A stretch of DNA of 64,000 bases from Parascardovia denticolens DSM 10105 = JCM 12538. GTDB lineage: Bacteria > Actinomycetota > Actinomycetes > Actinomycetales > Bifidobacteriaceae. How positions within the stretch are numbered: position 1 is the stretch's first letter; each line of letters opens with the position of its first letter. The notes under the pieces were generated by a model, which made no database searches, had not been told where the DNA came from, and saw only the letters and a list, made by a program, of their open reading frames with translations. The stretch covers positions 1,550,001 to 1,614,000 of the forward strand of contig NZ_AP012333.1 of assembly GCF_001042675.1 (NCBI RefSeq), given 5' to 3'. The position numbers and the translations under genes were made by a program. Shown here piece after piece: positions 1-64,000 of this stretch.

Positions 1-524
1 TAAGCGGACAGATCATCCTGAGCGGACTCCAGGTCCCTCTTCGCCTTCGCCTTATCCGCCTGCGAAGCCTGAGAATCCCTCACCATCGAATCAGAGACCC
101 GCCGCCGCAGATTCACCTCCTGCTGGGCGGCGTCCACCTTCCAGCCGATCCGATCCTTGTCAATCTGCGCGTCTTCGGCAGCCTTGATGTAGGAAGCGGC
201 CAAAGGGCAATAAAATTGCAGCTGCCCGGCCCAGCTTCTCAATTCCGACCGCATCACGCCGAAAACCGACGCCCACTGGCGAAATTCACCTTTCATCGAA
301 GAATCAAGATCCTCGTTGAGTTTCTTCGCCCACTCGCCTTTCAAACCGTCTTCGGCGTCCAAACCGTTCAGAATGCCGCTCATCCGCGCGAAGGAATCAT
401 GAAGAATCCCATAATGGGCGGCCATTTCAGCGACCTCATCCGCGTCGCCGGGGAAAGGCGACTCGGCCCGGCCCACCAGATCCCAACGCGCTTGCTCCAA
501 ACGAACATAATCCATATAAGCCAT
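1..524 (-). CDS. Probable T7SS substrate, N-terminal part (cut by window edge)
   Basis: An open minus-strand frame runs from ATG at 524 off the left edge; 174 codons are visible without a stop. The protein begins MAYMDYVRLEQARWDL and then has a segment FPGDADEVAEMAAHYGILHD, which resembles the helical secretion-signal domain of actinobacterial type VII substrates (a proline-glycine-aspartate turn followed by an amphipathic helix predicted to pair with WXG100-like partners). The visible C-terminal part is charged and helical, rich in Lys, Ala, Asp and Gln, likely coiled coil. It is the last visible gene of a minus-strand series eccC, WXG100-like gene, 106-aa gene, this gene, with only 17 bases between it and the previous stop. 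That context suggests an exported effector with its dedicated partners. The toxin or functional part lies outside the window, so no activity can be assigned. Confidence 0.7.
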   Translation of the reverse strand, partial: MAYMDYVRLEQARWDLVGRAESPFPGDADEVAEMAAHYGILHDSFARMSGILNGLDAEDGLKGEWAKKLNEDLDSSMKGEFRQWASVFGVMRSELRSWAGQLQFYCPLAASYIKAAEDAQIDKDRIGWKVDAAQQEVNLRRRVSDSMVRDSQASQADKAKAKRDLESAQDDLSA

Positions 525-541
525 AACGAACCCTGGTCCCC

Positions 542-862
542 TTAAACCCGACGCTTCCTGGTATGAACGATCTCTTTCTTCCGCGCCGCCTTCGCCGTTT
601 GGGCATCCCAGTGGGTGGACTCATCCAGAGTCTTCTGAAGAAAATCGATGTACTTCTTCGTTTTCTTCTGGTACTTGACTTTCAGGGAGTCAGCCCGCTC
701 ATTCACCTCGTTGACGGCGCGAACCAGATCCGCGAACCCCACATTCTCACGTTTGGCCAGGACCCTGCTCGTCCCCGAGTCCAAACTCAACATGTCCCTG
801 ATGGAGGAGAACCCCTTTTTCAGATCCTCCACCTTATCCTGTTTGATGACCAAATCAGACAT
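542..862 (-). CDS. Small helical protein of the T7SS locus, probable effector partner
   Basis: The protein has 106 residues, starting MSDLVIKQDKVEDLKKGF. The ATG at 862 is chosen because it follows a strong AGGAGGAGG ribosome site seven bases upstream; the frame stays open about 40 codons further up, but that part is low-complexity and has no ribosome site. It is almost all helix, with many Lys/Asp/Glu residues and a very basic C-terminus (KKEIVHTRKRRV). No catalytic motif is visible. Size, helical character and position between a WXG100-like gene and a probable T7SS substrate fit the small partner proteins that are co-exported with long T7SS effectors. This is inference from context; I do not recognise the family itself. 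Confidence 0.7.
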   Translation of the reverse strand: MSDLVIKQDKVEDLKKGFSSIRDMLSLDSGTSRVLAKRENVGFADLVRAVNEVNERADSLKVKYQKKTKKYIDFLQKTLDESTHWDAQTAKAARKKEIVHTRKRRV

Positions 863-1082
863 ACGCAGTCCTCCTCCTGCACGATTCCCCCGGCCGGTAA
901 AACGTCGGTGGGAAACCGACCGTCCAAAAGCCCCCATACCGGCGCAGCCGCCAGTCCGGTACGCCGGCCCACCGAAATCCAAGGTCTTTCACATACCGTC
1001 ACGCCATCCCGACCCTGGCATCAAGCGGCCGCCGCAAACCGGCGGCCGCCAGAAAACCAGAGGAGACGCCACACAAGAAGCG

Positions 1083-1379
1083 TCAGCTCTGGAGGGAAGA
1101 GGCCAGGGAGGAATCCATCTCGCTCATGGACTGCTGGGCCTTACGCAGGAAGGAAGCCATCCCTTCCAGACCGCTGATGGTCTCCTTGGCCCCTTTCGTG
1201 AACTGCTCGTAAGAGGTTCCGAAGGCGCCGGAAGCCTTATCCGTCTGGAATCCAGCGGAAATAAGCTGATTCACCTGGCCCTGCAACCTGTTCAAGGTGG
1301 ACATCAACTCCTCCTCACCAGCTTTCAGATTGCTGGCCTGGGTGGTCAACTCCTCATACGTGACATTGAGATTAGCCAT
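1083..1379 (-). CDS. WXG100-like (ESX) small secreted protein without the WxG motif
   Basis: The protein has 98 residues, starting MANLNVTYEELTTQASNLKAG. The ATG at 1379 is preceded by AGAAGGA; an upstream in-frame extension of 20 residues looks non-coding. It has the helix-turn-helix hairpin of the WXG100 family: helix 1 to about residue 45, a turn around SAGFQTDKASGAF, and helix 2 ending at the C-terminus. At the turn the family Trp-x-Gly is replaced by Ala-Gly-Phe, and the C-terminal Tyr-x-x-x-Asp/Glu export signal is not present, the equivalent stretch being SMSEMDSSLA. WXG100 proteins act as dimers that are exported by, or help recognise substrates for, the EccC/EssC ATPase, which is encoded 215 bases upstream. 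The role is assigned from fold and neighbourhood. Confidence 0.82.
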   Translation of the reverse strand: MANLNVTYEELTTQASNLKAGEEELMSTLNRLQGQVNQLISAGFQTDKASGAFGTSYEQFTKGAKETISGLEGMASFLRKAQQSMSEMDSSLASSLQS

Positions 1380-1593
1380 GAAACTATCCTTCTTTCTACT
1401 GAAGAACGCCCGCCGCTTCCACAGCGGGCCCATTATCACCTTTTGATTCCCGCTTCCCGTTCACCCGGGCTCACCCCACGCGGACGGGAAGCGAAACTCG
1501 CACATGGCAGAAGGACCGGTCCGCGCAAGGAACCTCTCCTTATCACTGCCATCCTTGCGCCGACTACCATACCAGCAGGCCCGGCCAAGCCCA

Positions 1594-4500
1594 CTAACCC
1601 ACAGAATCACCGCTCCAGGCCGGAAGCGCGACCTGCGCCTGAACAACGACCCTGCCCAGATGAACCATGGCCCGGCCCTCCGGCCGGGGTTCAGCCGCCC
1701 AACGCACAGGGATGCCCACATCAATAAAATCCCCAAAAGAAGCATCCCCCAAGGAAAGCAAAACCCCCTGCCTGACCTGCGACCCGACCCGGGCGCCCCA
1801 TCCTCCGCCAAACACCGACGGGAAAGCCTTCGCGTCACCAGCAAAAACAAAAGCGCAACCAGAAAAATCATCGGCGGTCAGCATGTTCTGTATCCATGAG
1901 GAGGCCGGCATCTGGTTGAGCTGATGACAGTCGTCGAAGAGGAAGAGGACGGGCTTCCTCTTCGGGTCTGACCCCGCTTGCCTGGTCAGGGGCACCAAGG
2001 CTTCCTCGGTCAAGTCATTCGGCTGTTGGAAGACTTTCAAGACCCCGTCGCGCCCGTCGAACCCCCTCAGCCCCTTGCGTTTGGGCGAGGCCAGGACTAC
2101 CTGGTACCCTTGGGAGAGGGCCCGGTCGGTCAAAGACACAAGCAGGGAGGTCTTCCCGGACCTGGTAAGCCCGTAAATGGGCAGGACGGGGGTTTCCCGG
2201 GGATTCCAGGCCACGATGTCGTTGTTCTCGCCGCCGATGGCGAAAGGCAGGGCGAGCTGGTCCCTGAACCCTTGCGCGGACAGGCGTGCTTCGAAGGAAG
2301 CGGCCGTCAACTTCTGAGGCAGCTCCTCCACGCTGAAAGGCATCGACTCCCTTGGCAGGAACTTGTCCCGCCCTTCGGCGAGACGATGGCCAACGGACCG
2401 GATGATCTCCACTTCCTTGGCGCCGGTGGCATCCTTGTCGATCAAAGCGATCTGCACTTCGACGTTCTCCGCCGCCGTGATCCCTCGACCATTGGCCATA
2501 TGCTCGGGGACATCCCGGATCCTCATGCCGATGGCGCCGTAATCCGAATTATCGACGAGCCTGAGGACTATCTTGTCTTCCGCGAGGAGGGAGACCTGCC
2601 CGCCCAAGAGCTGCTTGTCCCCGGACACCACGAAATGGAAGCCCACGGAAGGCCCTTCCCTCATCAGGACTTTGATGCGTTCGATGAAAGCGGAATGAGA
2701 GGAGCCTTCAAAAGCCGAGTTGAGCCCGTCCCAGGAATCCACGACGATGATGATATGGGCGATGACATCGGGAGCCTCTTCGCCGGAAGCCGTAGAGACT
2801 GAGCCGGCGACGGCCTCGGGGGCATCCATGGACTCCGGCTCTCTTCCAAGCCCCGACCGGGAATGGTCGTGATTGTATTCGTCGATGGTGCTGTAGCCCT
2901 CTTGGGACAAGAGGTCCGCCCGCCGACGGTACTCCCTTTCCAACTTCCCCAGCAACCGTTCGATCTTCTGCGTCTCGGTGCGGGTCGCCACCGCCCCGAC
3001 GTTGGCGAAAGTCTGCAGAGGCAGAAGGGCCCCGTTGCCGGCGTCGATCCCATAGACATGGAGGACGCTGGCGTTCATGCGGGTGTAGGCGCTGAAAACG
3101 ATGGTCCGTAAGGCCGTCGATTTTCCGCTGCGGCCGGTGCCGGCCAGGAAAAGGTTGCCCTGGGTCTTCACATCGAAGGATATCGTCTTCTGTTTCTGCT
3201 CCGCTGGGTAATCCCCCAAGGCGAAGGGGATGGGGACGACCCGGTCTCCGGGGCCGAAAGAGCCGTCGCGCAGCCGTGCATCCGGCTTATCCGGCGTGTC
3301 CTGCATATTCGGCATATCCGTCTTATCCGGTACATCCGGTTCACCCAACTCATCCAAGCCGATCTGTTCGCCCAGGGCTGGCAGCCAAGGCTGCCTTTGC
3401 GCCGGAATGCCCAGGTCCCGGGAGGCTTCGGTGATGGCTCCGACCAGCATCTTCAAATCGGTGACGGAAACATCCCCCCGGTTCTCCTTCTTCTCGAGCG
3501 GGGCGGGAGGGGGATTCCCTATGTCGTCGAAGGTCACGACGTCAATCAAGGCATTGGCCGCCATGGCTTTCTCGTCCTCCTCCCCCTTGCGCATATCGGG
3601 AGTCATGTATCGGCCTCCCACCCGCGAAGACTGGAAGGGGATGAGGGTGTTCGACCCCAGCCTCACCACGGCCCGACCAGGCGTGGTCTTGGAGATGAGG
3701 GCGGCGTCTTTGGCGTCGATCACATCGTTCGACTCCTCGGAAGAGGTCATACGCAAAGCGATGCGGAGGTTGGTGTTCGCCCGGATCTCCGGGCTGACGA
3801 CGCCTCCCGGCCTCTGCGTGGCCAAAAGAAGATGGATCCCCAAAGACCGGCCCCGCTGGGCTATGTTGACCAGGCCGGTGACGAAGTCGGGAAGCTCCCT
3901 GGCCAGGGAGGCGAACTCATCGATGACGATCAGCAGTCGGGGTATCTCAGGCAGCCGGGGTTTTTTCACCCGCAGGTCGATGTAGTCTTCCAGGTCCTTC
4001 GCCCCGGCTTGGGCCAGGAGATGCTCCCGGTAATTGAGCTCAGCCCCGAGGGAAATGAGGGCCCGGGCGACCAAGTGGTTGTCCAGGTCGGTGACCATGC
4101 CCACGGTATGAGGCAGGTCCACGCAATCCTTGAAAGCCGCCCCGCCCTTGTAATCCACCAGGACGAAGTTCATGGCGTTCGGGGTGTTGCTGATGGCCAG
4201 GGAGGCCACCAGGGTCTGGAGGAATTCGGATTTGCCCGATCCGGTCGTGCCGCCGACCAGACCGTGCGGGCCGTCTTTGGCGATGTCCACATGGAATTCG
4301 CCGTCCACGCTTTCCCCGATCACGCAATCGGTCGAACGTGGGTTCGAGGCCCAGCCGGCCTCGATCTGCTTGGCCGTGGGTGTCAGGTGGAGGACGTCCA
4401 GGAGGCGGGAGGAGTTGGGGATTCCGGAAGCGGATTCATCCGGGGTCCCGTCTTTGAGAGGGGCCAGGGCGAAGCAGACGGCGTCCACCCATTCGGGGGT

Positions 4501-6696
4501 GACCAGGTCGGGCATGATGCCGGTGAGGTCGCCGTGCCCCGTGGAACGGATGGTCAGGCCAGCGGGCCGAGCCAGGATGACGCTCCTGCACTCCTCCGGC
4601 AGGAGCCGCTCGTCGGCGCCGACGCAGATGGTGTACACCCCGACGGATGGCCCGTCCTGCAGGATCCGGATGGCCCCGGGCATGGTGCGGATGATATGGG
4701 CGTTCTCCATGACGACGACGATGGCGTCCCCGTTCCAGGCTTTCATGGACGAATGCCGCATATCCTCCATGCGGTCGTTGACCAAGGCCGACAGCCAGGC
4801 CAGGTGGTTGGCTATGTGCTCCGCGTCCAGGCCGATGTTACGCAGGACACGAGGGTTCTCATTGCTCTTGAAATGCGGTATCCATTGGGCGAAATCCCAG
4901 GAGACGTAAGAGGAATCCCGGAAGCCATCCAGGGGGAAGCTTTCCAGGCCGCCACGCAGGGCTTCCTCGAAAGAGGGCGCCGAGTCGGAATTCTTGTCTT
5001 TCCGTTTACGTCGGGGGGAAAGCAGGACCATCTTCAGGTCATCGGTGGAATGCAGGGCGGCCATCTGGGTCACCAGCCACTGGCTGACCGGGCTGACGAC
5101 GTCCATCAGACCGGCGATCCCGATGCAGCCCTGCGTTTTCAAGGACAGGGTGATTGGATGATTATGCAGGACCCAGGATTGGGTCCGTTCGAAATCAAGC
5201 TTGGAAGGATCATCCATGCTGATGGAAGAGGTGACGTCCCCGGTTCCCACGCGCAGACGCAGCCAGGAGGCGTCCGTGCTCCTGCGGTTCCACAGGCTGG
5301 AATCATGCCGGCTGACGCTGTCCAAAACGGAGGTCGGGTCGGGGAATTCCTGCCTGTCGATGGCCGCCTCCTCCCGGACCAGCTGGTAGGCCTTTCTTTT
5401 CAAGGCTTTATAGGTATCCCTGTATTTGATGACCTGGTTCCGGTAGCGGCGTTGAGCGCTCCTGTTGCCTGTCAGATAGGAGGAGATCATCATCACCGGG
5501 CTCATGACGCCAAAGGTAAGATAGATCCAATTCCGCAGGATGGCCGCCATCCCGATGGCCATGGCGAGCGGAAGCAGCATGGAGACGAAAGGAACCGGCG
5601 CTTTTTCCGGCTTTTCAGGACGGGTCGGCAGCTCGATCTTGCTCTTCTTGATCTCCTTGCTGATTTTGGGCGGCCTGGCGTACATCAGGTGGCCGTCTCC
5701 GCTGTCTTCCACCGGTATGGGGACGGCGCTGCTGGCCGTGACTTCGATGATGCTTTCCGGCAGAACGACTTTCGTCCCCAGAGGCAGGAAGATCGGGTCC
5801 AGGACTTCGGCCCCTTCGACGAAGATCCGGGAATGGGCCGTCCCCTCCCGCCAGCCTTCCTGGTCGTGGAGTTCATCGGAGTATTCAGGGGTGAGCTCGT
5901 ACTCGCTCCCCGCGCCGGTCGCGCCGGCCACGGCCTTGGAAGCGTCCAACTTGTAGGCGTCATAGGAGTCGTAGGCGTAGGCATAGGCGCTGGAGAGCTC
6001 ATCGTACTCCTGCGGATCCTTCGGCTGGTTGGGACCTCCCTTGCGCCTCCGTTTGTCATAGCGACGGCGCTCTTTGCGGTTCTTGCGTTCCAGCTTCGCC
6101 CGGGCCCGGGCCGCCTTGCGCTTGCGCTTCACCGTTCCCCGGGGGTCCGGATCCGTCACGGAAGGGATCAGCCTGATGGCGGGGCCCCCTTCCCTATCAG
6201 CCCCTTCGGGAATCTCCAAAGTGAAGGTGGCGTCCCGGGAATTCCTCTCCTGGTCAAGCAGGGTGGCGATGGCCAGCGTCCCGCTGGTGAGGTCATAGAT
6301 GCTTCCGGCGTTGACCCCGCTCACGAACCGCAACTGGACTTGCGTAGCGGAACCATCGTGGGTGAGCCTCTGCCGCCTGTTCGAATCCTGGGTCAAGGGC
6401 TGGGGGTTGATCAGACCATCCTGGTGGCAGGAGACGCAAAGCCAGGAGCCTTCCACTAAGCCCGCTTCGCGGACGCTTTGGGATAGGTCGGCCAGATGAT
6501 CGTCAACGCTGACGTAAACGCGGTCCCCCTTGCTATGGGAGGCGGCCAGCCAGGCCTTCTCGTCCATCGCGCGGCCACGGGTGATGCGGGAGATGAGCGG
6601 CAGGGCGTCTCGCAGGGGGAGATCTTGGGCGATATCCACATAGGCCGTGAACCGCTTGTGTTCATCGGCGTCATAGATGGCAATCAGGCCTCTCAT
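1594..6696 (-). CDS. eccC: Type VII secretion FtsK/SpoIIIE-type ATPase EccC/EssC
   Basis: The protein has 1700 residues, with ATG at 6696 after GGGAGGAATGAT. It is the motor of the ESX/type VII system at the cytoplasmic membrane. The N-terminal about 330 residues look like FHA-type or ubiquitin-like regulatory sequence, interrupted by a very basic stretch (about 188-220) and a Tyr/Ala-rich stretch. Two membrane helices lie at about 370-410. Three FtsK/SpoIIIE ATPase domains follow. The first has a Walker A GGTTGSGKSEF at about 815 and Walker B LLIVIDEFASL. The second has GTGRSGKST at about 1189 with IIIVVDSWDG. The third has GLTRSGKTS at about 1514 with PVLFLFDDCHQ. The fused arrangement is the Firmicutes/bifidobacterial EssC type rather than split EccCa/EccCb, and it is somewhat longer than the usual about 1480 residues. 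Genes for a WXG100-like protein and a probable substrate follow on the same strand. Other machine components are not in the window. Confidence 0.95.
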   Translation of the reverse strand: MRGLIAIYDADEHKRFTAYVDIAQDLPLRDALPLISRITRGRAMDEKAWLAASHSKGDRVYVSVDDHLADLSQSVREAGLVEGSWLCVSCHQDGLINPQPLTQDSNRRQRLTHDGSATQVQLRFVSGVNAGSIYDLTSGTLAIATLLDQERNSRDATFTLEIPEGADREGGPAIRLIPSVTDPDPRGTVKRKRKAARARAKLERKNRKERRRYDKRRRKGGPNQPKDPQEYDELSSAYAYAYDSYDAYKLDASKAVAGATGAGSEYELTPEYSDELHDQEGWREGTAHSRIFVEGAEVLDPIFLPLGTKVVLPESIIEVTASSAVPIPVEDSGDGHLMYARPPKISKEIKKSKIELPTRPEKPEKAPVPFVSMLLPLAMAIGMAAILRNWIYLTFGVMSPVMMISSYLTGNRSAQRRYRNQVIKYRDTYKALKRKAYQLVREEAAIDRQEFPDPTSVLDSVSRHDSSLWNRRSTDASWLRLRVGTGDVTSSISMDDPSKLDFERTQSWVLHNHPITLSLKTQGCIGIAGLMDVVSPVSQWLVTQMAALHSTDDLKMVLLSPRRKRKDKNSDSAPSFEEALRGGLESFPLDGFRDSSYVSWDFAQWIPHFKSNENPRVLRNIGLDAEHIANHLAWLSALVNDRMEDMRHSSMKAWNGDAIVVVMENAHIIRTMPGAIRILQDGPSVGVYTICVGADERLLPEECRSVILARPAGLTIRSTGHGDLTGIMPDLVTPEWVDAVCFALAPLKDGTPDESASGIPNSSRLLDVLHLTPTAKQIEAGWASNPRSTDCVIGESVDGEFHVDIAKDGPHGLVGGTTGSGKSEFLQTLVASLAISNTPNAMNFVLVDYKGGAAFKDCVDLPHTVGMVTDLDNHLVARALISLGAELNYREHLLAQAGAKDLEDYIDLRVKKPRLPEIPRLLIVIDEFASLARELPDFVTGLVNIAQRGRSLGIHLLLATQRPGGVVSPEIRANTNLRIALRMTSSEESNDVIDAKDAALISKTTPGRAVVRLGSNTLIPFQSSRVGGRYMTPDMRKGEEDEKAMAANALIDVVTFDDIGNPPPAPLEKKENRGDVSVTDLKMLVGAITEASRDLGIPAQRQPWLPALGEQIGLDELGEPDVPDKTDMPNMQDTPDKPDARLRDGSFGPGDRVVPIPFALGDYPAEQKQKTISFDVKTQGNLFLAGTGRSGKSTALRTIVFSAYTRMNASVLHVYGIDAGNGALLPLQTFANVGAVATRTETQKIERLLGKLEREYRRRADLLSQEGYSTIDEYNHDHSRSGLGREPESMDAPEAVAGSVSTASGEEAPDVIAHIIIVVDSWDGLNSAFEGSSHSAFIERIKVLMREGPSVGFHFVVSGDKQLLGGQVSLLAEDKIVLRLVDNSDYGAIGMRIRDVPEHMANGRGITAAENVEVQIALIDKDATGAKEVEIIRSVGHRLAEGRDKFLPRESMPFSVEELPQKLTAASFEARLSAQGFRDQLALPFAIGGENNDIVAWNPRETPVLPIYGLTRSGKTSLLVSLTDRALSQGYQVVLASPKRKGLRGFDGRDGVLKVFQQPNDLTEEALVPLTRQAGSDPKRKPVLFLFDDCHQLNQMPASSWIQNMLTADDFSGCAFVFAGDAKAFPSVFGGGWGARVGSQVRQGVLLSLGDASFGDFIDVGIPVRWAAEPRPEGRAMVHLGRVVVQAQVALPAWSGDSVG

Positions 6697-6878
6697 ATCA
6701 TTCCTCCCGTATCAGCATCATGAAGGCCTTCCGATTAAGCGGAAGGGCGCCCATGGCTTCCGGCCGTCCCCGCCTCTTGTACGACCGTCCGCGAATCAGC
6801 CTGGAATCGATGCCCTTCGCCGCTCTCTCTCACGGATGCCAACAGCAGGATACCACGGACCGCAGATGGGTCGGCCGT

Positions 6879-6922
6879 CTTTCGGGCCTCTTAAAGGCCT
6901 CTCAAAGGCTTCTTAAGGGCCT
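6879..6922. repeat. Four tandem 11-bp repeats
   Basis: Four consecutive 11-base units start at 6879, 6890, 6901 and 6912: ctttcgggcct, cttaaaggcct, ctcaaaggctt, cttaagggcct. They lie between the mtnN stop and the eccC start. The period of one helical turn would place each unit on the same DNA face. No known operator is recognised. Confidence 0.7.
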
Positions 6923-6958
6923 CTTCCGACCGCCCATCCCTGGCCTTCCGCCTTGCCC

Positions 6959-7705
6959 TTACAGCTTCCTGACCAGTTCGACCACGATCTGGGCCGCCGT
7001 GTCTGCATAGGCGGAGATGTCGAACTCCTTGAAAGTCTCGTACTCCGTATCGGCGTTATCGCTCAAGGCCCGGATGATGAGGGCGGGGATGTCGTTCTTG
7101 GCGGCGATGTGGAGCACGGCTGCCCCTTCCATCTCGGCCGCGTTGGCCCCGGTCTGGGACTTCACGTCCTCCACCTTCTGGTCGCCTTCGATGAAACGGT
7201 TGCCGGAGGCGATGACGCCTTGGATGTACCTGATCCCCCTGCGGTCCAGGACCTGGGAGGCCAGGTCCAGCAGGCGCGGGTCGGAGTGGAATTCCTCCAA
7301 AGCCGGGTAGGACTCGCTGATCAGTTTCATGTCGGAATCCAGATAGCGTACGGTCTTGCCCAGGACGACGTCATTGATGTGCAAGTCCGGGGTCAGGTTT
7401 CCGGCTATGCCGGAGAAGATGATGGCTTCGGGACGGCCGTAATCGATCAGGAACTGGGTGGTGGCGGCCGCGTTCACCAGACCCATGCCGGCCACGGTCG
7501 CCACGAGACGGATCCGCCCCTGCTCTTCCCCCTGCCCGGCCGTCGGCAGAGGGATGAGGCCGTCGACCACGTCCAGCCCGCTTTGGTGGAAACGCCGCAC
7601 GTCTTCCAAAGACCGGGCGATCAGGTCGACCTCTTCCGCCAAAGCGCCGATGACGGCCACGATCTTGGTCCTCTGGTCTGCCTGTGTCTGCTGGGATTCG
7701 TTCAC
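6959..7705 (-). CDS. mtnN: 5'-methylthioadenosine/S-adenosylhomocysteine nucleosidase
   Basis: MTAN hydrolyses methylthioadenosine and S-adenosylhomocysteine to adenine plus the thioribose or S-ribosylhomocysteine, in methionine salvage and methyl-cycle detoxification. The GTG at 7705 is chosen as the start because AAGGAGACACC precedes it directly, which gives 248 residues; an ATG at 7753 in frame has no comparable site. Family motifs are present in order: GALAEEVDL near the N-terminus (catalytic Glu), FSGIAGNL, a substrate-binding NRFIEGD segment, EMEGAAV, and RALSDNAD with the catalytic Asp. The length matches the roughly 230-residue family. It stands alone between eccC and pepC. Metabolically it links to metK near 50 kb, but the two are not in an operon. 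Confidence 0.93.
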   Translation of the reverse strand: MNESQQTQADQRTKIVAVIGALAEEVDLIARSLEDVRRFHQSGLDVVDGLIPLPTAGQGEEQGRIRLVATVAGMGLVNAAATTQFLIDYGRPEAIIFSGIAGNLTPDLHINDVVLGKTVRYLDSDMKLISESYPALEEFHSDPRLLDLASQVLDRRGIRYIQGVIASGNRFIEGDQKVEDVKSQTGANAAEMEGAAVLHIAAKNDIPALIIRALSDNADTEYETFKEFDISAYADTAAQIVVELVRKL

Positions 7706-7787
7706 GGTGTCTCCTTCGTTGTCTATTGTCATGGGCCTTGTAATCGATTTCATGGGTCTTCGTCGACGATCATCGACTGGGCCCTCT

Positions 7788-7843
7788 CATAGTGACGAAA
7801 CCATGATAACGGAGCCATAGTAACGCAGTTATAGTAACGAGGG
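7788..7843. repeat. Four tandem 14-bp repeats upstream of mtnN
   Basis: Four 14-base units start at exactly 7788, 7802, 7816 and 7830 (catagtgacgaaac, catgataacggagc, catagtaacgcagt, tatagtaacgaggg). They lie 80-140 bases upstream of the mtnN GTG and downstream of the pepC terminator, so they fall in the mtnN promoter region. Consensus is about catagtaacg with a variable tail. Confidence 0.72.
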
Positions 7844-7845
7844 GG

Positions 7846-7890
7846 CGAGAAAACGAAGAAACCCCCGCCGACGGAGAGCCAAAGCGGGGG
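7846..7890 (-). terminator. Rho-independent terminator of pepC
   Basis: Seven-base GC arms at 7862-7868 and 7884-7890 (cccccgc / gcggggg) enclose a 15-base loop. On the minus strand the stem is followed by TTTCTTCGTTTTC. It sits 20 bases after the pepC stop. Confidence 0.8.
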
Positions 7891-7911
7891 CTGAATCAGG
7901 AGTCGGGAAAG

Positions 7912-9243
7912 CTAAGCGAGAGCTCCCATGGGGTCCCAAGCGGGGAGCATGAGGGCCGGCTTGGTCAGGGCGTCCTGATACTCGGCCGGCAGCATGGACT
8001 TGGGCACGGCCACTTCGTAGACGTACTCATCGAACCAAGGATCATCCATGGTGAAATAGCCCTTGTCGGCGATGTCGGAGCCCCAGGAGTTCTCCACCCG
8101 CCAGCGCCGGGTGTGGCCTTCTTCATCCACATCCACCCCGGTGAAGGCCATGGCGTGGCTCATGGCGGATTCGCCGAAGCGCACCCGCTCTTCTTTGTCC
8201 AGGTTGAAGTCATAGTCGTAGACGCGGCCGTATTCGAAGAGGTCCGTGGCCCAAGCGCCATCGGTCCGGTCCATCATAGGATGGCAGTCGGCCCCGAACC
8301 AGACAGGGATCCCCTGTTCGACCATGATCTTCCTGGCGCAGTCCTTCATGAAAGCGGTATCCACGTTCAAATAAGCGGTGGGAGTGCCGCCGACCACGTT
8401 GCCCAGATGCTCGATGCCGATCATCTGCCCCTTGGGGTGTTCCTTGCGGGGGTCATCCACCAGGCAGACGTAGTCTTCCAGGCCAGCATCCACGTACTTC
8501 TTCCAGAACTCCTGAGGTGTCATGGCCCCATCGCGGTGGAAGTTGCCTTCGTCATCGGTCCATTCCCAGTCGAACTCGGTGGGAGGGGTTCCCAGGTGGA
8601 TGGTCAGGATCCGGTGTCCGGCGGCCAAGGTCTCTTTGACGATCCGCTCGCTCTGGGAGGGATCTTCGAACATGCGGGCGACGGCCTGATGCAGGACGCT
8701 GCGCAGCTGGTGGTTCATCTCTCCGGTGTTGGAGGAGGATTCGGTCTCAGGGAAGAGGTCCTTGGGAACGGCTCCGTATTTCTTGTAGACGTTCATGGCC
8801 ATGGTCCACTGACCGCCGTCTCCCATCACGTCCGCCAGCATGAACTGGATCAGGCGGGAATCATTCGCTTCGCCCGCGGCGACCAAGGCGGCCGCGTCCT
8901 GCAGGAAGTAATTGATTCGCTCCAGCTTGTCGAAGTACATGGCGTAATTCTGGGAGAACTCGAACTCCTTGATCCCCAGGTTCTTCTTGGCCACGAAACG
9001 GGCCACGTTCAAGGAGCTGAACAGCCAGCAACGGCCGGAACGCTTCTGGTTGGTGACGGTCCCGTTGTCGATGACGGTGGAGAAGCGCCGCTGCAGGAGG
9101 CGGGCCCGGTCGTAGTTATGGGCCACCTTGCTGATTCCGGAGGAGGTCACAGCGTTCATGCTCAAGCGGTTCTGGGGCCGCGCGTCGAATTCTTCGCGCA
9201 GGGCGCCCAGACGGGAATCATCCAAAGGATTGAAGTCAGTCAT
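7912..9243 (-). CDS. pepC: Aminopeptidase C (bleomycin hydrolase family, peptidase C1B)
   Basis: The protein has 443 residues, with ATG at 9243 after GAAAGGGACAC. PepC is a cytoplasmic papain-like cysteine aminopeptidase that trims peptides during amino-acid acquisition. The oxyanion Gln and catalytic Cys are in NQKRSGRCWLF (Cys about 69), the His in SHAMAFTGVD (about 363), and the Asn in WRVENSWG (about 385). There is no signal peptide, as expected. The length is the usual 430-450 of bacterial PepC/BlmH. It is monocistronic, with a clear terminator after the stop. The C-terminus ends AWDPMGALA, close to the family pattern in which the tail reaches into the active site and restricts it to aminopeptidase action. 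Confidence 0.96.
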   Translation of the reverse strand: MTDFNPLDDSRLGALREEFDARPQNRLSMNAVTSSGISKVAHNYDRARLLQRRFSTVIDNGTVTNQKRSGRCWLFSSLNVARFVAKKNLGIKEFEFSQNYAMYFDKLERINYFLQDAAALVAAGEANDSRLIQFMLADVMGDGGQWTMAMNVYKKYGAVPKDLFPETESSSNTGEMNHQLRSVLHQAVARMFEDPSQSERIVKETLAAGHRILTIHLGTPPTEFDWEWTDDEGNFHRDGAMTPQEFWKKYVDAGLEDYVCLVDDPRKEHPKGQMIGIEHLGNVVGGTPTAYLNVDTAFMKDCARKIMVEQGIPVWFGADCHPMMDRTDGAWATDLFEYGRVYDYDFNLDKEERVRFGESAMSHAMAFTGVDVDEEGHTRRWRVENSWGSDIADKGYFTMDDPWFDEYVYEVAVPKSMLPAEYQDALTKPALMLPAWDPMGALA

Positions 9244-9492
9244 GTGTCCCTTTCATTTTTCACGTGCCGTTTCCCATGCCCTTCGGCAAGTTCCATCAAT
9301 CGGTTCGGCACTTTTCGTTTATCGGCCCTGCCCAGTCTACCTGCACGCTTTCCCCGTCGGATGGCGGTTTCGCTCACATAGTGAATGCCGCCAACCGCCT
9401 TCCGGCACGTTGACGGGGAAAATCAGGCCAGTTTCCGGGTTTCAGGCGGAGGCCAGGGCAGGTCAAGCCGCTGGGGCATCGGCGGTTTTGGT

Positions 9493-10848
9493 TCAGTTGG
9501 CGGTCCGGGCATCGGTCTTGGCGCCATTAACGGCCTGGTCCTCCGAGGATTGGCCCTCCATGGCTTGACCCTCATCGGCCTCTTGGCCGGCCTTCCCCGC
9601 GAAAGGTCCAACAGCCCCGAAAGCCTGGGAGAAGATGGCCCGTAGCTCATCCACTCGGGAAGTGATGGCCGCCTCGCGTTCTTGCAGGTTGTGGATTTGC
9701 GCCTGTAGTCCATCAATCTCTTTCTGGGCCGCGGCCCTGCGCTCCGCGACCAGGCGGGTGGCTTTCTGATCGGCCTCCTGCACGGTCTTGGCCGCGGCCT
9801 CATCGGCCTGGGACCGCTTCTGTTCCGCGTAAATGTCCGCATCGGCCCGGGTCTTCTGGGCGTCGTCCAGAATCTTCTTGGACTCGGCCTCCACCTCTTG
9901 CCGCCTTTGTTTCAGCTGGTCGAGGAGGCTCTTGACCTGGGCCGAGGCCTCTTCCTGCTGTTTCTGGATGTTCTCTCGGACGGATTGGGCCTCATCCGCG
10001 ACGGCCTTCTGCGACTTGGCCTTGTCGATGTTGGACTGGTCGGCGATCCTTTGGGCCTGGGCCTGGGCTTCATCCATGATCTCGTCAGCCTTGCGCCGGG
10101 CGTCGGAAAGCATCTTGCTCACCTGCGCCCCCGCCTGGGTCAGCTTCTTGTTGGCGCTTTCCAAGGCCTGCTGAATCTGATCGTTCGCCTCGCTCTTCTT
10201 GGCGGCGATGCCGTCATCGGCGTCGCGACGGGCTTTGGCTATGTCTTCGCTGGCTGTTTGACGCAGGTCGGCGATCTCTTTCTCCTGCCGGGCCTTCTCG
10301 TTCTCCAGCTTTTTCTTGTGCTCATTCTCGCGGTTGGTCAGCTCGATCTCCAAAGCATGCAGGCGGCTCTGGCTCTCCCGCTGCGAAGTGGTCGTCAGCT
10401 GGTTCGCCTTCTCCTGGGCGTCCCTCTGCAGGGATCCGGCCTTCTCCTGAGCCTTGCCCAGAATGGACTGGGCTTGGGCCTTGGCGGCCTCCACCGTTTT
10501 TTGCGCATCCAACTTTGCGTTGTTGACCAAGGTATCGGCTTGGGATTTGGCGTTGGCCCGGGTCGCGGCCGCATCCTGCTGGGCCCGGCTGATCAGCTCC
10601 TTGCTGGTTTGCTCGGCGGAAGCCAGAAGCTGCTGGGCGTTCGCCCCCAAAGAGGCGAAGGAATTGCCCGACTCTTGGGCGGCTTTCTTCTTCTCCTCCT
10701 GCAGTTGCGCGTCCAATTGCAGGATGCGCGCGTCATAAGCCTTGATCTGTTCGCGCAAGCGGGAAATGTTTTCATTCTGACGAGCGAAGGCTTCGTCCAC
10801 CTGGTCCTTATCGTAGCCGCGCAATACGATGGCAAAATTTTCAGGCAT
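9493..10848 (-). CDS. DivIVA-domain long coiled-coil protein
   Basis: The protein has 451 residues, with ATG at 10848 after GGAGTAGAC. The N-terminus MPENFAIVLRGYDKDQVDEA matches the short membrane-curvature/polar-targeting motif of DivIVA-family proteins (FxxxxRGYDxxQVDxxL). Residues about 20-440 are an almost unbroken, Ala/Gln/Lys/Glu-rich coiled coil, and the C-terminal 30 residues are disordered and acidic. In actinobacteria such proteins (DivIVA/Wag31, FilP- or Scy-like) organise polar growth and septation at the membrane. This one is longer than typical DivIVA (about 250-300 residues), so it could be a cytoskeletal relative rather than the main DivIVA. It has its own leader and no obvious operon partners. 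Confidence 0.8.
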   Translation of the reverse strand: MPENFAIVLRGYDKDQVDEAFARQNENISRLREQIKAYDARILQLDAQLQEEKKKAAQESGNSFASLGANAQQLLASAEQTSKELISRAQQDAAATRANAKSQADTLVNNAKLDAQKTVEAAKAQAQSILGKAQEKAGSLQRDAQEKANQLTTTSQRESQSRLHALEIELTNRENEHKKKLENEKARQEKEIADLRQTASEDIAKARRDADDGIAAKKSEANDQIQQALESANKKLTQAGAQVSKMLSDARRKADEIMDEAQAQAQRIADQSNIDKAKSQKAVADEAQSVRENIQKQQEEASAQVKSLLDQLKQRRQEVEAESKKILDDAQKTRADADIYAEQKRSQADEAAAKTVQEADQKATRLVAERRAAAQKEIDGLQAQIHNLQEREAAITSRVDELRAIFSQAFGAVGPFAGKAGQEADEGQAMEGQSSEDQAVNGAKTDARTAN

Positions 10849-11074
10849 GTCTACTCCAATTATCTTTTCAACGCCGTCGCCTGCCTTCGTCCCCGTATGC
10901 TCTCAGGAACCGGTGGCGACCAAGCGGTGCATACTCTCATCACCATAGTCGATTCCCCCTGCCGGGGGAAGGAAATGAAAAGTCCTTGGCCGAACTCTCA
11001 CACACAGGAAAACATCGGCGTGGCGACGTTTGATTTCCGTGCAGACAAGATGGCTTTAATTCTTGTTCCTGCCG

Positions 11075-12322
11075 TTATTCAAGCTCAACATTGAATGATC
11101 CATCCTTTTCCATCGACCACGTGCCTCGGACGAATTTCTTCATTGTGATGGTGCGCTCAATGGTATCTCCTTTTTTCGCGAATTCGTAGGAAGCGGTTGT
11201 ATTGATGAAGTCCGTGGTGAATTTCCGGGACTCCATATCAATCGCGTAGATTCTTATATCTCCCAGAAGCTTTCGATTCAGCCCGGTCGGTTTCGGATCC
11301 AACCCTGAAACATCAGGATTGGCGAAACTACAATTTGGAACAGTCACTTGCTTTTTTGCGATGCATCCGTTGATCCGATCTTTGATGGCTTGAGTCAGTC
11401 TTGCAGACAGACTATGCGGTATCAGAGTCTTGCTCACTTCCCAATCCGTCGCATTTCCCCCCGGACCCGTCGCGAATCGAGACGCGGTCGCTTCATACCA
11501 ATGAGTCGACGCAGCCTTCACGTCATAGACTCCAGGGACAAGCTTGACGTTGAGCGTATAGAGCTTTATCGCATACCCTTTCACCACATCATCCGCTTGA
11601 ACGAAAGCGGTCTCATGATTCCCCGTCTTCCTGACGGTCTGCTCGCTACCCCCAACGGTTACAAGACCTGCCGGCGCTTGAAGATTTATCGGCTCCTCAA
11701 GACCTTTCGAGATTCTCCACGCTGAAAAAACATTCCTCCTTTCCGCTTCGACGGTTTGCCGCATTTTTTTACCGCTTAATTCGTACGTGATAGTTGCGTG
11801 GTCACGCGAATCCATCGTGATGTTGACTTTGGCTATTCGCTTGGCTGGCCTTGCGGAAAGCGTACGGTTTCCCACGCTTACATACGAGTTTGCGAGTGTA
11901 GCATCTCCGCGGGCGACGGCTTCCACATAACTTCTGATTGTTCCTTCCGCTGAATTTTTGATGAAAAGAAAGAAAAAAGAGGAAGCGAGGATGAAGAAAA
12001 GCACGATTGCCGCTGTGGCGATCATAAAGGCGAAACTCCGCTGTGCGGGCTTTTCCCGAGCTGGTTGTCTCCCCCAGGTTTGTGAAATCTTCGGCGAAGA
12101 AGCAAACGAATTTGGCGGGTTCAAAGGAGGAAGCTGGCTTGGCATTGGCTGTTGATCCGCTACCTGTTGCCTGGCAGTCGGAACAGGCATACGAAACGGC
12201 TCAGCCGTATCAGTGCCAGGCGAAAGGAAAAGCCCGCAATTCGGACAAAACTCCTCATTTTGCGTTATCGGAGCCTTACAGCGTGGGCACAAAGCTCCAC
12301 CATTCTCTTTCCCATCGTACAT
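11075..12322 (-). CDS. Zinc-ribbon, single-pass membrane protein with extracellular repeat-like region
   Basis: The protein has 415 residues. The ATG at 12322 follows AAGGAAGGTTAACAGA; a start 11 codons upstream is possible. An N-terminal zinc ribbon (CPRCKAPITQNEEFCPNC, four Cys) is followed by a Pro/Gln-rich linker, one membrane helix at about 125-150 (ATAAIVLFFILASSFFFLF), and about 260 outside residues that are beta-rich with no catalytic motif. This layout is that of the TcaA/YvbJ-type zinc-ribbon envelope proteins. The outer part begins with an NTF2-like stretch (RSYVEAVARGDATLANSYV). Base composition is more AT-rich than in neighbouring housekeeping genes, so it may be a late arrival. 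Function unknown; a stress or cell-envelope role is a guess from the architecture. Confidence 0.75.
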   Translation of the reverse strand: MYDGKENGGALCPRCKAPITQNEEFCPNCGLFLSPGTDTAEPFRMPVPTARQQVADQQPMPSQLPPLNPPNSFASSPKISQTWGRQPAREKPAQRSFAFMIATAAIVLFFILASSFFFLFIKNSAEGTIRSYVEAVARGDATLANSYVSVGNRTLSARPAKRIAKVNITMDSRDHATITYELSGKKMRQTVEAERRNVFSAWRISKGLEEPINLQAPAGLVTVGGSEQTVRKTGNHETAFVQADDVVKGYAIKLYTLNVKLVPGVYDVKAASTHWYEATASRFATGPGGNATDWEVSKTLIPHSLSARLTQAIKDRINGCIAKKQVTVPNCSFANPDVSGLDPKPTGLNRKLLGDIRIYAIDMESRKFTTDFINTTASYEFAKKGDTIERTITMKKFVRGTWSMEKDGSFNVELE

Positions 12323-12414
12323 TCTGTTAACCTTCCTTACGAATAAACCCTTCAACTTTGCTTAGCAAAAGCCATATTCCCAAGAAGACGATTTAATCAT
12401 GATGGATTCAACCA

Positions 12415-12446
12415 TTTTGTATACATAAATTTTTGTATACATAAAT
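12415..12446. repeat. Perfect 16-bp tandem duplication containing gtatac palindromes
   Basis: The unit ttttgtatacataaat occurs twice back to back (12415-12430 and 12431-12446), directly beside the hairpin at 12443-12476 and upstream of the zinc-ribbon gene on the minus strand. It could be a pair of operator sites or promoter sequence. Confidence 0.6.
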
Positions 12447-12476
12447 TGGAGACCTCCTGTTTGAAGTCTCCAATTT
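12443..12476 (-). terminator. Hairpin between the LANTG gene and the zinc-ribbon gene
   Basis: Perfect 11-base arms aaattggagac (12443-12453) and gtctccaattt (12466-12476) with a 12-base loop lie 64 bases after the stop of the surface-protein gene. The U-tract is weak on the minus strand; a T-rich tract (ttgtttttg) lies on the plus side, so it may act in both directions. Confidence 0.55.
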
Positions 12477-12539
12477 ACCTATTGTTTTTGCGATTCCACG
12501 GTGAGTGACAGGAAATCAAATCACTGCCTGTCTCAACCG

Positions 12540-13220
12540 CTATTTTACTTTGTAACTACGGCGAATTCGGGATAGAATCGCAGCACCTGCGGCAAACGCC
12601 ACAGACATAACTATGATCAAGTTGATTGACACACCCGTGTTAGCAAGCTGATTTGATTGCTTATACGCACCGTTGGATCCCGTAGATCCAGCATATGTTT
12701 TCTGAGGAGCCTTCGCAGTTCTCCATGACCTCCAAGCAGGAGCGTTATTCGACTTTCGCGGGACAGGAGGAACGAATTTTTGCGGAGCCCAGGGAAGGAA
12801 ATGTCGCGGTGTCGAGGAGGAAGGATTCCGTGGAGCTTCAGACGAGGGAGCACTCGGCGCAGGTTTCGGCACCTGCGGTTTATCTTCAACGGTCTGCTGC
12901 CTGGTACCGCTGTTTCCTGAACTGGCTGAGCCACTTCCAGCTCCATTGCTTCCACCGGATGAAGATCCGCCGGCGTTCCCTGAGGGGTCATCGCCTGGAG
13001 TGCCTGGCGTGGGGACATCCGTGCCATGATTCTCCTCGCCTGGATCGCCCCCCGGCTGAGTTTGCGGGTTGTCAGGGACATCCTGCTGCTGCGAGGCGCT
13101 GGGGCCGCTTAACTCTTCTGCAGCCCATCCACTGGGGACAGCAATCAATAAGAATGCCAGGCAAAAAATCAGTGCCGTAAAACCAGTAACTACCTTATAG
13201 CCTGTTCGTTTGTTCATCAT
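12540..13220 (-). CDS. Cell-wall-anchored Pro/Ser/Gly-rich surface protein with LANTG sorting motif
   Basis: The protein has 226 residues. The start is ATG at 13220 (or the adjacent ATG at 13217), after GAGAGGG. A signal peptide is clear: positive MMNKRTGYK, a hydrophobic core TALIFCLAFLLIAV, and a cleavage-like GWAA. The mature part is low complexity, with Gly/Ser/Pro/Asn-rich runs and no known domain. The C-terminus carries QLANTG, a hydrophobic helix IVMSVAFAAGAAIL, and a basic tail RIRRSYKVK. The LAxTG motif is the type cut by class E sortases of actinobacteria. It lies divergent to the PcfB-like gene of the T4SS module, so a role as a surface adhesin or stalk during cell contact is possible, but no binding domain is visible. 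Confidence 0.8.
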   Translation of the reverse strand: MMNKRTGYKVVTGFTALIFCLAFLLIAVPSGWAAEELSGPSASQQQDVPDNPQTQPGGDPGEENHGTDVPTPGTPGDDPSGNAGGSSSGGSNGAGSGSASSGNSGTRQQTVEDKPQVPKPAPSAPSSEAPRNPSSSTPRHFLPWAPQKFVPPVPRKSNNAPAWRSWRTAKAPQKTYAGSTGSNGAYKQSNQLANTGVSINLIIVMSVAFAAGAAILSRIRRSYKVK

Positions 13221-13473
13221 CGCAGCCCTCTCTTCCGCTCTTACCCTTGAGCTTCTGATCGTTAGTAGAGTTAACCTCGCCCCCAAAGGGGCGAATTCCG
13301 ATATGTCACCGCCCACGTTATCGCAAGGGGTAGAAATCAATAAACATAAAATCAAGACAATCCAATAGTTATTCAATATAGAATATATGATATTATTAGA
13401 ATGTAATCTCTGGGCCGAGAAAAACAAGACCTATTATCCGATTGATGATCCATCAAGAGAAGAGGAAAACGCT

Positions 13474-14241
13474 ATGACAGATGTCCTTGCATCACAGTTG
13501 CAGACGCTCACCCCTCAGGCAATCGCGCTGACCGCTCAAGCTGTCGCCGAACTGCTGGAAGCCCTCGTCCGAAAAGGCGGAGAGACCATTGTGACCAAAA
13601 GCGCTGAAGCTATTGAGCACCGAATGAACAGCGGAAAGATGAGCCTGAAAAAGCTCAATCGTAAAACCGGCGGGGATACATACCGGATCGACCTGAGCAA
13701 ATCAATGGCCAATGATCTCGCGGATAAGCTGAAGAAAGGCGGCATCGATTTCAGCGTCTCTTATGACAAAGCCTCCGGGAAAGGCTTCATCAGTTATCCC
13801 GCCTCATCCGCACCGTTCGTCAACCAGTCCGTGAAGGATGTCTATGCGAAGAACGGTCTGAACCCGGACCTTGTGGACAATGCGACTTCCACGCGGGCCT
13901 TCGCCGCATCCAAACTCGGCTCGACCACCGTTGAAAACATCAACGTGACCAGCAACATCACCATTATCCAGCAACAACCGGAGGCGAAGGCCCCTGACGT
14001 ACGACCGCCGGCGTCACGGCCCGACAGCGCTGAGCCCAGACGGGATCCGGCGAATCGCGATGACTCAGCTCATGCGCAAAAGAGCGCCCCTTCCCGGGAA
14101 GGAGCAAAACCTTCCAAAAAAGAAGTGATGAACGATCTGAAGGCCAGGGCGAAAGCCAAGACGACAATGAATGCTTCGAAGAAGTCTCATCCGCAGACAA
14201 AGATAAGTGCTCCCGCAAAGCCATTAAAAGCTGGGCGTTAA
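13474..14241 (+). CDS. PcfB-like (DUF3801) conjugation protein
   Basis: The protein has 255 residues, starting MTDVLASQLQTLTPQAIALT; the ATG at 13474 follows GAGAAGAGGAAAACGCT. Residues about 1-150 fit the DUF3801/PcfB family: an amphipathic helix at the N-terminus, then a compact alpha/beta part (KMSLKKLNRKTGG ... VSYDKASGKGFISYPA). The last about 90 residues are disordered and rich in Pro, Ala, Lys, Asp and Arg. PcfB-type proteins are encoded next to the VirD4-type coupling protein in Gram-positive conjugative elements and act with it in substrate docking. Here the coupling protein gene starts 130 bases downstream on the same strand, which supports the call. It is the first gene of the plus-strand arm of the T4SS module. 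Confidence 0.72.
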   Translation: MTDVLASQLQTLTPQAIALTAQAVAELLEALVRKGGETIVTKSAEAIEHRMNSGKMSLKKLNRKTGGDTYRIDLSKSMANDLADKLKKGGIDFSVSYDKASGKGFISYPASSAPFVNQSVKDVYAKNGLNPDLVDNATSTRAFAASKLGSTTVENINVTSNITIIQQQPEAKAPDVRPPASRPDSAEPRRDPANRDDSAHAQKSAPSREGAKPSKKEVMNDLKARAKAKTTMNASKKSHPQTKISAPAKPLKAGR

Positions 14242-14371
14242 AGCAGCCGTACGGATAATTCGTTGGGGGAGTCTCTCTGCCTGCATACTTGTCCAGTAGT
14301 AGAGGGGCTCCATTCATTTTGGCTTCGTTTTATTCAGCATTGAAAACAGTTTTGAAAGAAGGTGCACGGAG

Positions 14372-16066
14372 ATGACCCGCCGAAGGCGCGATTTTGCTTG
14401 GACCGGTTGGACTTTCGCCGCCGTGATCGTCGCGTGGATGTCCAATGTCGCCAGCCGCCAGATACGAACCACGTGGGCGGCCACGCATGATATGGCCAGG
14501 GCGGGCGAAAGCGTCAGCACGGCCTGGAGGCATCCCGCTCCCAGCTTCAACAGGACGGACCTGCTCGCGGCCGGAGCCGCAATTGTCATCCTTCTGCTCA
14601 TCTGGGTTTACCAATATGGAGGGCGGAAACAGACCCGGCCGGGAGAGGAGCAGGGATCGGCCACCTGGGCGAAACCTTCGGATATGATCCCCTACTCGAA
14701 TAAGAATAAGGGGGAAAACCTCCTGATGACGAAAACCGAGGCATTGAATCTGGATACACATGCGACTCGGAGAAACCTGAATGTGCTTGTCACCGGCGCC
14801 AGCGGGGCGGGAAAGACCCGCGGCTACGTCCTGCCGAACCTCACCAACCTCGCGCGCCACCACACGCCGATCTCCCTGTGCGTCACCGACCCCAAAGGGG
14901 AGATCTTCACGGCGACGGCGGCGCCAATGCGGCAGGCCGGATGGCGGGTGAAAACCTTCAACCTCATCGACATGGCCTCTTCGGATCATTTCAACCCGCT
15001 CCGATATGTGAATCCCGACGACCCTGAAGGCAGCATCATCCGTCTTGCGGACAACATCCTGTCGAACACCACGAAGGAAAACAGGAATGGTTCAAATGGG
15101 GATTTCTGGGACAAGGCCGCGAAAAGCCTCCTGACCGCTTTGATCGCTTTCACCTGGTTCGTCGAAGAGGAAAAAGACCGGAATCTGAATACGGTCATTC
15201 ATATGCTGCTCGACATGCAGGCGAGCGAAAACGACGAAAACGCCATGAGCCCCACCGATGTCTTATTCCACGATGCTTCTCAGAAAGTCGAAGATTATCA
15301 TCTCTTCCCTGACCAATATGATCAGGCGACCGGCGCCGCCCTGGACGGGCTCGCCTTCGCCTGTTCCCAATATCGGACATACGAGCAGGGGGCGGGAGAA
15401 ACGAAGAAAAGCATCATCACGACCTTGTCGAACAATCTGGCAGGACTGATGACCCACCGCATCCAGGAGATCCTCTCCGACGACACGATGCACCTCGAAG
15501 CCGTCGGCGAACAGCCGACGATCATCTACATCATCATCAGCGACACGAACGCGACATTCACCTATTTGGCGGCGCTTTTCTACCAATGCCTTTTTGAAAC
15601 GACGATTTATCAGGCCGATCATACCCCAGGCGGCGCTTTGGATGTTCCTTTGCACTGCATGCTCGACGAGTTCGCCAACATCGGCAGGATCCCCGGCTTC
15701 CCCACCCTCATCAGCACCATGCGCAGCAGAGGCATCAGCGTCTCCATCATCCTGCAGACAATCGCGCAGATAAAATCCCTTTACAAAGACAATTGGGAAA
15801 CCATCACAGCCAACTGCGACAGCAAACTCTTCCTCGGCGGCAACGATCTGGCGACCACTGAATGGTGGAGCAAGATGCTGGGCAACCAAACGATTTACAT
15901 AACCAGCACCAGCCAGAATAATGGGTCGAACGGCAACTGGGGCCGGCAACAGAATTCGCAGAAACGGGAGCTTCTCGCTCCCGATGAGCTTGGACGCCTT
16001 CCAAACGACCAATGCATCTACCTTCTGCGCGGTCTTCGTCCTTTCCTCTCCCAAAAGCTTCGCTGA
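14372..16066 (+). CDS. VirD4/TraG-type T4SS coupling ATPase
   Basis: The protein has 564 residues, with ATG at 14372 after AAGAAGGTGCACGGAG. Coupling proteins dock DNA-relaxase or protein substrates at the T4SS channel on the membrane and hydrolyse ATP. Two N-terminal membrane helices are visible (about 10-25 and 65-83). The Walker A motif TGASGAGKTRG is at about 144, and Walker B (CMLDEFANIGRIPG) is at about 430. It is followed by the family motifs GISVSIILQTIAQ and ANCDSKLFLGG. It ends with RPFLSQKL, close to the usual end of the conserved domain, so it lacks the long variable C-terminal tail often used for substrate recruitment. It converges with the minus-strand T4SS genes 95 bases later. 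Confidence 0.93.
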   Translation: MTRRRRDFAWTGWTFAAVIVAWMSNVASRQIRTTWAATHDMARAGESVSTAWRHPAPSFNRTDLLAAGAAIVILLLIWVYQYGGRKQTRPGEEQGSATWAKPSDMIPYSNKNKGENLLMTKTEALNLDTHATRRNLNVLVTGASGAGKTRGYVLPNLTNLARHHTPISLCVTDPKGEIFTATAAPMRQAGWRVKTFNLIDMASSDHFNPLRYVNPDDPEGSIIRLADNILSNTTKENRNGSNGDFWDKAAKSLLTALIAFTWFVEEEKDRNLNTVIHMLLDMQASENDENAMSPTDVLFHDASQKVEDYHLFPDQYDQATGAALDGLAFACSQYRTYEQGAGETKKSIITTLSNNLAGLMTHRIQEILSDDTMHLEAVGEQPTIIYIIISDTNATFTYLAALFYQCLFETTIYQADHTPGGALDVPLHCMLDEFANIGRIPGFPTLISTMRSRGISVSIILQTIAQIKSLYKDNWETITANCDSKLFLGGNDLATTEWWSKMLGNQTIYITSTSQNNGSNGNWGRQQNSQKRELLAPDELGRLPNDQCIYLLRGLRPFLSQKLR

Positions 16067-16095
16067 TCCGTTGATTATCCCTTGCTCCCCTGAGA

Positions 16096-16115
16096 GGGAA
16101 AGCGACACGCTTCCC
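16096..16115. terminator. Weak hairpin between convergent T4SS arms
   Basis: GGGAAAGCG / CGCTTCCC arms with a 3-base loop and one bulged A lie between the stops of the coupling-protein gene and the convergent 206-aa gene. There is no U-tract; it may only slow transcription. Confidence 0.35.
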
Positions 16116-16160
16116 ACACTCAGCTCGTCGCTTTCTCCTCTTCGCCTGTCACCGGAAGCA

Positions 16161-16781
16161 TCAGGCCCCATCCTGGCGGGGATGCGCCACATAGTACTTT
16201 CGCGGGTACCGGAATCCCGTCACCACCCACCCGGCTTTTTCGTTTCGCCGTGTTAAAGCCAGAAGCACGAAGGAAGAGTCCGCATCCGTGGCCGCGATTC
16301 TCACCTTGCAAATAAGATGATTACTATTTATGATGCCGCTCAGTTCAGATGAAAAGGGAGGAGGCAGCGGATGAAGAAAATGGTCCGTCGTCTCTCCGAC
16401 GAACCGGAGCCGGGGATCGCGCAAATCGAATCTGCGGAACAGCTGGTCGTAACGGTTGGACCCATACCCGGTAGTCACCCAGTACACCGTCTCCGCGCCG
16501 AGTTGGTCGCACGCCCGCTCCGGCCACATTCCTGCGCCAATGCCCTTGCCTGATTCATGAACGTCACGTCCATGCCATAATGTCTTCTTCGCGATATCCT
16601 GTGAAGCCTTTGTTGATGCCTTGGCACCCGGGGTACGAATCTCAACGGCTGCCGGAAATCCCCCTGCGCTCATCTTCACGCTCACCACAGTGGCTGCGAT
16701 GATGCCGACCACCACGATGAGGACAACGGCGAGAATGCCGTAAAGCACGATTTTCCGACTGCCTCTACGCGAATCTTCCAC
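16161..16781 (-). CDS. Membrane-anchored paralogue of the tandem lipoproteins
   Basis: The protein has 206 residues. It has a GTG start at 16781 with GGAAAGGAACTG upstream. It has one N-terminal membrane helix (VLYGILAVVLIVVVGIIAAT) and no lipobox Cys. The outer domain aligns with the three lipoproteins at 22.5-25.2 kb: WHGRDVHESGKGIGAG against WHGFDIRKSGAGVHPE, ETVYWVT against EAVYWVT, RYDQLFRRF against RYRQLFKRF, then RFVGET with LHPLPPPF against RYVGDS with LQPPYRGK, and GFRYPRKYY against QFYWPKEYY. So a membrane-anchored and a lipid-anchored form of one domain occur in the same operon. It is the last gene of the minus arm, 55 bases after the hydrolase. I do not recognise the family; a structural or shielding role outside the membrane in the T4SS is inferred from position only. 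Confidence 0.72.
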   Translation of the reverse strand: MEDSRRGSRKIVLYGILAVVLIVVVGIIAATVVSVKMSAGGFPAAVEIRTPGAKASTKASQDIAKKTLWHGRDVHESGKGIGAGMWPERACDQLGAETVYWVTTGYGSNRYDQLFRRFDLRDPRLRFVGETTDHFLHPLPPPFSSELSGIINSNHLICKVRIAATDADSSFVLLALTRRNEKAGWVVTGFRYPRKYYVAHPRQDGA

Positions 16782-16836
16782 TACCAGTTCCTTTCCTTAT
16801 ATCGTTCATTGGCTTATCCTGCCCATTCCCCGACGG

Positions 16837-18519
16837 TCAATACCAGTTCGGCGATCGTGACTGCCATTGTCTCCACGCTGCGGATGGCGTTTTATACCTG
16901 TCTTTGATGTACTGCAAGCCCCATTCGATCTGCGTTTTGGGGTTGGTCTTCCAATCGGCCCCTTTCGAAGACATCTTATTCCCTGGCAGGGCCTGGGGGA
17001 TGCCATAAGCATCCGATGTGGGGTTATCGGCATCCCACTTCCAGCCGGACTCGTGGGTCCACAATTGATCCAAAGCATTGAATTCGGACTCCTTCCATCC
17101 GTAGGCGGACAGACGACCCTTCGCATAATTCTTTGCGGCGGTGACCTCCTTGCCCACGTTCCCGGCTGGCGGCGCAGGCACATCGCAGTCGTCGGAATTC
17201 AAATCGGTTTGAGTGCCCTGAACGGCCAGCCCGTTACCGGATCCGGTTGAATCATAGATAAACGTCAACGTTTTATTCTCTTCCAACTGTCGTTTGCTGA
17301 TCTTTGAAACCACAGGCCCACCGTATGCCGAGAAGAAGCCGGTCCCCGCCTGGGAGACCCATATATCACCATTGGGGTCGATCTGCTCCACCACGCTCAC
17401 ATGCCCGTACGCGGGGCTGGCCCCCAATACTCCGGATGGATAGCTGATGACCGCGCCCAGGCGAGGACTGGTGCCTGTTTTGTATCCTTTCGTTTTCGCC
17501 GAGCTGGCCCATTGATTCCCATTCCCCATCTGCTTATCCACAGGCTGACCAAGCATCTTGCGACGGTACGCGGCCCACCACGTGCATTGCTGATAAGCAT
17601 ATGACCAGGGGTCGTTGTCGTATTTCGAAGCGGGGATGCCCATCTTCATGAAGTCAACGACTTTCGTCCCTCCCGACGAATGATAGATAAGGCCCGTCAA
17701 AGCGCCTGACTTTGCATTGAAACCCGCTGAATTTATCGTATACGAGCTGTCGCCGACGCATGCCGCGCTCGCCTGCTGGCTGGTGATCGTCAGAAAATTG
17801 ACGATGAAAGAGATGACCATCGTCACAGCTATGAATATCGCGATTATCGGCGCCAAGACGGCGATGACGGATGTCACGGTGTTCACGACCATGGTGACGA
17901 CGGCGGCGATGATAGACCCGATGGCCTTCAGCGCCTGCATGGCGGAAGCCGCGCTATGCATGGCCGCGCGCGCCGCGTCAAGCGACTGTTTGGCCGCCTT
18001 GAAACTCTTGCGAGCGGCTTTGAAACTTCGGGAGGCGGCTCGAATGGATCGCTTCGAATGCGCCAATGTTTTCCTGGCGGCTTTGACGGATCCTTTGGCG
18101 AGCGTCAAACCCCTGGACGCTTCTTCCACCGCGACTTGCGTGGTTTCGTCGCCATCCGCCGCCTGTAAATCGAAAAAGCGGTTTATCCCCGCGTCAGCCA
18201 CTTTCGCTGATCCTCGAATGACCCCCTGGGAAACCCCAAGCGCGGTTCTCCCGACTCTTTTACCCGCTTTTTTGCCGAGGCCCAGCAAAATCCTGCCTTT
18301 GGTCTTTCCATCCGACTTCGCGAACGCGCGCACGCGCGAAGGGGCGTTCGCGGCGAAAGAGACGATTTTCACCGTTTTCTTCGCAACGGCCACAGGGGCT
18401 TCCGCCACTGAGGCGGCGGCTTTCACCGTTTTCACGGTTGTTTTCGCGGCGACCCGGGCGGTGCTGACTTGGATCCTGAGACTGTCCGACGCCTCATGCT
18501 CTTGTTCGTGCGCAGGCAT
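16837..18519 (-). CDS. T4SS peptidoglycan hydrolase: helical N-terminus, membrane helices, CHAP and transglycosylase-like domains
   Basis: The protein has 560 residues, starting MPAHEQEHEASDSLRIQ, 6 bases after the VirB4 stop. The N-terminal about 200 residues are Ala/Lys-rich helical sequence with repeated SxKAARKS-type units. A strongly hydrophobic stretch at about 205-245 follows and probably crosses the membrane. A CHAP amidase/endopeptidase domain has its Cys in QQCTWWAAYR (about 311) and His in AYGHVSVVEQ (about 372). The C-terminus is a lysozyme-like transglycosylase domain with a likely catalytic Glu in LWTHESGWKWDADN (about 486), followed by the usual AYGIPQ. Such two-enzyme proteins (VirB1/TcpG/CwlT-like) open the cell wall locally for the conjugation channel. 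CwlT-type enzymes usually have the transglycosylase first; here the order is CHAP then transglycosylase. Confidence 0.88.
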   Translation of the reverse strand: MPAHEQEHEASDSLRIQVSTARVAAKTTVKTVKAAASVAEAPVAVAKKTVKIVSFAANAPSRVRAFAKSDGKTKGRILLGLGKKAGKRVGRTALGVSQGVIRGSAKVADAGINRFFDLQAADGDETTQVAVEEASRGLTLAKGSVKAARKTLAHSKRSIRAASRSFKAARKSFKAAKQSLDAARAAMHSAASAMQALKAIGSIIAAVVTMVVNTVTSVIAVLAPIIAIFIAVTMVISFIVNFLTITSQQASAACVGDSSYTINSAGFNAKSGALTGLIYHSSGGTKVVDFMKMGIPASKYDNDPWSYAYQQCTWWAAYRRKMLGQPVDKQMGNGNQWASSAKTKGYKTGTSPRLGAVISYPSGVLGASPAYGHVSVVEQIDPNGDIWVSQAGTGFFSAYGGPVVSKISKRQLEENKTLTFIYDSTGSGNGLAVQGTQTDLNSDDCDVPAPPAGNVGKEVTAAKNYAKGRLSAYGWKESEFNALDQLWTHESGWKWDADNPTSDAYGIPQALPGNKMSSKGADWKTNPKTQIEWGLQYIKDRYKTPSAAWRQWQSRSPNWY

Positions 18520-18525
18520 GGCTCA

Positions 18526-21060
18526 TCACCACATCCCATGCAGACCGTGACGACCAGCATACGCATCCCCTGCCGAATCCGCCGTAGTCTCTTGAGCTGG
18601 CTGCGTAGCGACATGTTCAACATCCTCTTGTTCTTGGGATAAAACTGGCGGCTGATCCCCGAATTTCGTCGAGTACAGGCGGGCCAACAGGTTCCCCTGA
18701 TCCATCCGATTATCCACTCCCAAGGAAACTCCGTTCGTATTCAAGAGCCCATTACCCGATCGAGCGTTTGTCATCAGCCTCACCTGTTCGTCCGACAGTT
18801 CCAGCAGCTCCTGGAGCATGGTCGCGTCCGTCGTCTTCTGGTTCATCAGCAGCAGGAAGTCCGCGTTCGACAGCATGAGCCGCGCCTGATCGTTGCTCAA
18901 GAGCTCGTCGATGTTCTGCGTGATACCGGTGACCCCCAGCCCGTATTTGCGGGCCCGCTTGTAGATGTCCAGGAAGCTGCGGATCGAATACTCGTTATGG
19001 AAGAAGCGGTGGAACTCGTCCACGTACAGCCAGGTGCGCAACCCGGTGTCCCGGTTGGCGCGTACCAGGCTCCAGATCTGGTCCAGGATGACCATCATGC
19101 CGAAGGTCTGCACCTCACCGGCCAGGGCGGACACGTCGAACACGAGGAACTGGCCCGTCAGGTCCACGTTCGTCCGGTGGGCGAAACCCGACGAGGAGCC
19201 GGTGGTGAACATCTCCAGTTCGGTGACCAGGTCGGCCGCTTCCGGGGATGGGTTGTCCACCTGCACGTACAGGCGACGAATTTGCTCTTTCAAATCCACG
19301 AGAGTCGGCTGGTCATACCGTCCAGTCGCATTGAGCTGAGATCGGGCGATACGGTACACGTTCATGGCCGCCGTGTCGATCATGCTGCGCTTAAGTTGAC
19401 TGAGACCAGTCGTCCCTCCCATCAGGGATCCCAGTAAATCAAGCACTACCGAAACTTTTGCGCGAACCGGGTCGGTCTCATCCGACCCCATAAGATCAAT
19501 GTCCAAAGGATTCATATGCTGGGCGGAATCCGCCGAAACGGTGACTACCGTGCCTCCAAGAGCTTGCGCTAATTGCACGTACTCATGCTCCGGGTCGATG
19601 ATCACCACCCGGTCCGCCGAATCCAGGACGCGCTGCGCGATCTCCGCCTTCGCCGACTGGGACTTGCCCGACCCGGTCGTACCCAGGATGAACCCATTCG
19701 AATTCATATGCGCCGCCCGGTTCACGATCACCGGATTGCCGCTCCTCTCATTCACCCCATAGAACAGGCCATGAGGCTCCATGATCTCCTGAGCGGTGAA
19801 CGGGATGAGAATCGACGCGCTGTCCGTGGTCAACGCACGCCTCATGGGAAGCCTATTATCGCCCAAAGGCAGCATGGCGTTCAACGCCTCCGGCATCATG
19901 TACCGGGTCACGCTCATCCGGCAGGAAAGCCGTCGAGCGACTCTTTGAACTTCGGAAATCACCATATCAAGTTCATCTTTGCTTGATGCGCTCACACTCA
20001 CTAACACCAAAGTATCCAGGATCCGCTGATTACTACTGCGCAGCTGGTCCAGCAGGCTGGTCATCTCATCCACCCGCTCCGTAATCGAATCCGGCACGCT
20101 CTCCGCAGTCAGCCCCTGCCGGGCAAGGGATTGCACGCTCCGGTCATACTCGCTCTTCACCCCCGCCTGCTTCGCCTTCACCCTCTCCAGGCCATCAGCC
20201 CTATCCCACGGCCGGATATGCACGGTGACCACGATACTGGCGGTGATATCCGCCAAATCCGACACCAGCGTATCCGTCAGCTGCGCCGGCCACGAATCCA
20301 GCCAGACATGGGACATCCACACCTCATCCATGCTGGAGAGCTTGATCCGGTCTTTATCCGTGAAATCCATCGCCCATGGCACGATGAAATCTTTTGCCCG
20401 CATATCCTTCGGCGCCCGGGCGAAAGCCTCCTCACTGAACGTGAACGGCTCCCCAGGCTGCAGCATGGAATGCAACACCCGCAGCCGGCCCGTCCTATCC
20501 AACTGGTCAGCCTGGCAGCCCATCGCGGCAAGCTGAGACCGCAGGGAAGCGACCAGCCGGTTCAAACGGCCCACCGCCCTGTCCTGATCCGCCTCTTGAA
20601 CGGAAATCGTGACATATTTATCAGTGACCGTGCTCGACGCCAACCCCTTCAACTGGCCAAAGGTAAGATCATTAAAAGCGTCCCGCCACCTGTCAAGGCC
20701 ATCGCCTCGACAGGACATCCTCACACCGCGCGACAAGGCCTTTCCATCAAGCACCCGGTTGGCGCTGGTGACTTGCACGCGCGTATTCTCGTCAAACATG
20801 TTCAGCACACCCATCCATTCGTTAAGGATCTTCTTCTGCGCCTCTATAGATGCGAGAACATAATTAACATCACTAATCTCTACCGTTGCGCTCCACCAGT
20901 CATCGCCAACATACGCCACCCCATCAGGGCGCAAACCATCCAGCCACACCATATCGGAAGATTGACGGGCGCGTTTACGCACGGCTTTGGCGTGCTTTTT
21001 CGATTCCGCACTGAATTTTTGATTAGCATTATTGTCTTTGGAATTCTTAGCGCCGAACAT
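18526..21060 (-). CDS. VirB4-type T4SS ATPase
   Basis: The protein has 844 residues, with ATG at 21060 after GAGGATGCAATC. VirB4/TrsE/TcpF-type proteins power assembly and transfer at the inner face of the membrane. Walker A is GTTGSGKSQSAK at about 463, Walker B is LYVDEFHRFF at about 681, and the following TGITQNIDELLSN stretch is typical of the family. The N-terminal 400 residues form the conserved VirB4 N domain (for example RMSCRGDG and the RMSVTRYMMPEALNAMLPLG segment). The N-terminus is Lys-rich and has no membrane helix. It is located between the prgI-like gene (41 bases upstream) and the hydrolase gene, the standard order in Gram-positive conjugation modules. Confidence 0.94.
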   Translation of the reverse strand: MFGAKNSKDNNANQKFSAESKKHAKAVRKRARQSSDMVWLDGLRPDGVAYVGDDWWSATVEISDVNYVLASIEAQKKILNEWMGVLNMFDENTRVQVTSANRVLDGKALSRGVRMSCRGDGLDRWRDAFNDLTFGQLKGLASSTVTDKYVTISVQEADQDRAVGRLNRLVASLRSQLAAMGCQADQLDRTGRLRVLHSMLQPGEPFTFSEEAFARAPKDMRAKDFIVPWAMDFTDKDRIKLSSMDEVWMSHVWLDSWPAQLTDTLVSDLADITASIVVTVHIRPWDRADGLERVKAKQAGVKSEYDRSVQSLARQGLTAESVPDSITERVDEMTSLLDQLRSSNQRILDTLVLVSVSASSKDELDMVISEVQRVARRLSCRMSVTRYMMPEALNAMLPLGDNRLPMRRALTTDSASILIPFTAQEIMEPHGLFYGVNERSGNPVIVNRAAHMNSNGFILGTTGSGKSQSAKAEIAQRVLDSADRVVIIDPEHEYVQLAQALGGTVVTVSADSAQHMNPLDIDLMGSDETDPVRAKVSVVLDLLGSLMGGTTGLSQLKRSMIDTAAMNVYRIARSQLNATGRYDQPTLVDLKEQIRRLYVQVDNPSPEAADLVTELEMFTTGSSSGFAHRTNVDLTGQFLVFDVSALAGEVQTFGMMVILDQIWSLVRANRDTGLRTWLYVDEFHRFFHNEYSIRSFLDIYKRARKYGLGVTGITQNIDELLSNDQARLMLSNADFLLLMNQKTTDATMLQELLELSDEQVRLMTNARSGNGLLNTNGVSLGVDNRMDQGNLLARLYSTKFGDQPPVLSQEQEDVEHVATQPAQETTADSAGDAYAGRHGLHGMW

Positions 21061-21101
21061 GATTGCATCCTCTTCGAATCAAATTCTTATCATCCTTATT
21101 A

Positions 21102-21563
21102 TTATTCTTCTTCTACCGCTGCTGACAGGCCCATCACAAAACCGTCCGCGTTCCCCTGCATGGCCTGCGAGAAAGCCGGCTCCTGGTCCAGCGGCATCGC
21201 GTGCTCATCAACCCGTTTCAACTCTTTCGCCGAGGCAGCCGGACGTGCCGCAGGGATTGCTCCCCCGTAAATCAATGGCCGCGGTTTCAAATCTCGTCTC
21301 CACGACACGTATCTTGCCAGCCAGTCCTCCAGCGGCAGCCCTGATTTACGAAACCATCCGACAGCAACCAGAATAGCGATCGGGATAATGATCACTTGGT
21401 TAATAACGGATGATACACTCGCCGGAGCTAAGAATTGACAAGCGATTGCGCTTATCGCACAGACTGCAATCCCTCCAACACATCCCAGTTGCCGCAGAGT
21501 GAAACCGAACCAGGACTTGGGATCCACCTGGTTGATATCCGTCGGCACATCCATCACTAGCAT
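21102..21563 (-). CDS. PrgI-family (VirB3-like) T4SS membrane protein
   Basis: The protein has 153 residues, with ATG at 21563 after GGAGGAAGCGAC. The start MLVMDVPTDINQVDPKSWFG and two closely spaced membrane helices (about 28-45 and 57-72) followed by GLPLEDWLARYVSWRR match the PrgI family, the functional counterpart of VirB3, which works with VirB4 and the VirB6-like channel protein. The C-terminal 60 residues are a hydrophilic tail with no motif. It lies directly between the VirB6-like and VirB4 genes, as in other Gram-positive T4SS. Confidence 0.85.
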   Translation of the reverse strand: MLVMDVPTDINQVDPKSWFGFTLRQLGCVGGIAVCAISAIACQFLAPASVSSVINQVIIIPIAILVAVGWFRKSGLPLEDWLARYVSWRRDLKPRPLIYGGAIPAARPAASAKELKRVDEHAMPLDQEPAFSQAMQGNADGFVMGLSAAVEEE

Positions 21564-21583
21564 GTCGCTTCCTCCAATCCTCT

Positions 21584-22468
21584 TTAGCCTTGGCCGAACA
21601 AGGCCTTGGCGGCTTTCTGACTGATGACCACCAGGCCTCCCAGCAGGAAGCTTGTGGCTAATAATCCTCCAAAATTCGACGATATCAATTGGTCGAAGGT
21701 CGTCGAGCTATTGATGTTCAAAAGATCCTGCCGCATCGACCCATAAATGCCTATCGCTATCAAGAGGGTAATATTCGAGAAGGCACAGGAGGCATATGTC
21801 CGTATATATCCCTCACCCCAGCTTTTCGTCCCTTCATATGACAGGAAGCTAATGGGGAGAGCTCCGAACGCGGTCATGATGATGAGTTCGAAAAAACGAA
21901 GAAGAACCAGTATCTTCACGATAATCCCGATTGCGACAGACACCAGGAAGGGGATGAGCAAAACCACATAACCCATTATCTTGCTGAAGGTTCCGGCGGA
22001 TTGAATCTTCGGTTTCATGAAATCGCCTAGCTGAACCGTCCGACCTTTATTTAGTAACGGCTGGGGAACGAAAGCTTTGTTAGTTGAGACATTGATAATT
22101 TTGGTCACTCCGCTACCTATTTGTTGTATCAAATAGGTGATCAGCTGGCATAGCCATTCGGCGTTCATGGCGGCCATGTAGATGATGATGATTTTTATCA
22201 AGGCGGATACAATCATCCTCACGCCCCGATCCCCCGTCTCGTCCACATGCTTGGAAACCTTGATGATCTCCAAAGTGAAGACAATCGCGAGAATCGTCAT
22301 CGCCACCGGCTTCACCGCCTGCGTAGAAATACTCGTCGCCGTCTTATAGGCGTCGGGATACTTGCCCGCCGGCGTTTGGGTAAGCAATCCAATCGTATCC
22401 TTGTCCAACTGCGAGCTGATCGCGTTGAGCATGCCCACAAGACCATCGTCAATCCAACTGAAATCCAC
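21584..22468 (-). CDS. VirB6/TrbL-like polytopic T4SS channel protein
   Basis: The protein has 294 residues. It has a GTG start at 22468 preceded by AAGAGGATTCAA. About six membrane helices are visible (around 55-75, 85-105, 112-125, 172-198, 200-222, 245-262 and a final one around 273-290). A long N-terminal soluble part precedes the first helix. This layout matches the VirB6-like channel proteins (CD0411/TrsL/TcpH types) encoded upstream of prgI and virB4. Its first roughly 100 codons are duplicated in the partial copy at 23226-23684, with nearly identical residues (DDGLV against DNGLV, LTQTP against LSQTP). Confidence 0.82.
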   Translation of the reverse strand: MDFSWIDDGLVGMLNAISSQLDKDTIGLLTQTPAGKYPDAYKTATSISTQAVKPVAMTILAIVFTLEIIKVSKHVDETGDRGVRMIVSALIKIIIIYMAAMNAEWLCQLITYLIQQIGSGVTKIINVSTNKAFVPQPLLNKGRTVQLGDFMKPKIQSAGTFSKIMGYVVLLIPFLVSVAIGIIVKILVLLRFFELIIMTAFGALPISFLSYEGTKSWGEGYIRTYASCAFSNITLLIAIGIYGSMRQDLLNINSSTTFDQLISSNFGGLLATSFLLGGLVVISQKAAKALFGQG

Positions 22469-22558
22469 TTGAATCCTCTTCCTTGGACAAGAGGCATATG
22501 AAAGCTAGGGCCAAGAATTCCCGCCGCACTCTCATATCTATGCCAACGATACTTAATC

Positions 22559-23137
22559 TTAGTCGTCAATATTTTGGTTCGAATCCCCCTTGTAGTATTC
22601 CTTCGGCCAATAGAACTGACCTACGGTCCACCCCCCTGATTTCACTTTGCTTAAAGACAATTCAACGAAATCATTTTGGACGATATATACTACACATGAT
22701 ACCTGATCGTCATCGAATTTCTGGTTTGTTTTTCCTCGATACGGTGGCTGCAAGGTATGCGCGAAATCAGAAGGGGAGTCCCCCACATACCGCAAACTAA
22801 AATCACTGTCCTTCTCCCCCAAATGGAAGCGTTTGAACAGTTGGCGGTAACGTTCAGGACCGTCCTTGGAGGTGACCCAATACACTGCCTCAGGAGCCAC
22901 CTTCCGGCACACCTCATCCTGCGACGTGATCTCCGGATGCACCCCAGCCCCCGACTTACGGATATCAAACCCATGCCAGTCATACTCAACAGGGATGCTC
23001 GGCGCAGACGAAGCGGAAGACTTTTTGGACGAAGCCGGAGCCGGCTGAGACGACCCACAGCCAGCCAACAAACACACCGACGCGGCCACAGCGACAAAAC
23101 CACTGACAAAACGACGCACACCATTTTTCACACTCAT
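22559..23137 (-). CDS. Tandem lipoprotein 1 of the T4SS operon
   Basis: The protein has 192 residues, starting MSVKNGVRRF. It has a lipoprotein signal peptide with lipobox LLAGC (Cys about 26), then an Ser/Ala/Pro linker and a compact domain with WHGFDIRKSGAGVHPE, EAVYWVTSKDGPERYRQLF, RYVGDSPSDF, LQPPYRGK, and WPKEYYKG near the end. The domain contains two Cys in addition to the lipid-anchored one (EVCRKV and VSCVVY), possibly a disulphide. It lies upstream of the virB6-like gene, so in the middle of the operon. I do not recognise the family. Because it is outside, lipid-anchored and duplicated, it may shield the cell surface, act in exclusion, or form part of the channel; none of these is shown. 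Confidence 0.85.
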   Translation of the reverse strand: MSVKNGVRRFVSGFVAVAASVCLLAGCGSSQPAPASSKKSSASSAPSIPVEYDWHGFDIRKSGAGVHPEITSQDEVCRKVAPEAVYWVTSKDGPERYRQLFKRFHLGEKDSDFSLRYVGDSPSDFAHTLQPPYRGKTNQKFDDDQVSCVVYIVQNDFVELSLSKVKSGGWTVGQFYWPKEYYKGDSNQNIDD

Positions 23138-23225
23138 ATTCTAATTCCTTTCAAAAAACAAAAACTCCACAAATCAATCGCACAAAACATGTGCACAAGA
23201 CCATCATCACATCAACCGAAATCCA

Positions 23226-23684
23226 TCAGCCCACCCCCATTCCGAACATCCAATACCGACCTCCACAATCAAAAACAGACAACCCATACCCCTCCACCGT
23301 AAGAAAGGCCCTCATTGGCCGACACCCCGCCCCTGTAGCACCCCTCCGGCCACTAAAAACGCAAAACAGTCCACCCCTGACCATGGCGGCCATGTAGATG
23401 ATGATGATCTTTATCAAGGCGGATACAATCATCCTCACGCCCCGATCCCCCGTCTCGTCCACATGCTTGGAAACCTTGATAATCTCCAAAGTGAAGACAA
23501 TCGCGAGAATCGTCATCGCCACCGGCTTCACCGCCTGCGTAGAAATACTCGTCGCCGTCTTATAGGCGTCAGGATACTTACCCGCCGGCGTCTGGCTGAG
23601 CAACCCAATCGTATCCTTGTCCAACTGCGAACTGATCGCGTTAAGCATGCCCACAAGACCATTATCAATCCAACTGAAATCCAC
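23226..23684 (-). pseudogene. Truncated second copy of the virB6-like gene
   Basis: The GTG at 23684 opens a frame that is nearly identical to the first about 100 residues of the full VirB6-like protein up to IIIIYMAAM. It then switches at about 23385 into unrelated sequence (VRGGLFCVFSGRRG...) and stops at 23226. Only the first one or two membrane helices remain, so a channel function is impossible. It is a by-product of the tandem duplication. A small membrane peptide might still be made, because the ribosome site is intact. Confidence 0.85.
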
Positions 23685-23775
23685 TTGAATCCCCTTCCTT
23701 AGACAAGAGGCACATGAAAGCAGGGGTCAAGAATTCCTGCCACACCTTCATATCTATGCCAATAATACCCAAGTC

Positions 23776-24399
23776 TTAGAATTCAAAGTTTTGGTTCGAA
23801 TCCCCCTTGTAGTATTCCTTCGGCCAATAGAACCGATCCACGCTCCACCCCTGCGATTCCGGCTTCGATAACATCAGCGAAACGGGCTCATTCTCATCCT
23901 TTGTGATATACACACTGCAGGTCACAGGACTGTTATCGTAATTATCGTTTTTCTGTATTGCTCTTCCTTTATTATCGAATTTCTGTCCCGTCTCTCCCCT
24001 ATAGGGAGGCTGGAAGATATGCGTGAAATCAGAAGGGGAGTCCCCCACATACCACGGACTGTAATCATCATCCTTCTCCCGCAGATAGAAGCGTTTGAAC
24101 AACTGACGGTAACGTTCCTTCCCATCTTTGGCAGTGACCCAATACACCGCCTCAGGAGCCACCTTCCGGCACGCCTCATCCTGCGACGTGATCTCCGGAT
24201 GCACCCCAGCCCCCGACTTACGGATATCAAACCCATGCCAGTCATACTCAACGGGAATAGACGGCACGGACGAAGCGGAAGACTTTTTGGACGAAGCCGG
24301 AGCCGGCTGAGACGACCCACAGCCAGCCAACAAACACACCGCCGCGGCCACAGCCACGCAACCACCGACAAAACGACGCATGCTATTTTTCACACTCAT
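23776..24399 (-). CDS. Tandem lipoprotein 2 of the T4SS operon
   Basis: The protein has 207 residues. The ATG at 24399 (MSVKNSMRRF) is chosen by analogy with the other copies and the GAAAGGAATGGGACT site; an ATG at 24423 is in frame. It has lipobox LLAGC, and the domain is nearly identical to lipoprotein 1 through EAVYWVTAKDGKERYRQLF. It differs mainly by an insertion after the PPYRGE motif (about 12-15 residues, rich in Asn, Asp, Lys) and by KPESQGWSVDRF near the C-terminus. Divergence is concentrated in the second half, while the signal peptide and first half are conserved, which may reflect selection for variety or gene conversion in the first half. Confidence 0.85.
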   Translation of the reverse strand: MSVKNSMRRFVGGCVAVAAAVCLLAGCGSSQPAPASSKKSSASSVPSIPVEYDWHGFDIRKSGAGVHPEITSQDEACRKVAPEAVYWVTAKDGKERYRQLFKRFYLREKDDDYSPWYVGDSPSDFTHIFQPPYRGETGQKFDNKGRAIQKNDNYDNSPVTCSVYITKDENEPVSLMLSKPESQGWSVDRFYWPKEYYKGDSNQNFEF

Positions 24400-24579
24400 A
24401 GTCCCATTCCTTTCAAAAAACAAAAACTCTACAAATCAATCGCACAAAACATGTGCACAAGACCATCATCACGTCAACCGAAATCCACTTGAATCCCCTT
24501 CCTTAGACAAGAGACGCATGAAAGCAGGAGCTAAGAATTCCCGCCGCACTCTCATATCTATGCCAATAATACCCAAGTC

Positions 24580-25161
24580 TTAGCCTTCCATATTTTGGTT
24601 CGAACCCCCCTTGTAGTATTCCTTCGGCCAATAAAAACGCGAAACAGTCCACCCCCCTGATTTCAATTTGCTTAAAGTCAATTCAACGAAATCATTTTGG
24701 ACGATATATACTACACATGTTGCATGCTCGTTATCAAATTTCTGGTTTGTTTTTCCTTGATACGGTGGCTGCAAGGTATGCGTGAAATCAGAAGAGGGGC
24801 CGCCAACGTACCACGGAGTGCTCCCGGCACTTTTCCCCAGCCTCAGGTAGAAGCGTTTGAACAGTTGGCGGTAACGCTCGGGGCCGTCCTTGGCGGTGAT
24901 CCAATACACCGCCTCAGGAGCCACCTTCCGGCACGCCTCATCCGGCGACGTAATCTCCGGATGCACCCCCGCCCCCGACTTACGCGCGTCGAACCCATGC
25001 CAATCATACTCAGCGGGGATAGCCGGCACGGACGAGACGGAAGACTTTTTGGATGAAGCAGGGGCCGGCTGAGCCGACCCGCAGCCAGCCAACAAACACA
25101 CCGACGCGGCCACAGCGACAAAACCACCGACAAAACGATGCACACCATTTTTCACACTCAT
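24580..25161 (-). CDS. Tandem lipoprotein 3 of the T4SS operon
   Basis: The protein has 193 residues, starting MSVKNGVHRF at 25161 after GAAAGGAATGGGACT. It has the same signal peptide and lipobox LLAGC, then WHGFDARKSGAGVHPE, EAVYWITAKDGPERYRQLF, PWYVGGPSSDFTHTLQPPY and WPKEYYKG. It is the first of the three copies in transcription order, 75 bases after the 205-aa membrane protein gene. Its second half (VVYIVQNDFVELTLSKLKSGGW) is closer to copy 1 than to copy 2, so the copies look like a mosaic. Confidence 0.85.
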   Translation of the reverse strand: MSVKNGVHRFVGGFVAVAASVCLLAGCGSAQPAPASSKKSSVSSVPAIPAEYDWHGFDARKSGAGVHPEITSPDEACRKVAPEAVYWITAKDGPERYRQLFKRFYLRLGKSAGSTPWYVGGPSSDFTHTLQPPYQGKTNQKFDNEHATCVVYIVQNDFVELTLSKLKSGGWTVSRFYWPKEYYKGGSNQNMEG

Positions 25162-25236
25162 AGTCCCATTCCTTTCAAAAAAACAAACATCGAAACCGAA
25201 GCCATTGCGCGTATGCGAACCACCCTTGATGGTCCT

Positions 25237-25854
25237 TCATCGGCCCTCTTGCTGATCTCCTTCCTCTTGGATGGTGGTATCGATGATAGGGGGCTGAGCG
25301 GGAGCTCCACCACCGGTGGTGGCGAAATACATGGTTTGCCCTTGAGACTGCATGGGGGGAGTCTGCTCGCCCATAGCAGCCCCATTGGGCTGAACGTAGT
25401 ACGCTTTCACAGGGACAATCTGGACTTGAATGGGCTGCTGCCGCGGAGACGGCGCATCGGTCAATGCTTCTCCGCTGTCCGGATCAAGGCCGACTTTGAT
25501 GCGGGATTCCCGCAGCTGCCGCTCTATCCTCACGGCTTCCCGCGCTTCGAACCTGCGCAGGAGAAACTCGTGAAGAATCTGGCATAAAGCGGCCAGAACA
25601 CCGGGAATCAGGGCAAGCACCCAGGCGGAATGCGCATGGAACTTCGTAGCGAATTCAGCGACGACAGCCACCAGGAGCATCAGAGCGGTCGCAGCCTTGC
25701 AAAGGGTCCGCAAAGCCGCGGAGAGGGTCAGAAGCGGATGGGAAATCAAATCAGAGATGAACGTGGCCCCACCCACGACAAACGCGAAAATCGCCGACAG
25801 AACCGTCACGACTCCCGTTCCAATCAACCAAACAGAAAGCGGAATAACAAACAT
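25237..25854 (-). CDS. Multi-pass membrane protein of the T4SS operon
   Basis: The protein has 205 residues, with ATG at 25854 after AAAGGAGGATGAACG. Two to four hydrophobic segments lie in the first 110 residues (LSVWLIGTGVVTVLSAIFAF; ATALMLLVAVVAEFA; WVLALIPGVLAALCQILH), then a charged helix LRRFEAREAVRIERQLRESR and a Pro/Gln-rich tail that is probably cytoplasmic. I do not recognise the family. It sits between the small Maff2-like gene and the lipoprotein array, the place where Gram-positive T4SS operons often carry a poorly conserved membrane subunit. Confidence 0.7.
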   Translation of the reverse strand: MFVIPLSVWLIGTGVVTVLSAIFAFVVGGATFISDLISHPLLTLSAALRTLCKAATALMLLVAVVAEFATKFHAHSAWVLALIPGVLAALCQILHEFLLRRFEAREAVRIERQLRESRIKVGLDPDSGEALTDAPSPRQQPIQVQIVPVKAYYVQPNGAAMGEQTPPMQSQGQTMYFATTGGGAPAQPPIIDTTIQEEGDQQEGR

Positions 25855-25971
25855 CGTTCATCCTCCTTTTGAATCTTCCGCATCAAAGCAAGTGACTTGA
25901 CCTCGCGGACCATACGTTCGGTCCCGCGAATCATCAACGGCCAGCCCGCGGGCCAGTCCGAGGGAACCCGC

Positions 25972-26223
25972 TTACGAAACCAGCCCTTTGAACAGGGCGG
26001 CGACGGCGATGATGATTCCGGCCCCGACCAGCTGCCAGACGCCAGACTGAATTTGAGGACCTGCATGGTCTTTGAGGCCACCAGCCAGGGTGACGCCTCC
26101 GAAAACTCCCCAAAGGCCCCCGCCGATGATGACCCATGTCGACAAGGTGTTAAGGACGTTCGTCACCACAGTGGATCCATCCGCGAGGACGACACTTCCA
26201 GCGGCAATAACTGAATCAAACAT
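25972..26223 (-). CDS. Small Maff2/VirB2-like two-helix membrane protein
   Basis: The protein has 83 residues, starting MFDSVIAAGSVVLADG. Two hydrophobic helices (about 28-48, Gly-rich, and 64-80) are separated by a short hydrophilic loop with GLKDHAGPQIQSGVW. Size and layout match the Maff2-type small membrane proteins found at the start of Gram-positive conjugation operons; VirB2/TrbC pilin-like subunits have a similar form. First gene of the minus-strand T4SS arm. Confidence 0.75.
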   Translation of the reverse strand: MFDSVIAAGSVVLADGSTVVTNVLNTLSTWVIIGGGLWGVFGGVTLAGGLKDHAGPQIQSGVWQLVGAGIIIAVAALFKGLVS

Positions 26224-26663
26224 GATTATCTACTCTTTCTAATCTTTCCAGAAATATTGACTTACATAGACTTCATTGAAAAATTTCTTCACCATCACGA
26301 AGCGGATGCTCCGCTAAGCCTGCTTCATACAGGTACTAGGGAAAAGCGCCCCTTTCTCTTGGGAACGGCTTCGCATGACGCCGCTTCCCCGAATTGGTAA
26401 GCGCGCGTAGGACAGCCATTATAGTGGGCTGATGAAGGTGCTGTGGGATTCGTCATTCGTTCTCTCCTTAAACCGAGCCACTTCTATTCTGAATTATGAG
26501 GCTATGATACGAGTCACCTCGGACTAAAGTCAAAATCAACCGATAAGATTTATAAATATATTTATAAATATAAGCATTTCCGGACGGTTATCTGCCGCCT
26601 ATCTATCGCTGATACCCGTCATCAATGTGATACTCACGCCTAAGGCGGCGCACGTGATGTGCC
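26224..26663. other. Leader region of the minus-strand T4SS arm (no gene seen)
   Basis: This 440-base stretch has no convincing gene. It contains a 6-bp hairpin (agcgga/tccgct, 26301-26315) and a longer hairpin at about 26360-26392 with bulged GGGAACGGC/GCCGCTTCCC arms. An AT-rich block lies at 26545-26575. The promoter of the T4SS operon probably lies here. No attachment site or integrase gene is visible at this edge of the module. Confidence 0.6.
26549..26572. repeat. Perfect 12-bp AT-only tandem duplication
   Basis: The unit tttataaatata occurs at 26549-26560 and again at 26561-26572, in a GC-rich genome. It lies in the T4SS leader region. Confidence 0.6.
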
Positions 26664-27332
26664 TCAAGCGGCCTTGCGACGGAGGATCTCCGTGGGCATG
26701 GGCTTGATCCGGTAATGGACGGCCGTCTTGACCACGTCCCGCACGGCGTCGACCATCCGCCCCAAAGACATCCCCGGCGTATATCCATGCGGCTGATTGA
26801 CCAGAGGCAGGCTGACGAATCCGGCCAAAGTCCTGGGTCTCTGGTCCGCCCAGTGCAGAAGCTGATAAAAAAGCGAATTGCAGACAAAAGTCCCGGCATG
26901 GGAACTGAGGGAAGCGGGGATCTTATCCTCGGCGAAGCGCTGGATGACGGCGTGCAAAGGCAGCCTGGTCCAATATGCCTGTGGTCCATCGGGAATGATC
27001 GGCACCCTGCGAGGCTGGGCGTCATCGGCGTCCGGACGATTGGCGTCAATAAGGTTGGTGGCGCATCTCTCCAAAAGGATGGACTGGGCATGGGTCTTCA
27101 AACCGGTGGCGATGACGATGTCCGGACCGATCGCGTCCAGGGTCGTCTTCAAAGTCGGCCACGCCTTCTGGAAGCTTAAGGGGATGAGAACCGAAGTGAC
27201 CTCGATGTTGACCTCCGGCTTGTCAGCAATAATCCCCTCCCTGGCCAAGGTCTGGCAGACCTCAGCCGAAGGGTTGACCTCGACGTCCTTGTACCACTCA
27301 AAACCACAGACGACTACCCGTATGGTTTCCAT
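26664..27332 (-). CDS. pcp: Pyroglutamyl-peptidase I family protein with altered catalytic His
   Basis: The protein has 222 residues, with ATG at 27332 after GGAGGGCTG. Peptidase family C15 enzymes remove N-terminal pyroglutamate from peptides in the cytoplasm. The fold motifs are there: VVVCGFEWYKDVEVNPS at the N-terminus, the Glu in LLERCATN (about 87), and the Cys in HAGTFVCNSLFY (about 150). The third catalytic residue, His in the usual GF(I/V)HxP motif, is replaced by Ser: the sequence reads LAGFVSLPLVN (about 171). A classic C15 protease would probably be inactive or much slower, so this may be a repurposed or peptide-binding relative. Last gene of an apparent three-gene set with pgeF (9 bases upstream) and an aldo/keto reductase. 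Confidence 0.85.
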   Translation of the reverse strand: METIRVVVCGFEWYKDVEVNPSAEVCQTLAREGIIADKPEVNIEVTSVLIPLSFQKAWPTLKTTLDAIGPDIVIATGLKTHAQSILLERCATNLIDANRPDADDAQPRRVPIIPDGPQAYWTRLPLHAVIQRFAEDKIPASLSSHAGTFVCNSLFYQLLHWADQRPRTLAGFVSLPLVNQPHGYTPGMSLGRMVDAVRDVVKTAVHYRIKPMPTEILRRKAA

Positions 27333-27341
27333 CAGCCCTCC

Positions 27342-28331
27342 TTAGGACTCGAACCGTTCGAACTCCACGGATTCCACCTCAACGGTCTCCGCGGATTCCA
27401 CTCTCTCCAACCGCCCGGATCGCCGGGTGACGATGGCCAGCATCCGCCCTTCGCGGCTCTTGCCAGCCTTCGCCGACCTCCGATGGGAGAACCACAGGGG
27501 GTTCTCCAAAGTGCATAAGGGATGATCCATCCGGTCCAGGCGGGTGGAAAGGTCCTCTCCTTCGCCGTCGACCCTGCACAGCTCCTGGAATTCGGGATCT
27601 GGCTCCAGATAGTAGGTGGCCGCTCGCACGCGGGGCTCGGAGTCGACGATCCGGTCGCCGGAAATCCCCTCATGCGTCAGAATCTGCAAAGCCGCCAAGG
27701 CGATGTCAATCCCTCTGCCCCCGAAACGCGTGTCAGTCATGGTCCCGGGGAAGCGACGGTCGAAGTCGGAGGCGATTTCCTCCCCCACTTCGTAGCAATC
27801 CCCGCAGATCCGCGGCCCCAGGGTGGCGACGATGCGGGAGCGGCTGGCTCCGGCGGCGACCAGGGCCGAGATGGATTCCTCCAGGACCCCTTTCATCAGT
27901 CCCCGGCGGCCGCAATGGACGGCCGCTATCAGGCCAACTTGCGGGTCGGCGAGCAGGACGGGCAGGCAGTCGGCCGTGAAAACGCCCAAAGATCGCCCTT
28001 CCTCGGCGGTGAAAAGCGCATCCGCCTCGGTGGCGTAAAGCATGTCCGCCGCGGATTCCTCCGAGTCGGCCTCGAAACCGGACAAAAGGGAATCGACGTC
28101 AGCCACGATGGCCGAATGCACCTGGGAGACCAGGCAGGTGCGGGCGCCGACCACATCATCCACGGCGCGGCGGTTGGCGGCGACCAGATGAAGGTCATCC
28201 CCGCCTTTGGAACCCAGGTTGCAGAAAGCGAAATCGCCGCGGGAACGGCCCCCCAGACGGGTGGTGTAGTGGACCGTCACCCCCTCGGCCAAAGCGATGG
28301 GGATGAGGGCGGGGATGCGAGTCACCGACAT
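27342..28331 (-). CDS. pgeF: Laccase-domain protein, peptidoglycan editing factor PgeF (YfiH family)
   Basis: The protein has 329 residues from ATG at 28331 (GGCGGAGCAGGCGAGC upstream); a TTG at 28355 in frame would add eight residues. The YfiH/PgeF domain has its metal ligands in CLVSQVHSA, FTADCLPVLL and AAVHCGRRG, with the usual N-terminal TTRLGGRSRGDFAFCNLG. E. coli PgeF prevents misincorporation of L-Ser in place of L-Ala in peptidoglycan precursors; family members also have purine nucleosidase or multicopper-type activities in vitro. The C-terminal about 60 residues (from about 270) are Glu/Ser-rich and go beyond the family core. In many actinobacteria this gene lies next to ftsZ; here it is with an aldo/keto reductase and pcp. 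Confidence 0.9.
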   Translation of the reverse strand: MSVTRIPALIPIALAEGVTVHYTTRLGGRSRGDFAFCNLGSKGGDDLHLVAANRRAVDDVVGARTCLVSQVHSAIVADVDSLLSGFEADSEESAADMLYATEADALFTAEEGRSLGVFTADCLPVLLADPQVGLIAAVHCGRRGLMKGVLEESISALVAAGASRSRIVATLGPRICGDCYEVGEEIASDFDRRFPGTMTDTRFGGRGIDIALAALQILTHEGISGDRIVDSEPRVRAATYYLEPDPEFQELCRVDGEGEDLSTRLDRMDHPLCTLENPLWFSHRRSAKAGKSREGRMLAIVTRRSGRLERVESAETVEVESVEFERFES

Positions 28332-28347
28332 GCTCGCCTGCTCCGCC

Positions 28348-29214
28348 TCAGCCAAGATAATCCAGCTCTTCCTGGGTCAAAACCAGCTGATCGGAGGCCA
28401 GGGAGTCCAGGAAAGTCTCTTTGCGATGCGTCCCCGGCAGCACGAACATGTGATCTCCGCGGGCTAATTCCCAGGCCAGAACCACCTGCTGATAGCTGAC
28501 CCCATGCGCGGCCGCCACCTGGCGGAAGGGGTCGAAAAGGCTTTCGTCATAAGGATGACGGAAGCCGCCGAGGGGGGACCAGCAGACGAAGGCCAGCCCC
28601 AGCCTGGCTGTGTAGTCGATGGTGTCCTGGGTCTCGCGGTGGATTGGTGAGAACTGGTTCTGCACGGCGACCAGGGCGTCCCCAAGAATCCCACGGGCCA
28701 TGTCGATCTGCTCCACGCTGGCGTTGGAAATGCCGATGGTTTTGGCCAGGCCCATCCGATGGATTTCCTTCATGGCCTCGATGGATTCCCCGTAAGGCAC
28801 TTCCGGATCCGGGCGATGGAAATAGAGCAGGTCGACGGCCTCCACCCCCAAGGCCTGGCAGGATTGTTTCGCATAGCGAATCAGGTGTTCCGGCTTCCCG
28901 TCTTTGCCCCAGGTGGGCTTTCCGTCGGTGAAATTGCGGAAGTGACCCGCCTTGGTGGCGACCAGGACTTCTTCACGCGGACCTTTCCAGGTCTCCAGGG
29001 CCTGACGGGTGAGCTTCTCCGCCGCTTGCTCCTCCCCGCCGGACTCGTAGTAGGCCCAGGCGGTGTCAATATGGCGGCAACCGGCGTCCAGGGCGGCATG
29101 GATGATCTCGATGGAGGCAGCCTGGCTGGGGTGCCCTTCAATGGCCAGCCCCATGGTACCCAAACCGACCGCCGTGGTGTCGAATGGCCCGATCTTCCTG
29201 AACAAACGATCCAT
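28348..29214 (-). CDS. Aldo/keto reductase
   Basis: The protein has 288 residues. The second of two adjacent ATGs (29214) has the better spacing to GAGG. The AKR barrel has the catalytic Asp and Tyr in HIDTAWAYYESG, Lys in VATKAGHF, and His in LLYFHRPDP. NADPH-binding GTHRKETF lies near the C-terminus. It resembles AKRs that act on small aldehydes, ketones or sugars; the substrate cannot be told. It begins a run of three closely spaced genes with pgeF and pcp. Confidence 0.9.
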   Translation of the reverse strand: MDRLFRKIGPFDTTAVGLGTMGLAIEGHPSQAASIEIIHAALDAGCRHIDTAWAYYESGGEEQAAEKLTRQALETWKGPREEVLVATKAGHFRNFTDGKPTWGKDGKPEHLIRYAKQSCQALGVEAVDLLYFHRPDPEVPYGESIEAMKEIHRMGLAKTIGISNASVEQIDMARGILGDALVAVQNQFSPIHRETQDTIDYTARLGLAFVCWSPLGGFRHPYDESLFDPFRQVAAAHGVSYQQVVLAWELARGDHMFVLPGTHRKETFLDSLASDQLVLTQEELDYLG

Positions 29215-29353
29215 CATGTCCTCGATTTCTCATTCCGATTTCTGGAGATTTACCGATCCTGAGGATTTATAGATCCTTATGAATCCTTCCTGCGGGATGC
29301 TTCCCCCATTTTACCAGAGGCGGGTCGTCGCGAATCGCAGAGCTCCAATCGGT

Positions 29354-29686
29354 TCAGCGGTTGGCCAGGTCCCGGGTGAAGGGGTGATAGACGTCCGTCT
29401 CCTCGCACTCCTGAAGATACCCGGCGTCTTCGCTGTAACGTTTTTTGACGGCCTCGCTGAACTTCCCCGCCATGGCGCCGCCCAGCTGGTTCACGCTGGC
29501 CCGGATGCCAGCCGCGCCGTCTTCCAGATAAGGCTTCATCTTCGTTTCCGTTGCGCTCTTCAGCTGTTGCAGGGCGGCGTCAATCACGGCCTCAGCCGTC
29601 TTTTCGACCGCTGCCGTCTGGGCCTTTTTCTTGTCGAACCTGCTGCCCGCGTTGCCGTCACCGCCCGTGTGAGCACTCATCGTCAT
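29354..29686 (-). CDS. Small helical protein at the end of the lipase-toxin operon
   Basis: The protein has 110 residues, with ATG at 29686 after AGGCGGCGAAC (ATG at 29680 is an alternative). It is mostly helical, with a helix-turn-helix pattern around AAAVIDAALQQL-type sequence and GIRASVNQLGGAMAGKFSEA, then a short C-terminal tail HPFTRDLANR. No membrane segment or enzyme motif is visible. This size and form matches the small partner proteins of T7SS effectors. It lies 142 bases after the 138-aa gene in the same direction and may be the last gene of the operon. The role as an effector partner is inferred. Confidence 0.65.
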   Translation of the reverse strand: MTMSAHTGGDGNAGSRFDKKKAQTAAVEKTAEAVIDAALQQLKSATETKMKPYLEDGAAGIRASVNQLGGAMAGKFSEAVKKRYSEDAGYLQECEETDVYHPFTRDLANR

Positions 29687-29828
29687 GTTCGCCGCCTGCC
29701 TTTCTTCATCATGTCATTCATCATGGCTGATTACGATGATTACTATTGTTGTTCCGTTCATCTATTCATAGACCGTATATTCATAGATTGCATACCGGCC
29801 GTATGTCATTTTATACGTTTTTATACGT

Positions 29829-30245
29829 TTATGCATTTGACGATGCCGCCGAACCCCCGCCTTCGTTTTCGTGACCGTCGTCGATGTGCGTCTCCTGATA
29901 GCGTCGCGCGCGGAAAAGGAAGTCTTCGTATTCCGCCTGATGACGCCACAGCCGGTCTTTCAACTCGTATTCCTGATCATCGCAGACCTTCTCCACCTCA
30001 TGCCTGATCTCATACCCGCTCTGCGGATACATGACGGCGAGTCTCCCCGCGCCGTCACGGAGATCATTGATCGCGCTCATATCGCAGCGGAAAGAGTCTT
30101 CTTCCTCATCGGATCGTTGTCGAACAATCCGCCTGATATGGGCCATGTGCTCGTATCGGTCCCTGCAGAAAGGGCAGGAATCCGCATCGAAAACCTCCTG
30201 ATCCGAAGAATCACGGTAATCAATATTCCAGTAGTCAACATTCAT
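29829..30245 (-). CDS. Small acidic protein translationally coupled to the lipase
   Basis: The protein has 138 residues, starting MNVDYWNIDYRDSSDQ. Its ATG overlaps the lipase stop (ATGA at 30242-30245), so the two are probably translated together. It is charged and helical, with one CPFC motif (SCPFCRDRY, about residue 25) and no partner Cys pair nearby, the next Cys being in SFRCDM. The C-terminus is an acidic, Gly/Ser-rich tail. No family recognised. Coupling to the lipase points to a stoichiometric partner, such as a targeting factor or chaperone for export. Confidence 0.7.
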   Translation of the reverse strand: MNVDYWNIDYRDSSDQEVFDADSCPFCRDRYEHMAHIRRIVRQRSDEEEDSFRCDMSAINDLRDGAGRLAVMYPQSGYEIRHEVEKVCDDQEYELKDRLWRHQAEYEDFLFRARRYQETHIDDGHENEGGGSAASSNA

Positions 30246-31615
30246 TTTGTCTTCTTTTTCGTGTTTTCGTAGATGGTGGCGTCCCACTCGTTGAAGTCGG
30301 CGGCCAGGGAGGCGTCCGCGTCAAGCTGTTTTTGGATGCCGGCCCGGGTGACGACGCCAGTCGCGTAGATGTCCTTGATAACCATGCGCACGGGCAGGAA
30401 CTGGTCGCGCGCATCGGCCTGGGCCCGCCGGGTGAAGGAAGCGCGCGTCCAGCCGGCGGCACGCAAAGCATCCTCCACCTGGGAGCGGTCCAAATCCCGC
30501 GCGATGGTATCCTGCACATCCGACACCACCTGGCCCCACTTCACATCAGCCTCCTGGGCCGCCTGCCGCTCCAAGGTTTCCAACGTCCGCTCCAAATCAG
30601 CCATCCCCTTGTCACAGGCCTGCTCCTGGACGAGGGCCAGCTCACTGTCCAGAAAGAGCCTCTGGGACGCCGACAGCTTCCTCCCATCACCCCAGGAAGC
30701 CCGCAACCGCGACAGGTTGTTCATATAGTCGTCCGTCGCCAACGGGAAAAACGCGATTTTCAGACTGCCATCAGGATTCCACCGGTAGCCTCCCCACAGA
30801 TGCTGCTTAACAGGATTGAAAACAAGGACGGAATGCACATGCTGCACCTGCCCGACCACCCGGGAGTCATCCGCATAACCCTGAGCTATGAAATCCCACG
30901 GATCCACGTAATTCTTCACCTTGTACCCGTAGGAGCGGGCGCGCCTCTTCTGCTTTTCCGGCAGGGTGGAGTAAATGTTCGGCCCTTCGTACAGCCAGGC
31001 GCCCTTGACCCTTTTCGCCTCCGACTCATCCAGACTGGACACGGCGTACTGGCCGTCCATGGACCCCAGGGAATGCCCATACACCTCCACACTGTAGCCG
31101 GGATTGTCCCTCAACACCTTCTTCAACAATCTCGACGCGTCCTCCAACTGGCCCGTCACCCCATCCTGGGCGTAATACTCACGCTGTTCATCGAAAATTT
31201 CCTCGTTCGGATCAGGGGCAGGATAGCCGGGAGTGTACGGGGTGATATTCGTCGTGCTCAACGTCGTGGAGATATACGTGAGCATGTTGTGCGCCGGATC
31301 ATGAGTGGCGATCTTCGCCATCATCGGCCAATCGTTCTTCGTCCAATCCTTGCCCGACGTCACATCCCCCTGTGACCCCCGATAGATCACCCGCATCGTC
31401 TTCGACGCAGGATCCTTCAACACCACGGCATCCAAACCAGTGCCCGACTCACCCTCATGCACCGTCGCCCCATCAACAAGCCAATAATGCTTTGTACCGT
31501 GTGAATCAACGAACTTTGTATAGACTCCTCGACGCCAAGTATCAGAGGTATAAGCATCATATGCTTTATATGTAATGTTCTTCCGATCTAAGTCAGTGAA
31601 ATTATCAGTTTTCAT
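30242..31615 (-). CDS. Lipase with N-terminal catalytic domain and C-terminal helical domain, candidate T7SS toxin
   Basis: The protein has 457 residues. There is no signal peptide. Residues about 1-295 form an alpha/beta-hydrolase of the class-3 lipase type: oxyanion-loop-like MRVIYRGSQGD (about 74-84), nucleophile elbow VEVYGHSLGS (Ser about 182), an Asp in NYVDPWDF (238 or 241), and a candidate His in QHLWGGYRW (about 272). Residues about 296-457 have no enzyme motif and are long charged helices (ELALVQEQACDKGMADLERT, LDRSQVEDALRAAGW). Toxin domain first, helical targeting domain last, and no Sec signal is the reversed order described for the staphylococcal type VII lipase toxin TslA. The neighbours fit: three putative membrane immunity proteins upstream (11-base overlap with the nearest) and two small helical genes downstream. 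The link to T7SS is inference. Confidence 0.8.
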   Translation of the reverse strand: MKTDNFTDLDRKNITYKAYDAYTSDTWRRGVYTKFVDSHGTKHYWLVDGATVHEGESGTGLDAVVLKDPASKTMRVIYRGSQGDVTSGKDWTKNDWPMMAKIATHDPAHNMLTYISTTLSTTNITPYTPGYPAPDPNEEIFDEQREYYAQDGVTGQLEDASRLLKKVLRDNPGYSVEVYGHSLGSMDGQYAVSSLDESEAKRVKGAWLYEGPNIYSTLPEKQKRRARSYGYKVKNYVDPWDFIAQGYADDSRVVGQVQHVHSVLVFNPVKQHLWGGYRWNPDGSLKIAFFPLATDDYMNNLSRLRASWGDGRKLSASQRLFLDSELALVQEQACDKGMADLERTLETLERQAAQEADVKWGQVVSDVQDTIARDLDRSQVEDALRAAGWTRASFTRRAQADARDQFLPVRMVIKDIYATGVVTRAGIQKQLDADASLAADFNEWDATIYENTKKKTK

Positions 31616-32114
31616 CGTTGAGCCCTGCTTTTCCTTTCATTTCTTTCTCTTGATCCGTATCAAGAGCGTCACCATAACCTTTGCCATATGCTTTATCCAA
31701 ATATGGATAAAGCGATTTCTCTCCTTCCTCCCAAGTCAATTGAATAGGTCCATTATCACCTGCCTTAGCAAGCCCATAATGCAAATTCACCTTCCACTCA
31801 TGCCCGTATACAGTCACGTCAAAGAAAATACCACCCATAGGAGTCGTCAACCCCGAACCTTTCTTCGGTTCAAAACCCTTAATCACTCCTCGGCTAGTAA
31901 ACGCTAACGGATCTATATGTCTTAAATCTTTCTCAATGAGGTCATGCACCTCATCGGACTCAATGGTCTTCTCCACCTCAACATTCACGCGCCAATCCAC
32001 CCACTTCCTATACACGAAAACACCAGACGGAACACCGATGAAAACAACCAAAAGAACGACCAGCGACTTCACCCACAAAGACTCACGACGACCTTCCCCC
32101 GGCTCCGCCACCAT
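31605..32114 (-). CDS. DUF1310-like single-pass membrane protein, candidate lipase immunity protein A
   Basis: The protein has 169 residues, with ATG at 32114 after GGAAAGGGGTTGCT. It has one N-terminal membrane helix (LVVLLVVFIGVPSGVFVY), then an outer domain with EVHDLIEKDLRHIDPLAF, RGVIKGF, and TTPMGGIFFDVTVYG. This matches the DUF1310 pattern (a DPxAF segment, then I-K-x-Y/F, then P-M-G-G-I). Its stop overlaps the lipase start by 11 bases, the closest partner of the lipase. The outside placement suits protection against a lipase acting from outside. Two paralogues precede it. Immunity function is inferred from context. Confidence 0.75.
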   Translation of the reverse strand: MVAEPGEGRRESLWVKSLVVLLVVFIGVPSGVFVYRKWVDWRVNVEVEKTIESDEVHDLIEKDLRHIDPLAFTSRGVIKGFEPKKGSGLTTPMGGIFFDVTVYGHEWKVNLHYGLAKAGDNGPIQLTWEEGEKSLYPYLDKAYGKGYGDALDTDQEKEMKGKAGLNDEN

Positions 32115-32144
32115 AGCAACCCCTTTCCTGAATCGGAAATACCA

Positions 32145-32717
32145 TTAAAACCATTCATCATTGTTATCAGCGCGCTTCTTTTGCGGTGTGGGGAACTCCT
32201 GCGGATGCTCCTTACGATACTTCTCGGCAGCATTATCCGTTTCGCTCCATCCTTTCCCATAGCGCTTTTCCAACGCGTCAGTCAACTCCGTCGAAGGATC
32301 AGCGCCATCGCTCTTAATCGGCCCGTAGCCATCATCACCGATGAAATAGCGGTCGACATGGAAGCTGACATCGAATTTCTTCTCATCGTTGACGATAGCA
32401 TCGAAATCAACACCGCCCATAGGATTTTCCCGGATTGACGAGTCATCAATCCGGTAAGTGTTGATGACCCCCTTCCCATCAAAAGCATGCGGATCCCATT
32501 CCTCTAGCCCTTTCTTGATAAGCTCTCCGACCTCCTGGGAATGAACGACTTGCACCATCTCCTGCCGGAATTTTCTATCTCTCCCCTGAATATGGAAATA
32601 GACCCCACAGGGAATCCCGACCATCACAAACAGAATGATGACCAGCGATAACGCAAAGTAAGACTTACGACGCCTCTTCCTTGCGGATGCCACACGATCA
32701 TCCATCATCCTCACCAT
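32145..32717 (-). CDS. DUF1310-like single-pass membrane protein, candidate immunity protein B
   Basis: The protein has up to 190 residues; the start may be ATG at 32717 or one of the ATGs at 32708/32705. A membrane helix (ALSLVIILFVMVGIPCGVYF) is followed by the best DUF1310 match of the three: SQEVGELIKKGLEEWDPHAF, GVINTYRIDDSSIRENPMGG, and VNDEKKFDVSF. The KRYGKGW stretch is shared with the other two copies (AYGKGYGDA, HYGKEYV). About 30 bases separate it from protein A. Confidence 0.75.
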   Translation of the reverse strand: MVRMMDDRVASARKRRRKSYFALSLVIILFVMVGIPCGVYFHIQGRDRKFRQEMVQVVHSQEVGELIKKGLEEWDPHAFDGKGVINTYRIDDSSIRENPMGGVDFDAIVNDEKKFDVSFHVDRYFIGDDGYGPIKSDGADPSTELTDALEKRYGKGWSETDNAAEKYRKEHPQEFPTPQKKRADNNDEWF

Positions 32718-32741
32718 CCTTTCCCATGCTCCTTTCCTGCG

Positions 32742-33407
32742 CTAATCAGCGTAGCCATCCTCCGCTGTGCCATCATCCTCATCCAAATCATCCGAATCCA
32801 AATGGTCATCCGCACCCCAATAGTCATTCTCATCCTCGTCCTTCTCCTTCCCCCATCGGCCCTTCAACGTCTTCGCATCCCCATATTTCAGGATCCTCAC
32901 ATATTCTTTCCCGTAATGCTTCTCCAAATGCTTATACAGCATGGTCGGTTCCGGCGAAATCATATTCGAGTAAGGGCCGAAATTCAGCTTCTGTTCGAAA
33001 ACATAGTTCATTTCCTCCTCCCATCCATCGCCTTGCACCACTACGACAACCGAGAAGCCAGGCTCCGAGTAATGCCTGGATGCGGAGAAGAACTTGATAT
33101 GGTAAGACTTGATCGCCCCGCTATCCGTGAAGGCATTGGGGTCGATCCCCCTGAGGTTCTTCCTGATGAGACGGGTCGTCTCAGGAGAGCGGGCCAGGTC
33201 GTTCATGTGCACCTTCTGGGCGAGGTTGATTCCCGCAATCACCAGGATAGCGATGAGGACGATGATGGGGAACCTCCAACCCTTCTTTCTTTCCTCATAC
33301 ATCCTTCTGCGGACCGAAAGCGGAATGTCCCGAGCGGAAGCATCCGGGGTCATTTGAGGCCGAGTCTGGTCGGTGGATGGGTTGTGCGGTTCCGGCATGG
33401 TCGTCAT
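32742..33407 (-). CDS. DUF1310-like single-pass membrane protein, candidate immunity protein C
   Basis: The protein has 221 residues, with ATG at 33407 after a strong GGGGAGGAAGGA. An N-terminal hydrophilic stretch of about 45 residues precedes the membrane helix (FPIIVLIAILVIAGINL). The outer domain has SPETTRLIRKNLRGIDPNAF and GAIKSYHIKF, but the P-M-G-G motif is replaced by SEPGFSVVVVV. A strongly acidic, Asp/Glu-rich tail (last 40 residues) is unique to this copy. First gene of the operon, divergent from the MarR-linked genes across 252 bases. Confidence 0.72.
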   Translation of the reverse strand: MTTMPEPHNPSTDQTRPQMTPDASARDIPLSVRRRMYEERKKGWRFPIIVLIAILVIAGINLAQKVHMNDLARSPETTRLIRKNLRGIDPNAFTDSGAIKSYHIKFFSASRHYSEPGFSVVVVVQGDGWEEEMNYVFEQKLNFGPYSNMISPEPTMLYKHLEKHYGKEYVRILKYGDAKTLKGRWGKEKDEDENDYWGADDHLDSDDLDEDDGTAEDGYAD

Positions 33408-33540
33408 TCCTTCCTCCCCTTGATCGTGTTTCACCTTTTTGGGAATATGCCACCTGGCCCGCATTATATCATTTCGTCCGCATGAGCGATTCACGTCATC
33501 GACGGCGGACCGTCCTGGGCGTCTGCCAGGAGCATAATGA

Positions 33541-33573
33541 TTGTCAAAATATTTAACTATATAATTTTTTGAC
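33541..33573. promoter_or_regulatory. Inverted repeat and TATAAT box in the divergent control region
   Basis: Perfect 7-base arms gtcaaaa (33543-33549) and ttttgac (33567-33573) enclose an AT-rich centre with TATAAT at 33560-33565. The element lies about 90 bases before the oxidoreductase start and about 135 before the immunity gene start on the other strand. A MarR gene is two genes downstream, so this is a reasonable MarR operator candidate; it could also affect the divergent toxin operon. Confidence 0.5.
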
Positions 33574-33659
33574 TTTATGATGGACGGACAGTCATCCCCT
33601 TCCTGGCGAAGAGGAAAGACGACTTACATCGTAAACAACAGCAGGAAACCGGAGCGGCG

Positions 33660-34667
33660 ATGATGACAGACGACACAATGGCGACCACGATGAAAGCCGC
33701 GCTGGCGACCCGGCCGGGAGGGCTGGAAGTCCTGACGGTCCGAGACGTCCCCCGCCCGAAAATCAAGCCCGGGTGGTCCGTAGTGAAAGTGATGGGGTTC
33801 GGAGTCAATCATTCGGAAATCTTCACGAGACAGGGCCTCTCCCCCAGCGTGCATTTTCCGCGCATCCTCGGCATCGAATGCGTGGGGGTCGTCGAAGAAA
33901 GCAGCGACCCCAACCGGCTTCCGACCGGAACCGTCGTCGCTTCCCTGATGGGCGAGATGGGCCGGGCCTTCGACGGTTCTTACGCCCAGTACACCCTTCT
34001 GCCCAACGACCAGATATTCCCCATCAAATCAGACCTGCCCTGGCCGGCATTGGCCGCCATCCCCGAAACCTTTTACACCGCGTTCCTGGCCTACCGGTCC
34101 TTGAAAATACCGGAGGGCGACCGGATCCTGGTGCGCGGCGGCTCCAGCGGGGTCGGCATAGCCTTCCTCCATCTGGTCAAGGCCCGCTTCCCCCAAATCC
34201 CCATCAGCGGCAGCGTGCGCAGCCTGTCAAAGCGGGAGCGTCTGCTGCGAGCCGGCTTCGCCCGCGTCCTGCCCGACCGGAACCGGAAACTGATCCTCCA
34301 CGATTCAGACACCTTCACCAAAGTATTGGAACTCATCGGCCCGGCGACCATCAAAGACAGCATCAGCCATATGGAAGAAGGCGGGATCGTCTGCTCCGCC
34401 GGGCAGCTTGGCGGAATCTGGTATTTGCAGGATTTCGACCCCATCATGGAGCTGCAAAAGACCATCTATCTGACAACCGCATATTCAGGCAGGGTCACAG
34501 GCGAGACGATCCAGGAAATGTTCGACTTCATCGACCGATATCAGGTGCCCGTCGAGCCGGAGAAAGTTTTCACCCTGGACGGGATAGCTCAGGCGCACGC
34601 TTATCTGGAAGGGAAATCCAGCTTCGGCAAAGTCGTCGTCCTGCCTCAGGATAAGGGGGAATACTGA
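33660..34667 (+). CDS. MDR-family zinc-independent oxidoreductase (quinone-reductase-like)
   Basis: The protein has 335 residues, with ATG at 33660 after GGAGCG. It has the two-domain medium-chain dehydrogenase fold: GroES-like N-terminal half (GFGVNHSEIFTRQG, RILGIECVGVVEE) and Rossmann NADPH domain with LVRGGSSGVGIAFLHL at about 158-173. The catalytic zinc Cys/His and the structural four-Cys zinc loop are missing, so it belongs to the quinone-oxidoreductase/enoyl-reductase branch. Its stop overlaps the MarR start (TGATG), so it is probably under the control of that regulator and serves electrophile or quinone detoxification. The substrate is unknown. Confidence 0.88.
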   Translation: MMTDDTMATTMKAALATRPGGLEVLTVRDVPRPKIKPGWSVVKVMGFGVNHSEIFTRQGLSPSVHFPRILGIECVGVVEESSDPNRLPTGTVVASLMGEMGRAFDGSYAQYTLLPNDQIFPIKSDLPWPALAAIPETFYTAFLAYRSLKIPEGDRILVRGGSSGVGIAFLHLVKARFPQIPISGSVRSLSKRERLLRAGFARVLPDRNRKLILHDSDTFTKVLELIGPATIKDSISHMEEGGIVCSAGQLGGIWYLQDFDPIMELQKTIYLTTAYSGRVTGETIQEMFDFIDRYQVPVEPEKVFTLDGIAQAHAYLEGKSSFGKVVVLPQDKGEY

Positions 34668-35236
34668 TGGAAGAATCGACCGCCCAGCGATTCGTCCGAA
34701 TCGTCGATGCCCAGTCCTCCCTCTATGAGGCCTATGCCCGACGGCATGGCCTTCAGGGAAAATCATTGTCCATTCTTTTGTGGCTCTATTACTCCCCCCG
34801 CCCCATCACCCAGAAATTCATCGCCGACAAGACCCAGTCCACACGGCAGGTGGTCAATTCCACCATCGGCAAATGGCGGGAGGAAGGCTATATCATCTAC
34901 ACAGACGGGCCTCAAACAGGCGGCCGGGAGCCGGAAGGAGCGGACGAAAGACTTGACCGACGCCGGAAGTTCATCACCCTCTCCCCGCTCGGCCGCGAAT
35001 GGGCCAGACCGACCATGGAAGACTTACGCCAGGCCGAGCTTGCGGCCATGGATAGTCTTCCGCCAGCCGATCAAAGCGAGCTCGTCCGCCTTTATCAGGC
35101 ATACTCAGACGCTTTTCACCTGGCGCTCAGGTCGGATTGCAAGACTGGAAAAGACGAGCTGACAAACGCTGGAAATCAGCCACAGGCGACCAACCAACAG
35201 CAAAAGACCAACCAACAGAGAAAGAAGATGCCATGA
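34667..35236 (+). CDS. MarR-family transcriptional regulator
   Basis: The protein has 189 residues, with ATG at 34667 overlapping the previous stop by one base. A winged helix-turn-helix is visible (ITQKFIADKTQSTRQVVNST, then KWREEGYI, wing region, and RKFITLSPLG). Dimerisation helices flank it. An unusual Gln/Asn/Lys-rich C-terminal tail of about 30 residues (NQPQATNQQQKTNQQRKK) is present and may be a product of simple-sequence growth. It likely represses its own operon (oxidoreductase, regulator, ABC importer) through the inverted repeat at 33.5 kb and responds to a small lipophilic or oxidant ligand. Confidence 0.9.
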   Translation: MEESTAQRFVRIVDAQSSLYEAYARRHGLQGKSLSILLWLYYSPRPITQKFIADKTQSTRQVVNSTIGKWREEGYIIYTDGPQTGGREPEGADERLDRRRKFITLSPLGREWARPTMEDLRQAELAAMDSLPPADQSELVRLYQAYSDAFHLALRSDCKTGKDELTNAGNQPQATNQQQKTNQQRKKMP

Positions 35237-35973
35237 TCGAATTCAAAAACGTCAGCAAAACCTTCGGGGACCAGACCGTCATCACCGAGGAAAGCTTCAC
35301 CATCAACAGCGAGGAATTCTTCGTCCTGGTTGGGCCCAGCGGAGGAGGCAAAACAACGACCCTGAAAATGATCAACCGTCTGGTGGAACCCAGCAGCGGG
35401 CGGATCCTCCTGGACGGCAGGGACATCAGCTCCATGCCCTTGCGTCAGCTGAGGCTCACCATCGGCTACGTGCTTCAGCAGATCGCCCTCTTCCCCAACA
35501 TGACCGTGGGGCAGAACATCGAGCTCATCCCGGAGATGAAGGGCTGGTCCAAAGACAAGCGGACCCAGCGGGCGAAGGAGCTGCTGACCACCGTGGGACT
35601 GGACGCGGACTCCTACTACAAGCGGTATCCGCAAGAACTGTCGGGAGGCGAACAGCAAAGGGTGGGGATCCTGCGAGCGCTGGTGGCCAACCCGGAGCTG
35701 ATCCTTATGGATGAGCCTTTCAGCGCTTTGGATCCCATCACCCGGGCCCAGCTGCAGGACCTGACCCTGGACCTGCATGACAAGTTGAAAACCACCGTGG
35801 TGTTTGTGACCCACGACATCGATGAGGCCTGCTATATGGGCGACCGGATCTGCGTGATCAGTGATGGGGAGGTCACCCAGATCGGCTCCCCGAAGGAGAT
35901 CAAGGGGCATCCGGCCAACCAGTTCGTGGCCGACCTGTTCAGCCACAACCACAAACGCAAAGACCGCGATTAG
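35233..35973 (+). CDS. ABC importer ATPase, osmoprotectant (QAT/OpuC) type
   Basis: The protein has 246 residues, starting [16 protein letters not shown]; its ATG overlaps the MarR stop (ATGA). Walker [10 protein letters not shown] is at about 36-44. The Q-loop is in [15 protein letters not shown], the signature is [11 protein letters not shown], and Walker B is [13 protein letters not shown] followed by the switch [12 protein letters not shown]. The closest subfamily by sequence is glycine-betaine/carnitine/choline (OpuCA/ProV). Unlike OpuCA (about 380 residues) it has no C-terminal CBS pair, so ionic-strength sensing through CBS is absent. The permease/binding-protein fusion follows 22 bases later. 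Confidence 0.9.
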
Positions 35974-35995
35974 AACACGGCGAAAGGATTTCATC

Positions 35996-37633
35996 ATGAC
36001 AGACTTGATCGCCACTTTCCACGAACGCTTCGGCGACTGGACCACCGCCCTCCTGCAGCATTTGCGAATCTCCCTCCTCTCCCTCCTTCTGGCCATCGTC
36101 ATCGCCATCCCCCTGGCCATCTGGCTGTACAACAAAAAACGGGCGTCCGAAGCGATCCTGCAAGTCACCGGCATCTTCCAGACCATCCCTTCCCTCGCCC
36201 TGCTGGGCCTGCTCATCCCTCTCATGGGCATCGGCACGGTTCCAGCCGTCACCGCCCTGGTCATCTACGCCCTCTTCCCCATCGTACAAGGGACCGTCAC
36301 CGGCCTGAGAGGGATCGACCCCAGTCTGGTGGAGGCCGGCGAAGCCTTCGGCATGACCCAGGGCGAGCGTCTGCGCAAATATGAGATCCCCCTGGCCATG
36401 CCGGTCATCATCGCGGGGGTGCGGACGGCGGCCATCATGATCATCGGGACGGCCACCCTGGCTTCCCTGATCGGGGCGGGAGGCCTGGGAGATTTCATCC
36501 TTTTGGGAATCGACCGCAACGACAACTCCCTCATCCTCATCGGGGCCATTTCCGCCGCTCTCTTGGCCATTCTTTTCTCCACGCTCATCCACTGGTTGGA
36601 GAAGCAATCCCTGAAGAAAATCATGGTGGCCTTCCTGGTCCTGGTCGTCGGCCTCGTCGGTTCCTACACCCCGACCTGGGCCACGGCCATCCAAGCTTCC
36701 CGCTCAGGGACCGAAACCCTAGTCATCGCAGGTAAGCTGGGGCCGGAGCCGGAGATCCTCATCAACATGTATAAACAGCTGATCGAGGCCAACAGCTCCC
36801 TTAAAGTGACCGTCAAGCCCAACTTCGGCAAGACCACCTTCCTCTACAAGGCGCTGAAACGCGGGGATATCGATATTTATCCCGAATTCAGCGGGACCAT
36901 CACCGAAAGCCTGCTGAGGTCGAAGCCGGGCGCTTCCTCATCCAAGAAGTCCACCCTCCCCGACCTGGTTTATAAGCAAGCCCGGGACGGGATTTACCAG
37001 CAGGATCAGCTGATCCTGCTCAAACCTATGAAGTTCTCCGACACCTACGCTGTGGCGGTCAAGAAGACTTTCGCCAAGGAAAACGGGATCCGCGACATCT
37101 CCGACCTGGCTTCCGTGCAGGGGACGGCCACGGCCGGTTTCACGGCCGAATTCAACGACCGGGATGACGGCAACCGGGGCCTGACCTCCCTCTACGGGCT
37201 CAACCTGACCGTCAAGACCATGGACCCTTCCTTGCGCTATTCGGCCATCAACGACGGCCAAGTGCAGATTGTGGACGCCTATTCGACCGACGCCGAAATC
37301 GCCCAGTACAACCTGGTCACTCTGACCGATTCGAAGCACCTCTTCCCTCCCTACCAGGGAGCTCCTTTGATGAAGGAATCCCTGGTGAGGAAGCACCCGG
37401 AGCTGCGGACCATCCTCAACGAACTGGCCGGGAAGATCTCCGACTCCGAGATGAGCCGCATGAACTACCAGGTGAAGTTCGAGGGGAAGCCCGCCTCCAC
37501 CGTGGCTCATGACTACTTGGTCAAAGAGGGGTTGCTGAAAAAGTACAAGGCAAAAGACAATAGTAAAGGCAAAGCAAAAAGGAAAAGGGGGGAAAGAAGG
37601 AAAAGTAAAGTCAAAAGGACTCGAAGCCATTGA
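35996..37633 (+). CDS. ABC importer permease fused to substrate-binding domain (OpuCB-OpuCC fusion)
   Basis: The protein has 545 residues; the ATG at 35996 follows GGCGAAAGGATTTCATC. Residues about 1-210 form a permease with at least five helices and the EAA-loop [22 protein letters not shown] that contacts the ATPase, and [16 protein letters not shown] further helix (about 205-222) leads to an extracytoplasmic substrate-binding domain of OpuCC/ProX type ([56 protein letters not shown]). The fusion keeps two binding domains per dimeric transporter. The last about 25 residues are an unusual Lys/Arg run ([19 protein letters not shown]). Glycine betaine, carnitine or choline is the likely substrate; the MarR link is uncommon. 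Confidence 0.9.
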
Positions 37634-37645
37634 GGACACGAAAAC

Positions 37646-37680
37646 TGGGGCGCCTGCGAACAGACGTCCCATTTTTTCTT
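37646..37680 (+). terminator. Terminator of the oxidoreductase-marR-ABC operon
   Basis: Arms tggggcg (37646-37652) and cgtccca (37665-37671) pair with one G-U, followed by tttttt. The position is 13 bases after the stop. Confidence 0.7.
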
Positions 37681-37758
37681 TGATCCTTCAGGCTAGCTTT
37701 CAGACTAGCCTCCAAGATTGCCTTACAGCATCCAGACTAGCCTTTGGGCATCCTTCAG

Positions 37759-38031
37759 CTAGCTCTTGCTGCCGGTCCTCTTGCCGCTCTTATCGCTCTT
37801 GCCACGCAAGGCGGTCAGGGCCAGACCCAAACCGGCGAAGCCGAACATGGCCAGGAGGATGGAGGTGACGGCCACGCCGGTGGTCGCTAGATCCTTCTCC
37901 CGGTTCCGGTCGGCCCGAGTCTCCCGCCCGGCCTGGGAGGGCTTCGCGGCCTGGGATGAAGGAGCGGGCTTGGCCGGCTGCGATGGCTGTGCGGTCCCGG
38001 ACTGCGAGGAAGCGAGAACGGTCAGGGGGGG
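37759..38031 (-). other. Displaced sorting signal of ApuB behind a seven-C homopolymer
   Basis: The run of seven C on the coding strand (38025-38031) ends the intact frame at SADKVLASAPP. In the next frame the DNA reads a Ser/Gln/Pro/Lys-rich linker (PSQPAKPAPSSQAAKPSQAG), then DLATTG, a hydrophobic segment (VAVTSILLAMFGFAGLGLAL) and a basic tail KSDKSGKRTGSKS, ending at TAG 37761-37759. This is a complete LAxTG cell-wall anchor. Removing one C (six instead of seven) would join it in frame to the enzyme. Confidence 0.85.
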
Positions 38032-41000
38032 CGGAGGCCAGGACCTTGTCAGCGGAGACGGAAGCGGCCGTCACCAGGACCTGATGCTTCCCGGGGGCGG
38101 TGGTGACGGGGATGGTCACCACCCGGTCCACCTCGCCGGAGGCGTTGGACGTCACCGCGACCAACTTGACCGGAGAGGAATGCAGCCAGAGCACATAGGC
38201 GGTGTGCGGGGCCAGACCTTTGACCATCACGCGGACCTTCCAGCCAGCGCGGACCCGTACCAGGCTAAGGGTGATCACGATCTTCCCCTTACCAGGGTGG
38301 GACGGCTCGGAAGGCTTGGATGGCTCCGACGGCTTGGAAGCCGCCGCCACCTTCACCACCACCGTCACCGGCTTGCCATAGCCGGCCACGGTCCCGTTCA
38401 AGGAGAACTCTCCCCCGTCAGCGGAGGCGATGATGCCTTTCTGCTCGGCGGTCAGGGCGGGCCAGGTCACCTTTTCCATGGTGGTGCGGCCGTCGGTCCA
38501 CGTGGCCTTGACGGTCTGGGGCAGGGTCAGGTGGCCCTGGGACTTGATCTGGATGGTGTCCGGATCTTCCACTTGGGAGATGGCGGGCTGGGCCAAAAGC
38601 TCGCCTTCCTTCAGAACCAAAGCGCTGGTGGCCGGGACCGAATAGGTTCCGTCGGTCACTTGCACCTCCTGGAACTTGGGGGAACCTGCCTTGCGCACAT
38701 TGGGCGAACCGTTCTTGACGGCGGCCGCGATCTCCTTGACGGCGGCCGAATCCACCGCGCCGTCCGAAGAGACGACCGTGTAGGTGCCCTTCTTCAGGCC
38801 GGTCAGATTCATGGCCTTCCCGTTCCCGTTGAAGGCGACCAGGTAGGTGCCGGAAGCGTCCGCCAGCTTGAAGGCCAGGAGGCCATCCTTCTGGGCGATC
38901 ACGGTGACGTGGGAATTGATCTGGTCGTAGGAGCCCAGACGGAAAGCCGGCAGGGCCTTGCGCAAAGCGATCAGGCCACGGGCGTAATCATCGCTGGTCT
39001 TGAACTGATCCAGCCGATCCCAATCGACCGCGTTCTCGCTGTCTGGCTTGTTGTAGCTGTTGTCATCGCCTCCCTTGGTCCTCAGGAAGGTCTGCCCCAG
39101 CTGCATCTCCGGCACCCCTTGGGCAAGCAGGACCATGGCCGTGGCCAGCTGGTCCCGTTTGACTAGTTCGTCCTGCTTGACCCCCGGCATGCTGGCGACC
39201 AGCTTGTCGTAGAGGGTCAGGTTGTCATGGACCTCCACGTACTGAACCAACTGGTTGGCCGAAGCGTAATGGACGTTGGCGTTCCCGTTGGTGCAGGCCG
39301 CGAAGCCCTTCTGGTTCTGACAACCCATGAAGTTGTTGGCCAGCAGGGATTCCTGTCCGAACTGCCCTTGGACGAAGCCCTTGCCGGTCTTGTCGAAGAC
39401 GCTGCCTTTGATGGCGTCGCGGTAGGAATCGTTGAAGAAGGCGACGGAAGACTTGTCCGTGGCCAATTCATAACCGTTGGGCTGGATGGACATCCGGCTC
39501 TTCTCCATGGTGGTGTTCATGTCCCACCCTTCGCCGAGGACCAAGATGGAAGGATCGATCTGATCCAAGGCCGAGCGCACCTCCTTCATGGTCTCCTTGT
39601 CGATGAGGCCCATGAGGTCGAAACGGAAGCCGTCCAGGTTGTAGTTCTTGGCCCAGTAGGTGACGGAATCCACGATGTACTTGCGCATCATGGCCCGTTC
39701 GGAGGCGGTGTCGTTGCCGCAGCCGGAGTTGGAGACCAGGTTGCCCTTGGCGTCGTAACGGAAGTAGTAACCGGGGACCACCTGGTTGAAGACATGCTTG
39801 TTGGCGTCGTAGACGTGGTTGTAGACAACGTCCATGATCACCCGGATCCCGGCCTTGTGCAGGCCTTGGACCATCTTCTTGGCCTCGACCACCCTGGTGG
39901 CCGGATTGGCCGGGTCGGACGAGTAGGAGCCTTCGGGCACGTTGTAATTCATCGGGTCGTAGCCCCAGTTGTAGGCCACGTTGTTGCCGATCTCGCCGTT
40001 GACGTTGTTGAAGTCGTACATGGGCATGATCTGCACATGGGTGGTTCCCGACTTCTTCAGATAGTCGATACCGGTGGACTCCCCTTTGGAATTCTTGCTG
40101 CCTTCTTCCACCACGCCCAGGTACTTGCCCTGGTTCTTGGCGGAGATGCCGGAGGTGGACGACTTGGAGAAGTCGCGCACGGACATCTCGGTGATGACGG
40201 CGTCGGCCGGCTTGGTGAAGGCGGGCAGGCGCTTGCCCCATACGGCCGGCTTCATCTCCTGGGGGGTCAGGACGACCGAACGGCCGCCGTTGACGGTGGA
40301 GGCGGTCCCATAGGGGTCAGCGGCTTCGTTCACCTTACCGTCGGGGAAGGTCAGGCTGAAATCGTAAGCCAGATCCTTGCAATCGCCAGAAAGGGTGACG
40401 GTCCAGACCCCTTTGGCCCCGGCGGTCATCGGATAGGACTTGGCCAAGGCCGCGTCGGCCGCCGTGCTCTTGTAGGAGTTGAGCTTGACGGAGGAAGCCG
40501 TGGGGGCCCAGATCTTGAAGGTGGTGGAAGCGGCCGTATAGCTGGCTCCCAGATCCTTGCCCTCGTAGGCGTAAGCCTTGTCGAAGGCGTCGGTGCGGAC
40601 CACGGACCCGGCCACAGCCGTGGCCTTCCCGAAGCTGCCGGCGTCCACGGTCACCGCGGCGTTGGCGGGGATGGCCTCCTTGGTCGTGATGACGACCGTG
40701 GTCCCGTCCTTCACTTCGAAGGACCGCAGGTCGGCGCCCTTCAGGCTCAGCTTGCCTTCCAGATCGGAATGGTTGACGGCGTGGTTCAGCTTGATGGTCA
40801 CCTGGTTCATCTGGGAGATCTCGGAGGAGACGATCTTGTCCGAAGTGTCGATGTTGGCTGGATTCGTGTAGACGGTGGTATCACCGGAGACGATCCAGAC
40901 TTCGGCCCTGGCCGTGTCCCTGCCGGTCATGGCGATGGCCGACTGAGGGATCACCCGGTGGCCTTCGGCGTTGTCTTTTCCGGCTTCGCGGCTGGCCCAG

Positions 41001-43456
41001 TCGTTGGTCCCGTCGCTGTAGCGGATGATGAAGGTGGACCCTTTCACCCCGCTCCCGGAAGACTGGCTGTAGAGGGCGGTCTCCCCGAAGGAGTCGTGGT
41101 CGGTGAACTTGGCGGGGATGTTGTCCGCCACCCCATCGGCCCACTGCCAGATGTCCCAACCGGTGTAATTGTTGTCCGCCCGGCGGTAATGGACGGTCAC
41201 GTCCAGCTTCTTGATGGTCTGCCCGGCCTCGTCCGGCGGGGTGATGTAGGTGGTCTCATCGCCGCCTTTGACCCAGATCTCCCCGGAGCCGCCGGACACA
41301 TCGACCATGCGGTCGCTTTGCCCGTCCTTGTTCCAATCGGTGGTGGTGACGATGACGCCCAGCTTGTCGAAGGAGCCGTCGAAGTCCATGGTGAAGACCT
41401 TGCCGAAGGCGTCCTTGCTCTGGTTGAACTGATAGTTCTTCCCATCCAGGACTCTGCCGTCCTTGCGGGTGCCCCAGACGTAGACCCCGCGCTTGTCCGC
41501 CACGGAATCCCCGGCGGCCGGCCGGTAATGGACTGTCAGGCGGGTGGTCGGCTTATAGGCGACGGCGCAAGGGTTGTTCGCCGCGGTCACTTCGGACAGC
41601 TTCCCATCAGCCACCAGAAGGTCGGCCTTCTCGCTGATGGAGTAGTTGCCGCTGGACTGGCCATTGGGATGGTCCCAGTTGCCGCCGCCGTCGGTGAAGA
41701 GGAACTCCTGCTTATGGTTGGCGTCCAAGATGCCGATCAGGGGCATGCTGGCCGTGTAATAGCCATCGCATGCCTTGGCCATGGCGACCCCGGGGAGGTC
41801 CGTCCAACCCGATTCCTTCTGATAATGGAGGTAAGGGGTCTTCCAGCTGGTCTTGTAGTAGACGTTGACGGTCCGGTCGGAATCCACCGGCCCCTGGCGG
41901 GGCTCGTCCTTGGCCGGATCCAGGGGGTTGGACCTGGCCCCGGGCTGGTAGACCGACTTGAGGGACCTGGCGTGGATGGCCAAGGCGGAGTGGGCGGGCA
42001 CGGTGGCCTGGAGCCTGCCATCAGCGCCGACTTTCACCGTGGTGGAGCAGTCGCCGGCCCCGTAGACGTCGCAGTATTCGCCGGCGGGCATGCCGGTAGT
42101 GAAGGTCCGGCTGATGTCCTGGTCGGAATTGTTGATGGCCAGGTAACCACTGGTCCCGCGGCCGAAGGCGATGGCCGTCGACCCGTTGGACCACCAGTTT
42201 GTCACTTCGCCGCTGACGGCGTTGTGGAAGCCGATCATGCCCCGGATGGCCGTCCAGCGCTGGGTGCAGAGCCAGCCGGAATCGGTGGAGCAGACCGTAT
42301 CGGGCACGGAGGTATCGGTTGCCCCGGGAGCCCCGGCGTCATGGCCGGCCGCGCTGTCTTCGAACTTGTAGCCGGAATTGATGTAAGGGGTGCCGTAGCC
42401 GTAGGCCAGCATGAAAGCGTTGGCCAGGAGGTAGCGGGAACCGTCCTTGTAGTTGAGGGTGCTGGCGTTGCGTTCGGTGTCCCAATTGGACACGAAGACC
42501 GAAGCCTCCTGGGAAGGTAGGAGCTTGGACGACAGGTCCTTGAGACCGGACACGTTGCCGTCCCCGCCGTTGAAGGCCGTCTTCAGGCGGTAGGGGAAGT
42601 TCATCTCATGGACTTCGCCGGTGGAGACATAGTTGGATGGCTGGATCCGCGGGTCTTCGTTGGCGTTGCCCAAGGTCTCCTGATTCCAGTAGATCTTGTC
42701 TTCGGCCATGCCGGACTTCTGGGCCAGTTTGGCCTTGATGGCGCTGACGTCTTTGGGGTCCATGTGTTTGACCGCGTCCACGCGGAAGCCGGCCACGCCG
42801 TCGTCCAGCAGATGCTTCATGTAGTCGGCTATCTTGTCCTGGACCTGGGCCTTGCTGGTGTTGAGGTCCTGCAGGCCGGTCAGACGGCAGTTCCAGACCT
42901 CGTTCGCATCATTATAATTGCCGATGTTCTTGGCGCAATCGTGGAAGTCGCCCTTGGTGTAACCGATGGCCGGGAAATTACCTTGGGCGTCGAACTTGCT
43001 GCCGTCCACGCCCACGTTCGCGGGATGGTCCACCCCGGTCGTGTGGTTGATGACGGCGTCGGCGATGATCCCCACGCCAGCGGCCTTGCAAGTGGCGATC
43101 ATCTGCTTGAAGTCGGCCTCGGTGCCTTCTTTGGAATCAAGCTTGTAACTTACTGGCTGGTAGGAAGTCCACCACTGGGAACCTTTGATGGACTCGGAAG
43201 GAGGAGAGACCTCAACGTAGCCCACGCCTTCGGGACCATAAGTCTCGGTGCATTCCTTGGCGATCGACTTCCAGTTCTGCTGGAAGGCGATGATGGTGAC
43301 GTTGCGGTTGGTCGTGGAGGCCGCTCCGCTCGCCGTGACCGTGTTGGCCGGCATCGTGGCCTGAGCCTGAGGGACGATACCCACCAGGCCGACCAGAATC
43401 ATGGCGATCGAGGCGATCATCGCCCACAATACGGCACTAATCCTTATTTTTTTCAT
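37790..43456 (-). CDS. apuB: Bifunctional amylopullulanase (ApuB type), C-terminal end frameshifted
   Basis: The protein has 1888 residues as read. A secreted starch/pullulan-degrading enzyme. Signal peptide: MKKIRISAVLWAMIASIAMI to about QAQA at 33. First catalytic unit (about 45-470) is a GH13 alpha-amylase with nucleophile FRVDAVKH (about 224), general acid WNQETLG (about 259) and FVSNWDTERN (about 324). Then come starch-binding CBM25/26-like (about 510-610) and two CBM41-like modules (about 620-880). Next, a CBM48-like domain and a GH13 type-I pullulanase (YNWGYDP about 1160, FRFDLMG about 1279, LGEGWDM about 1309). A bacterial Ig-like domain, a Ser/Pro/Lys linker and another beta domain follow. 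The final about 80 residues (from DRSRFLAV) are out-of-frame sequence; see 37759-38031. ApuB of Bifidobacterium breve has the same amylase-then-pullulanase order. Confidence 0.93.
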   Translation of the reverse strand: MKKIRISAVLWAMIASIAMILVGLVGIVPQAQATMPANTVTASGAASTTNRNVTIIAFQQNWKSIAKECTETYGPEGVGYVEVSPPSESIKGSQWWTSYQPVSYKLDSKEGTEADFKQMIATCKAAGVGIIADAVINHTTGVDHPANVGVDGSKFDAQGNFPAIGYTKGDFHDCAKNIGNYNDANEVWNCRLTGLQDLNTSKAQVQDKIADYMKHLLDDGVAGFRVDAVKHMDPKDVSAIKAKLAQKSGMAEDKIYWNQETLGNANEDPRIQPSNYVSTGEVHEMNFPYRLKTAFNGGDGNVSGLKDLSSKLLPSQEASVFVSNWDTERNASTLNYKDGSRYLLANAFMLAYGYGTPYINSGYKFEDSAAGHDAGAPGATDTSVPDTVCSTDSGWLCTQRWTAIRGMIGFHNAVSGEVTNWWSNGSTAIAFGRGTSGYLAINNSDQDISRTFTTGMPAGEYCDVYGAGDCSTTVKVGADGRLQATVPAHSALAIHARSLKSVYQPGARSNPLDPAKDEPRQGPVDSDRTVNVYYKTSWKTPYLHYQKESGWTDLPGVAMAKACDGYYTASMPLIGILDANHKQEFLFTDGGGNWDHPNGQSSGNYSISEKADLLVADGKLSEVTAANNPCAVAYKPTTRLTVHYRPAAGDSVADKRGVYVWGTRKDGRVLDGKNYQFNQSKDAFGKVFTMDFDGSFDKLGVIVTTTDWNKDGQSDRMVDVSGGSGEIWVKGGDETTYITPPDEAGQTIKKLDVTVHYRRADNNYTGWDIWQWADGVADNIPAKFTDHDSFGETALYSQSSGSGVKGSTFIIRYSDGTNDWASREAGKDNAEGHRVIPQSAIAMTGRDTARAEVWIVSGDTTVYTNPANIDTSDKIVSSEISQMNQVTIKLNHAVNHSDLEGKLSLKGADLRSFEVKDGTTVVITTKEAIPANAAVTVDAGSFGKATAVAGSVVRTDAFDKAYAYEGKDLGASYTAASTTFKIWAPTASSVKLNSYKSTAADAALAKSYPMTAGAKGVWTVTLSGDCKDLAYDFSLTFPDGKVNEAADPYGTASTVNGGRSVVLTPQEMKPAVWGKRLPAFTKPADAVITEMSVRDFSKSSTSGISAKNQGKYLGVVEEGSKNSKGESTGIDYLKKSGTTHVQIMPMYDFNNVNGEIGNNVAYNWGYDPMNYNVPEGSYSSDPANPATRVVEAKKMVQGLHKAGIRVIMDVVYNHVYDANKHVFNQVVPGYYFRYDAKGNLVSNSGCGNDTASERAMMRKYIVDSVTYWAKNYNLDGFRFDLMGLIDKETMKEVRSALDQIDPSILVLGEGWDMNTTMEKSRMSIQPNGYELATDKSSVAFFNDSYRDAIKGSVFDKTGKGFVQGQFGQESLLANNFMGCQNQKGFAACTNGNANVHYASANQLVQYVEVHDNLTLYDKLVASMPGVKQDELVKRDQLATAMVLLAQGVPEMQLGQTFLRTKGGDDNSYNKPDSENAVDWDRLDQFKTSDDYARGLIALRKALPAFRLGSYDQINSHVTVIAQKDGLLAFKLADASGTYLVAFNGNGKAMNLTGLKKGTYTVVSSDGAVDSAAVKEIAAAVKNGSPNVRKAGSPKFQEVQVTDGTYSVPATSALVLKEGELLAQPAISQVEDPDTIQIKSQGHLTLPQTVKATWTDGRTTMEKVTWPALTAEQKGIIASADGGEFSLNGTVAGYGKPVTVVVKVAAASKPSEPSKPSEPSHPGKGKIVITLSLVRVRAGWKVRVMVKGLAPHTAYVLWLHSSPVKLVAVTSNASGEVDRVVTIPVTTAPGKHQVLVTAASVSADKVLASAPPDRSRFLAVRDRTAIAAGQARSFIPGREALPGRAGDSGRPEPGEGSSDHRRGRHLHPPGHVRLRRFGSGPDRLAWQER

Positions 43457-44061
43457 TCTGTACCTGTTCGTACCTTTTTATACCTTTGTTCTTCTACGCA
43501 TTTCCGCCTGACCATCCCCGCCGTCCTCCACGTTCTTCGTGTCCTTCGGCGGCCGGCCTTGTGGGTTCGTGCGTTCCTATCCTGAGTCTTTCCCAGGCTT
43601 CAGCGCCCCGGAAAGAACTAGATCGTTCTAAAGTCAACGGTTTTTCCATTGTACGCAGATCCAAGGAGAGAAGGGGAGCAAGACCGGTCCTGACTGGCCG
43701 AGGTCAGCCCCTTCCCCAGGGGGATTCAGCTTCCTCCAAGCTCTTTCAGGAAACGCTCAGCGACACGCCGAACGAGCCTCCAGCCAGGCCGCTTTAAATA
43801 ATAGATGTCAACGATAAGACCTCCCAACCAGTAGGAGGCCCCGATGACACAAGGCGAAGGCCTTGATAACTCAACCCTTATAACTGAACCTTTCTTCTCT
43901 CTCCTTCTCTCTAAAGCCCGGTACCCGCCGGGCTTTTTCTTTTGGTGGACGATTGGTAGTCGTTTGGCGGTCGATTGGTAGGTATGCGGCAAGCGTTTAG
44001 CTGGCATGCGGCAGGCATGTAGCTCAGCCTCGCGGGATCAGGCATGAGCTAAAGTGAAAAC
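43457..44061. other. Divergent intergenic region of apuB and the DNA glycosylase, with a possible RNA
   Basis: This 605-base stretch has no convincing protein gene. It contains the apuB upstream region, an inverted repeat AGAAC-N6-GTTCT at 43614-43629 (a possible operator), several internal hairpins (for example cctcc/ggagg near 43832-43853), and a strong plus-strand terminator at 43913-43942. The terminator has no gene to serve unless a transcript starts inside the region. Confidence 0.55.
43913..43942 (+). terminator. Rho-independent terminator with no upstream gene on its strand
   Basis: Nine-base arms aaagcccgg and ccgggcttt (43913-43921, 43928-43936) with a 6-base loop are followed by tttcttttgg. 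The stem is perfect. The T-run is on the plus strand. Confidence 0.8.
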
Positions 44062-44868
44062 ATGACAAGGCGCGGCGATGCACAGACCTTCCTTCCCGGG
44101 CGAGCGGTCTTCCAAGCTTTATACCAAGAACTCGGCCCCCAGGGATGGTGGCCGGCGCAAACCGGTTTCGAGATGATCATCGGGTCCGTCCTGGTCCAAC
44201 ATACCGCTTGGCGGAACGTGGAAACCTCCTTGCAAAACCTGGTCCAAGCCCAAGCCCTGACCCCGCGAAGCATCGCGGGCATGAAGCAAGAGGACCTGGT
44301 CTCCCTCATCCGGCCCAGCGGCTTCATGCAGGCCAAGGCCGGAACCTGCCAGGCCATCTCCCGTTGGCTGATGGACACGGGCTTGGATGAAAGCGTCATC
44401 TGGCCTGAAGACGGATCGCAGGCAGCCGGAGACCCGCAACCTCCTCTGCCTGATTTGCGGGAAAACCTCCTGTCCGTCAAAGGAATCGGACAAGAGACCG
44501 CCGATGTGATCCGCCTTTACGCCTTCCATCAGAAATGCTTCATTTGGGACGTCTATTCCCGCCGAATGATCGCCGCCCTTGGCCTGCCCGACTACCCCAC
44601 CTATCAGGCGGCGAAGGACCATGAGGCCGCCTTCCTCGACATCTCCGAATTCACCCTGCCCGAATTGGGCGAATACCATGGGCTGATCGTGGAAGCGGGC
44701 AAGCGGAGCCGCGCCGCCGGCTCCTGGGAGTGGCTAACCCCGGTGAAGGCGGCTCAGACGGCCTTCCGCATCAGAGAGATGAACATCTGGTCAGTCCCGT
44801 GGACCTGCTCGAAAAGCTGCACATCGCCCGGGGCCGCAGGCAAAGGCGTCCCCGAGGGGAAAGCCTGA
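44062..44868 (+). CDS. Endonuclease III/HhH-GPD family DNA glycosylase
   Basis: The protein has 268 residues, with ATG at 44062; the upstream ribosome site is weak (GTGAAAAC). Base-excision repair enzyme type: an N-terminal six-helix part (TGFEMIIGSVLVQHTAWRNV, the usual LVGAILSQNT-like segment), helix-hairpin-helix LLSVKGIGQETADVIRLYAF at about 134-153, and catalytic Asp in FIWDVYSRR (about 162). The iron-sulphur Cys cluster of Nth is missing, so it is closer to the Nth-related family with endonuclease-III domain used for methylated or thymine mismatch bases. The C-terminal about 35 residues run into the opposite-strand rsmB gene (115-base convergent overlap) and may not be conserved. Confidence 0.82.
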   Translation: MTRRGDAQTFLPGRAVFQALYQELGPQGWWPAQTGFEMIIGSVLVQHTAWRNVETSLQNLVQAQALTPRSIAGMKQEDLVSLIRPSGFMQAKAGTCQAISRWLMDTGLDESVIWPEDGSQAAGDPQPPLPDLRENLLSVKGIGQETADVIRLYAFHQKCFIWDVYSRRMIAALGLPDYPTYQAAKDHEAAFLDISEFTLPELGEYHGLIVEAGKRSRAAGSWEWLTPVKAAQTAFRIREMNIWSVPWTCSKSCTSPGAAGKGVPEGKA

Positions 44869-46376
44869 CGGGCGTCCAAGCGGATGAGGTCTTGATGCCT
44901 GCCCAGGAAGGCGTCGACCACAAGCCGGGTCTCCTCCAAGACCGGCGAACACGTGACGTAGGCGAGGTAACCGCCGGGAGCCAGAGCCTCATAGGCGGAG
45001 TCCAAGAGCTGCCCTTGAAGAAGGCTGAGGGAGGCGATCTCCTCGGGCTTTTTGCGCCAGCGGGATTCGGGACGACGACGCAGGGACCCTAGGCCCGAGC
45101 AGGGGGCGTCCACCAGGATCCGATCAAAGGCTTGCGGATAAAGGTCTCCCAGCTGGCGGCCATCCTTTTCCTCCACCCCTTCGATGATGGACGGGGCAGC
45201 GCTGGAGGCCGGGGCCATGCCCGTGAAAGCGCATAGATTGTCCCTGACCAGATCGGCCCGGTGATGGGTCGGCTCGTTGGCCAAGAGGGTGGTGAGCCGG
45301 CCGGAATTCGAACGACTGAGGGCGCAGGCGGCCAGCAGGGCGGTTTTGCCACCGGGGCCCGCGCACATATCCAGCCAGCGTTCGGCTTGGCGAGAGGTCG
45401 TCAGATCGGACTGCGAGTCAGCCGGGAGGTCGACTGGAAAATCGGTCGGAAGGTCGGTCGGAAACCCGGCCGCTTTATCCACATCGGCCACGGCTAGGGC
45501 GGCCAACTGACTGCCTTCGTCCTCCACCCCGGCCAGCCCCTGCCGGACGGCCGGAATATCATGGGGATTCACCCCTTTGATCCGCAGCCCATAAGGAGAG
45601 AAAGAAGTCTCCCCCCAAACGATCCGGCCGGGAACAGCCTGTCCATCCGAACCAGCCCTGCCGGCGGAAATCCCTTCGAGCTGGGCTATCAGCTCCTCCC
45701 GTGAAATCAAACCTGGGCGGGCGCATAAGGTGACATCCGCCGGCTCATTATCGGCGGACAGAAGGGCGGCCAACTGGTCATCCGCCCTGTCTTCATAGGC
45801 GGCCGCCTCCCACGAACGGCGCAGCTGCCCGACGACCCAATTAGGATGGGAATAGCGGAGGGCCAAACGGGCGTCGGAATCGGCCTTGGGAATCCGAGAA
45901 GTGAGGACCGCCTCCCATTCCTGCCGGGACCTGGTCGCCACCTTCCGCAAGAGGGCGTTGACGAACCCAGCCGCCCTGGCATCCGAGCGACCGCCCCGGC
46001 GAAGCAGGCCGACCGTTTGGGAAACGGCGGCGTAATCCGGCGAGCCGAGGAAAAGAAGCTGATAAACACCCAGGCGGGCCGCATCCAAAACCGGGATCTC
46101 GATCCTTTTCAACGGCCGGAAGGACACGTCGGCGATCACCGCATCGAGGAAGCCCTGCCAGCGCAAAGTCCCGTAGACCATGTCGGTGACGGCGGCCCGG
46201 TCCCGCCCGCCCAGCTCGTCCGGGGAGAAGGAACTCAGCTCCTGGGGGACCAGCAGATTGGAGAAGGCCTGGTTCCGGTGGACGCGAATCAACGATTTCC
46301 AGGCGATGGAGCGCGGGGAAAGGTCTTTCTTGGCTTTTCCGGTTTTCCCGGCGTTTCCGATCCCGCCCTCAGTCAC
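44754..46376 (-). CDS. rsmB: 16S rRNA (cytosine-967-C5)-methyltransferase RsmB
   Basis: The protein has 540 residues, with a GTG start at 46376 that overlaps the fmt stop by 8 bases. RsmB methylates C967 of 16S rRNA. It has an N-terminal NusB-like RNA-binding domain (about 20-170, FSNLLVPQEL, VYGTLRWQGFLDAVI). The SAM-dependent domain follows with MCAGPGGKTALLAACAL, and the catalytic Cys is in LVDAPCSGLGSLRRRPE (about 425) with the second Cys in YVTCSPVLEE. The length is greater than the E. coli enzyme (429) because of inserts, including a repeated Phe-Pro-Thr/Val-Asp-Leu-Pro stretch around 305-325. Part of the tight rsmB-fmt-priA set. Confidence 0.93.
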   Translation of the reverse strand: MTEGGIGNAGKTGKAKKDLSPRSIAWKSLIRVHRNQAFSNLLVPQELSSFSPDELGGRDRAAVTDMVYGTLRWQGFLDAVIADVSFRPLKRIEIPVLDAARLGVYQLLFLGSPDYAAVSQTVGLLRRGGRSDARAAGFVNALLRKVATRSRQEWEAVLTSRIPKADSDARLALRYSHPNWVVGQLRRSWEAAAYEDRADDQLAALLSADNEPADVTLCARPGLISREELIAQLEGISAGRAGSDGQAVPGRIVWGETSFSPYGLRIKGVNPHDIPAVRQGLAGVEDEGSQLAALAVADVDKAAGFPTDLPTDFPVDLPADSQSDLTTSRQAERWLDMCAGPGGKTALLAACALSRSNSGRLTTLLANEPTHHRADLVRDNLCAFTGMAPASSAAPSIIEGVEEKDGRQLGDLYPQAFDRILVDAPCSGLGSLRRRPESRWRKKPEEIASLSLLQGQLLDSAYEALAPGGYLAYVTCSPVLEETRLVVDAFLGRHQDLIRLDARQAFPSGTPLPAAPGDVQLFEQVHGTDQMFISLMRKAV

Positions 46377-47346
46377 AGTAAGCCTTCGCGGACAGGCGGG
46401 CGCCGCGGGCCCAATCGGCGGCCTTCATCTGCTTTTTGCCTTGCGCCTTCACCTGGTCCAACTCCAAAGGATCCGTCAGGGTCCCCAGCCAGATGTGTTT
46501 CTTGGTCACCAGAAGACGGCCGGGTTTCAAAGCGCCGGCGGCAGGCTTGCCTGCAGTCTCGGATTTGTCCACGTGCGCCTGGGCGATGGTCAGTTTGATG
46601 GGGGCTGCCTTGTCGGAATCCTCCTGGGTATGCAGCTGGCACCAGGCCCCTGGCTCGGGCGTGCAGGCGCGGATCTGCCGATCCGCGGCGAAAGCGGGCA
46701 CGGCGAAACGGATACGAGCGTCATCAGGATGAATCTTCGCCGCCATCTCGAAGCTACCGGCCGGCTGGGGGCGGAAGGCCAATCGACCGTCAGCTATCCC
46801 CTGCAGGACCGCGCACAAAAGATGGGCCCCGTCCTGCGACAGCCGGTCCAGAAGCTCTCCGGCCGTTTCATGAGGACCGATTTCCACGGTCGACTGGGCC
46901 ACAATCGGCCCATCATCCAAGCCGGGACCGATCTTGAAAACGGTGACCCCGGTGATGGTCTCCCCCGCCCAAATCGCCCTCTGGACCGGGGCCGCGCCGC
47001 GATATTGCGGCAGGAGGGAGAAATGCAGGTTATACCAGCCCAGGGGAAGGGCGTCCAAGGCTTCCGGCTTGAGCAGGTTCCCGTAGGCGACCACGGCGGC
47101 CGCGTCCGGATGAAGGTCCTCCAGCGTCCGGAAGAACTCGGGCGAGGTGGGCTTGTCTTCGATGACGGGCAGGCCCGCCTGGATGGCAGCCTGTTTCACC
47201 GGGCTGGGAGTCAGCTTCCGGCCGCGGCCTTGCGGGGCGTCCGGCCGGGTGAGGACTCCGACCACTTCCAGCTTGCCGCCGGCCTGAATCAAGGCCTGCA
47301 AAGGTCCTACCGCCACTTGGGGGGTTCCTGCGAAAAGAATTCTCAT
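46369..47346 (-). CDS. fmt: Methionyl-tRNA formyltransferase
   Basis: The protein has 325 residues, with ATG at 47346. It formylates the initiator Met-tRNA using 10-formyl-tetrahydrofolate. The Rossmann start MRILFAGTPQVAVGPLQ, the catalytic NLHFSLLPQYRGAAPVQRA segment (about 105-120, with Asn, His and a later Asp in GLDDGP), and the C-terminal OB-like domain are all seen. It is 46 bases downstream of priA and overlaps rsmB, the conserved priA-fmt-rsmB order. Confidence 0.96.
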   Translation of the reverse strand: MRILFAGTPQVAVGPLQALIQAGGKLEVVGVLTRPDAPQGRGRKLTPSPVKQAAIQAGLPVIEDKPTSPEFFRTLEDLHPDAAAVVAYGNLLKPEALDALPLGWYNLHFSLLPQYRGAAPVQRAIWAGETITGVTVFKIGPGLDDGPIVAQSTVEIGPHETAGELLDRLSQDGAHLLCAVLQGIADGRLAFRPQPAGSFEMAAKIHPDDARIRFAVPAFAADRQIRACTPEPGAWCQLHTQEDSDKAAPIKLTIAQAHVDKSETAGKPAAGALKPGRLLVTKKHIWLGTLTDPLELDQVKAQGKKQMKAADWARGARLSAKAYCD

Positions 47347-47391
47347 AGCTCCTACTCTAGCGAAGCGAGCGAACGGCGTCTGACGGCGAGA

Positions 47392-49650
47392 TCAGCTCAA
47401 GGATTTGGGGTTGATCTGGAAACGCAGCTCCCCTTTCACCCGCGACCGGGCGTGCTTGGCCGCGGCCGCGTGCAGCTGTTGAGCCAGGCGAAGGGTCCGC
47501 CCGACCGGGACCCGGACCACGGCTCGTACCCGGTCATTGCTGCCTTCCAGCTGGCGATCGATAATCGTGGCAGGCGGAGGCAGGGGAATCGGCCCCAAAA
47601 CCGGGGGCTGATCCCCGGGCTGCAGGGGATCGAGGCCCAGCCCGTCCAGGACTTCTTCCACCACTTCGCGCCTTCCCCACACATGAGCGGCAGTCACCGC
47701 CGGGGGCATGGCGGTCTCTTGCCTCTCCCCCAGCTCTTGGGCGGCCAGGAAGGCCGGATTCCACGTCATGAGGGACTGGGCGATGGCCGGATCGCACTCC
47801 CCCAGCAAAAGCACCTGCCCTCCTTGCGCGTGCGGCAGGCATAGAGCGGCGGACCGCATCCAGGCGGTCAAAGTATCAAGGCGGGCGTCCATGCTGGAGG
47901 AATAGAGGCTGGTCCAGGTATCGACGATGGCCATGGCCCTGTAATGCGGGCTCTGCCCCTGTCCTTCCTGTCCCTCTCGCCTTTCTTGCCCTTCCTGCCT
48001 TTCCATCCGGGTCACAGGGGTGGAGACGATTTCCGGTTCCGCACCCGGAGTGGCGATGACCACTTGCGGCCGGTCCTCGATCATCGGCACGACCCCCCGG
48101 GGCTGGTGAGGGGTGGAAGTGACGATCCTCGTATGGGGGAAGAGGCCGAGGAGTTCTTGGGCGGTCCCCAAGGCCCCGACCCGGATGACCCTCATCCGCT
48201 CCCCCTTGCAATGAGGGCAGACCCAGGCGGTGGCCGCCTGGCCGCACCAGAGACACCGGGCGGCCTGACCTGAATCCGCAGGCTGCTTGAGCGGCCCGGA
48301 GCAGCGGGGGCAGCGGGCTTGCCGATGGCAGGAGGAACAAATCAAAGTCATGGACTGCCCATCGTAAGGGATGGAGATGAGCACCGGCCCCGATTCCAAG
48401 GCGTTGTTCAGGATCCTGACGGCCGTATGGGGAACCCGGGACCCGACGGTCGGGTCGGTCAAGTCCTCCAAGGCAGCCCGATTGAGGACCCTCACCCAGG
48501 GGGTCAGCTTTTTGACCACGGAATCAAGCCCATGCACGGCCACCACCGGCCCGCAATCGATGGCGGAAGGCAGACCTTCGACTTCCGCCTGGCTCTGGGG
48601 GCTGCGGGCGTGGGAGAGCATGACGGCGATCCCCTTATGGTTCCTGGCCCGGAGCAGCATGACGTCGCGCGCGTTGGGGTAAGGCATGAAGCCATCGGCG
48701 TTCTGGTAGGCGATGTCGTCCACGCAGACGAAGACAGCCGGCCCGGTCACCGGGGCGTACATGCTGGTCCGGGCCCCGATCACGCAGGTCACCTCCCCTC
48801 GGGCGATGGCCATGTAGGAACGGTACCTTTCCTCCGGGGTCTTCATCCCGGCCAGGACGCAGTAGTCCCCTTGCCAGACCCCCCGGCCGGAACGGACGGA
48901 ATAAGGGCGCAAACCGGCCTTCTTCAGGCGCTGGTCCACCAAGCGGATATGGGCCGAGTCCGGCAGTTCCGCCACGATGGGGCGGCCGGCCGTCAGACTT
49001 TTCCCGATCAGCCAGACCAAGTCGTCCGCCCAAGTGGTGACGCCGGGCAAAGCATCCCAGACCACCTGGCCGGGGGTGGTGGCCTCCCAGAGGCGATTCA
49101 CCTGGTCGATCGCCTCATAGGATGATTCGACCCGGTCGTTTTCCTGGTTGAAAGCGGCGGCCGCAGAAGAGTCGGCGGACCCGTTCCTCCCCCGGCGGTC
49201 TCGCCGACCGGGTCGGGGTTCTTTATCCACACGGGCGACTCGAGGGGGCAGAGCCAGCCGGATGATGTTGGCCCGGGTCCCCCCATAGAATTCCGCGATT
49301 TTCTCGATGTCCGACCGCATCTGCTCCGGCAGGGCGATCTGGTCCCCCAAGACCCGTTCCAGATAACGCAAGGAAGAGGCCGGGGTCTCGCTTTTCTCCG
49401 ACCGGCCCCAGATGATCCCATTGACCAGCCGGCCGGCGAACCTCACCCTCACCTGGGCTCCGGGCAAGGCCCGGGCGGACTGCCTCTCCTCCACCAGATA
49501 ATCGAAGGTCTGCCCCAGTTGGATGGCTTGGACGTCAATGACCACGTGGGCGACGGGAAGCCTCTCGGCCGGCTCTTTCACCCTGGCCGGGCTTTTCCGC
49601 TTGCGCGGGGCCAGCCCGTCAAGGGCCAGCTGCTCCCCTAAAATGACCAT
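47392..49650 (-). CDS. priA: Probable primosomal protein N' (PriA) without helicase Walker motif
   Basis: The protein has 752 residues, with ATG at 49650. PriA restarts stalled replication forks. The N-terminal DNA-binding domain (VARVDKEP region) and the zinc module are intact: eight Cys in CSSCHRQARCPRCSG and CLWCGQA...CPHC (about 425-490). The helicase core lacks the GxGKT Walker A: the equivalent sequence is GQVVWDALPGVTTWADD at about 200, and DEx(D/H) is replaced by FVCVDDIAYQN. Loss of ATPase motifs is known for actinobacterial PriA, so the protein probably acts as a structural replication-restart factor. It is followed by fmt and rsmB. Confidence 0.9.
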   Translation of the reverse strand: MVILGEQLALDGLAPRKRKSPARVKEPAERLPVAHVVIDVQAIQLGQTFDYLVEERQSARALPGAQVRVRFAGRLVNGIIWGRSEKSETPASSLRYLERVLGDQIALPEQMRSDIEKIAEFYGGTRANIIRLALPPRVARVDKEPRPGRRDRRGRNGSADSSAAAAFNQENDRVESSYEAIDQVNRLWEATTPGQVVWDALPGVTTWADDLVWLIGKSLTAGRPIVAELPDSAHIRLVDQRLKKAGLRPYSVRSGRGVWQGDYCVLAGMKTPEERYRSYMAIARGEVTCVIGARTSMYAPVTGPAVFVCVDDIAYQNADGFMPYPNARDVMLLRARNHKGIAVMLSHARSPQSQAEVEGLPSAIDCGPVVAVHGLDSVVKKLTPWVRVLNRAALEDLTDPTVGSRVPHTAVRILNNALESGPVLISIPYDGQSMTLICSSCHRQARCPRCSGPLKQPADSGQAARCLWCGQAATAWVCPHCKGERMRVIRVGALGTAQELLGLFPHTRIVTSTPHQPRGVVPMIEDRPQVVIATPGAEPEIVSTPVTRMERQEGQERREGQEGQGQSPHYRAMAIVDTWTSLYSSSMDARLDTLTAWMRSAALCLPHAQGGQVLLLGECDPAIAQSLMTWNPAFLAAQELGERQETAMPPAVTAAHVWGRREVVEEVLDGLGLDPLQPGDQPPVLGPIPLPPPATIIDRQLEGSNDRVRAVVRVPVGRTLRLAQQLHAAAAKHARSRVKGELRFQINPKSLS

Positions 49651-49745
49651 GGTCCCATCTTACCCAATCGCCCTCGAGAAGGCGGCGGCACGGGTATGAA
49701 GGCGAAGAAAGCCGCCGCGGCCGCCCTAGGAGGGGCAAGCGCATA

Positions 49746-51017
49746 TCATCCGGCGATCAAGTCATGGACGGCGGAGCGCAGCTCCTCCACCCGGTTTGTC
49801 TCCTCCCAGGTGAAGTTCTGATCGCTGCGGCCGAAATGCCCATAAGCGGCCGTCTTGCTGTAAATGGGCCGCAAAAGGTCCAGCTGGTCGATGATGGCAG
49901 CCGGGCGCAGGTCGAAGACGGCTTCCACGGCCTGGGCCAGGGCGGCGTCCGTGACTCCGGCCTGGCGGGCGGCGAAGGCGAGGGTGCCGAAGGTGTCCAC
50001 ATTGATGGAGACGGGCTCGGCCACCCCGATGGCATAGGCGATCTGGACTTCCACCTTATGGGCGAAGCCGGCGGCCACCAGGTTCTTGGCCACCCAGCGG
50101 GCGGCGTAGGCGGCGGACCGGTCCACCTTGGAAGGGTCTTTGCCGGAGAAGGCGCCGCCCCCGTGATGGCCGAGGCCGCCATAGGTGTCGACGATGATCT
50201 TGCGCCCGGTCAAACCGGCGTCCGCGGCCGGCCCTCCAAGAACGAAGGACCCGGTGGGATTGACCAGGAAACGGTAGGAATCATGGTCCACCATATCCAG
50301 ACGGGTTTCCGGGCTGTCCCCTCCCTCCTGGCCCAGGACCTGGGCGAGGACGGGATCGACCACGTTCTCGCGCAGCTGGTCGCGGAGCAGGGATTGGGAA
50401 ATGCCAGGGTCGTGCTGGGTGGAGATGAGGATGGTGTCGATGCGGATCGGCCGGCCGTCGTCCCCGTATTCCACCGTCACCTGGGTCTTACCATCGGGCC
50501 GCAGATGAGGGACTACCCCGTTCTTACGCACCCAAGCCAAGCGCTCGGCCAGCCGATGGGCCAGCTCGATGGGCAAAGGCATGAAGACCTTGGTCTCGTC
50601 GCAGGCATACCCGAACATGATTCCTTGGTCGCCAGCCCCTTGGGAGGCGTAATGCTCCTCCTTGGTCGTGGCCGCGCGGCTGACCCCCGCGTTGATCTCC
50701 GGGCTCTGCTCGTCGATGGAGACCATGACCCCGGTGGAATCCGCATCCAGTCCCACTTCCGACGACGTATAGCCGATCCTCTTGAGGGTGTCGCGCACCA
50801 CCTTGTTGATGTTCACATAGCCTTCCGAGGTCACTTCGCCGAAAACGAAGAACTGGCCGGTGGTGGCGCAGGTCTCCACAGCCACGTGCGAGGCCGGGTC
50901 CTGTTTGAGCAACTCGTCAAGGATGGCGTCGGAGATTTGGTCGCACACCTTGTCGGGATGCCCCTCGGTCACTGACTCTGACGTGATCAGTCTCGTGTTT
51001 TTCTTCGTCATGCTCAT
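49746..51017 (-). CDS. metK: S-adenosylmethionine synthetase
   Basis: The protein has 423 residues from ATG at 51017; the ATG at 51011 is better spaced from AAGGATGG. It makes SAM from ATP and methionine. The signatures are present: [34 protein letters not shown], and [19 protein letters not shown]. It is preceded by rpoZ (same strand, with a terminator between) and followed by priA after 95 bases. No SAM riboswitch is visible in the short leader. Confidence 0.97.
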
Positions 51018-51093
51018 CCATCCTTATTCCTGTTGGCATCTTTCCGCCCGGGTCCCTGCTGGCACCTTGGCATCCGGCGATCTTGAAGACAGA

Positions 51094-51124
51094 AGGGCCC
51101 CGCACCCGGCAGGTACGGGGCCCT
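51094..51124 (-). terminator. Terminator of rpoZ
   Basis: Perfect 9-base arms agggccccg (51094-51102) and cggggccct (51116-51124) with a 13-base loop. It lies 51 bases after the rpoZ stop; the minus-strand tail TCTGTCTTC is only weakly T-rich. Confidence 0.65.
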
Positions 51125-51174
51125 CGATGATGGGCCAAAGCCAGGCCCCGGCCGGTCGCGGTCTTGTTGACGAC

Positions 51175-51465
51175 TTAGTTGAGCACGCCTTCGGTCAGGT
51201 CGTCCTCTCCCAAGGTCTCTTCCAGAAGGCCTTCGTTAATCTCGCGGAAGGCGATGGTCAAAGGCTTCTCCTGGTTCTTGTACTCGACCAGAGGGCCCAC
51301 GTTCTGCAGAAGTCCCTCATTCAGCTGGGTGAAGTACGAGTTGATCTGGCGGGCGCGCTTGGCCGCGAACATGGCCAAAGCGTAACGGGACTGGGCATGC
51401 TTGTCCAGCTCATCGATAGGAGGATTCGCCAAACCTTCAGGCTGTGGAACTGTTCCTAATGCCAT
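51175..51465 (-). CDS. rpoZ: RNA polymerase omega subunit
   Basis: The protein has 96 residues; ATG at 51465 follows GGAGAAAA. An in-frame ATG 11 codons up gives a less likely extension. The omega core is [20 protein letters not shown], followed by the actinobacterial [20 protein letters not shown]. It supports assembly of the beta' subunit. Located upstream of metK. Confidence 0.93.
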
Positions 51466-51665
51466 TTTTCTCCAATGCTGCTTGCGCTTATCTTTCATCG
51501 TGCTAAACGAGAATCCGAATCACCATCGGTCTGGCTACCACTCTAGTACTTACCAGACGATATTTCCAGCATTCACCGTCCCGGATCCGCCGGATGATGC
51601 AAACCTCCAGTATGATACCAGCCCGGCCGAATATTCCGAGTCCTTACGGGGAAGACGGCCGCCTT

Positions 51666-52526
51666 TCAGTCCTTCTTCTTCGCGGTGAAAAGGCCCAGCC
51701 TTTGGATGTTGGAGAACATCTTGGCATAGCCGAAGAGGGATTTGCCCGTGTCCAGGCTGGAAATCCGGTCCATGTCGTCCTCGGACAGGGCGAAATCCCA
51801 GATGTCCAGGTTCTGCTCCATCCGGTCGCGGTGGGTGGATTTCGGGATGACCACCAGCCCCCGCTGCGCCAGGAAACGCAAGGCCACCTGGGCGGCCGAC
51901 TTGTCATAGGCCGTCCCGATCTCGGTTAAGAGAGGATGGGTGAACAAGTCGTTCTTCCCCTCGGCGAAAGGCCCCCAGGCCTCCCCCTGGATCCCATGAT
52001 CCTTCATGACGGCCAGGAGGTCGTTCTGCTGGAAGAAGACGTGGTTTTCAATCTGGTTGACGGCCGGGACCACATTCGCCCTCGTGGCCAAGTCAATCAG
52101 CCGGTCGGCCTCCATGTTGGAGACGCCGATGGCCTTGACCAAGCCGTCCTTGTACAAATCCTCGAGCGCCCGGTAAGCCCAGAGGTAATTGCCCACCGCC
52201 TGGTGGATGAGAACCAGATCCAGGTAATCGGTCCGTAAAAGGCGTAAGGACCTTTTGACGCTTTCAATGGTCTTGTCGTACCCGAAATTGTTGATCCAGA
52301 CCTTGGTGGTCAGGAAAATCTCCCGCCTGGGCAGGCCGGATTCCTCCAAGGCTTCCCCCACGGCCCGCTCGTTTCGGTAGAACTGGGCGGTGTCGATCAG
52401 ACGGTAGCCGACCTCCAAGGCGTCGGTCACGGCTTGCTTGCATTCATCATGCCGGGGAATTTGAAACACGCCGAAGCCTTCCTGAGGCATGGAAATTCCG
52501 TTGTTAAGGGTGACCGAAGGAACCAT
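51666..52526 (-). CDS. Aldo/keto reductase (2,5-diketogluconate-reductase type)
   Basis: The protein has 286 residues, with ATG at 52526 after GGCGGACGGTC. It has the AKR barrel with Asp and Tyr in RLIDTAQFYRNE, Lys in LTTKVWI, His in LVLIHQAVG, and IPKSTHRDRMEQNLDI for NADPH. SNMEADRLIDL and VNQIE are the usual barrel segments. Typical for bifidobacterial AKRs that reduce sugars, ketones or aldehydes; the exact substrate is not clear. A single gene. Confidence 0.92.
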   Translation of the reverse strand: MVPSVTLNNGISMPQEGFGVFQIPRHDECKQAVTDALEVGYRLIDTAQFYRNERAVGEALEESGLPRREIFLTTKVWINNFGYDKTIESVKRSLRLLRTDYLDLVLIHQAVGNYLWAYRALEDLYKDGLVKAIGVSNMEADRLIDLATRANVVPAVNQIENHVFFQQNDLLAVMKDHGIQGEAWGPFAEGKNDLFTHPLLTEIGTAYDKSAAQVALRFLAQRGLVVIPKSTHRDRMEQNLDIWDFALSEDDMDRISSLDTGKSLFGYAKMFSNIQRLGLFTAKKKD

Positions 52527-52722
52527 GACCGTCCGCCTTTCTGCCTGTGCCCGCGCCCTTGCATGGACGGGCTTTTGTTTCCGGTATTTCCAGCCTAGTC
52601 GTTTCCCCTCCCTTTTTCACTTTGGGCTGGAATGGCCTTGGATGGGATGACTTTGGGATGGCCTTGGCATGAATTTAGGATGGGATGGTCGGAGGTCTTA
52701 CCCCATCCCCAAAAATCATGAG

Positions 52723-52801
52723 GGCGTATACGAAACGAGGTTACAGAAAACAGGCCGCCATTTCCAACCTCGATTTTTTGTAACCTCGTTTCGTATACGC
52801 C
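52723..52801. repeat. 23-bp perfect inverted repeat
   Basis: The left arm (52723-52745) begins ggcgtatacgaaacgaggtt; the right arm (52779-52801) is its exact reverse complement. The spacer is 33 bases. The outer part of each arm contains cgtatacg. It would make a very stable hairpin, or could be the ends of a small mobile palindrome. Confidence 0.85.
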
Positions 52802-53027
52802 TAGGGGAGGTAAGGCCTGGATTTGAGGTGTGAAATGGGGTGGGATGAGGGATGAGGTGATGAAATTGGGTGATGAAATGAGAAAGGGAGGGATTATGGA
52901 TTGTGAGAGGAAATAAAGGGGATGGAAAATGATGAAATGAAAATATGGGAAATCAGGGAGGAAATATAGAGGGAAGAAAAATGGGAACACCCGCAAAACC
53001 ATCAATCCCCTAAACCCATAAATAGGG

Positions 53028-53070
53028 GGGAAGCCAGCGCCCCTGAAGGCGCTGGCTTCCCTTAATTTTT
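53028..53070. terminator. Strong hairpin after rpoC
   Basis: 14-base arms gggaagccagcgcc (53028-53041) and ggcgctggcttccc (53048-53061) with a 6-base loop. The T-run (ttaatttttt) follows on the plus strand, while the rpoC transcript on the minus strand has only a weak U-stretch. It may still end rpoBC transcription. Confidence 0.7.
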
Positions 53071-53230
53071 TCCTCGGCCTGATCCAGACAAAAGCCTTGA
53101 TCAAGCCGGCAACCTCACCAATCAGGCTGAGTAATCAGGCTAAGCAATCAGACTGGCCACTCAGGTTGAGCGGCCCAATCGGCGAGGTGATTAACCGGCT
53201 AACCGACTGGCCGACTAGGCGGCTGATTGG

Positions 53231-57373
<4,143 letters not shown>

Positions 57374-57464
57374 TCTATGTCCTGTCTGTTGAAGTTTCTT
57401 TCTTACGATTTCTTATGGTCATGATGGCTTGATGCCATGCAGGCTTGATGGATCGGTCGGGGCC

Positions 57465-60400
57465 TTAAAAACTCGCGTTTTCAGAGGTGTCGATCGGTTC
57501 CACCGTGTCGTTGGCGGCCATGGAGGCGTCGGGGCGGGCCCCGATGTTGAAGCCGAGCTCATCGGTCTGGGATTGGGGATCGTCATCCTCTTCCTTCATA
57601 TCGATGGCCTGGCCTTCAGCGTTGAGCACTTCCACGTTCAGGGCCAGAGACTGCATTTCCTTCAAAAGCACCTTGAATGACTCAGGGATGCCGGCCGGAG
57701 GAAGGTTATCGCCTTTGACGATGGCTCCATAGGCGCGCACGCGACCGTCCACGTCGTCGGACTTGATGGTCATCATCTCGTGGAGGGTGTAGGCGGCGCC
57801 GTAAGCTTCCAGGGCCCACACCTCCATCTCGCCGAATCGCTGACCACCGAACTGGGCTTTACCGCCCAAAGGCTGCTGGGTGATCATGGAGTAAGGACCG
57901 GTGGAGCGGGCGTGGATCTTGTCGTCCACCAGGTGATGGAGCTTGAGCATATACATGTAGCCCACGGAAATCGGCTTGGGGAAGGGTTCTCCGGTACGGC
58001 CGTCGAAAAGCTGTGCCTTGCCGTCGTCGCCGACCAGGTAGTTGCCGTCGCGATCAGGCAGGGTGGTGTGCAGGAGGCCATGCATGGCGTCGGTCCGCAC
58101 GCCGTCGAAGACCGGGGTGGCTACATGGCTGCCCGCCTCGCCCTTTTCGGCTCCGGCGGGGATGTGCTTCTTCCACTCGGCTTCCAGATCGGGGTCGATG
58201 CTGATGTCCCAACCGGAATGAGCGATCCAGCCCAAATGAAGCTCCAGGACCTGGCCCAGGTTCATACGGGAAGGCACTCCCAAGGGGTTGAGCATGATGT
58301 CGATCGGAGTGCCGTCGGCCAGGAAGGGCATGTCTTCTTCCGGCAGGATCCGGGAGATGACGCCCTTGTTACCGTGGCGGCCGGAGAGCTTGTCGCCCTG
58401 GGTGATCTTACGATGCTGGGCGATGTAGACGCGGATCACCTGGTTGACGCCGGTGGGCAGCTCATCGCCTTCGTCCTCGGCCTGTTCCTTGGTCATGGAC
58501 TTGATGGAGATGACGGTGCCACGCTCGCCATGAGGCACGCGCAGGGAGGTGTCGCGCACTTCGCGACTCTTGGCCCCGAAGATGGCGCGCAGCAGACGCT
58601 CTTCCGGAGTCAGCTCGGTCTCGCCCTTCGGAGTGACCTTGCCGACCAGGATGTCACCGGCTTCCACTTCCGCGCCGACGCGGATGATGCCGTTTTCGTC
58701 CAAGTTGGCCACGGCGTCATCGGAGACGTTGGGCAGGTCGCGGGTGATTTCCTCCGCGCCCAGCTTGGTCTCGCGGGCGTCGATCTCGAACTCCTCAATA
58801 TGGATGGAGCTCAGGGTGTCATCGCGGACAAGGCGCTGGGAGATGATGACGGCGTCTTCGTAGTTGTAGCCGTTCCAAGGCATGAAGGCGACCAAGAGGT
58901 TCTTGCCCAAGGCCATCTCGCCCTCCTCGGTGGCGGGGCCATCGGCCAGGACGGAACCGGTTTCCACCCGTTCGCCCTTCTTGACGACCGGCACCTGGTT
59001 GTAGCAGGTCATCTGGTTGGAACGCTGGAACTTAGTCAGCTTGTAGGAGTTGCTGCTGCCGTCGTCGTTCATGGTGCGAATCAGGTCGGCGGAGACGTAG
59101 GTGACCACGCCATCCTTCTCAGCCAGGACCACGTCGCCGGAATCGACGGCCGCGGCCCATTCGCCGCCGGTCCCCACCAAGGGGCGCTCGGAACGGATCA
59201 GGGGGACGGCCTGACGCTGCATGTTGGCGCCCATCAGGGCTCGGTGGCCTTCGTCATGCTCCAGGAAGGGGATGAGGGAGGAACCGATGGAGACCATCTG
59301 GCGGGGAGAGACATCCATGTAATCCACGTCGGCCACGGGTACATCCTCCGCTTCCGCCTCGTCATCCCTGACCAAGGCGGACTTGGTGAGGAAGTGGCCT
59401 TCGGCGTCCAGCTCCTGGTTGGCCTGGGCGATCACGTGACCGTGTTCCTGATCGGCGGTCATGTAGACCACGTCGTTGGTCACCTGGTCCTCGACCACCT
59501 TGCGGTAAGGGGTCTCGATGAAACCGAAGGGGTTGATGCGGGCGAAGGTTGACAGGCAGCCGATCAGACCGATGTTGGGACCTTCAGGGGATTCGATCGG
59601 GCACATACGTCCGAAGTGGGAGGGGTGCACGTCTCGCACTTCCATGGAAGCGCGGTCGCGGGAAAGGCCGCCTGGGCCCAGGGCGGACAGACGACGCTTG
59701 TTGGTCACGGAGGCCAGCGGGTTGTTCTGATCCAGGAACTGCGAGAGCTGGGAGGTTCCGAAGAACTCCTTGATGGTGGCCGCCACCGGGCGGATATTCA
59801 GCAGGGACTGAGGGGTGATGGCCTCGGGATCCTGGGTGGTCATGCGTTCACGGGCCACACGTTCCATCCGGGACAGACCGGTGCGCAGCTGGGTCTGGAT
59901 GAGCTCGCCCACCTGACGGATGCGCCGGTTGCCGAAGTTGTCGATATCGTCGGTATCGACGGGCAGGTCCACTTCCTGGCCGTCGCGCTGGCCCTTGAAG
60001 CTGGTCTTGCCATCGTGCAGGGTGACCAGGTACTTCATGGTGGACAGGATGTCCTCCCGAGTCAGGCTGCGGTTCTGGTAGTCGGTGTCCAGGCCAAGCT
60101 TGCGGTTGATCTTGTAACGGCCGACGCGGGCCAGATCGTAACGCTTGGTGTTGAAGTAGAAGGACTCAAGCAGGTTGCGGCCGGCCTCGGGGGTGGCGGT
60201 GTCGCCAGGGCGGATCCGGCGGTAGAGCTCGATCAAGGCCTGATCCTGGCTGATTTCAGGCTCCTTGTTCAGGGCCTCCATGACCAGGGGATAGTCTTTG
60301 AATTCGTTGGCGATCTCCTCGCGGGACATGCCGATGGCTTGCAGGAAGACGATGGCGGACTGCTTGCGCTTGCGGTCGATGCGGACGCCCAAGACGTCAC

Positions 60401-61043
60401 GCTTGTCGATTTCCAGCTCCAGCCAGGCTCCGCGGGAGGGGATAATCTTGGCGTCGTAGACGTCCTTATCGGACGTCCGGTCGGAGGTGCGGCCGAAATA
60501 GACGCCGGGGGAACGCACCAACTGGGAGACGATCACACGCTCGGTGCCGCCGATGATGAAGGTGCCATGTTTGGTCATCAGGGGGAAGTCCCCCATGAAG
60601 ACGGTCTGGGACTTGATCTCGCCCGTGTCATAATTGGTGAACTCGGCGTTCACGTACAGAGGGGCGGAGTAAGTCTGGTCCTTATCGCGGCACTCCTGCA
60701 CGGTATGGCGGGACTCCTCGAAATAAGGGTCGGAGAAGGTCAGGGACATGGTCTGGGCGAAGTTCTCGATGGGGGAGATCTCATCGAAGACCTCCTGCAG
60801 ACCGGAGGTGTGATCCACGGTATAGGCGCCGTTCTTCTCATCCTCCGCCACGCGCTGGGCCCAGCGGTCATTGCCGATCAACCAATCGAAGCTGTTCGTC
60901 TGCACGCCCAAAAGATCGGGCACGGAGATAGGCTCACGAATGGATCCGAAATTGATGCGGTCACTTGCTTTACGAAGCTCAATGTCATGCTCGTCAGCGC
61001 GGGCGTAAGGAGCCATTGTGCTTTCTTGTTCTTTCGCAGCCAA
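57465..61043 (-). CDS. rpoB: RNA polymerase beta subunit
   Basis: The protein has 1192 residues from a TTG at 61043, which has AGGAATATCT before it; an ATG at 61016 ([10 protein letters not shown]) is an alternative with a weaker site. Core regions are complete, including [18 protein letters not shown] and [10 protein letters not shown], the [20 protein letters not shown] segment, and [20 protein letters not shown]. In the rifampicin pocket the sequence is [18 protein letters not shown]. coli His526 is Asn (residue about 446 here) and Ser522 is Ala; Gln513, Asp516 and Ser531 equivalents are unchanged. Asn at 526 is a known rifampicin-resistance change in other bacteria. Forms the operon head for rpoBC. 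Confidence 0.98.
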
Positions 61044-61099
61044 AGATATTCCTATCGTTTACTGTATGGTTCTTGAAACTACTTGCAAACGCAGGCGAT

Positions 61100-61149
61100 G
61101 TGCCGCTATATACATCATCGCGGGCGTCAGGGAGAGTGCCCGCTATATG
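61100..61149 (-). promoter_or_regulatory. Duplicated TATAGCGG-type element upstream of rpoB
   Basis: Near-identical words gtgccgctatata (from 61100) and gtgcccgctatatg (from 61136) lie 57-106 bases before the rpoB start. On the minus strand each contains a TATAG -10-like box, so they may be two tandem start sites or paired operator sites. Confidence 0.4.
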
Positions 61150-61271
61150 ACACTACTCAAAACTCCAACAGTCTAACGCCTGGCAGAGACATCCCAAGCC
61201 TGCAGCAAAACCGAAGAGGAACGTGGCATGGGTCGGCGGCCATGGCCATCGGCATTCGCGTATCTCCCAAC

Positions 61272-63161
61272 TCACACAGACGGCAAGCCCTTCATTCCCG
61301 CTTCATCACTGCATGCGTCAGCATCGTCGGGGCCACGCCCGGCTTTGATCTGCAACTCGAACAGATCCTGGAAAACCTTGCTATGCTCGCACAGGCTTTC
61401 GTAGGTGCCTTGATCGACTATCCGGCCGGCCTCGAACACATAAATCAAATCTGCGCTTTTCAAGGTCCAGGCCCGATGGGTCACCAAAATCGTTATGCGC
61501 CCTTGCTTGTGCCTCACCAGATTGCGTAAGATCTCCTCTTCGGACTGGGAGTCCACATTGCTGGTCGGTTCATCAAGAATCAGGACCGGAGCTTGAGCCG
61601 CCAACGCCCGGGCAAGGGTCAACCGTCGCCATTGCCCGCCGGAAACGTCCACGCCGCCCCACTGCGAGCCCAGCTGGGTATCGATCCCCTGCGGGAGCCC
61701 CTCCACGACCTCCTTCTGCCCGACCTGGTCCAAAGCATCCCACAGGACCCGGCTGTCCTCGATTTCGGAGACCTCCCCCTCCAGCGAAGCGAGATTCCGA
61801 ACCTTCCCCAAAGCCACGTTTGTCTGACGGTGAGTTCGAACCGGTTATAGTCTTGCACCATGACGCTCATATACGGTCGGCGAGAGAAGAAATCCATGCT
61901 CCCTAAATCCAAATTCCTCCCCTGAGGAGCCCCCTTCTCCCCCTCAAGAGTCAGGGTGATGGTGCCCTGCTCAGAAGCCAGCATACCGGTCAGCGCCTTC
62001 ACCGTCGTCGTCTTACCCGCCCCGTTCCGTCCGACAAAAGCCACGATCTGCCCTTTGCGCGCGTGTAGGGACACCCCTGAGACGCCCACGCGCCTTTCTT
62101 GGTCATAGAAAGCTGAAAGACCGTCCACATCCAGTCCGACGACCTTCGCCGGGGCGGCCGGATCAACCATCGAACCAGCGTGCGAGGAAGCCGCCGAGTC
62201 AGCATCAAGCATATGCAGGAAGCCGCTGATCGACACAGATGCGCGTATCATGTTCCCCAGTTCATAGCCTACGTCGCTGGTGGCGGAGATCCCTGAAAGC
62301 ACGCCGACCACGGTGCCGGCGACCATAGCCACCGACGCATGCGCATCGACCAAGGCGACCAAAGCGAAAATTATCAGCACCGCCGTCATGGCCGTGGCCG
62401 CCAAAGCCAAGAATAAATCAACCAGTTCCAGGCGGCGGGACATCCGCGACCGCCGACGGTAACCTTGGGAAGCCAGACCGGCGACATATCCTCCAGCATC
62501 ATCATGGGCCAACTCCACCGCTGGCTTTTCATAAGCAATATGTCTTCGAAATAGCGGGCCCGACGGGACACTTTCATGATCTTCGGCCACTGCGTCTGCT
62601 CCACATCGGCAAATATCATATATTCAATTACGCTGGGGAACAAGGAAAGCAAAACCAGAACCGCCGACACCCAGCTCGACCGCCAGATGGTCACCGTCAA
62701 GGAGATGCAGACGATCGCGGAGGAAACCAAAGATAAAAGGGAGAAGGCTTGCAGAGTCAAGCTTCCCGAACCAATGGCATCACGCGCTTGCCGCGCCTGG
62801 TCGCCGGTATCGGAATTCTCCAATTCTTTCGGTTCCTGATGATACAGATAAGAGTTGACGGCTTCGTTGCACCAGGTAGCCATGGGAATCTGAGCAAGCC
62901 TTTGCATGGAGAAACCGACGCTGTTCAACCCATATGAAGAGGCGACCATGATTCCGGTGACGATGGCCCAAGCCAAGGACGTGGCGAAGTCATGCCTCAT
63001 CAAAGCCTGGTCAGCTGGTTCACCAAGAGGACTTGCGCGCTGGGAATGAAAGCGACAAGGATACGAATGATGACGGTGACCGTCATGGAGACAGGGGCCG
63101 TACGAAAAGCAAGCCCTGTGCACCATACGATCGATCGGGCGACCTTGGCCAATCTTTTCAT
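61272..63161 (-). pseudogene. ABC exporter (fused permease-ATPase), three frameshifts
   Basis: The ATG at 63161 (AGGGGAGCGGCA upstream) begins MKRLAKVARSIVWCTG. The frame breaks near 63000 (after VLLVNQLTR, to resume at ALMRHDF), near 62515 (MKS to PAVELAHDD), and near 61820 (ELTVRQ to NVALGKVRN). Each break can be repaired by adding one base. Joined, the protein would have about 630 residues, normal for a half-size ABC exporter: six membrane helices, then Walker A VGRNGAGKTTT, signature VSGGQWRRL, and Walker B LILDEPTSNVD followed by TILVTHRA. The rest shows no decay, so either recent inactivation or sequence errors fit. It is probably a peptide or drug exporter. Confidence 0.88.
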
Positions 63162-63470
63162 TGCCGCTCCCCTGTCTGCCGTTCTAAAATCGGCTTGACG
63201 TTTTCATCTTCCCTACCAACTTATCATAGAATTCAGATTGATATTCATCCCCTAGGAAGGTCTTCGCATACGGCCAAAGGCGCTGCCACCTCATACCGAA
63301 GAATATCTAAGCCCGAACCTCCATGTCTGTCATATCCCCATGTCTGCCGTATCACCAGCCGATCGTATTCCCAGCCTGCCGCATTCCAAGCCTGCCGCAT
63401 CACATGGTCCAACTTGGCCAGAAGAGGGGGGGGGATGAAAAAAGCCATGAAAGAAACCTAAAGAAATGAA
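63162..63470. other. Gene-free stretch between the ABC pseudogene and the SDR gene
   Basis: No gene seen. It holds a direct repeat agcctgccgcat at 63373-63384 and 63389-63400 (period 16) in a GC-rich stretch and a run of nine G at 63426-63434. Confidence 0.5.
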
Positions 63471-63504
63471 GCAAAAAAGCGCCCCCGGAAAATCCAAGGG
63501 CGCT
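63471..63504 (-). terminator. Terminator of the short-chain dehydrogenase gene
   Basis: Arms agcgccc (63479-63485) and gggcgct (63498-63504) with a 12-base loop, followed on the minus strand by TTTTTTGC. It lies 45 bases after the stop. Confidence 0.85.
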
Positions 63505-63549
63505 CACGGGAAAGAAGGTCAACCGGACGGGGCCGGCCAGCCGGCTGAA

Positions 63550-64000
63550 TTAGACGTACTGCATGCCGCCGTCGACGATCATGGCTTGGCCGGTGATGTA
63601 ATCGGCCTTATCGGAGGCCAGGAAGGAGACCAGGTTGGCCACGTCGGCCGGGGTTTCCCCGCGGCCCAGGGCGATGCCTTTCATGGTTTCCTTCAACGAC
63701 TCCCCTACCGGCACATGGTTGATTTCGCCCAGCCGGCGATCGATCTCATCCCACATGGGGGTGAGGACGATTCCCGGGCAATAGGCGTTGACGGTGATCT
63801 GGTACTTGGCCAGCTCCTTGGCCGCGGTCTGGGTCAGGCCGCGTACGGCGAACTTGGAAGCGGAGTAGGCGGCCAGAGGGACGAAGCCTTCGTGCCCGGC
63901 GATGGACGAGGCGTTGATGATCTTGCCCTTGGTGCCCTGCTTGACCATCTGCTGGGCGGCCTCATACGTCCCGTAGAAGGCGCCTTTGATGTTGATGTCC
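63550..64000 (-). CDS. Short-chain dehydrogenase, acetoin/diacetyl-reductase-like (5' part beyond window)
   Basis: 150 residues are visible; the frame is open to the right edge and the N-terminal Rossmann half is missing. The visible part has DINIKGAFYGTYEAAQQMVK, the catalytic Ser in INASSIAGHEG, Tyr and Lys in AAYSASKFAVRGL, the CPGIVLTPMWDEID segment, and the end YITGQAMIVDGGMQYV. The last pattern is that of (S)-acetoin-forming diacetyl reductases/meso-butanediol dehydrogenases (ButA/BudC), though other SDRs are close. It would use NAD(H) in the cytoplasm to interconvert diacetyl, acetoin and butanediol. Confidence 0.88.
   Translation of the reverse strand, partial: DINIKGAFYGTYEAAQQMVKQGTKGKIINASSIAGHEGFVPLAAYSASKFAVRGLTQTAAKELAKYQITVNAYCPGIVLTPMWDEIDRRLGEINHVPVGESLKETMKGIALGRGETPADVANLVSFLASDKADYITGQAMIVDGGMQYV

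Follow-up and report, generated by a model that had tools for sequence, protein, structure and literature searches.

Mosaic lipoprotein genes in tandem array beside virB6: predicted VirB8-like paralogues with a possible role in entry exclusion

INTRODUCTION

Small lipoproteins mediate entry exclusion in several conjugative systems. YddJ of ICEBs1 is a lipoprotein that acts on the VirB6 homologue ConG. YddJ mediates exclusion in that element (PMC9578413), and TrbK of RP4 and the exclusion protein of pKM101 (Eex) are called lipoproteins in the titles of the references on them. In IncP, IncW, and IncN cases, the exclusion gene adjoins a virB6 homologue (PMC11493245).

Lipoprotein genes and immunity genes also form tandem arrays, such as those of tipC, esaG, and the Staphylococcus aureus lpl genes. 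TipC lipoprotein immunity genes and EsaG have conserved ends, a variable center, and recombination between tandem copies, and some immunity arrays have pieces of the partner gene interspersed among the copies (PMC9484751). The subunits of the conjugation machine are relevant here as well. VirB8-like proteins of Gram-positive T4SSs include TraM of pIP501, TcpC of pCW3, and OrfG of ICESt3, and in MPF-FATA elements an alpha-class VirB8 can occur either by itself or together with a gamma-class one (PMC11753425).

Here, we describe three lipoprotein genes in tandem within a T4SS operon of Parascardovia denticolens DSM 10105 that share some features with each of these groups.

RESULTS

A T4SS island without a recognized relaxase. 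The window, meaning the whole 64,000-nucleotide stretch of DNA analyzed, corresponds to C1:1550001-1614000 of a 1.89-Mb single-contig genome. Because the DivIVA-like and pcp flank genes lie only ~100 nt apart in both congeners (G001 and G002), the 15.8 kb that separates them here is regarded as an island (Table 1). Its T4SS genes, all open and full length, run along the minus strand in the transcription order VirB2-like, membrane protein, lipo3, lipo2, lipo1, virB6, PrgI, VirB4 (CD1110 family), CHAP hydrolase, and a membrane-anchored protein; the VirD4 and DUF3801 genes are on the opposite strand. The name VirB2 is given by position and size. Within the VirB4 gene, positions 18647-20943 form a tract that is 96% identical to, and common with, L043, the conjugative element at about C1:166-191 kb. 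The order VirB2-VirB6-PrgI-VirB4-wall hydrolase-post-hydrolase protein is shared with actinobacterial CD1110-type T4SSs such as that of pTZC1 (Cutibacterium), but here the membrane protein gene and the array are inserted between virB2 and virB6, and the island, in contrast to those systems, has no recognized relaxase.

The island ORFs that were run against Pfam yielded no relaxase. The genome-wide relaxase search, which used PF03432 only, found none in the window and three in the genome, two of them near the genome's two other, related T4SSs and one elsewhere. The island ORFs scanned included no integrase either, and no direct repeats of 12 nt were found flanking the island. Within the scope of these scans, the island lacks the relaxase-integrase pairing that defines an ICE.

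Table 1. Features of the island and its lipoprotein array
Feature	Position in window	Strand	Basis or remark
Island missing in two congeners, without recognized relaxase or integrase	10849..26663	.	Flank comparison with G001 and G002; relaxase search
DUF3801 protein, adjoins VirD4 gene	13387..14241	+	PF12687, E 3.1e-20; DUF3801 beside VirD4 in pTZC1 too
VirD4-type coupling protein	14372..16066	+	PF02534, E 1.1e-57
Membrane-anchored protein, predicted VirB8-like; lipoprotein paralogue	16161..16781	-	~31% identity to lipoproteins; model matches TcpC (Z 7.6) and DotI (Z 6.7)
CHAP cell-wall hydrolase of T4SS	16837..18519	-	PF05257, E 2e-18
VirB4 ATPase, CD1110 family	18526..21060	-	NF045971, E 1.7e-257
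PrgI-like protein	21102..21563	-	63-65% identity to L043/L044 counterparts; related plasmids have a PrgI-family annotation at this position
Intact virB6 homologue, 294 aa	21584..22468	-	Pfam PF04610 TrbL/VirB6, E 3.8e-13
lipo1, lipoprotein, 192 aa; V1 lipo2-like, V2 lipo3-like	22559..23137	-	Mosaic test, p = 1e-4 and 5e-5
Further 49-nt degenerate copy of virB6 5' end, with in-frame stops	23177..23225	-	48/49 identical to first
Filler of unknown origin, 101 nt, between remnant and second degenerate virB6 start	23226..23326	-	No spacer similarity above shuffles
Remnant of fourth lipoprotein gene 3' end, 51 nt, fused out of frame to virB6 fragment	23327..23377	-	84% to 24605-24655 (lipo3)
virB6 fragment, codons 1-101, open, 96% identical to intact virB6	23382..23684	-	
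lipo2, lipoprotein, 206 aa; divergent 3' segment (V2), 13-aa insertion	23776..24396	-	ORF with lipobox
Degenerate virB6 5' end, 49 nt, in-frame stops, running into lipo2 leader	24439..24487	-	37/49 identical to virB6 start
lipo3, lipoprotein, 193 aa, first gene of array	24580..25161	-	ORF with lipobox LLAGC; 79% identity to lipo1
Membrane protein, 205 aa, between virB2 and array	25237..25854	-	ORF; no Pfam match
VirB2-like small membrane protein	25972..26223	-	84% and 64% identity to virB6-adjoining gene of genome's two other T4SSs

Anatomy of the array. The original prediction, made from the window alone, proposed a tandem amplification of a lipoprotein gene in direct repeats that carried part of virB6 along, and this was borne out. 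Self-alignment pairs 24487-23382 with 23225-22166 (1,106 nt, 84.6%) and 25187-24450 with 23162-22430 (740 nt, 85.7%), each with an E-value printed as 0; the repeat is real. All three lipoprotein ORFs are intact, as was claimed, with the lipobox LLAGC within the first 27 residues, and each is followed by virB6-derived sequence; the intact virB6 starts 90 nt after the end of lipo1. The proposed junction motif, caaccgaaatcca, is found at both of its predicted places, 23214 and 24474. An assembly artifact is disfavored, because the copies differ by ~15% or more and lie within one contig of a single-contig genome.

The finer structure departs from the original prediction in several respects. It had described a virB6 series of full length, about 100 codons, and three codons; the full-length gene and a 101-codon piece are there, and the "three codons" are in fact a 49-nt degenerate virB6 start that occurs twice. 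These starts match the virB6 start at 37 of 49 positions, compared with 28 of 49 for the best of 2,000 shuffles, and counts of promoter and terminator signals in them are at chance level. The "foreign tail" assigned to the 101-codon piece begins as a remnant of a fourth lipoprotein gene, and only the ~100 nt beyond it have no recognized source, being no more similar to the corresponding spacer than shuffles are. The fourth-copy remnant and the second degenerate start had been overlooked, as had the paralogy of the lipoproteins to a predicted VirB8-like protein of the T4SS (below).

Nor is the supposed decay of the virB6 fragment supported. It differs from virB6 by 10 synonymous and 2 nonsynonymous codons, 10 of these 12 lie in codons 7 to 38, and both nonsynonymous differences fall on the fragment's branch. 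The fragment, which lacks the marks of neutral decay, is therefore either recently truncated or homogenized by conversion with virB6.

The array would have grown by two tandem duplications, in an order that we infer. In the older one, virB6 codon 16 would have been joined to a lipoprotein leader; this joint was probably formed once, because its two copies are nearly identical. The younger one would have fused virB6 codon 101 with the 3' end of a lipoprotein gene. Two internal segments, V1 and V2, may afterwards have been swapped through recombination with divergent alleles.

Purifying selection and mosaic segments. Whole-gene dN/dS between the lipoproteins is 0.24 to 0.38, and nonsynonymous change is depleted in the three comparisons (p 8e-6, 8e-5, and 2e-11). 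The lipoprotein genes are under purifying selection, in agreement with the proposal that selection keeps them; the lipoprotein-to-virB6 spacers are 10 to 16% divergent. The copies are more than plain duplicates, since they are mosaics in addition, and of the suggested "dosage or diversity" of the lipoprotein, it is diversity that this block-wise mosaicism supports.

Two segments account for the mosaic pattern. In V1 (about residues 104 to 125), lipo3 is the divergent copy (dS 0.94 and 2.3), and in V2 (about residues 142 to 165), synonymous sites of lipo2 are saturated relative to both other copies, with zero synonymous differences between lipo1 and lipo3. Accordingly, V1 places lipo1 with lipo2, whereas V2 places it with lipo3, and these site classes cluster significantly (p 1e-4 and 5e-5) in a three-sequence test that leaves out gapped columns and uses V1 and V2 borders set after inspection. 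Because synonymous divergence in V1 and V2 is far above that in the rest of the genes, the comparison points to import of these blocks by recombination, which would have diversified the lipoproteins, rather than to point mutation. Searches of plasmids, genome contigs, viral contigs, and the rest of the genome returned no donor of either block.

A predicted VirB8-like fold and a membrane-anchored paralogue. The lipoproteins resemble the post-CHAP protein of the same island (~31%) and that of a sister T4SS (35%), and two cysteines are invariant in an alignment of 15 sequences. Profile members were found in 12 of the 189 family genomes, and all of those viewed in context were post-CHAP. Sequence comparison thus marks the lipoproteins as paralogues, with a predicted lipid anchor, of the predicted VirB8-like protein that belongs to the T4SS itself. 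The single N-terminal transmembrane helix of the paralogue is absent from lipo1, lipo2, and lipo3, and because the lipobox replaces it, we file them as lipoproteins with a VirB8-like domain and not as VirB8 members.

The assignment to this class comes from structure prediction. An AlphaFold2 model of lipo1 had a mean pLDDT of 75, with a core of about 90 and above. Its best structural match was TraM of pIP501 (4ec6; Z 8.5, 2.9 Å, 95 residues), followed by TcpC (3ub1; Z 8.2), another TraM periplasmic fragment (Z 7.9), DotI (Z 7.5), and two VirB8 proteins (Z 7.3 and 7.2). Thus, the top six matches were all VirB8 class (Z 7.2 to 8.5), although, according to the search tool's own guidance, chance matches can come close to a Z of ~8. 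The model of the membrane-anchored paralogue was weaker (pLDDT 66), and TcpC and DotI head its matches; the two models share alignment members and are not fully independent. Foldseek gave no E-value below 0.001, VirB8-type Pfam and NCBIfam profiles gave no match to the three lipoproteins up to E 0.1, and there was no credible match among the sequences of solved structures. Because the class is consistent across the two models and fits the T4SS context, a VirB8-like domain with an NTF2-like fold is the best reading of these predictions.

Comparison with relatives. In a family sample of 189 genomes, 50 had a match to this VirB6. The array is absent from every related locus that we examined. At all 31 other Bifidobacteriaceae virB6 loci (29 in other family genomes and 2 in this genome), many of which are closely related and represent fewer than 31 independent cases, the VirB2 match ends 20 to 95 nt from the virB6 match, with no lipoprotein gene in the interval. 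Such a gene is likewise missing from this position in three plasmids, of Cutibacterium, Microbacterium, and Leifsonia, which have the plain order. Because of this absence in relatives and plasmids, the lipoproteins are not a required part of the channel. The wider comparison relied on plasmids because a virB6 search across 394 genomes of the class had no match outside this genome.

Relatives of the array were found neither in plasmids, genome contigs, or viral contigs nor in the rest of the genome. A match to Oceanibaculum among the genome contigs covered 30 residues only and was judged spurious, and isolated virB6 N-terminal pieces in four family genomes proved to be truncated virB2-virB6 remnants and not a parallel arrangement. 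As for copy number across isolates, the genomes searched included no other isolate of the species. Only one genome among those searched has the array, too narrow a base for linking specificity to a given VirB6.

DISCUSSION

What might these lipoproteins do? Our leading guess, which we hold tentatively and at somewhat less than even chances, is entry exclusion; it draws on known exclusion lipoproteins and on a diversification pattern like that of immunity arrays. Like TrbK, Eex, and YddJ, lipo1, lipo2, and lipo3 are small lipoproteins with a lipid attachment motif, and the lipo1 gene adjoins a virB6 homologue as the IncP, IncW, and IncN exclusion genes do; unlike TrbK, Eex, and YddJ, they are present as several diversified copies in one locus, and neither these proteins nor the known exclusion families show any sequence relationship to them. 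PADLOC returned nothing for the lipoproteins. In such a role, they would face outward from the membrane of the recipient and obstruct the channel of a related element on its way in; V1 and V2 would determine specificity, and the copies would serve as a repertoire. They may do so as mimics of the VirB8 domain, occupying the docking site of VirB8 or VirB6 in the incoming machine. Competition from related elements is real, since the genome carries two further related T4SSs, and the predicted VirB8-class fold, purifying selection with mosaic V1 and V2, and the absence of the array from relatives also speak for exclusion. Against it, the island has no recognized relaxase or integrase, so that the elements kept out would be others and not the island itself, and the structural matches lie near chance level.

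Alternatively, the lipoproteins could be accessory structural subunits, that is, extra VirB8-type cell-wall components whose copies provide dosage or mixed oligomers. The predicted fold and the position inside the T4SS operon are what such subunits would have, as is an extracytoplasmic location shared with TraM, TcpC, and OrfG, which belong to the same predicted NTF2-like class, and the one or two VirB8 classes of MPF-FATA elements (PMC11753425) set a precedent. The likeness to TraM, TcpC, and OrfG does not extend to a sequence-level profile match, however, and here a predicted lipid anchor replaces the usual transmembrane helix in three variable tandem copies beside virB6, in addition to a normal membrane-anchored copy. 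Block-wise diversification of V1 and V2 is unexpected for interchangeable subunits, and the array is missing from the 31 related loci, including the genome's own two other T4SSs, and from the three plasmids. We consider this role rather unlikely. It is quite improbable, in our judgment, that the genes form an immunity array against an effector delivered by this or a related T4SS, or a set of variable antigens facing phage or host. As in the tipC, esaG, and lpl arrays, tandem paralogues have conserved blocks flanking variable ones and appear as recombination mosaics, the pattern known from TipC and EsaG (PMC9484751), but the array has no cognate toxin gene next to it, the neighbor and sole donor of partner-gene fragments is the conjugation channel gene virB6, and a lipase-like gene ~5 kb away has its own row of DUF1310 genes.

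An equally small chance goes to passive debris, in which a tandem duplication in a dying element has left extra copies without function. The missing relaxase and integrase would suit this, as would the in-frame stops in the degenerate virB6 starts and the partial virB2-virB6 remnants in Bifidobacterium-type genomes. Against it, the three ORFs have remained intact although they are ~15% divergent, nonsynonymous changes among them are suppressed (p 8e-5 to 2e-11), and no T4SS gene of the island is interrupted or truncated.

Taking exclusion as the leading guess one step further, a VirB8 protein, a core part of the conjugation machine, would have become a decoy with a lipid anchor, and its amplification next to virB6 would have produced a recombining exclusion repertoire of multiple specificities, so that a retired conjugation machine, on an island without a relaxase, would now defend its host against related mobile elements. 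This fuller scenario is speculative, and we think it unlikely as a whole.

The workings of exclusion in conjugation among Gram-positive bacteria and actinobacteria are poorly understood. If the VirB8-like lipoproteins do exclude, exclusion proteins would be linked by descent to a subunit of the machine, and the three variants with swapped segments would be a natural set for locating specificity determinants. If they instead help build the channel, a VirB8-like part would be able to work with a lipid anchor.

The virB4 gene of the island's type IV secretion system (T4SS) shares a 2.3-kb tract with L043, another T4SS locus of the same genome, at 96% DNA identity. In the flanking genes, identity falls to ~73% or below; the tract likely reflects gene conversion between mobile elements. 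The genome's third T4SS, L044, looks to be decaying, as the coding sequences for CHAP, VirD4, and the post-CHAP protein all seem to be broken across reading frames. Short N-terminal remnants of virB2-virB6, without the remaining T4SS, occur in four Bifidobacteriaceae genomes (L075 to L078), three of which (L076 to L078) have a common chromosomal neighborhood around the remnant.

Of the two further island genes, one encodes a zinc-ribbon membrane protein; the product of the other is Ser/Pro-rich and carries at its C-terminus a sortase-like signal (LANTG, a hydrophobic stretch, and a basic tail). The lipase-like protein carries a GHSLG motif and weakly matches Mbeg1-like proteins, cutinases, and class-3 lipases; together with the DUF1310 genes, it is possibly a candidate effector with an immunity array.

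Coordinates of the features discussed
Feature	Location
virB4 tract, island	window 18647-20943
virB4 tract, L043	L043 12048-14343
Third T4SS (L044)	C1 (the genome's single contig):1680001-1700000
Two genes beyond the DUF3801 gene	window 11075-13427
Lipase-like gene, then three tandem DUF1310 membrane-protein genes	window 30242-33494
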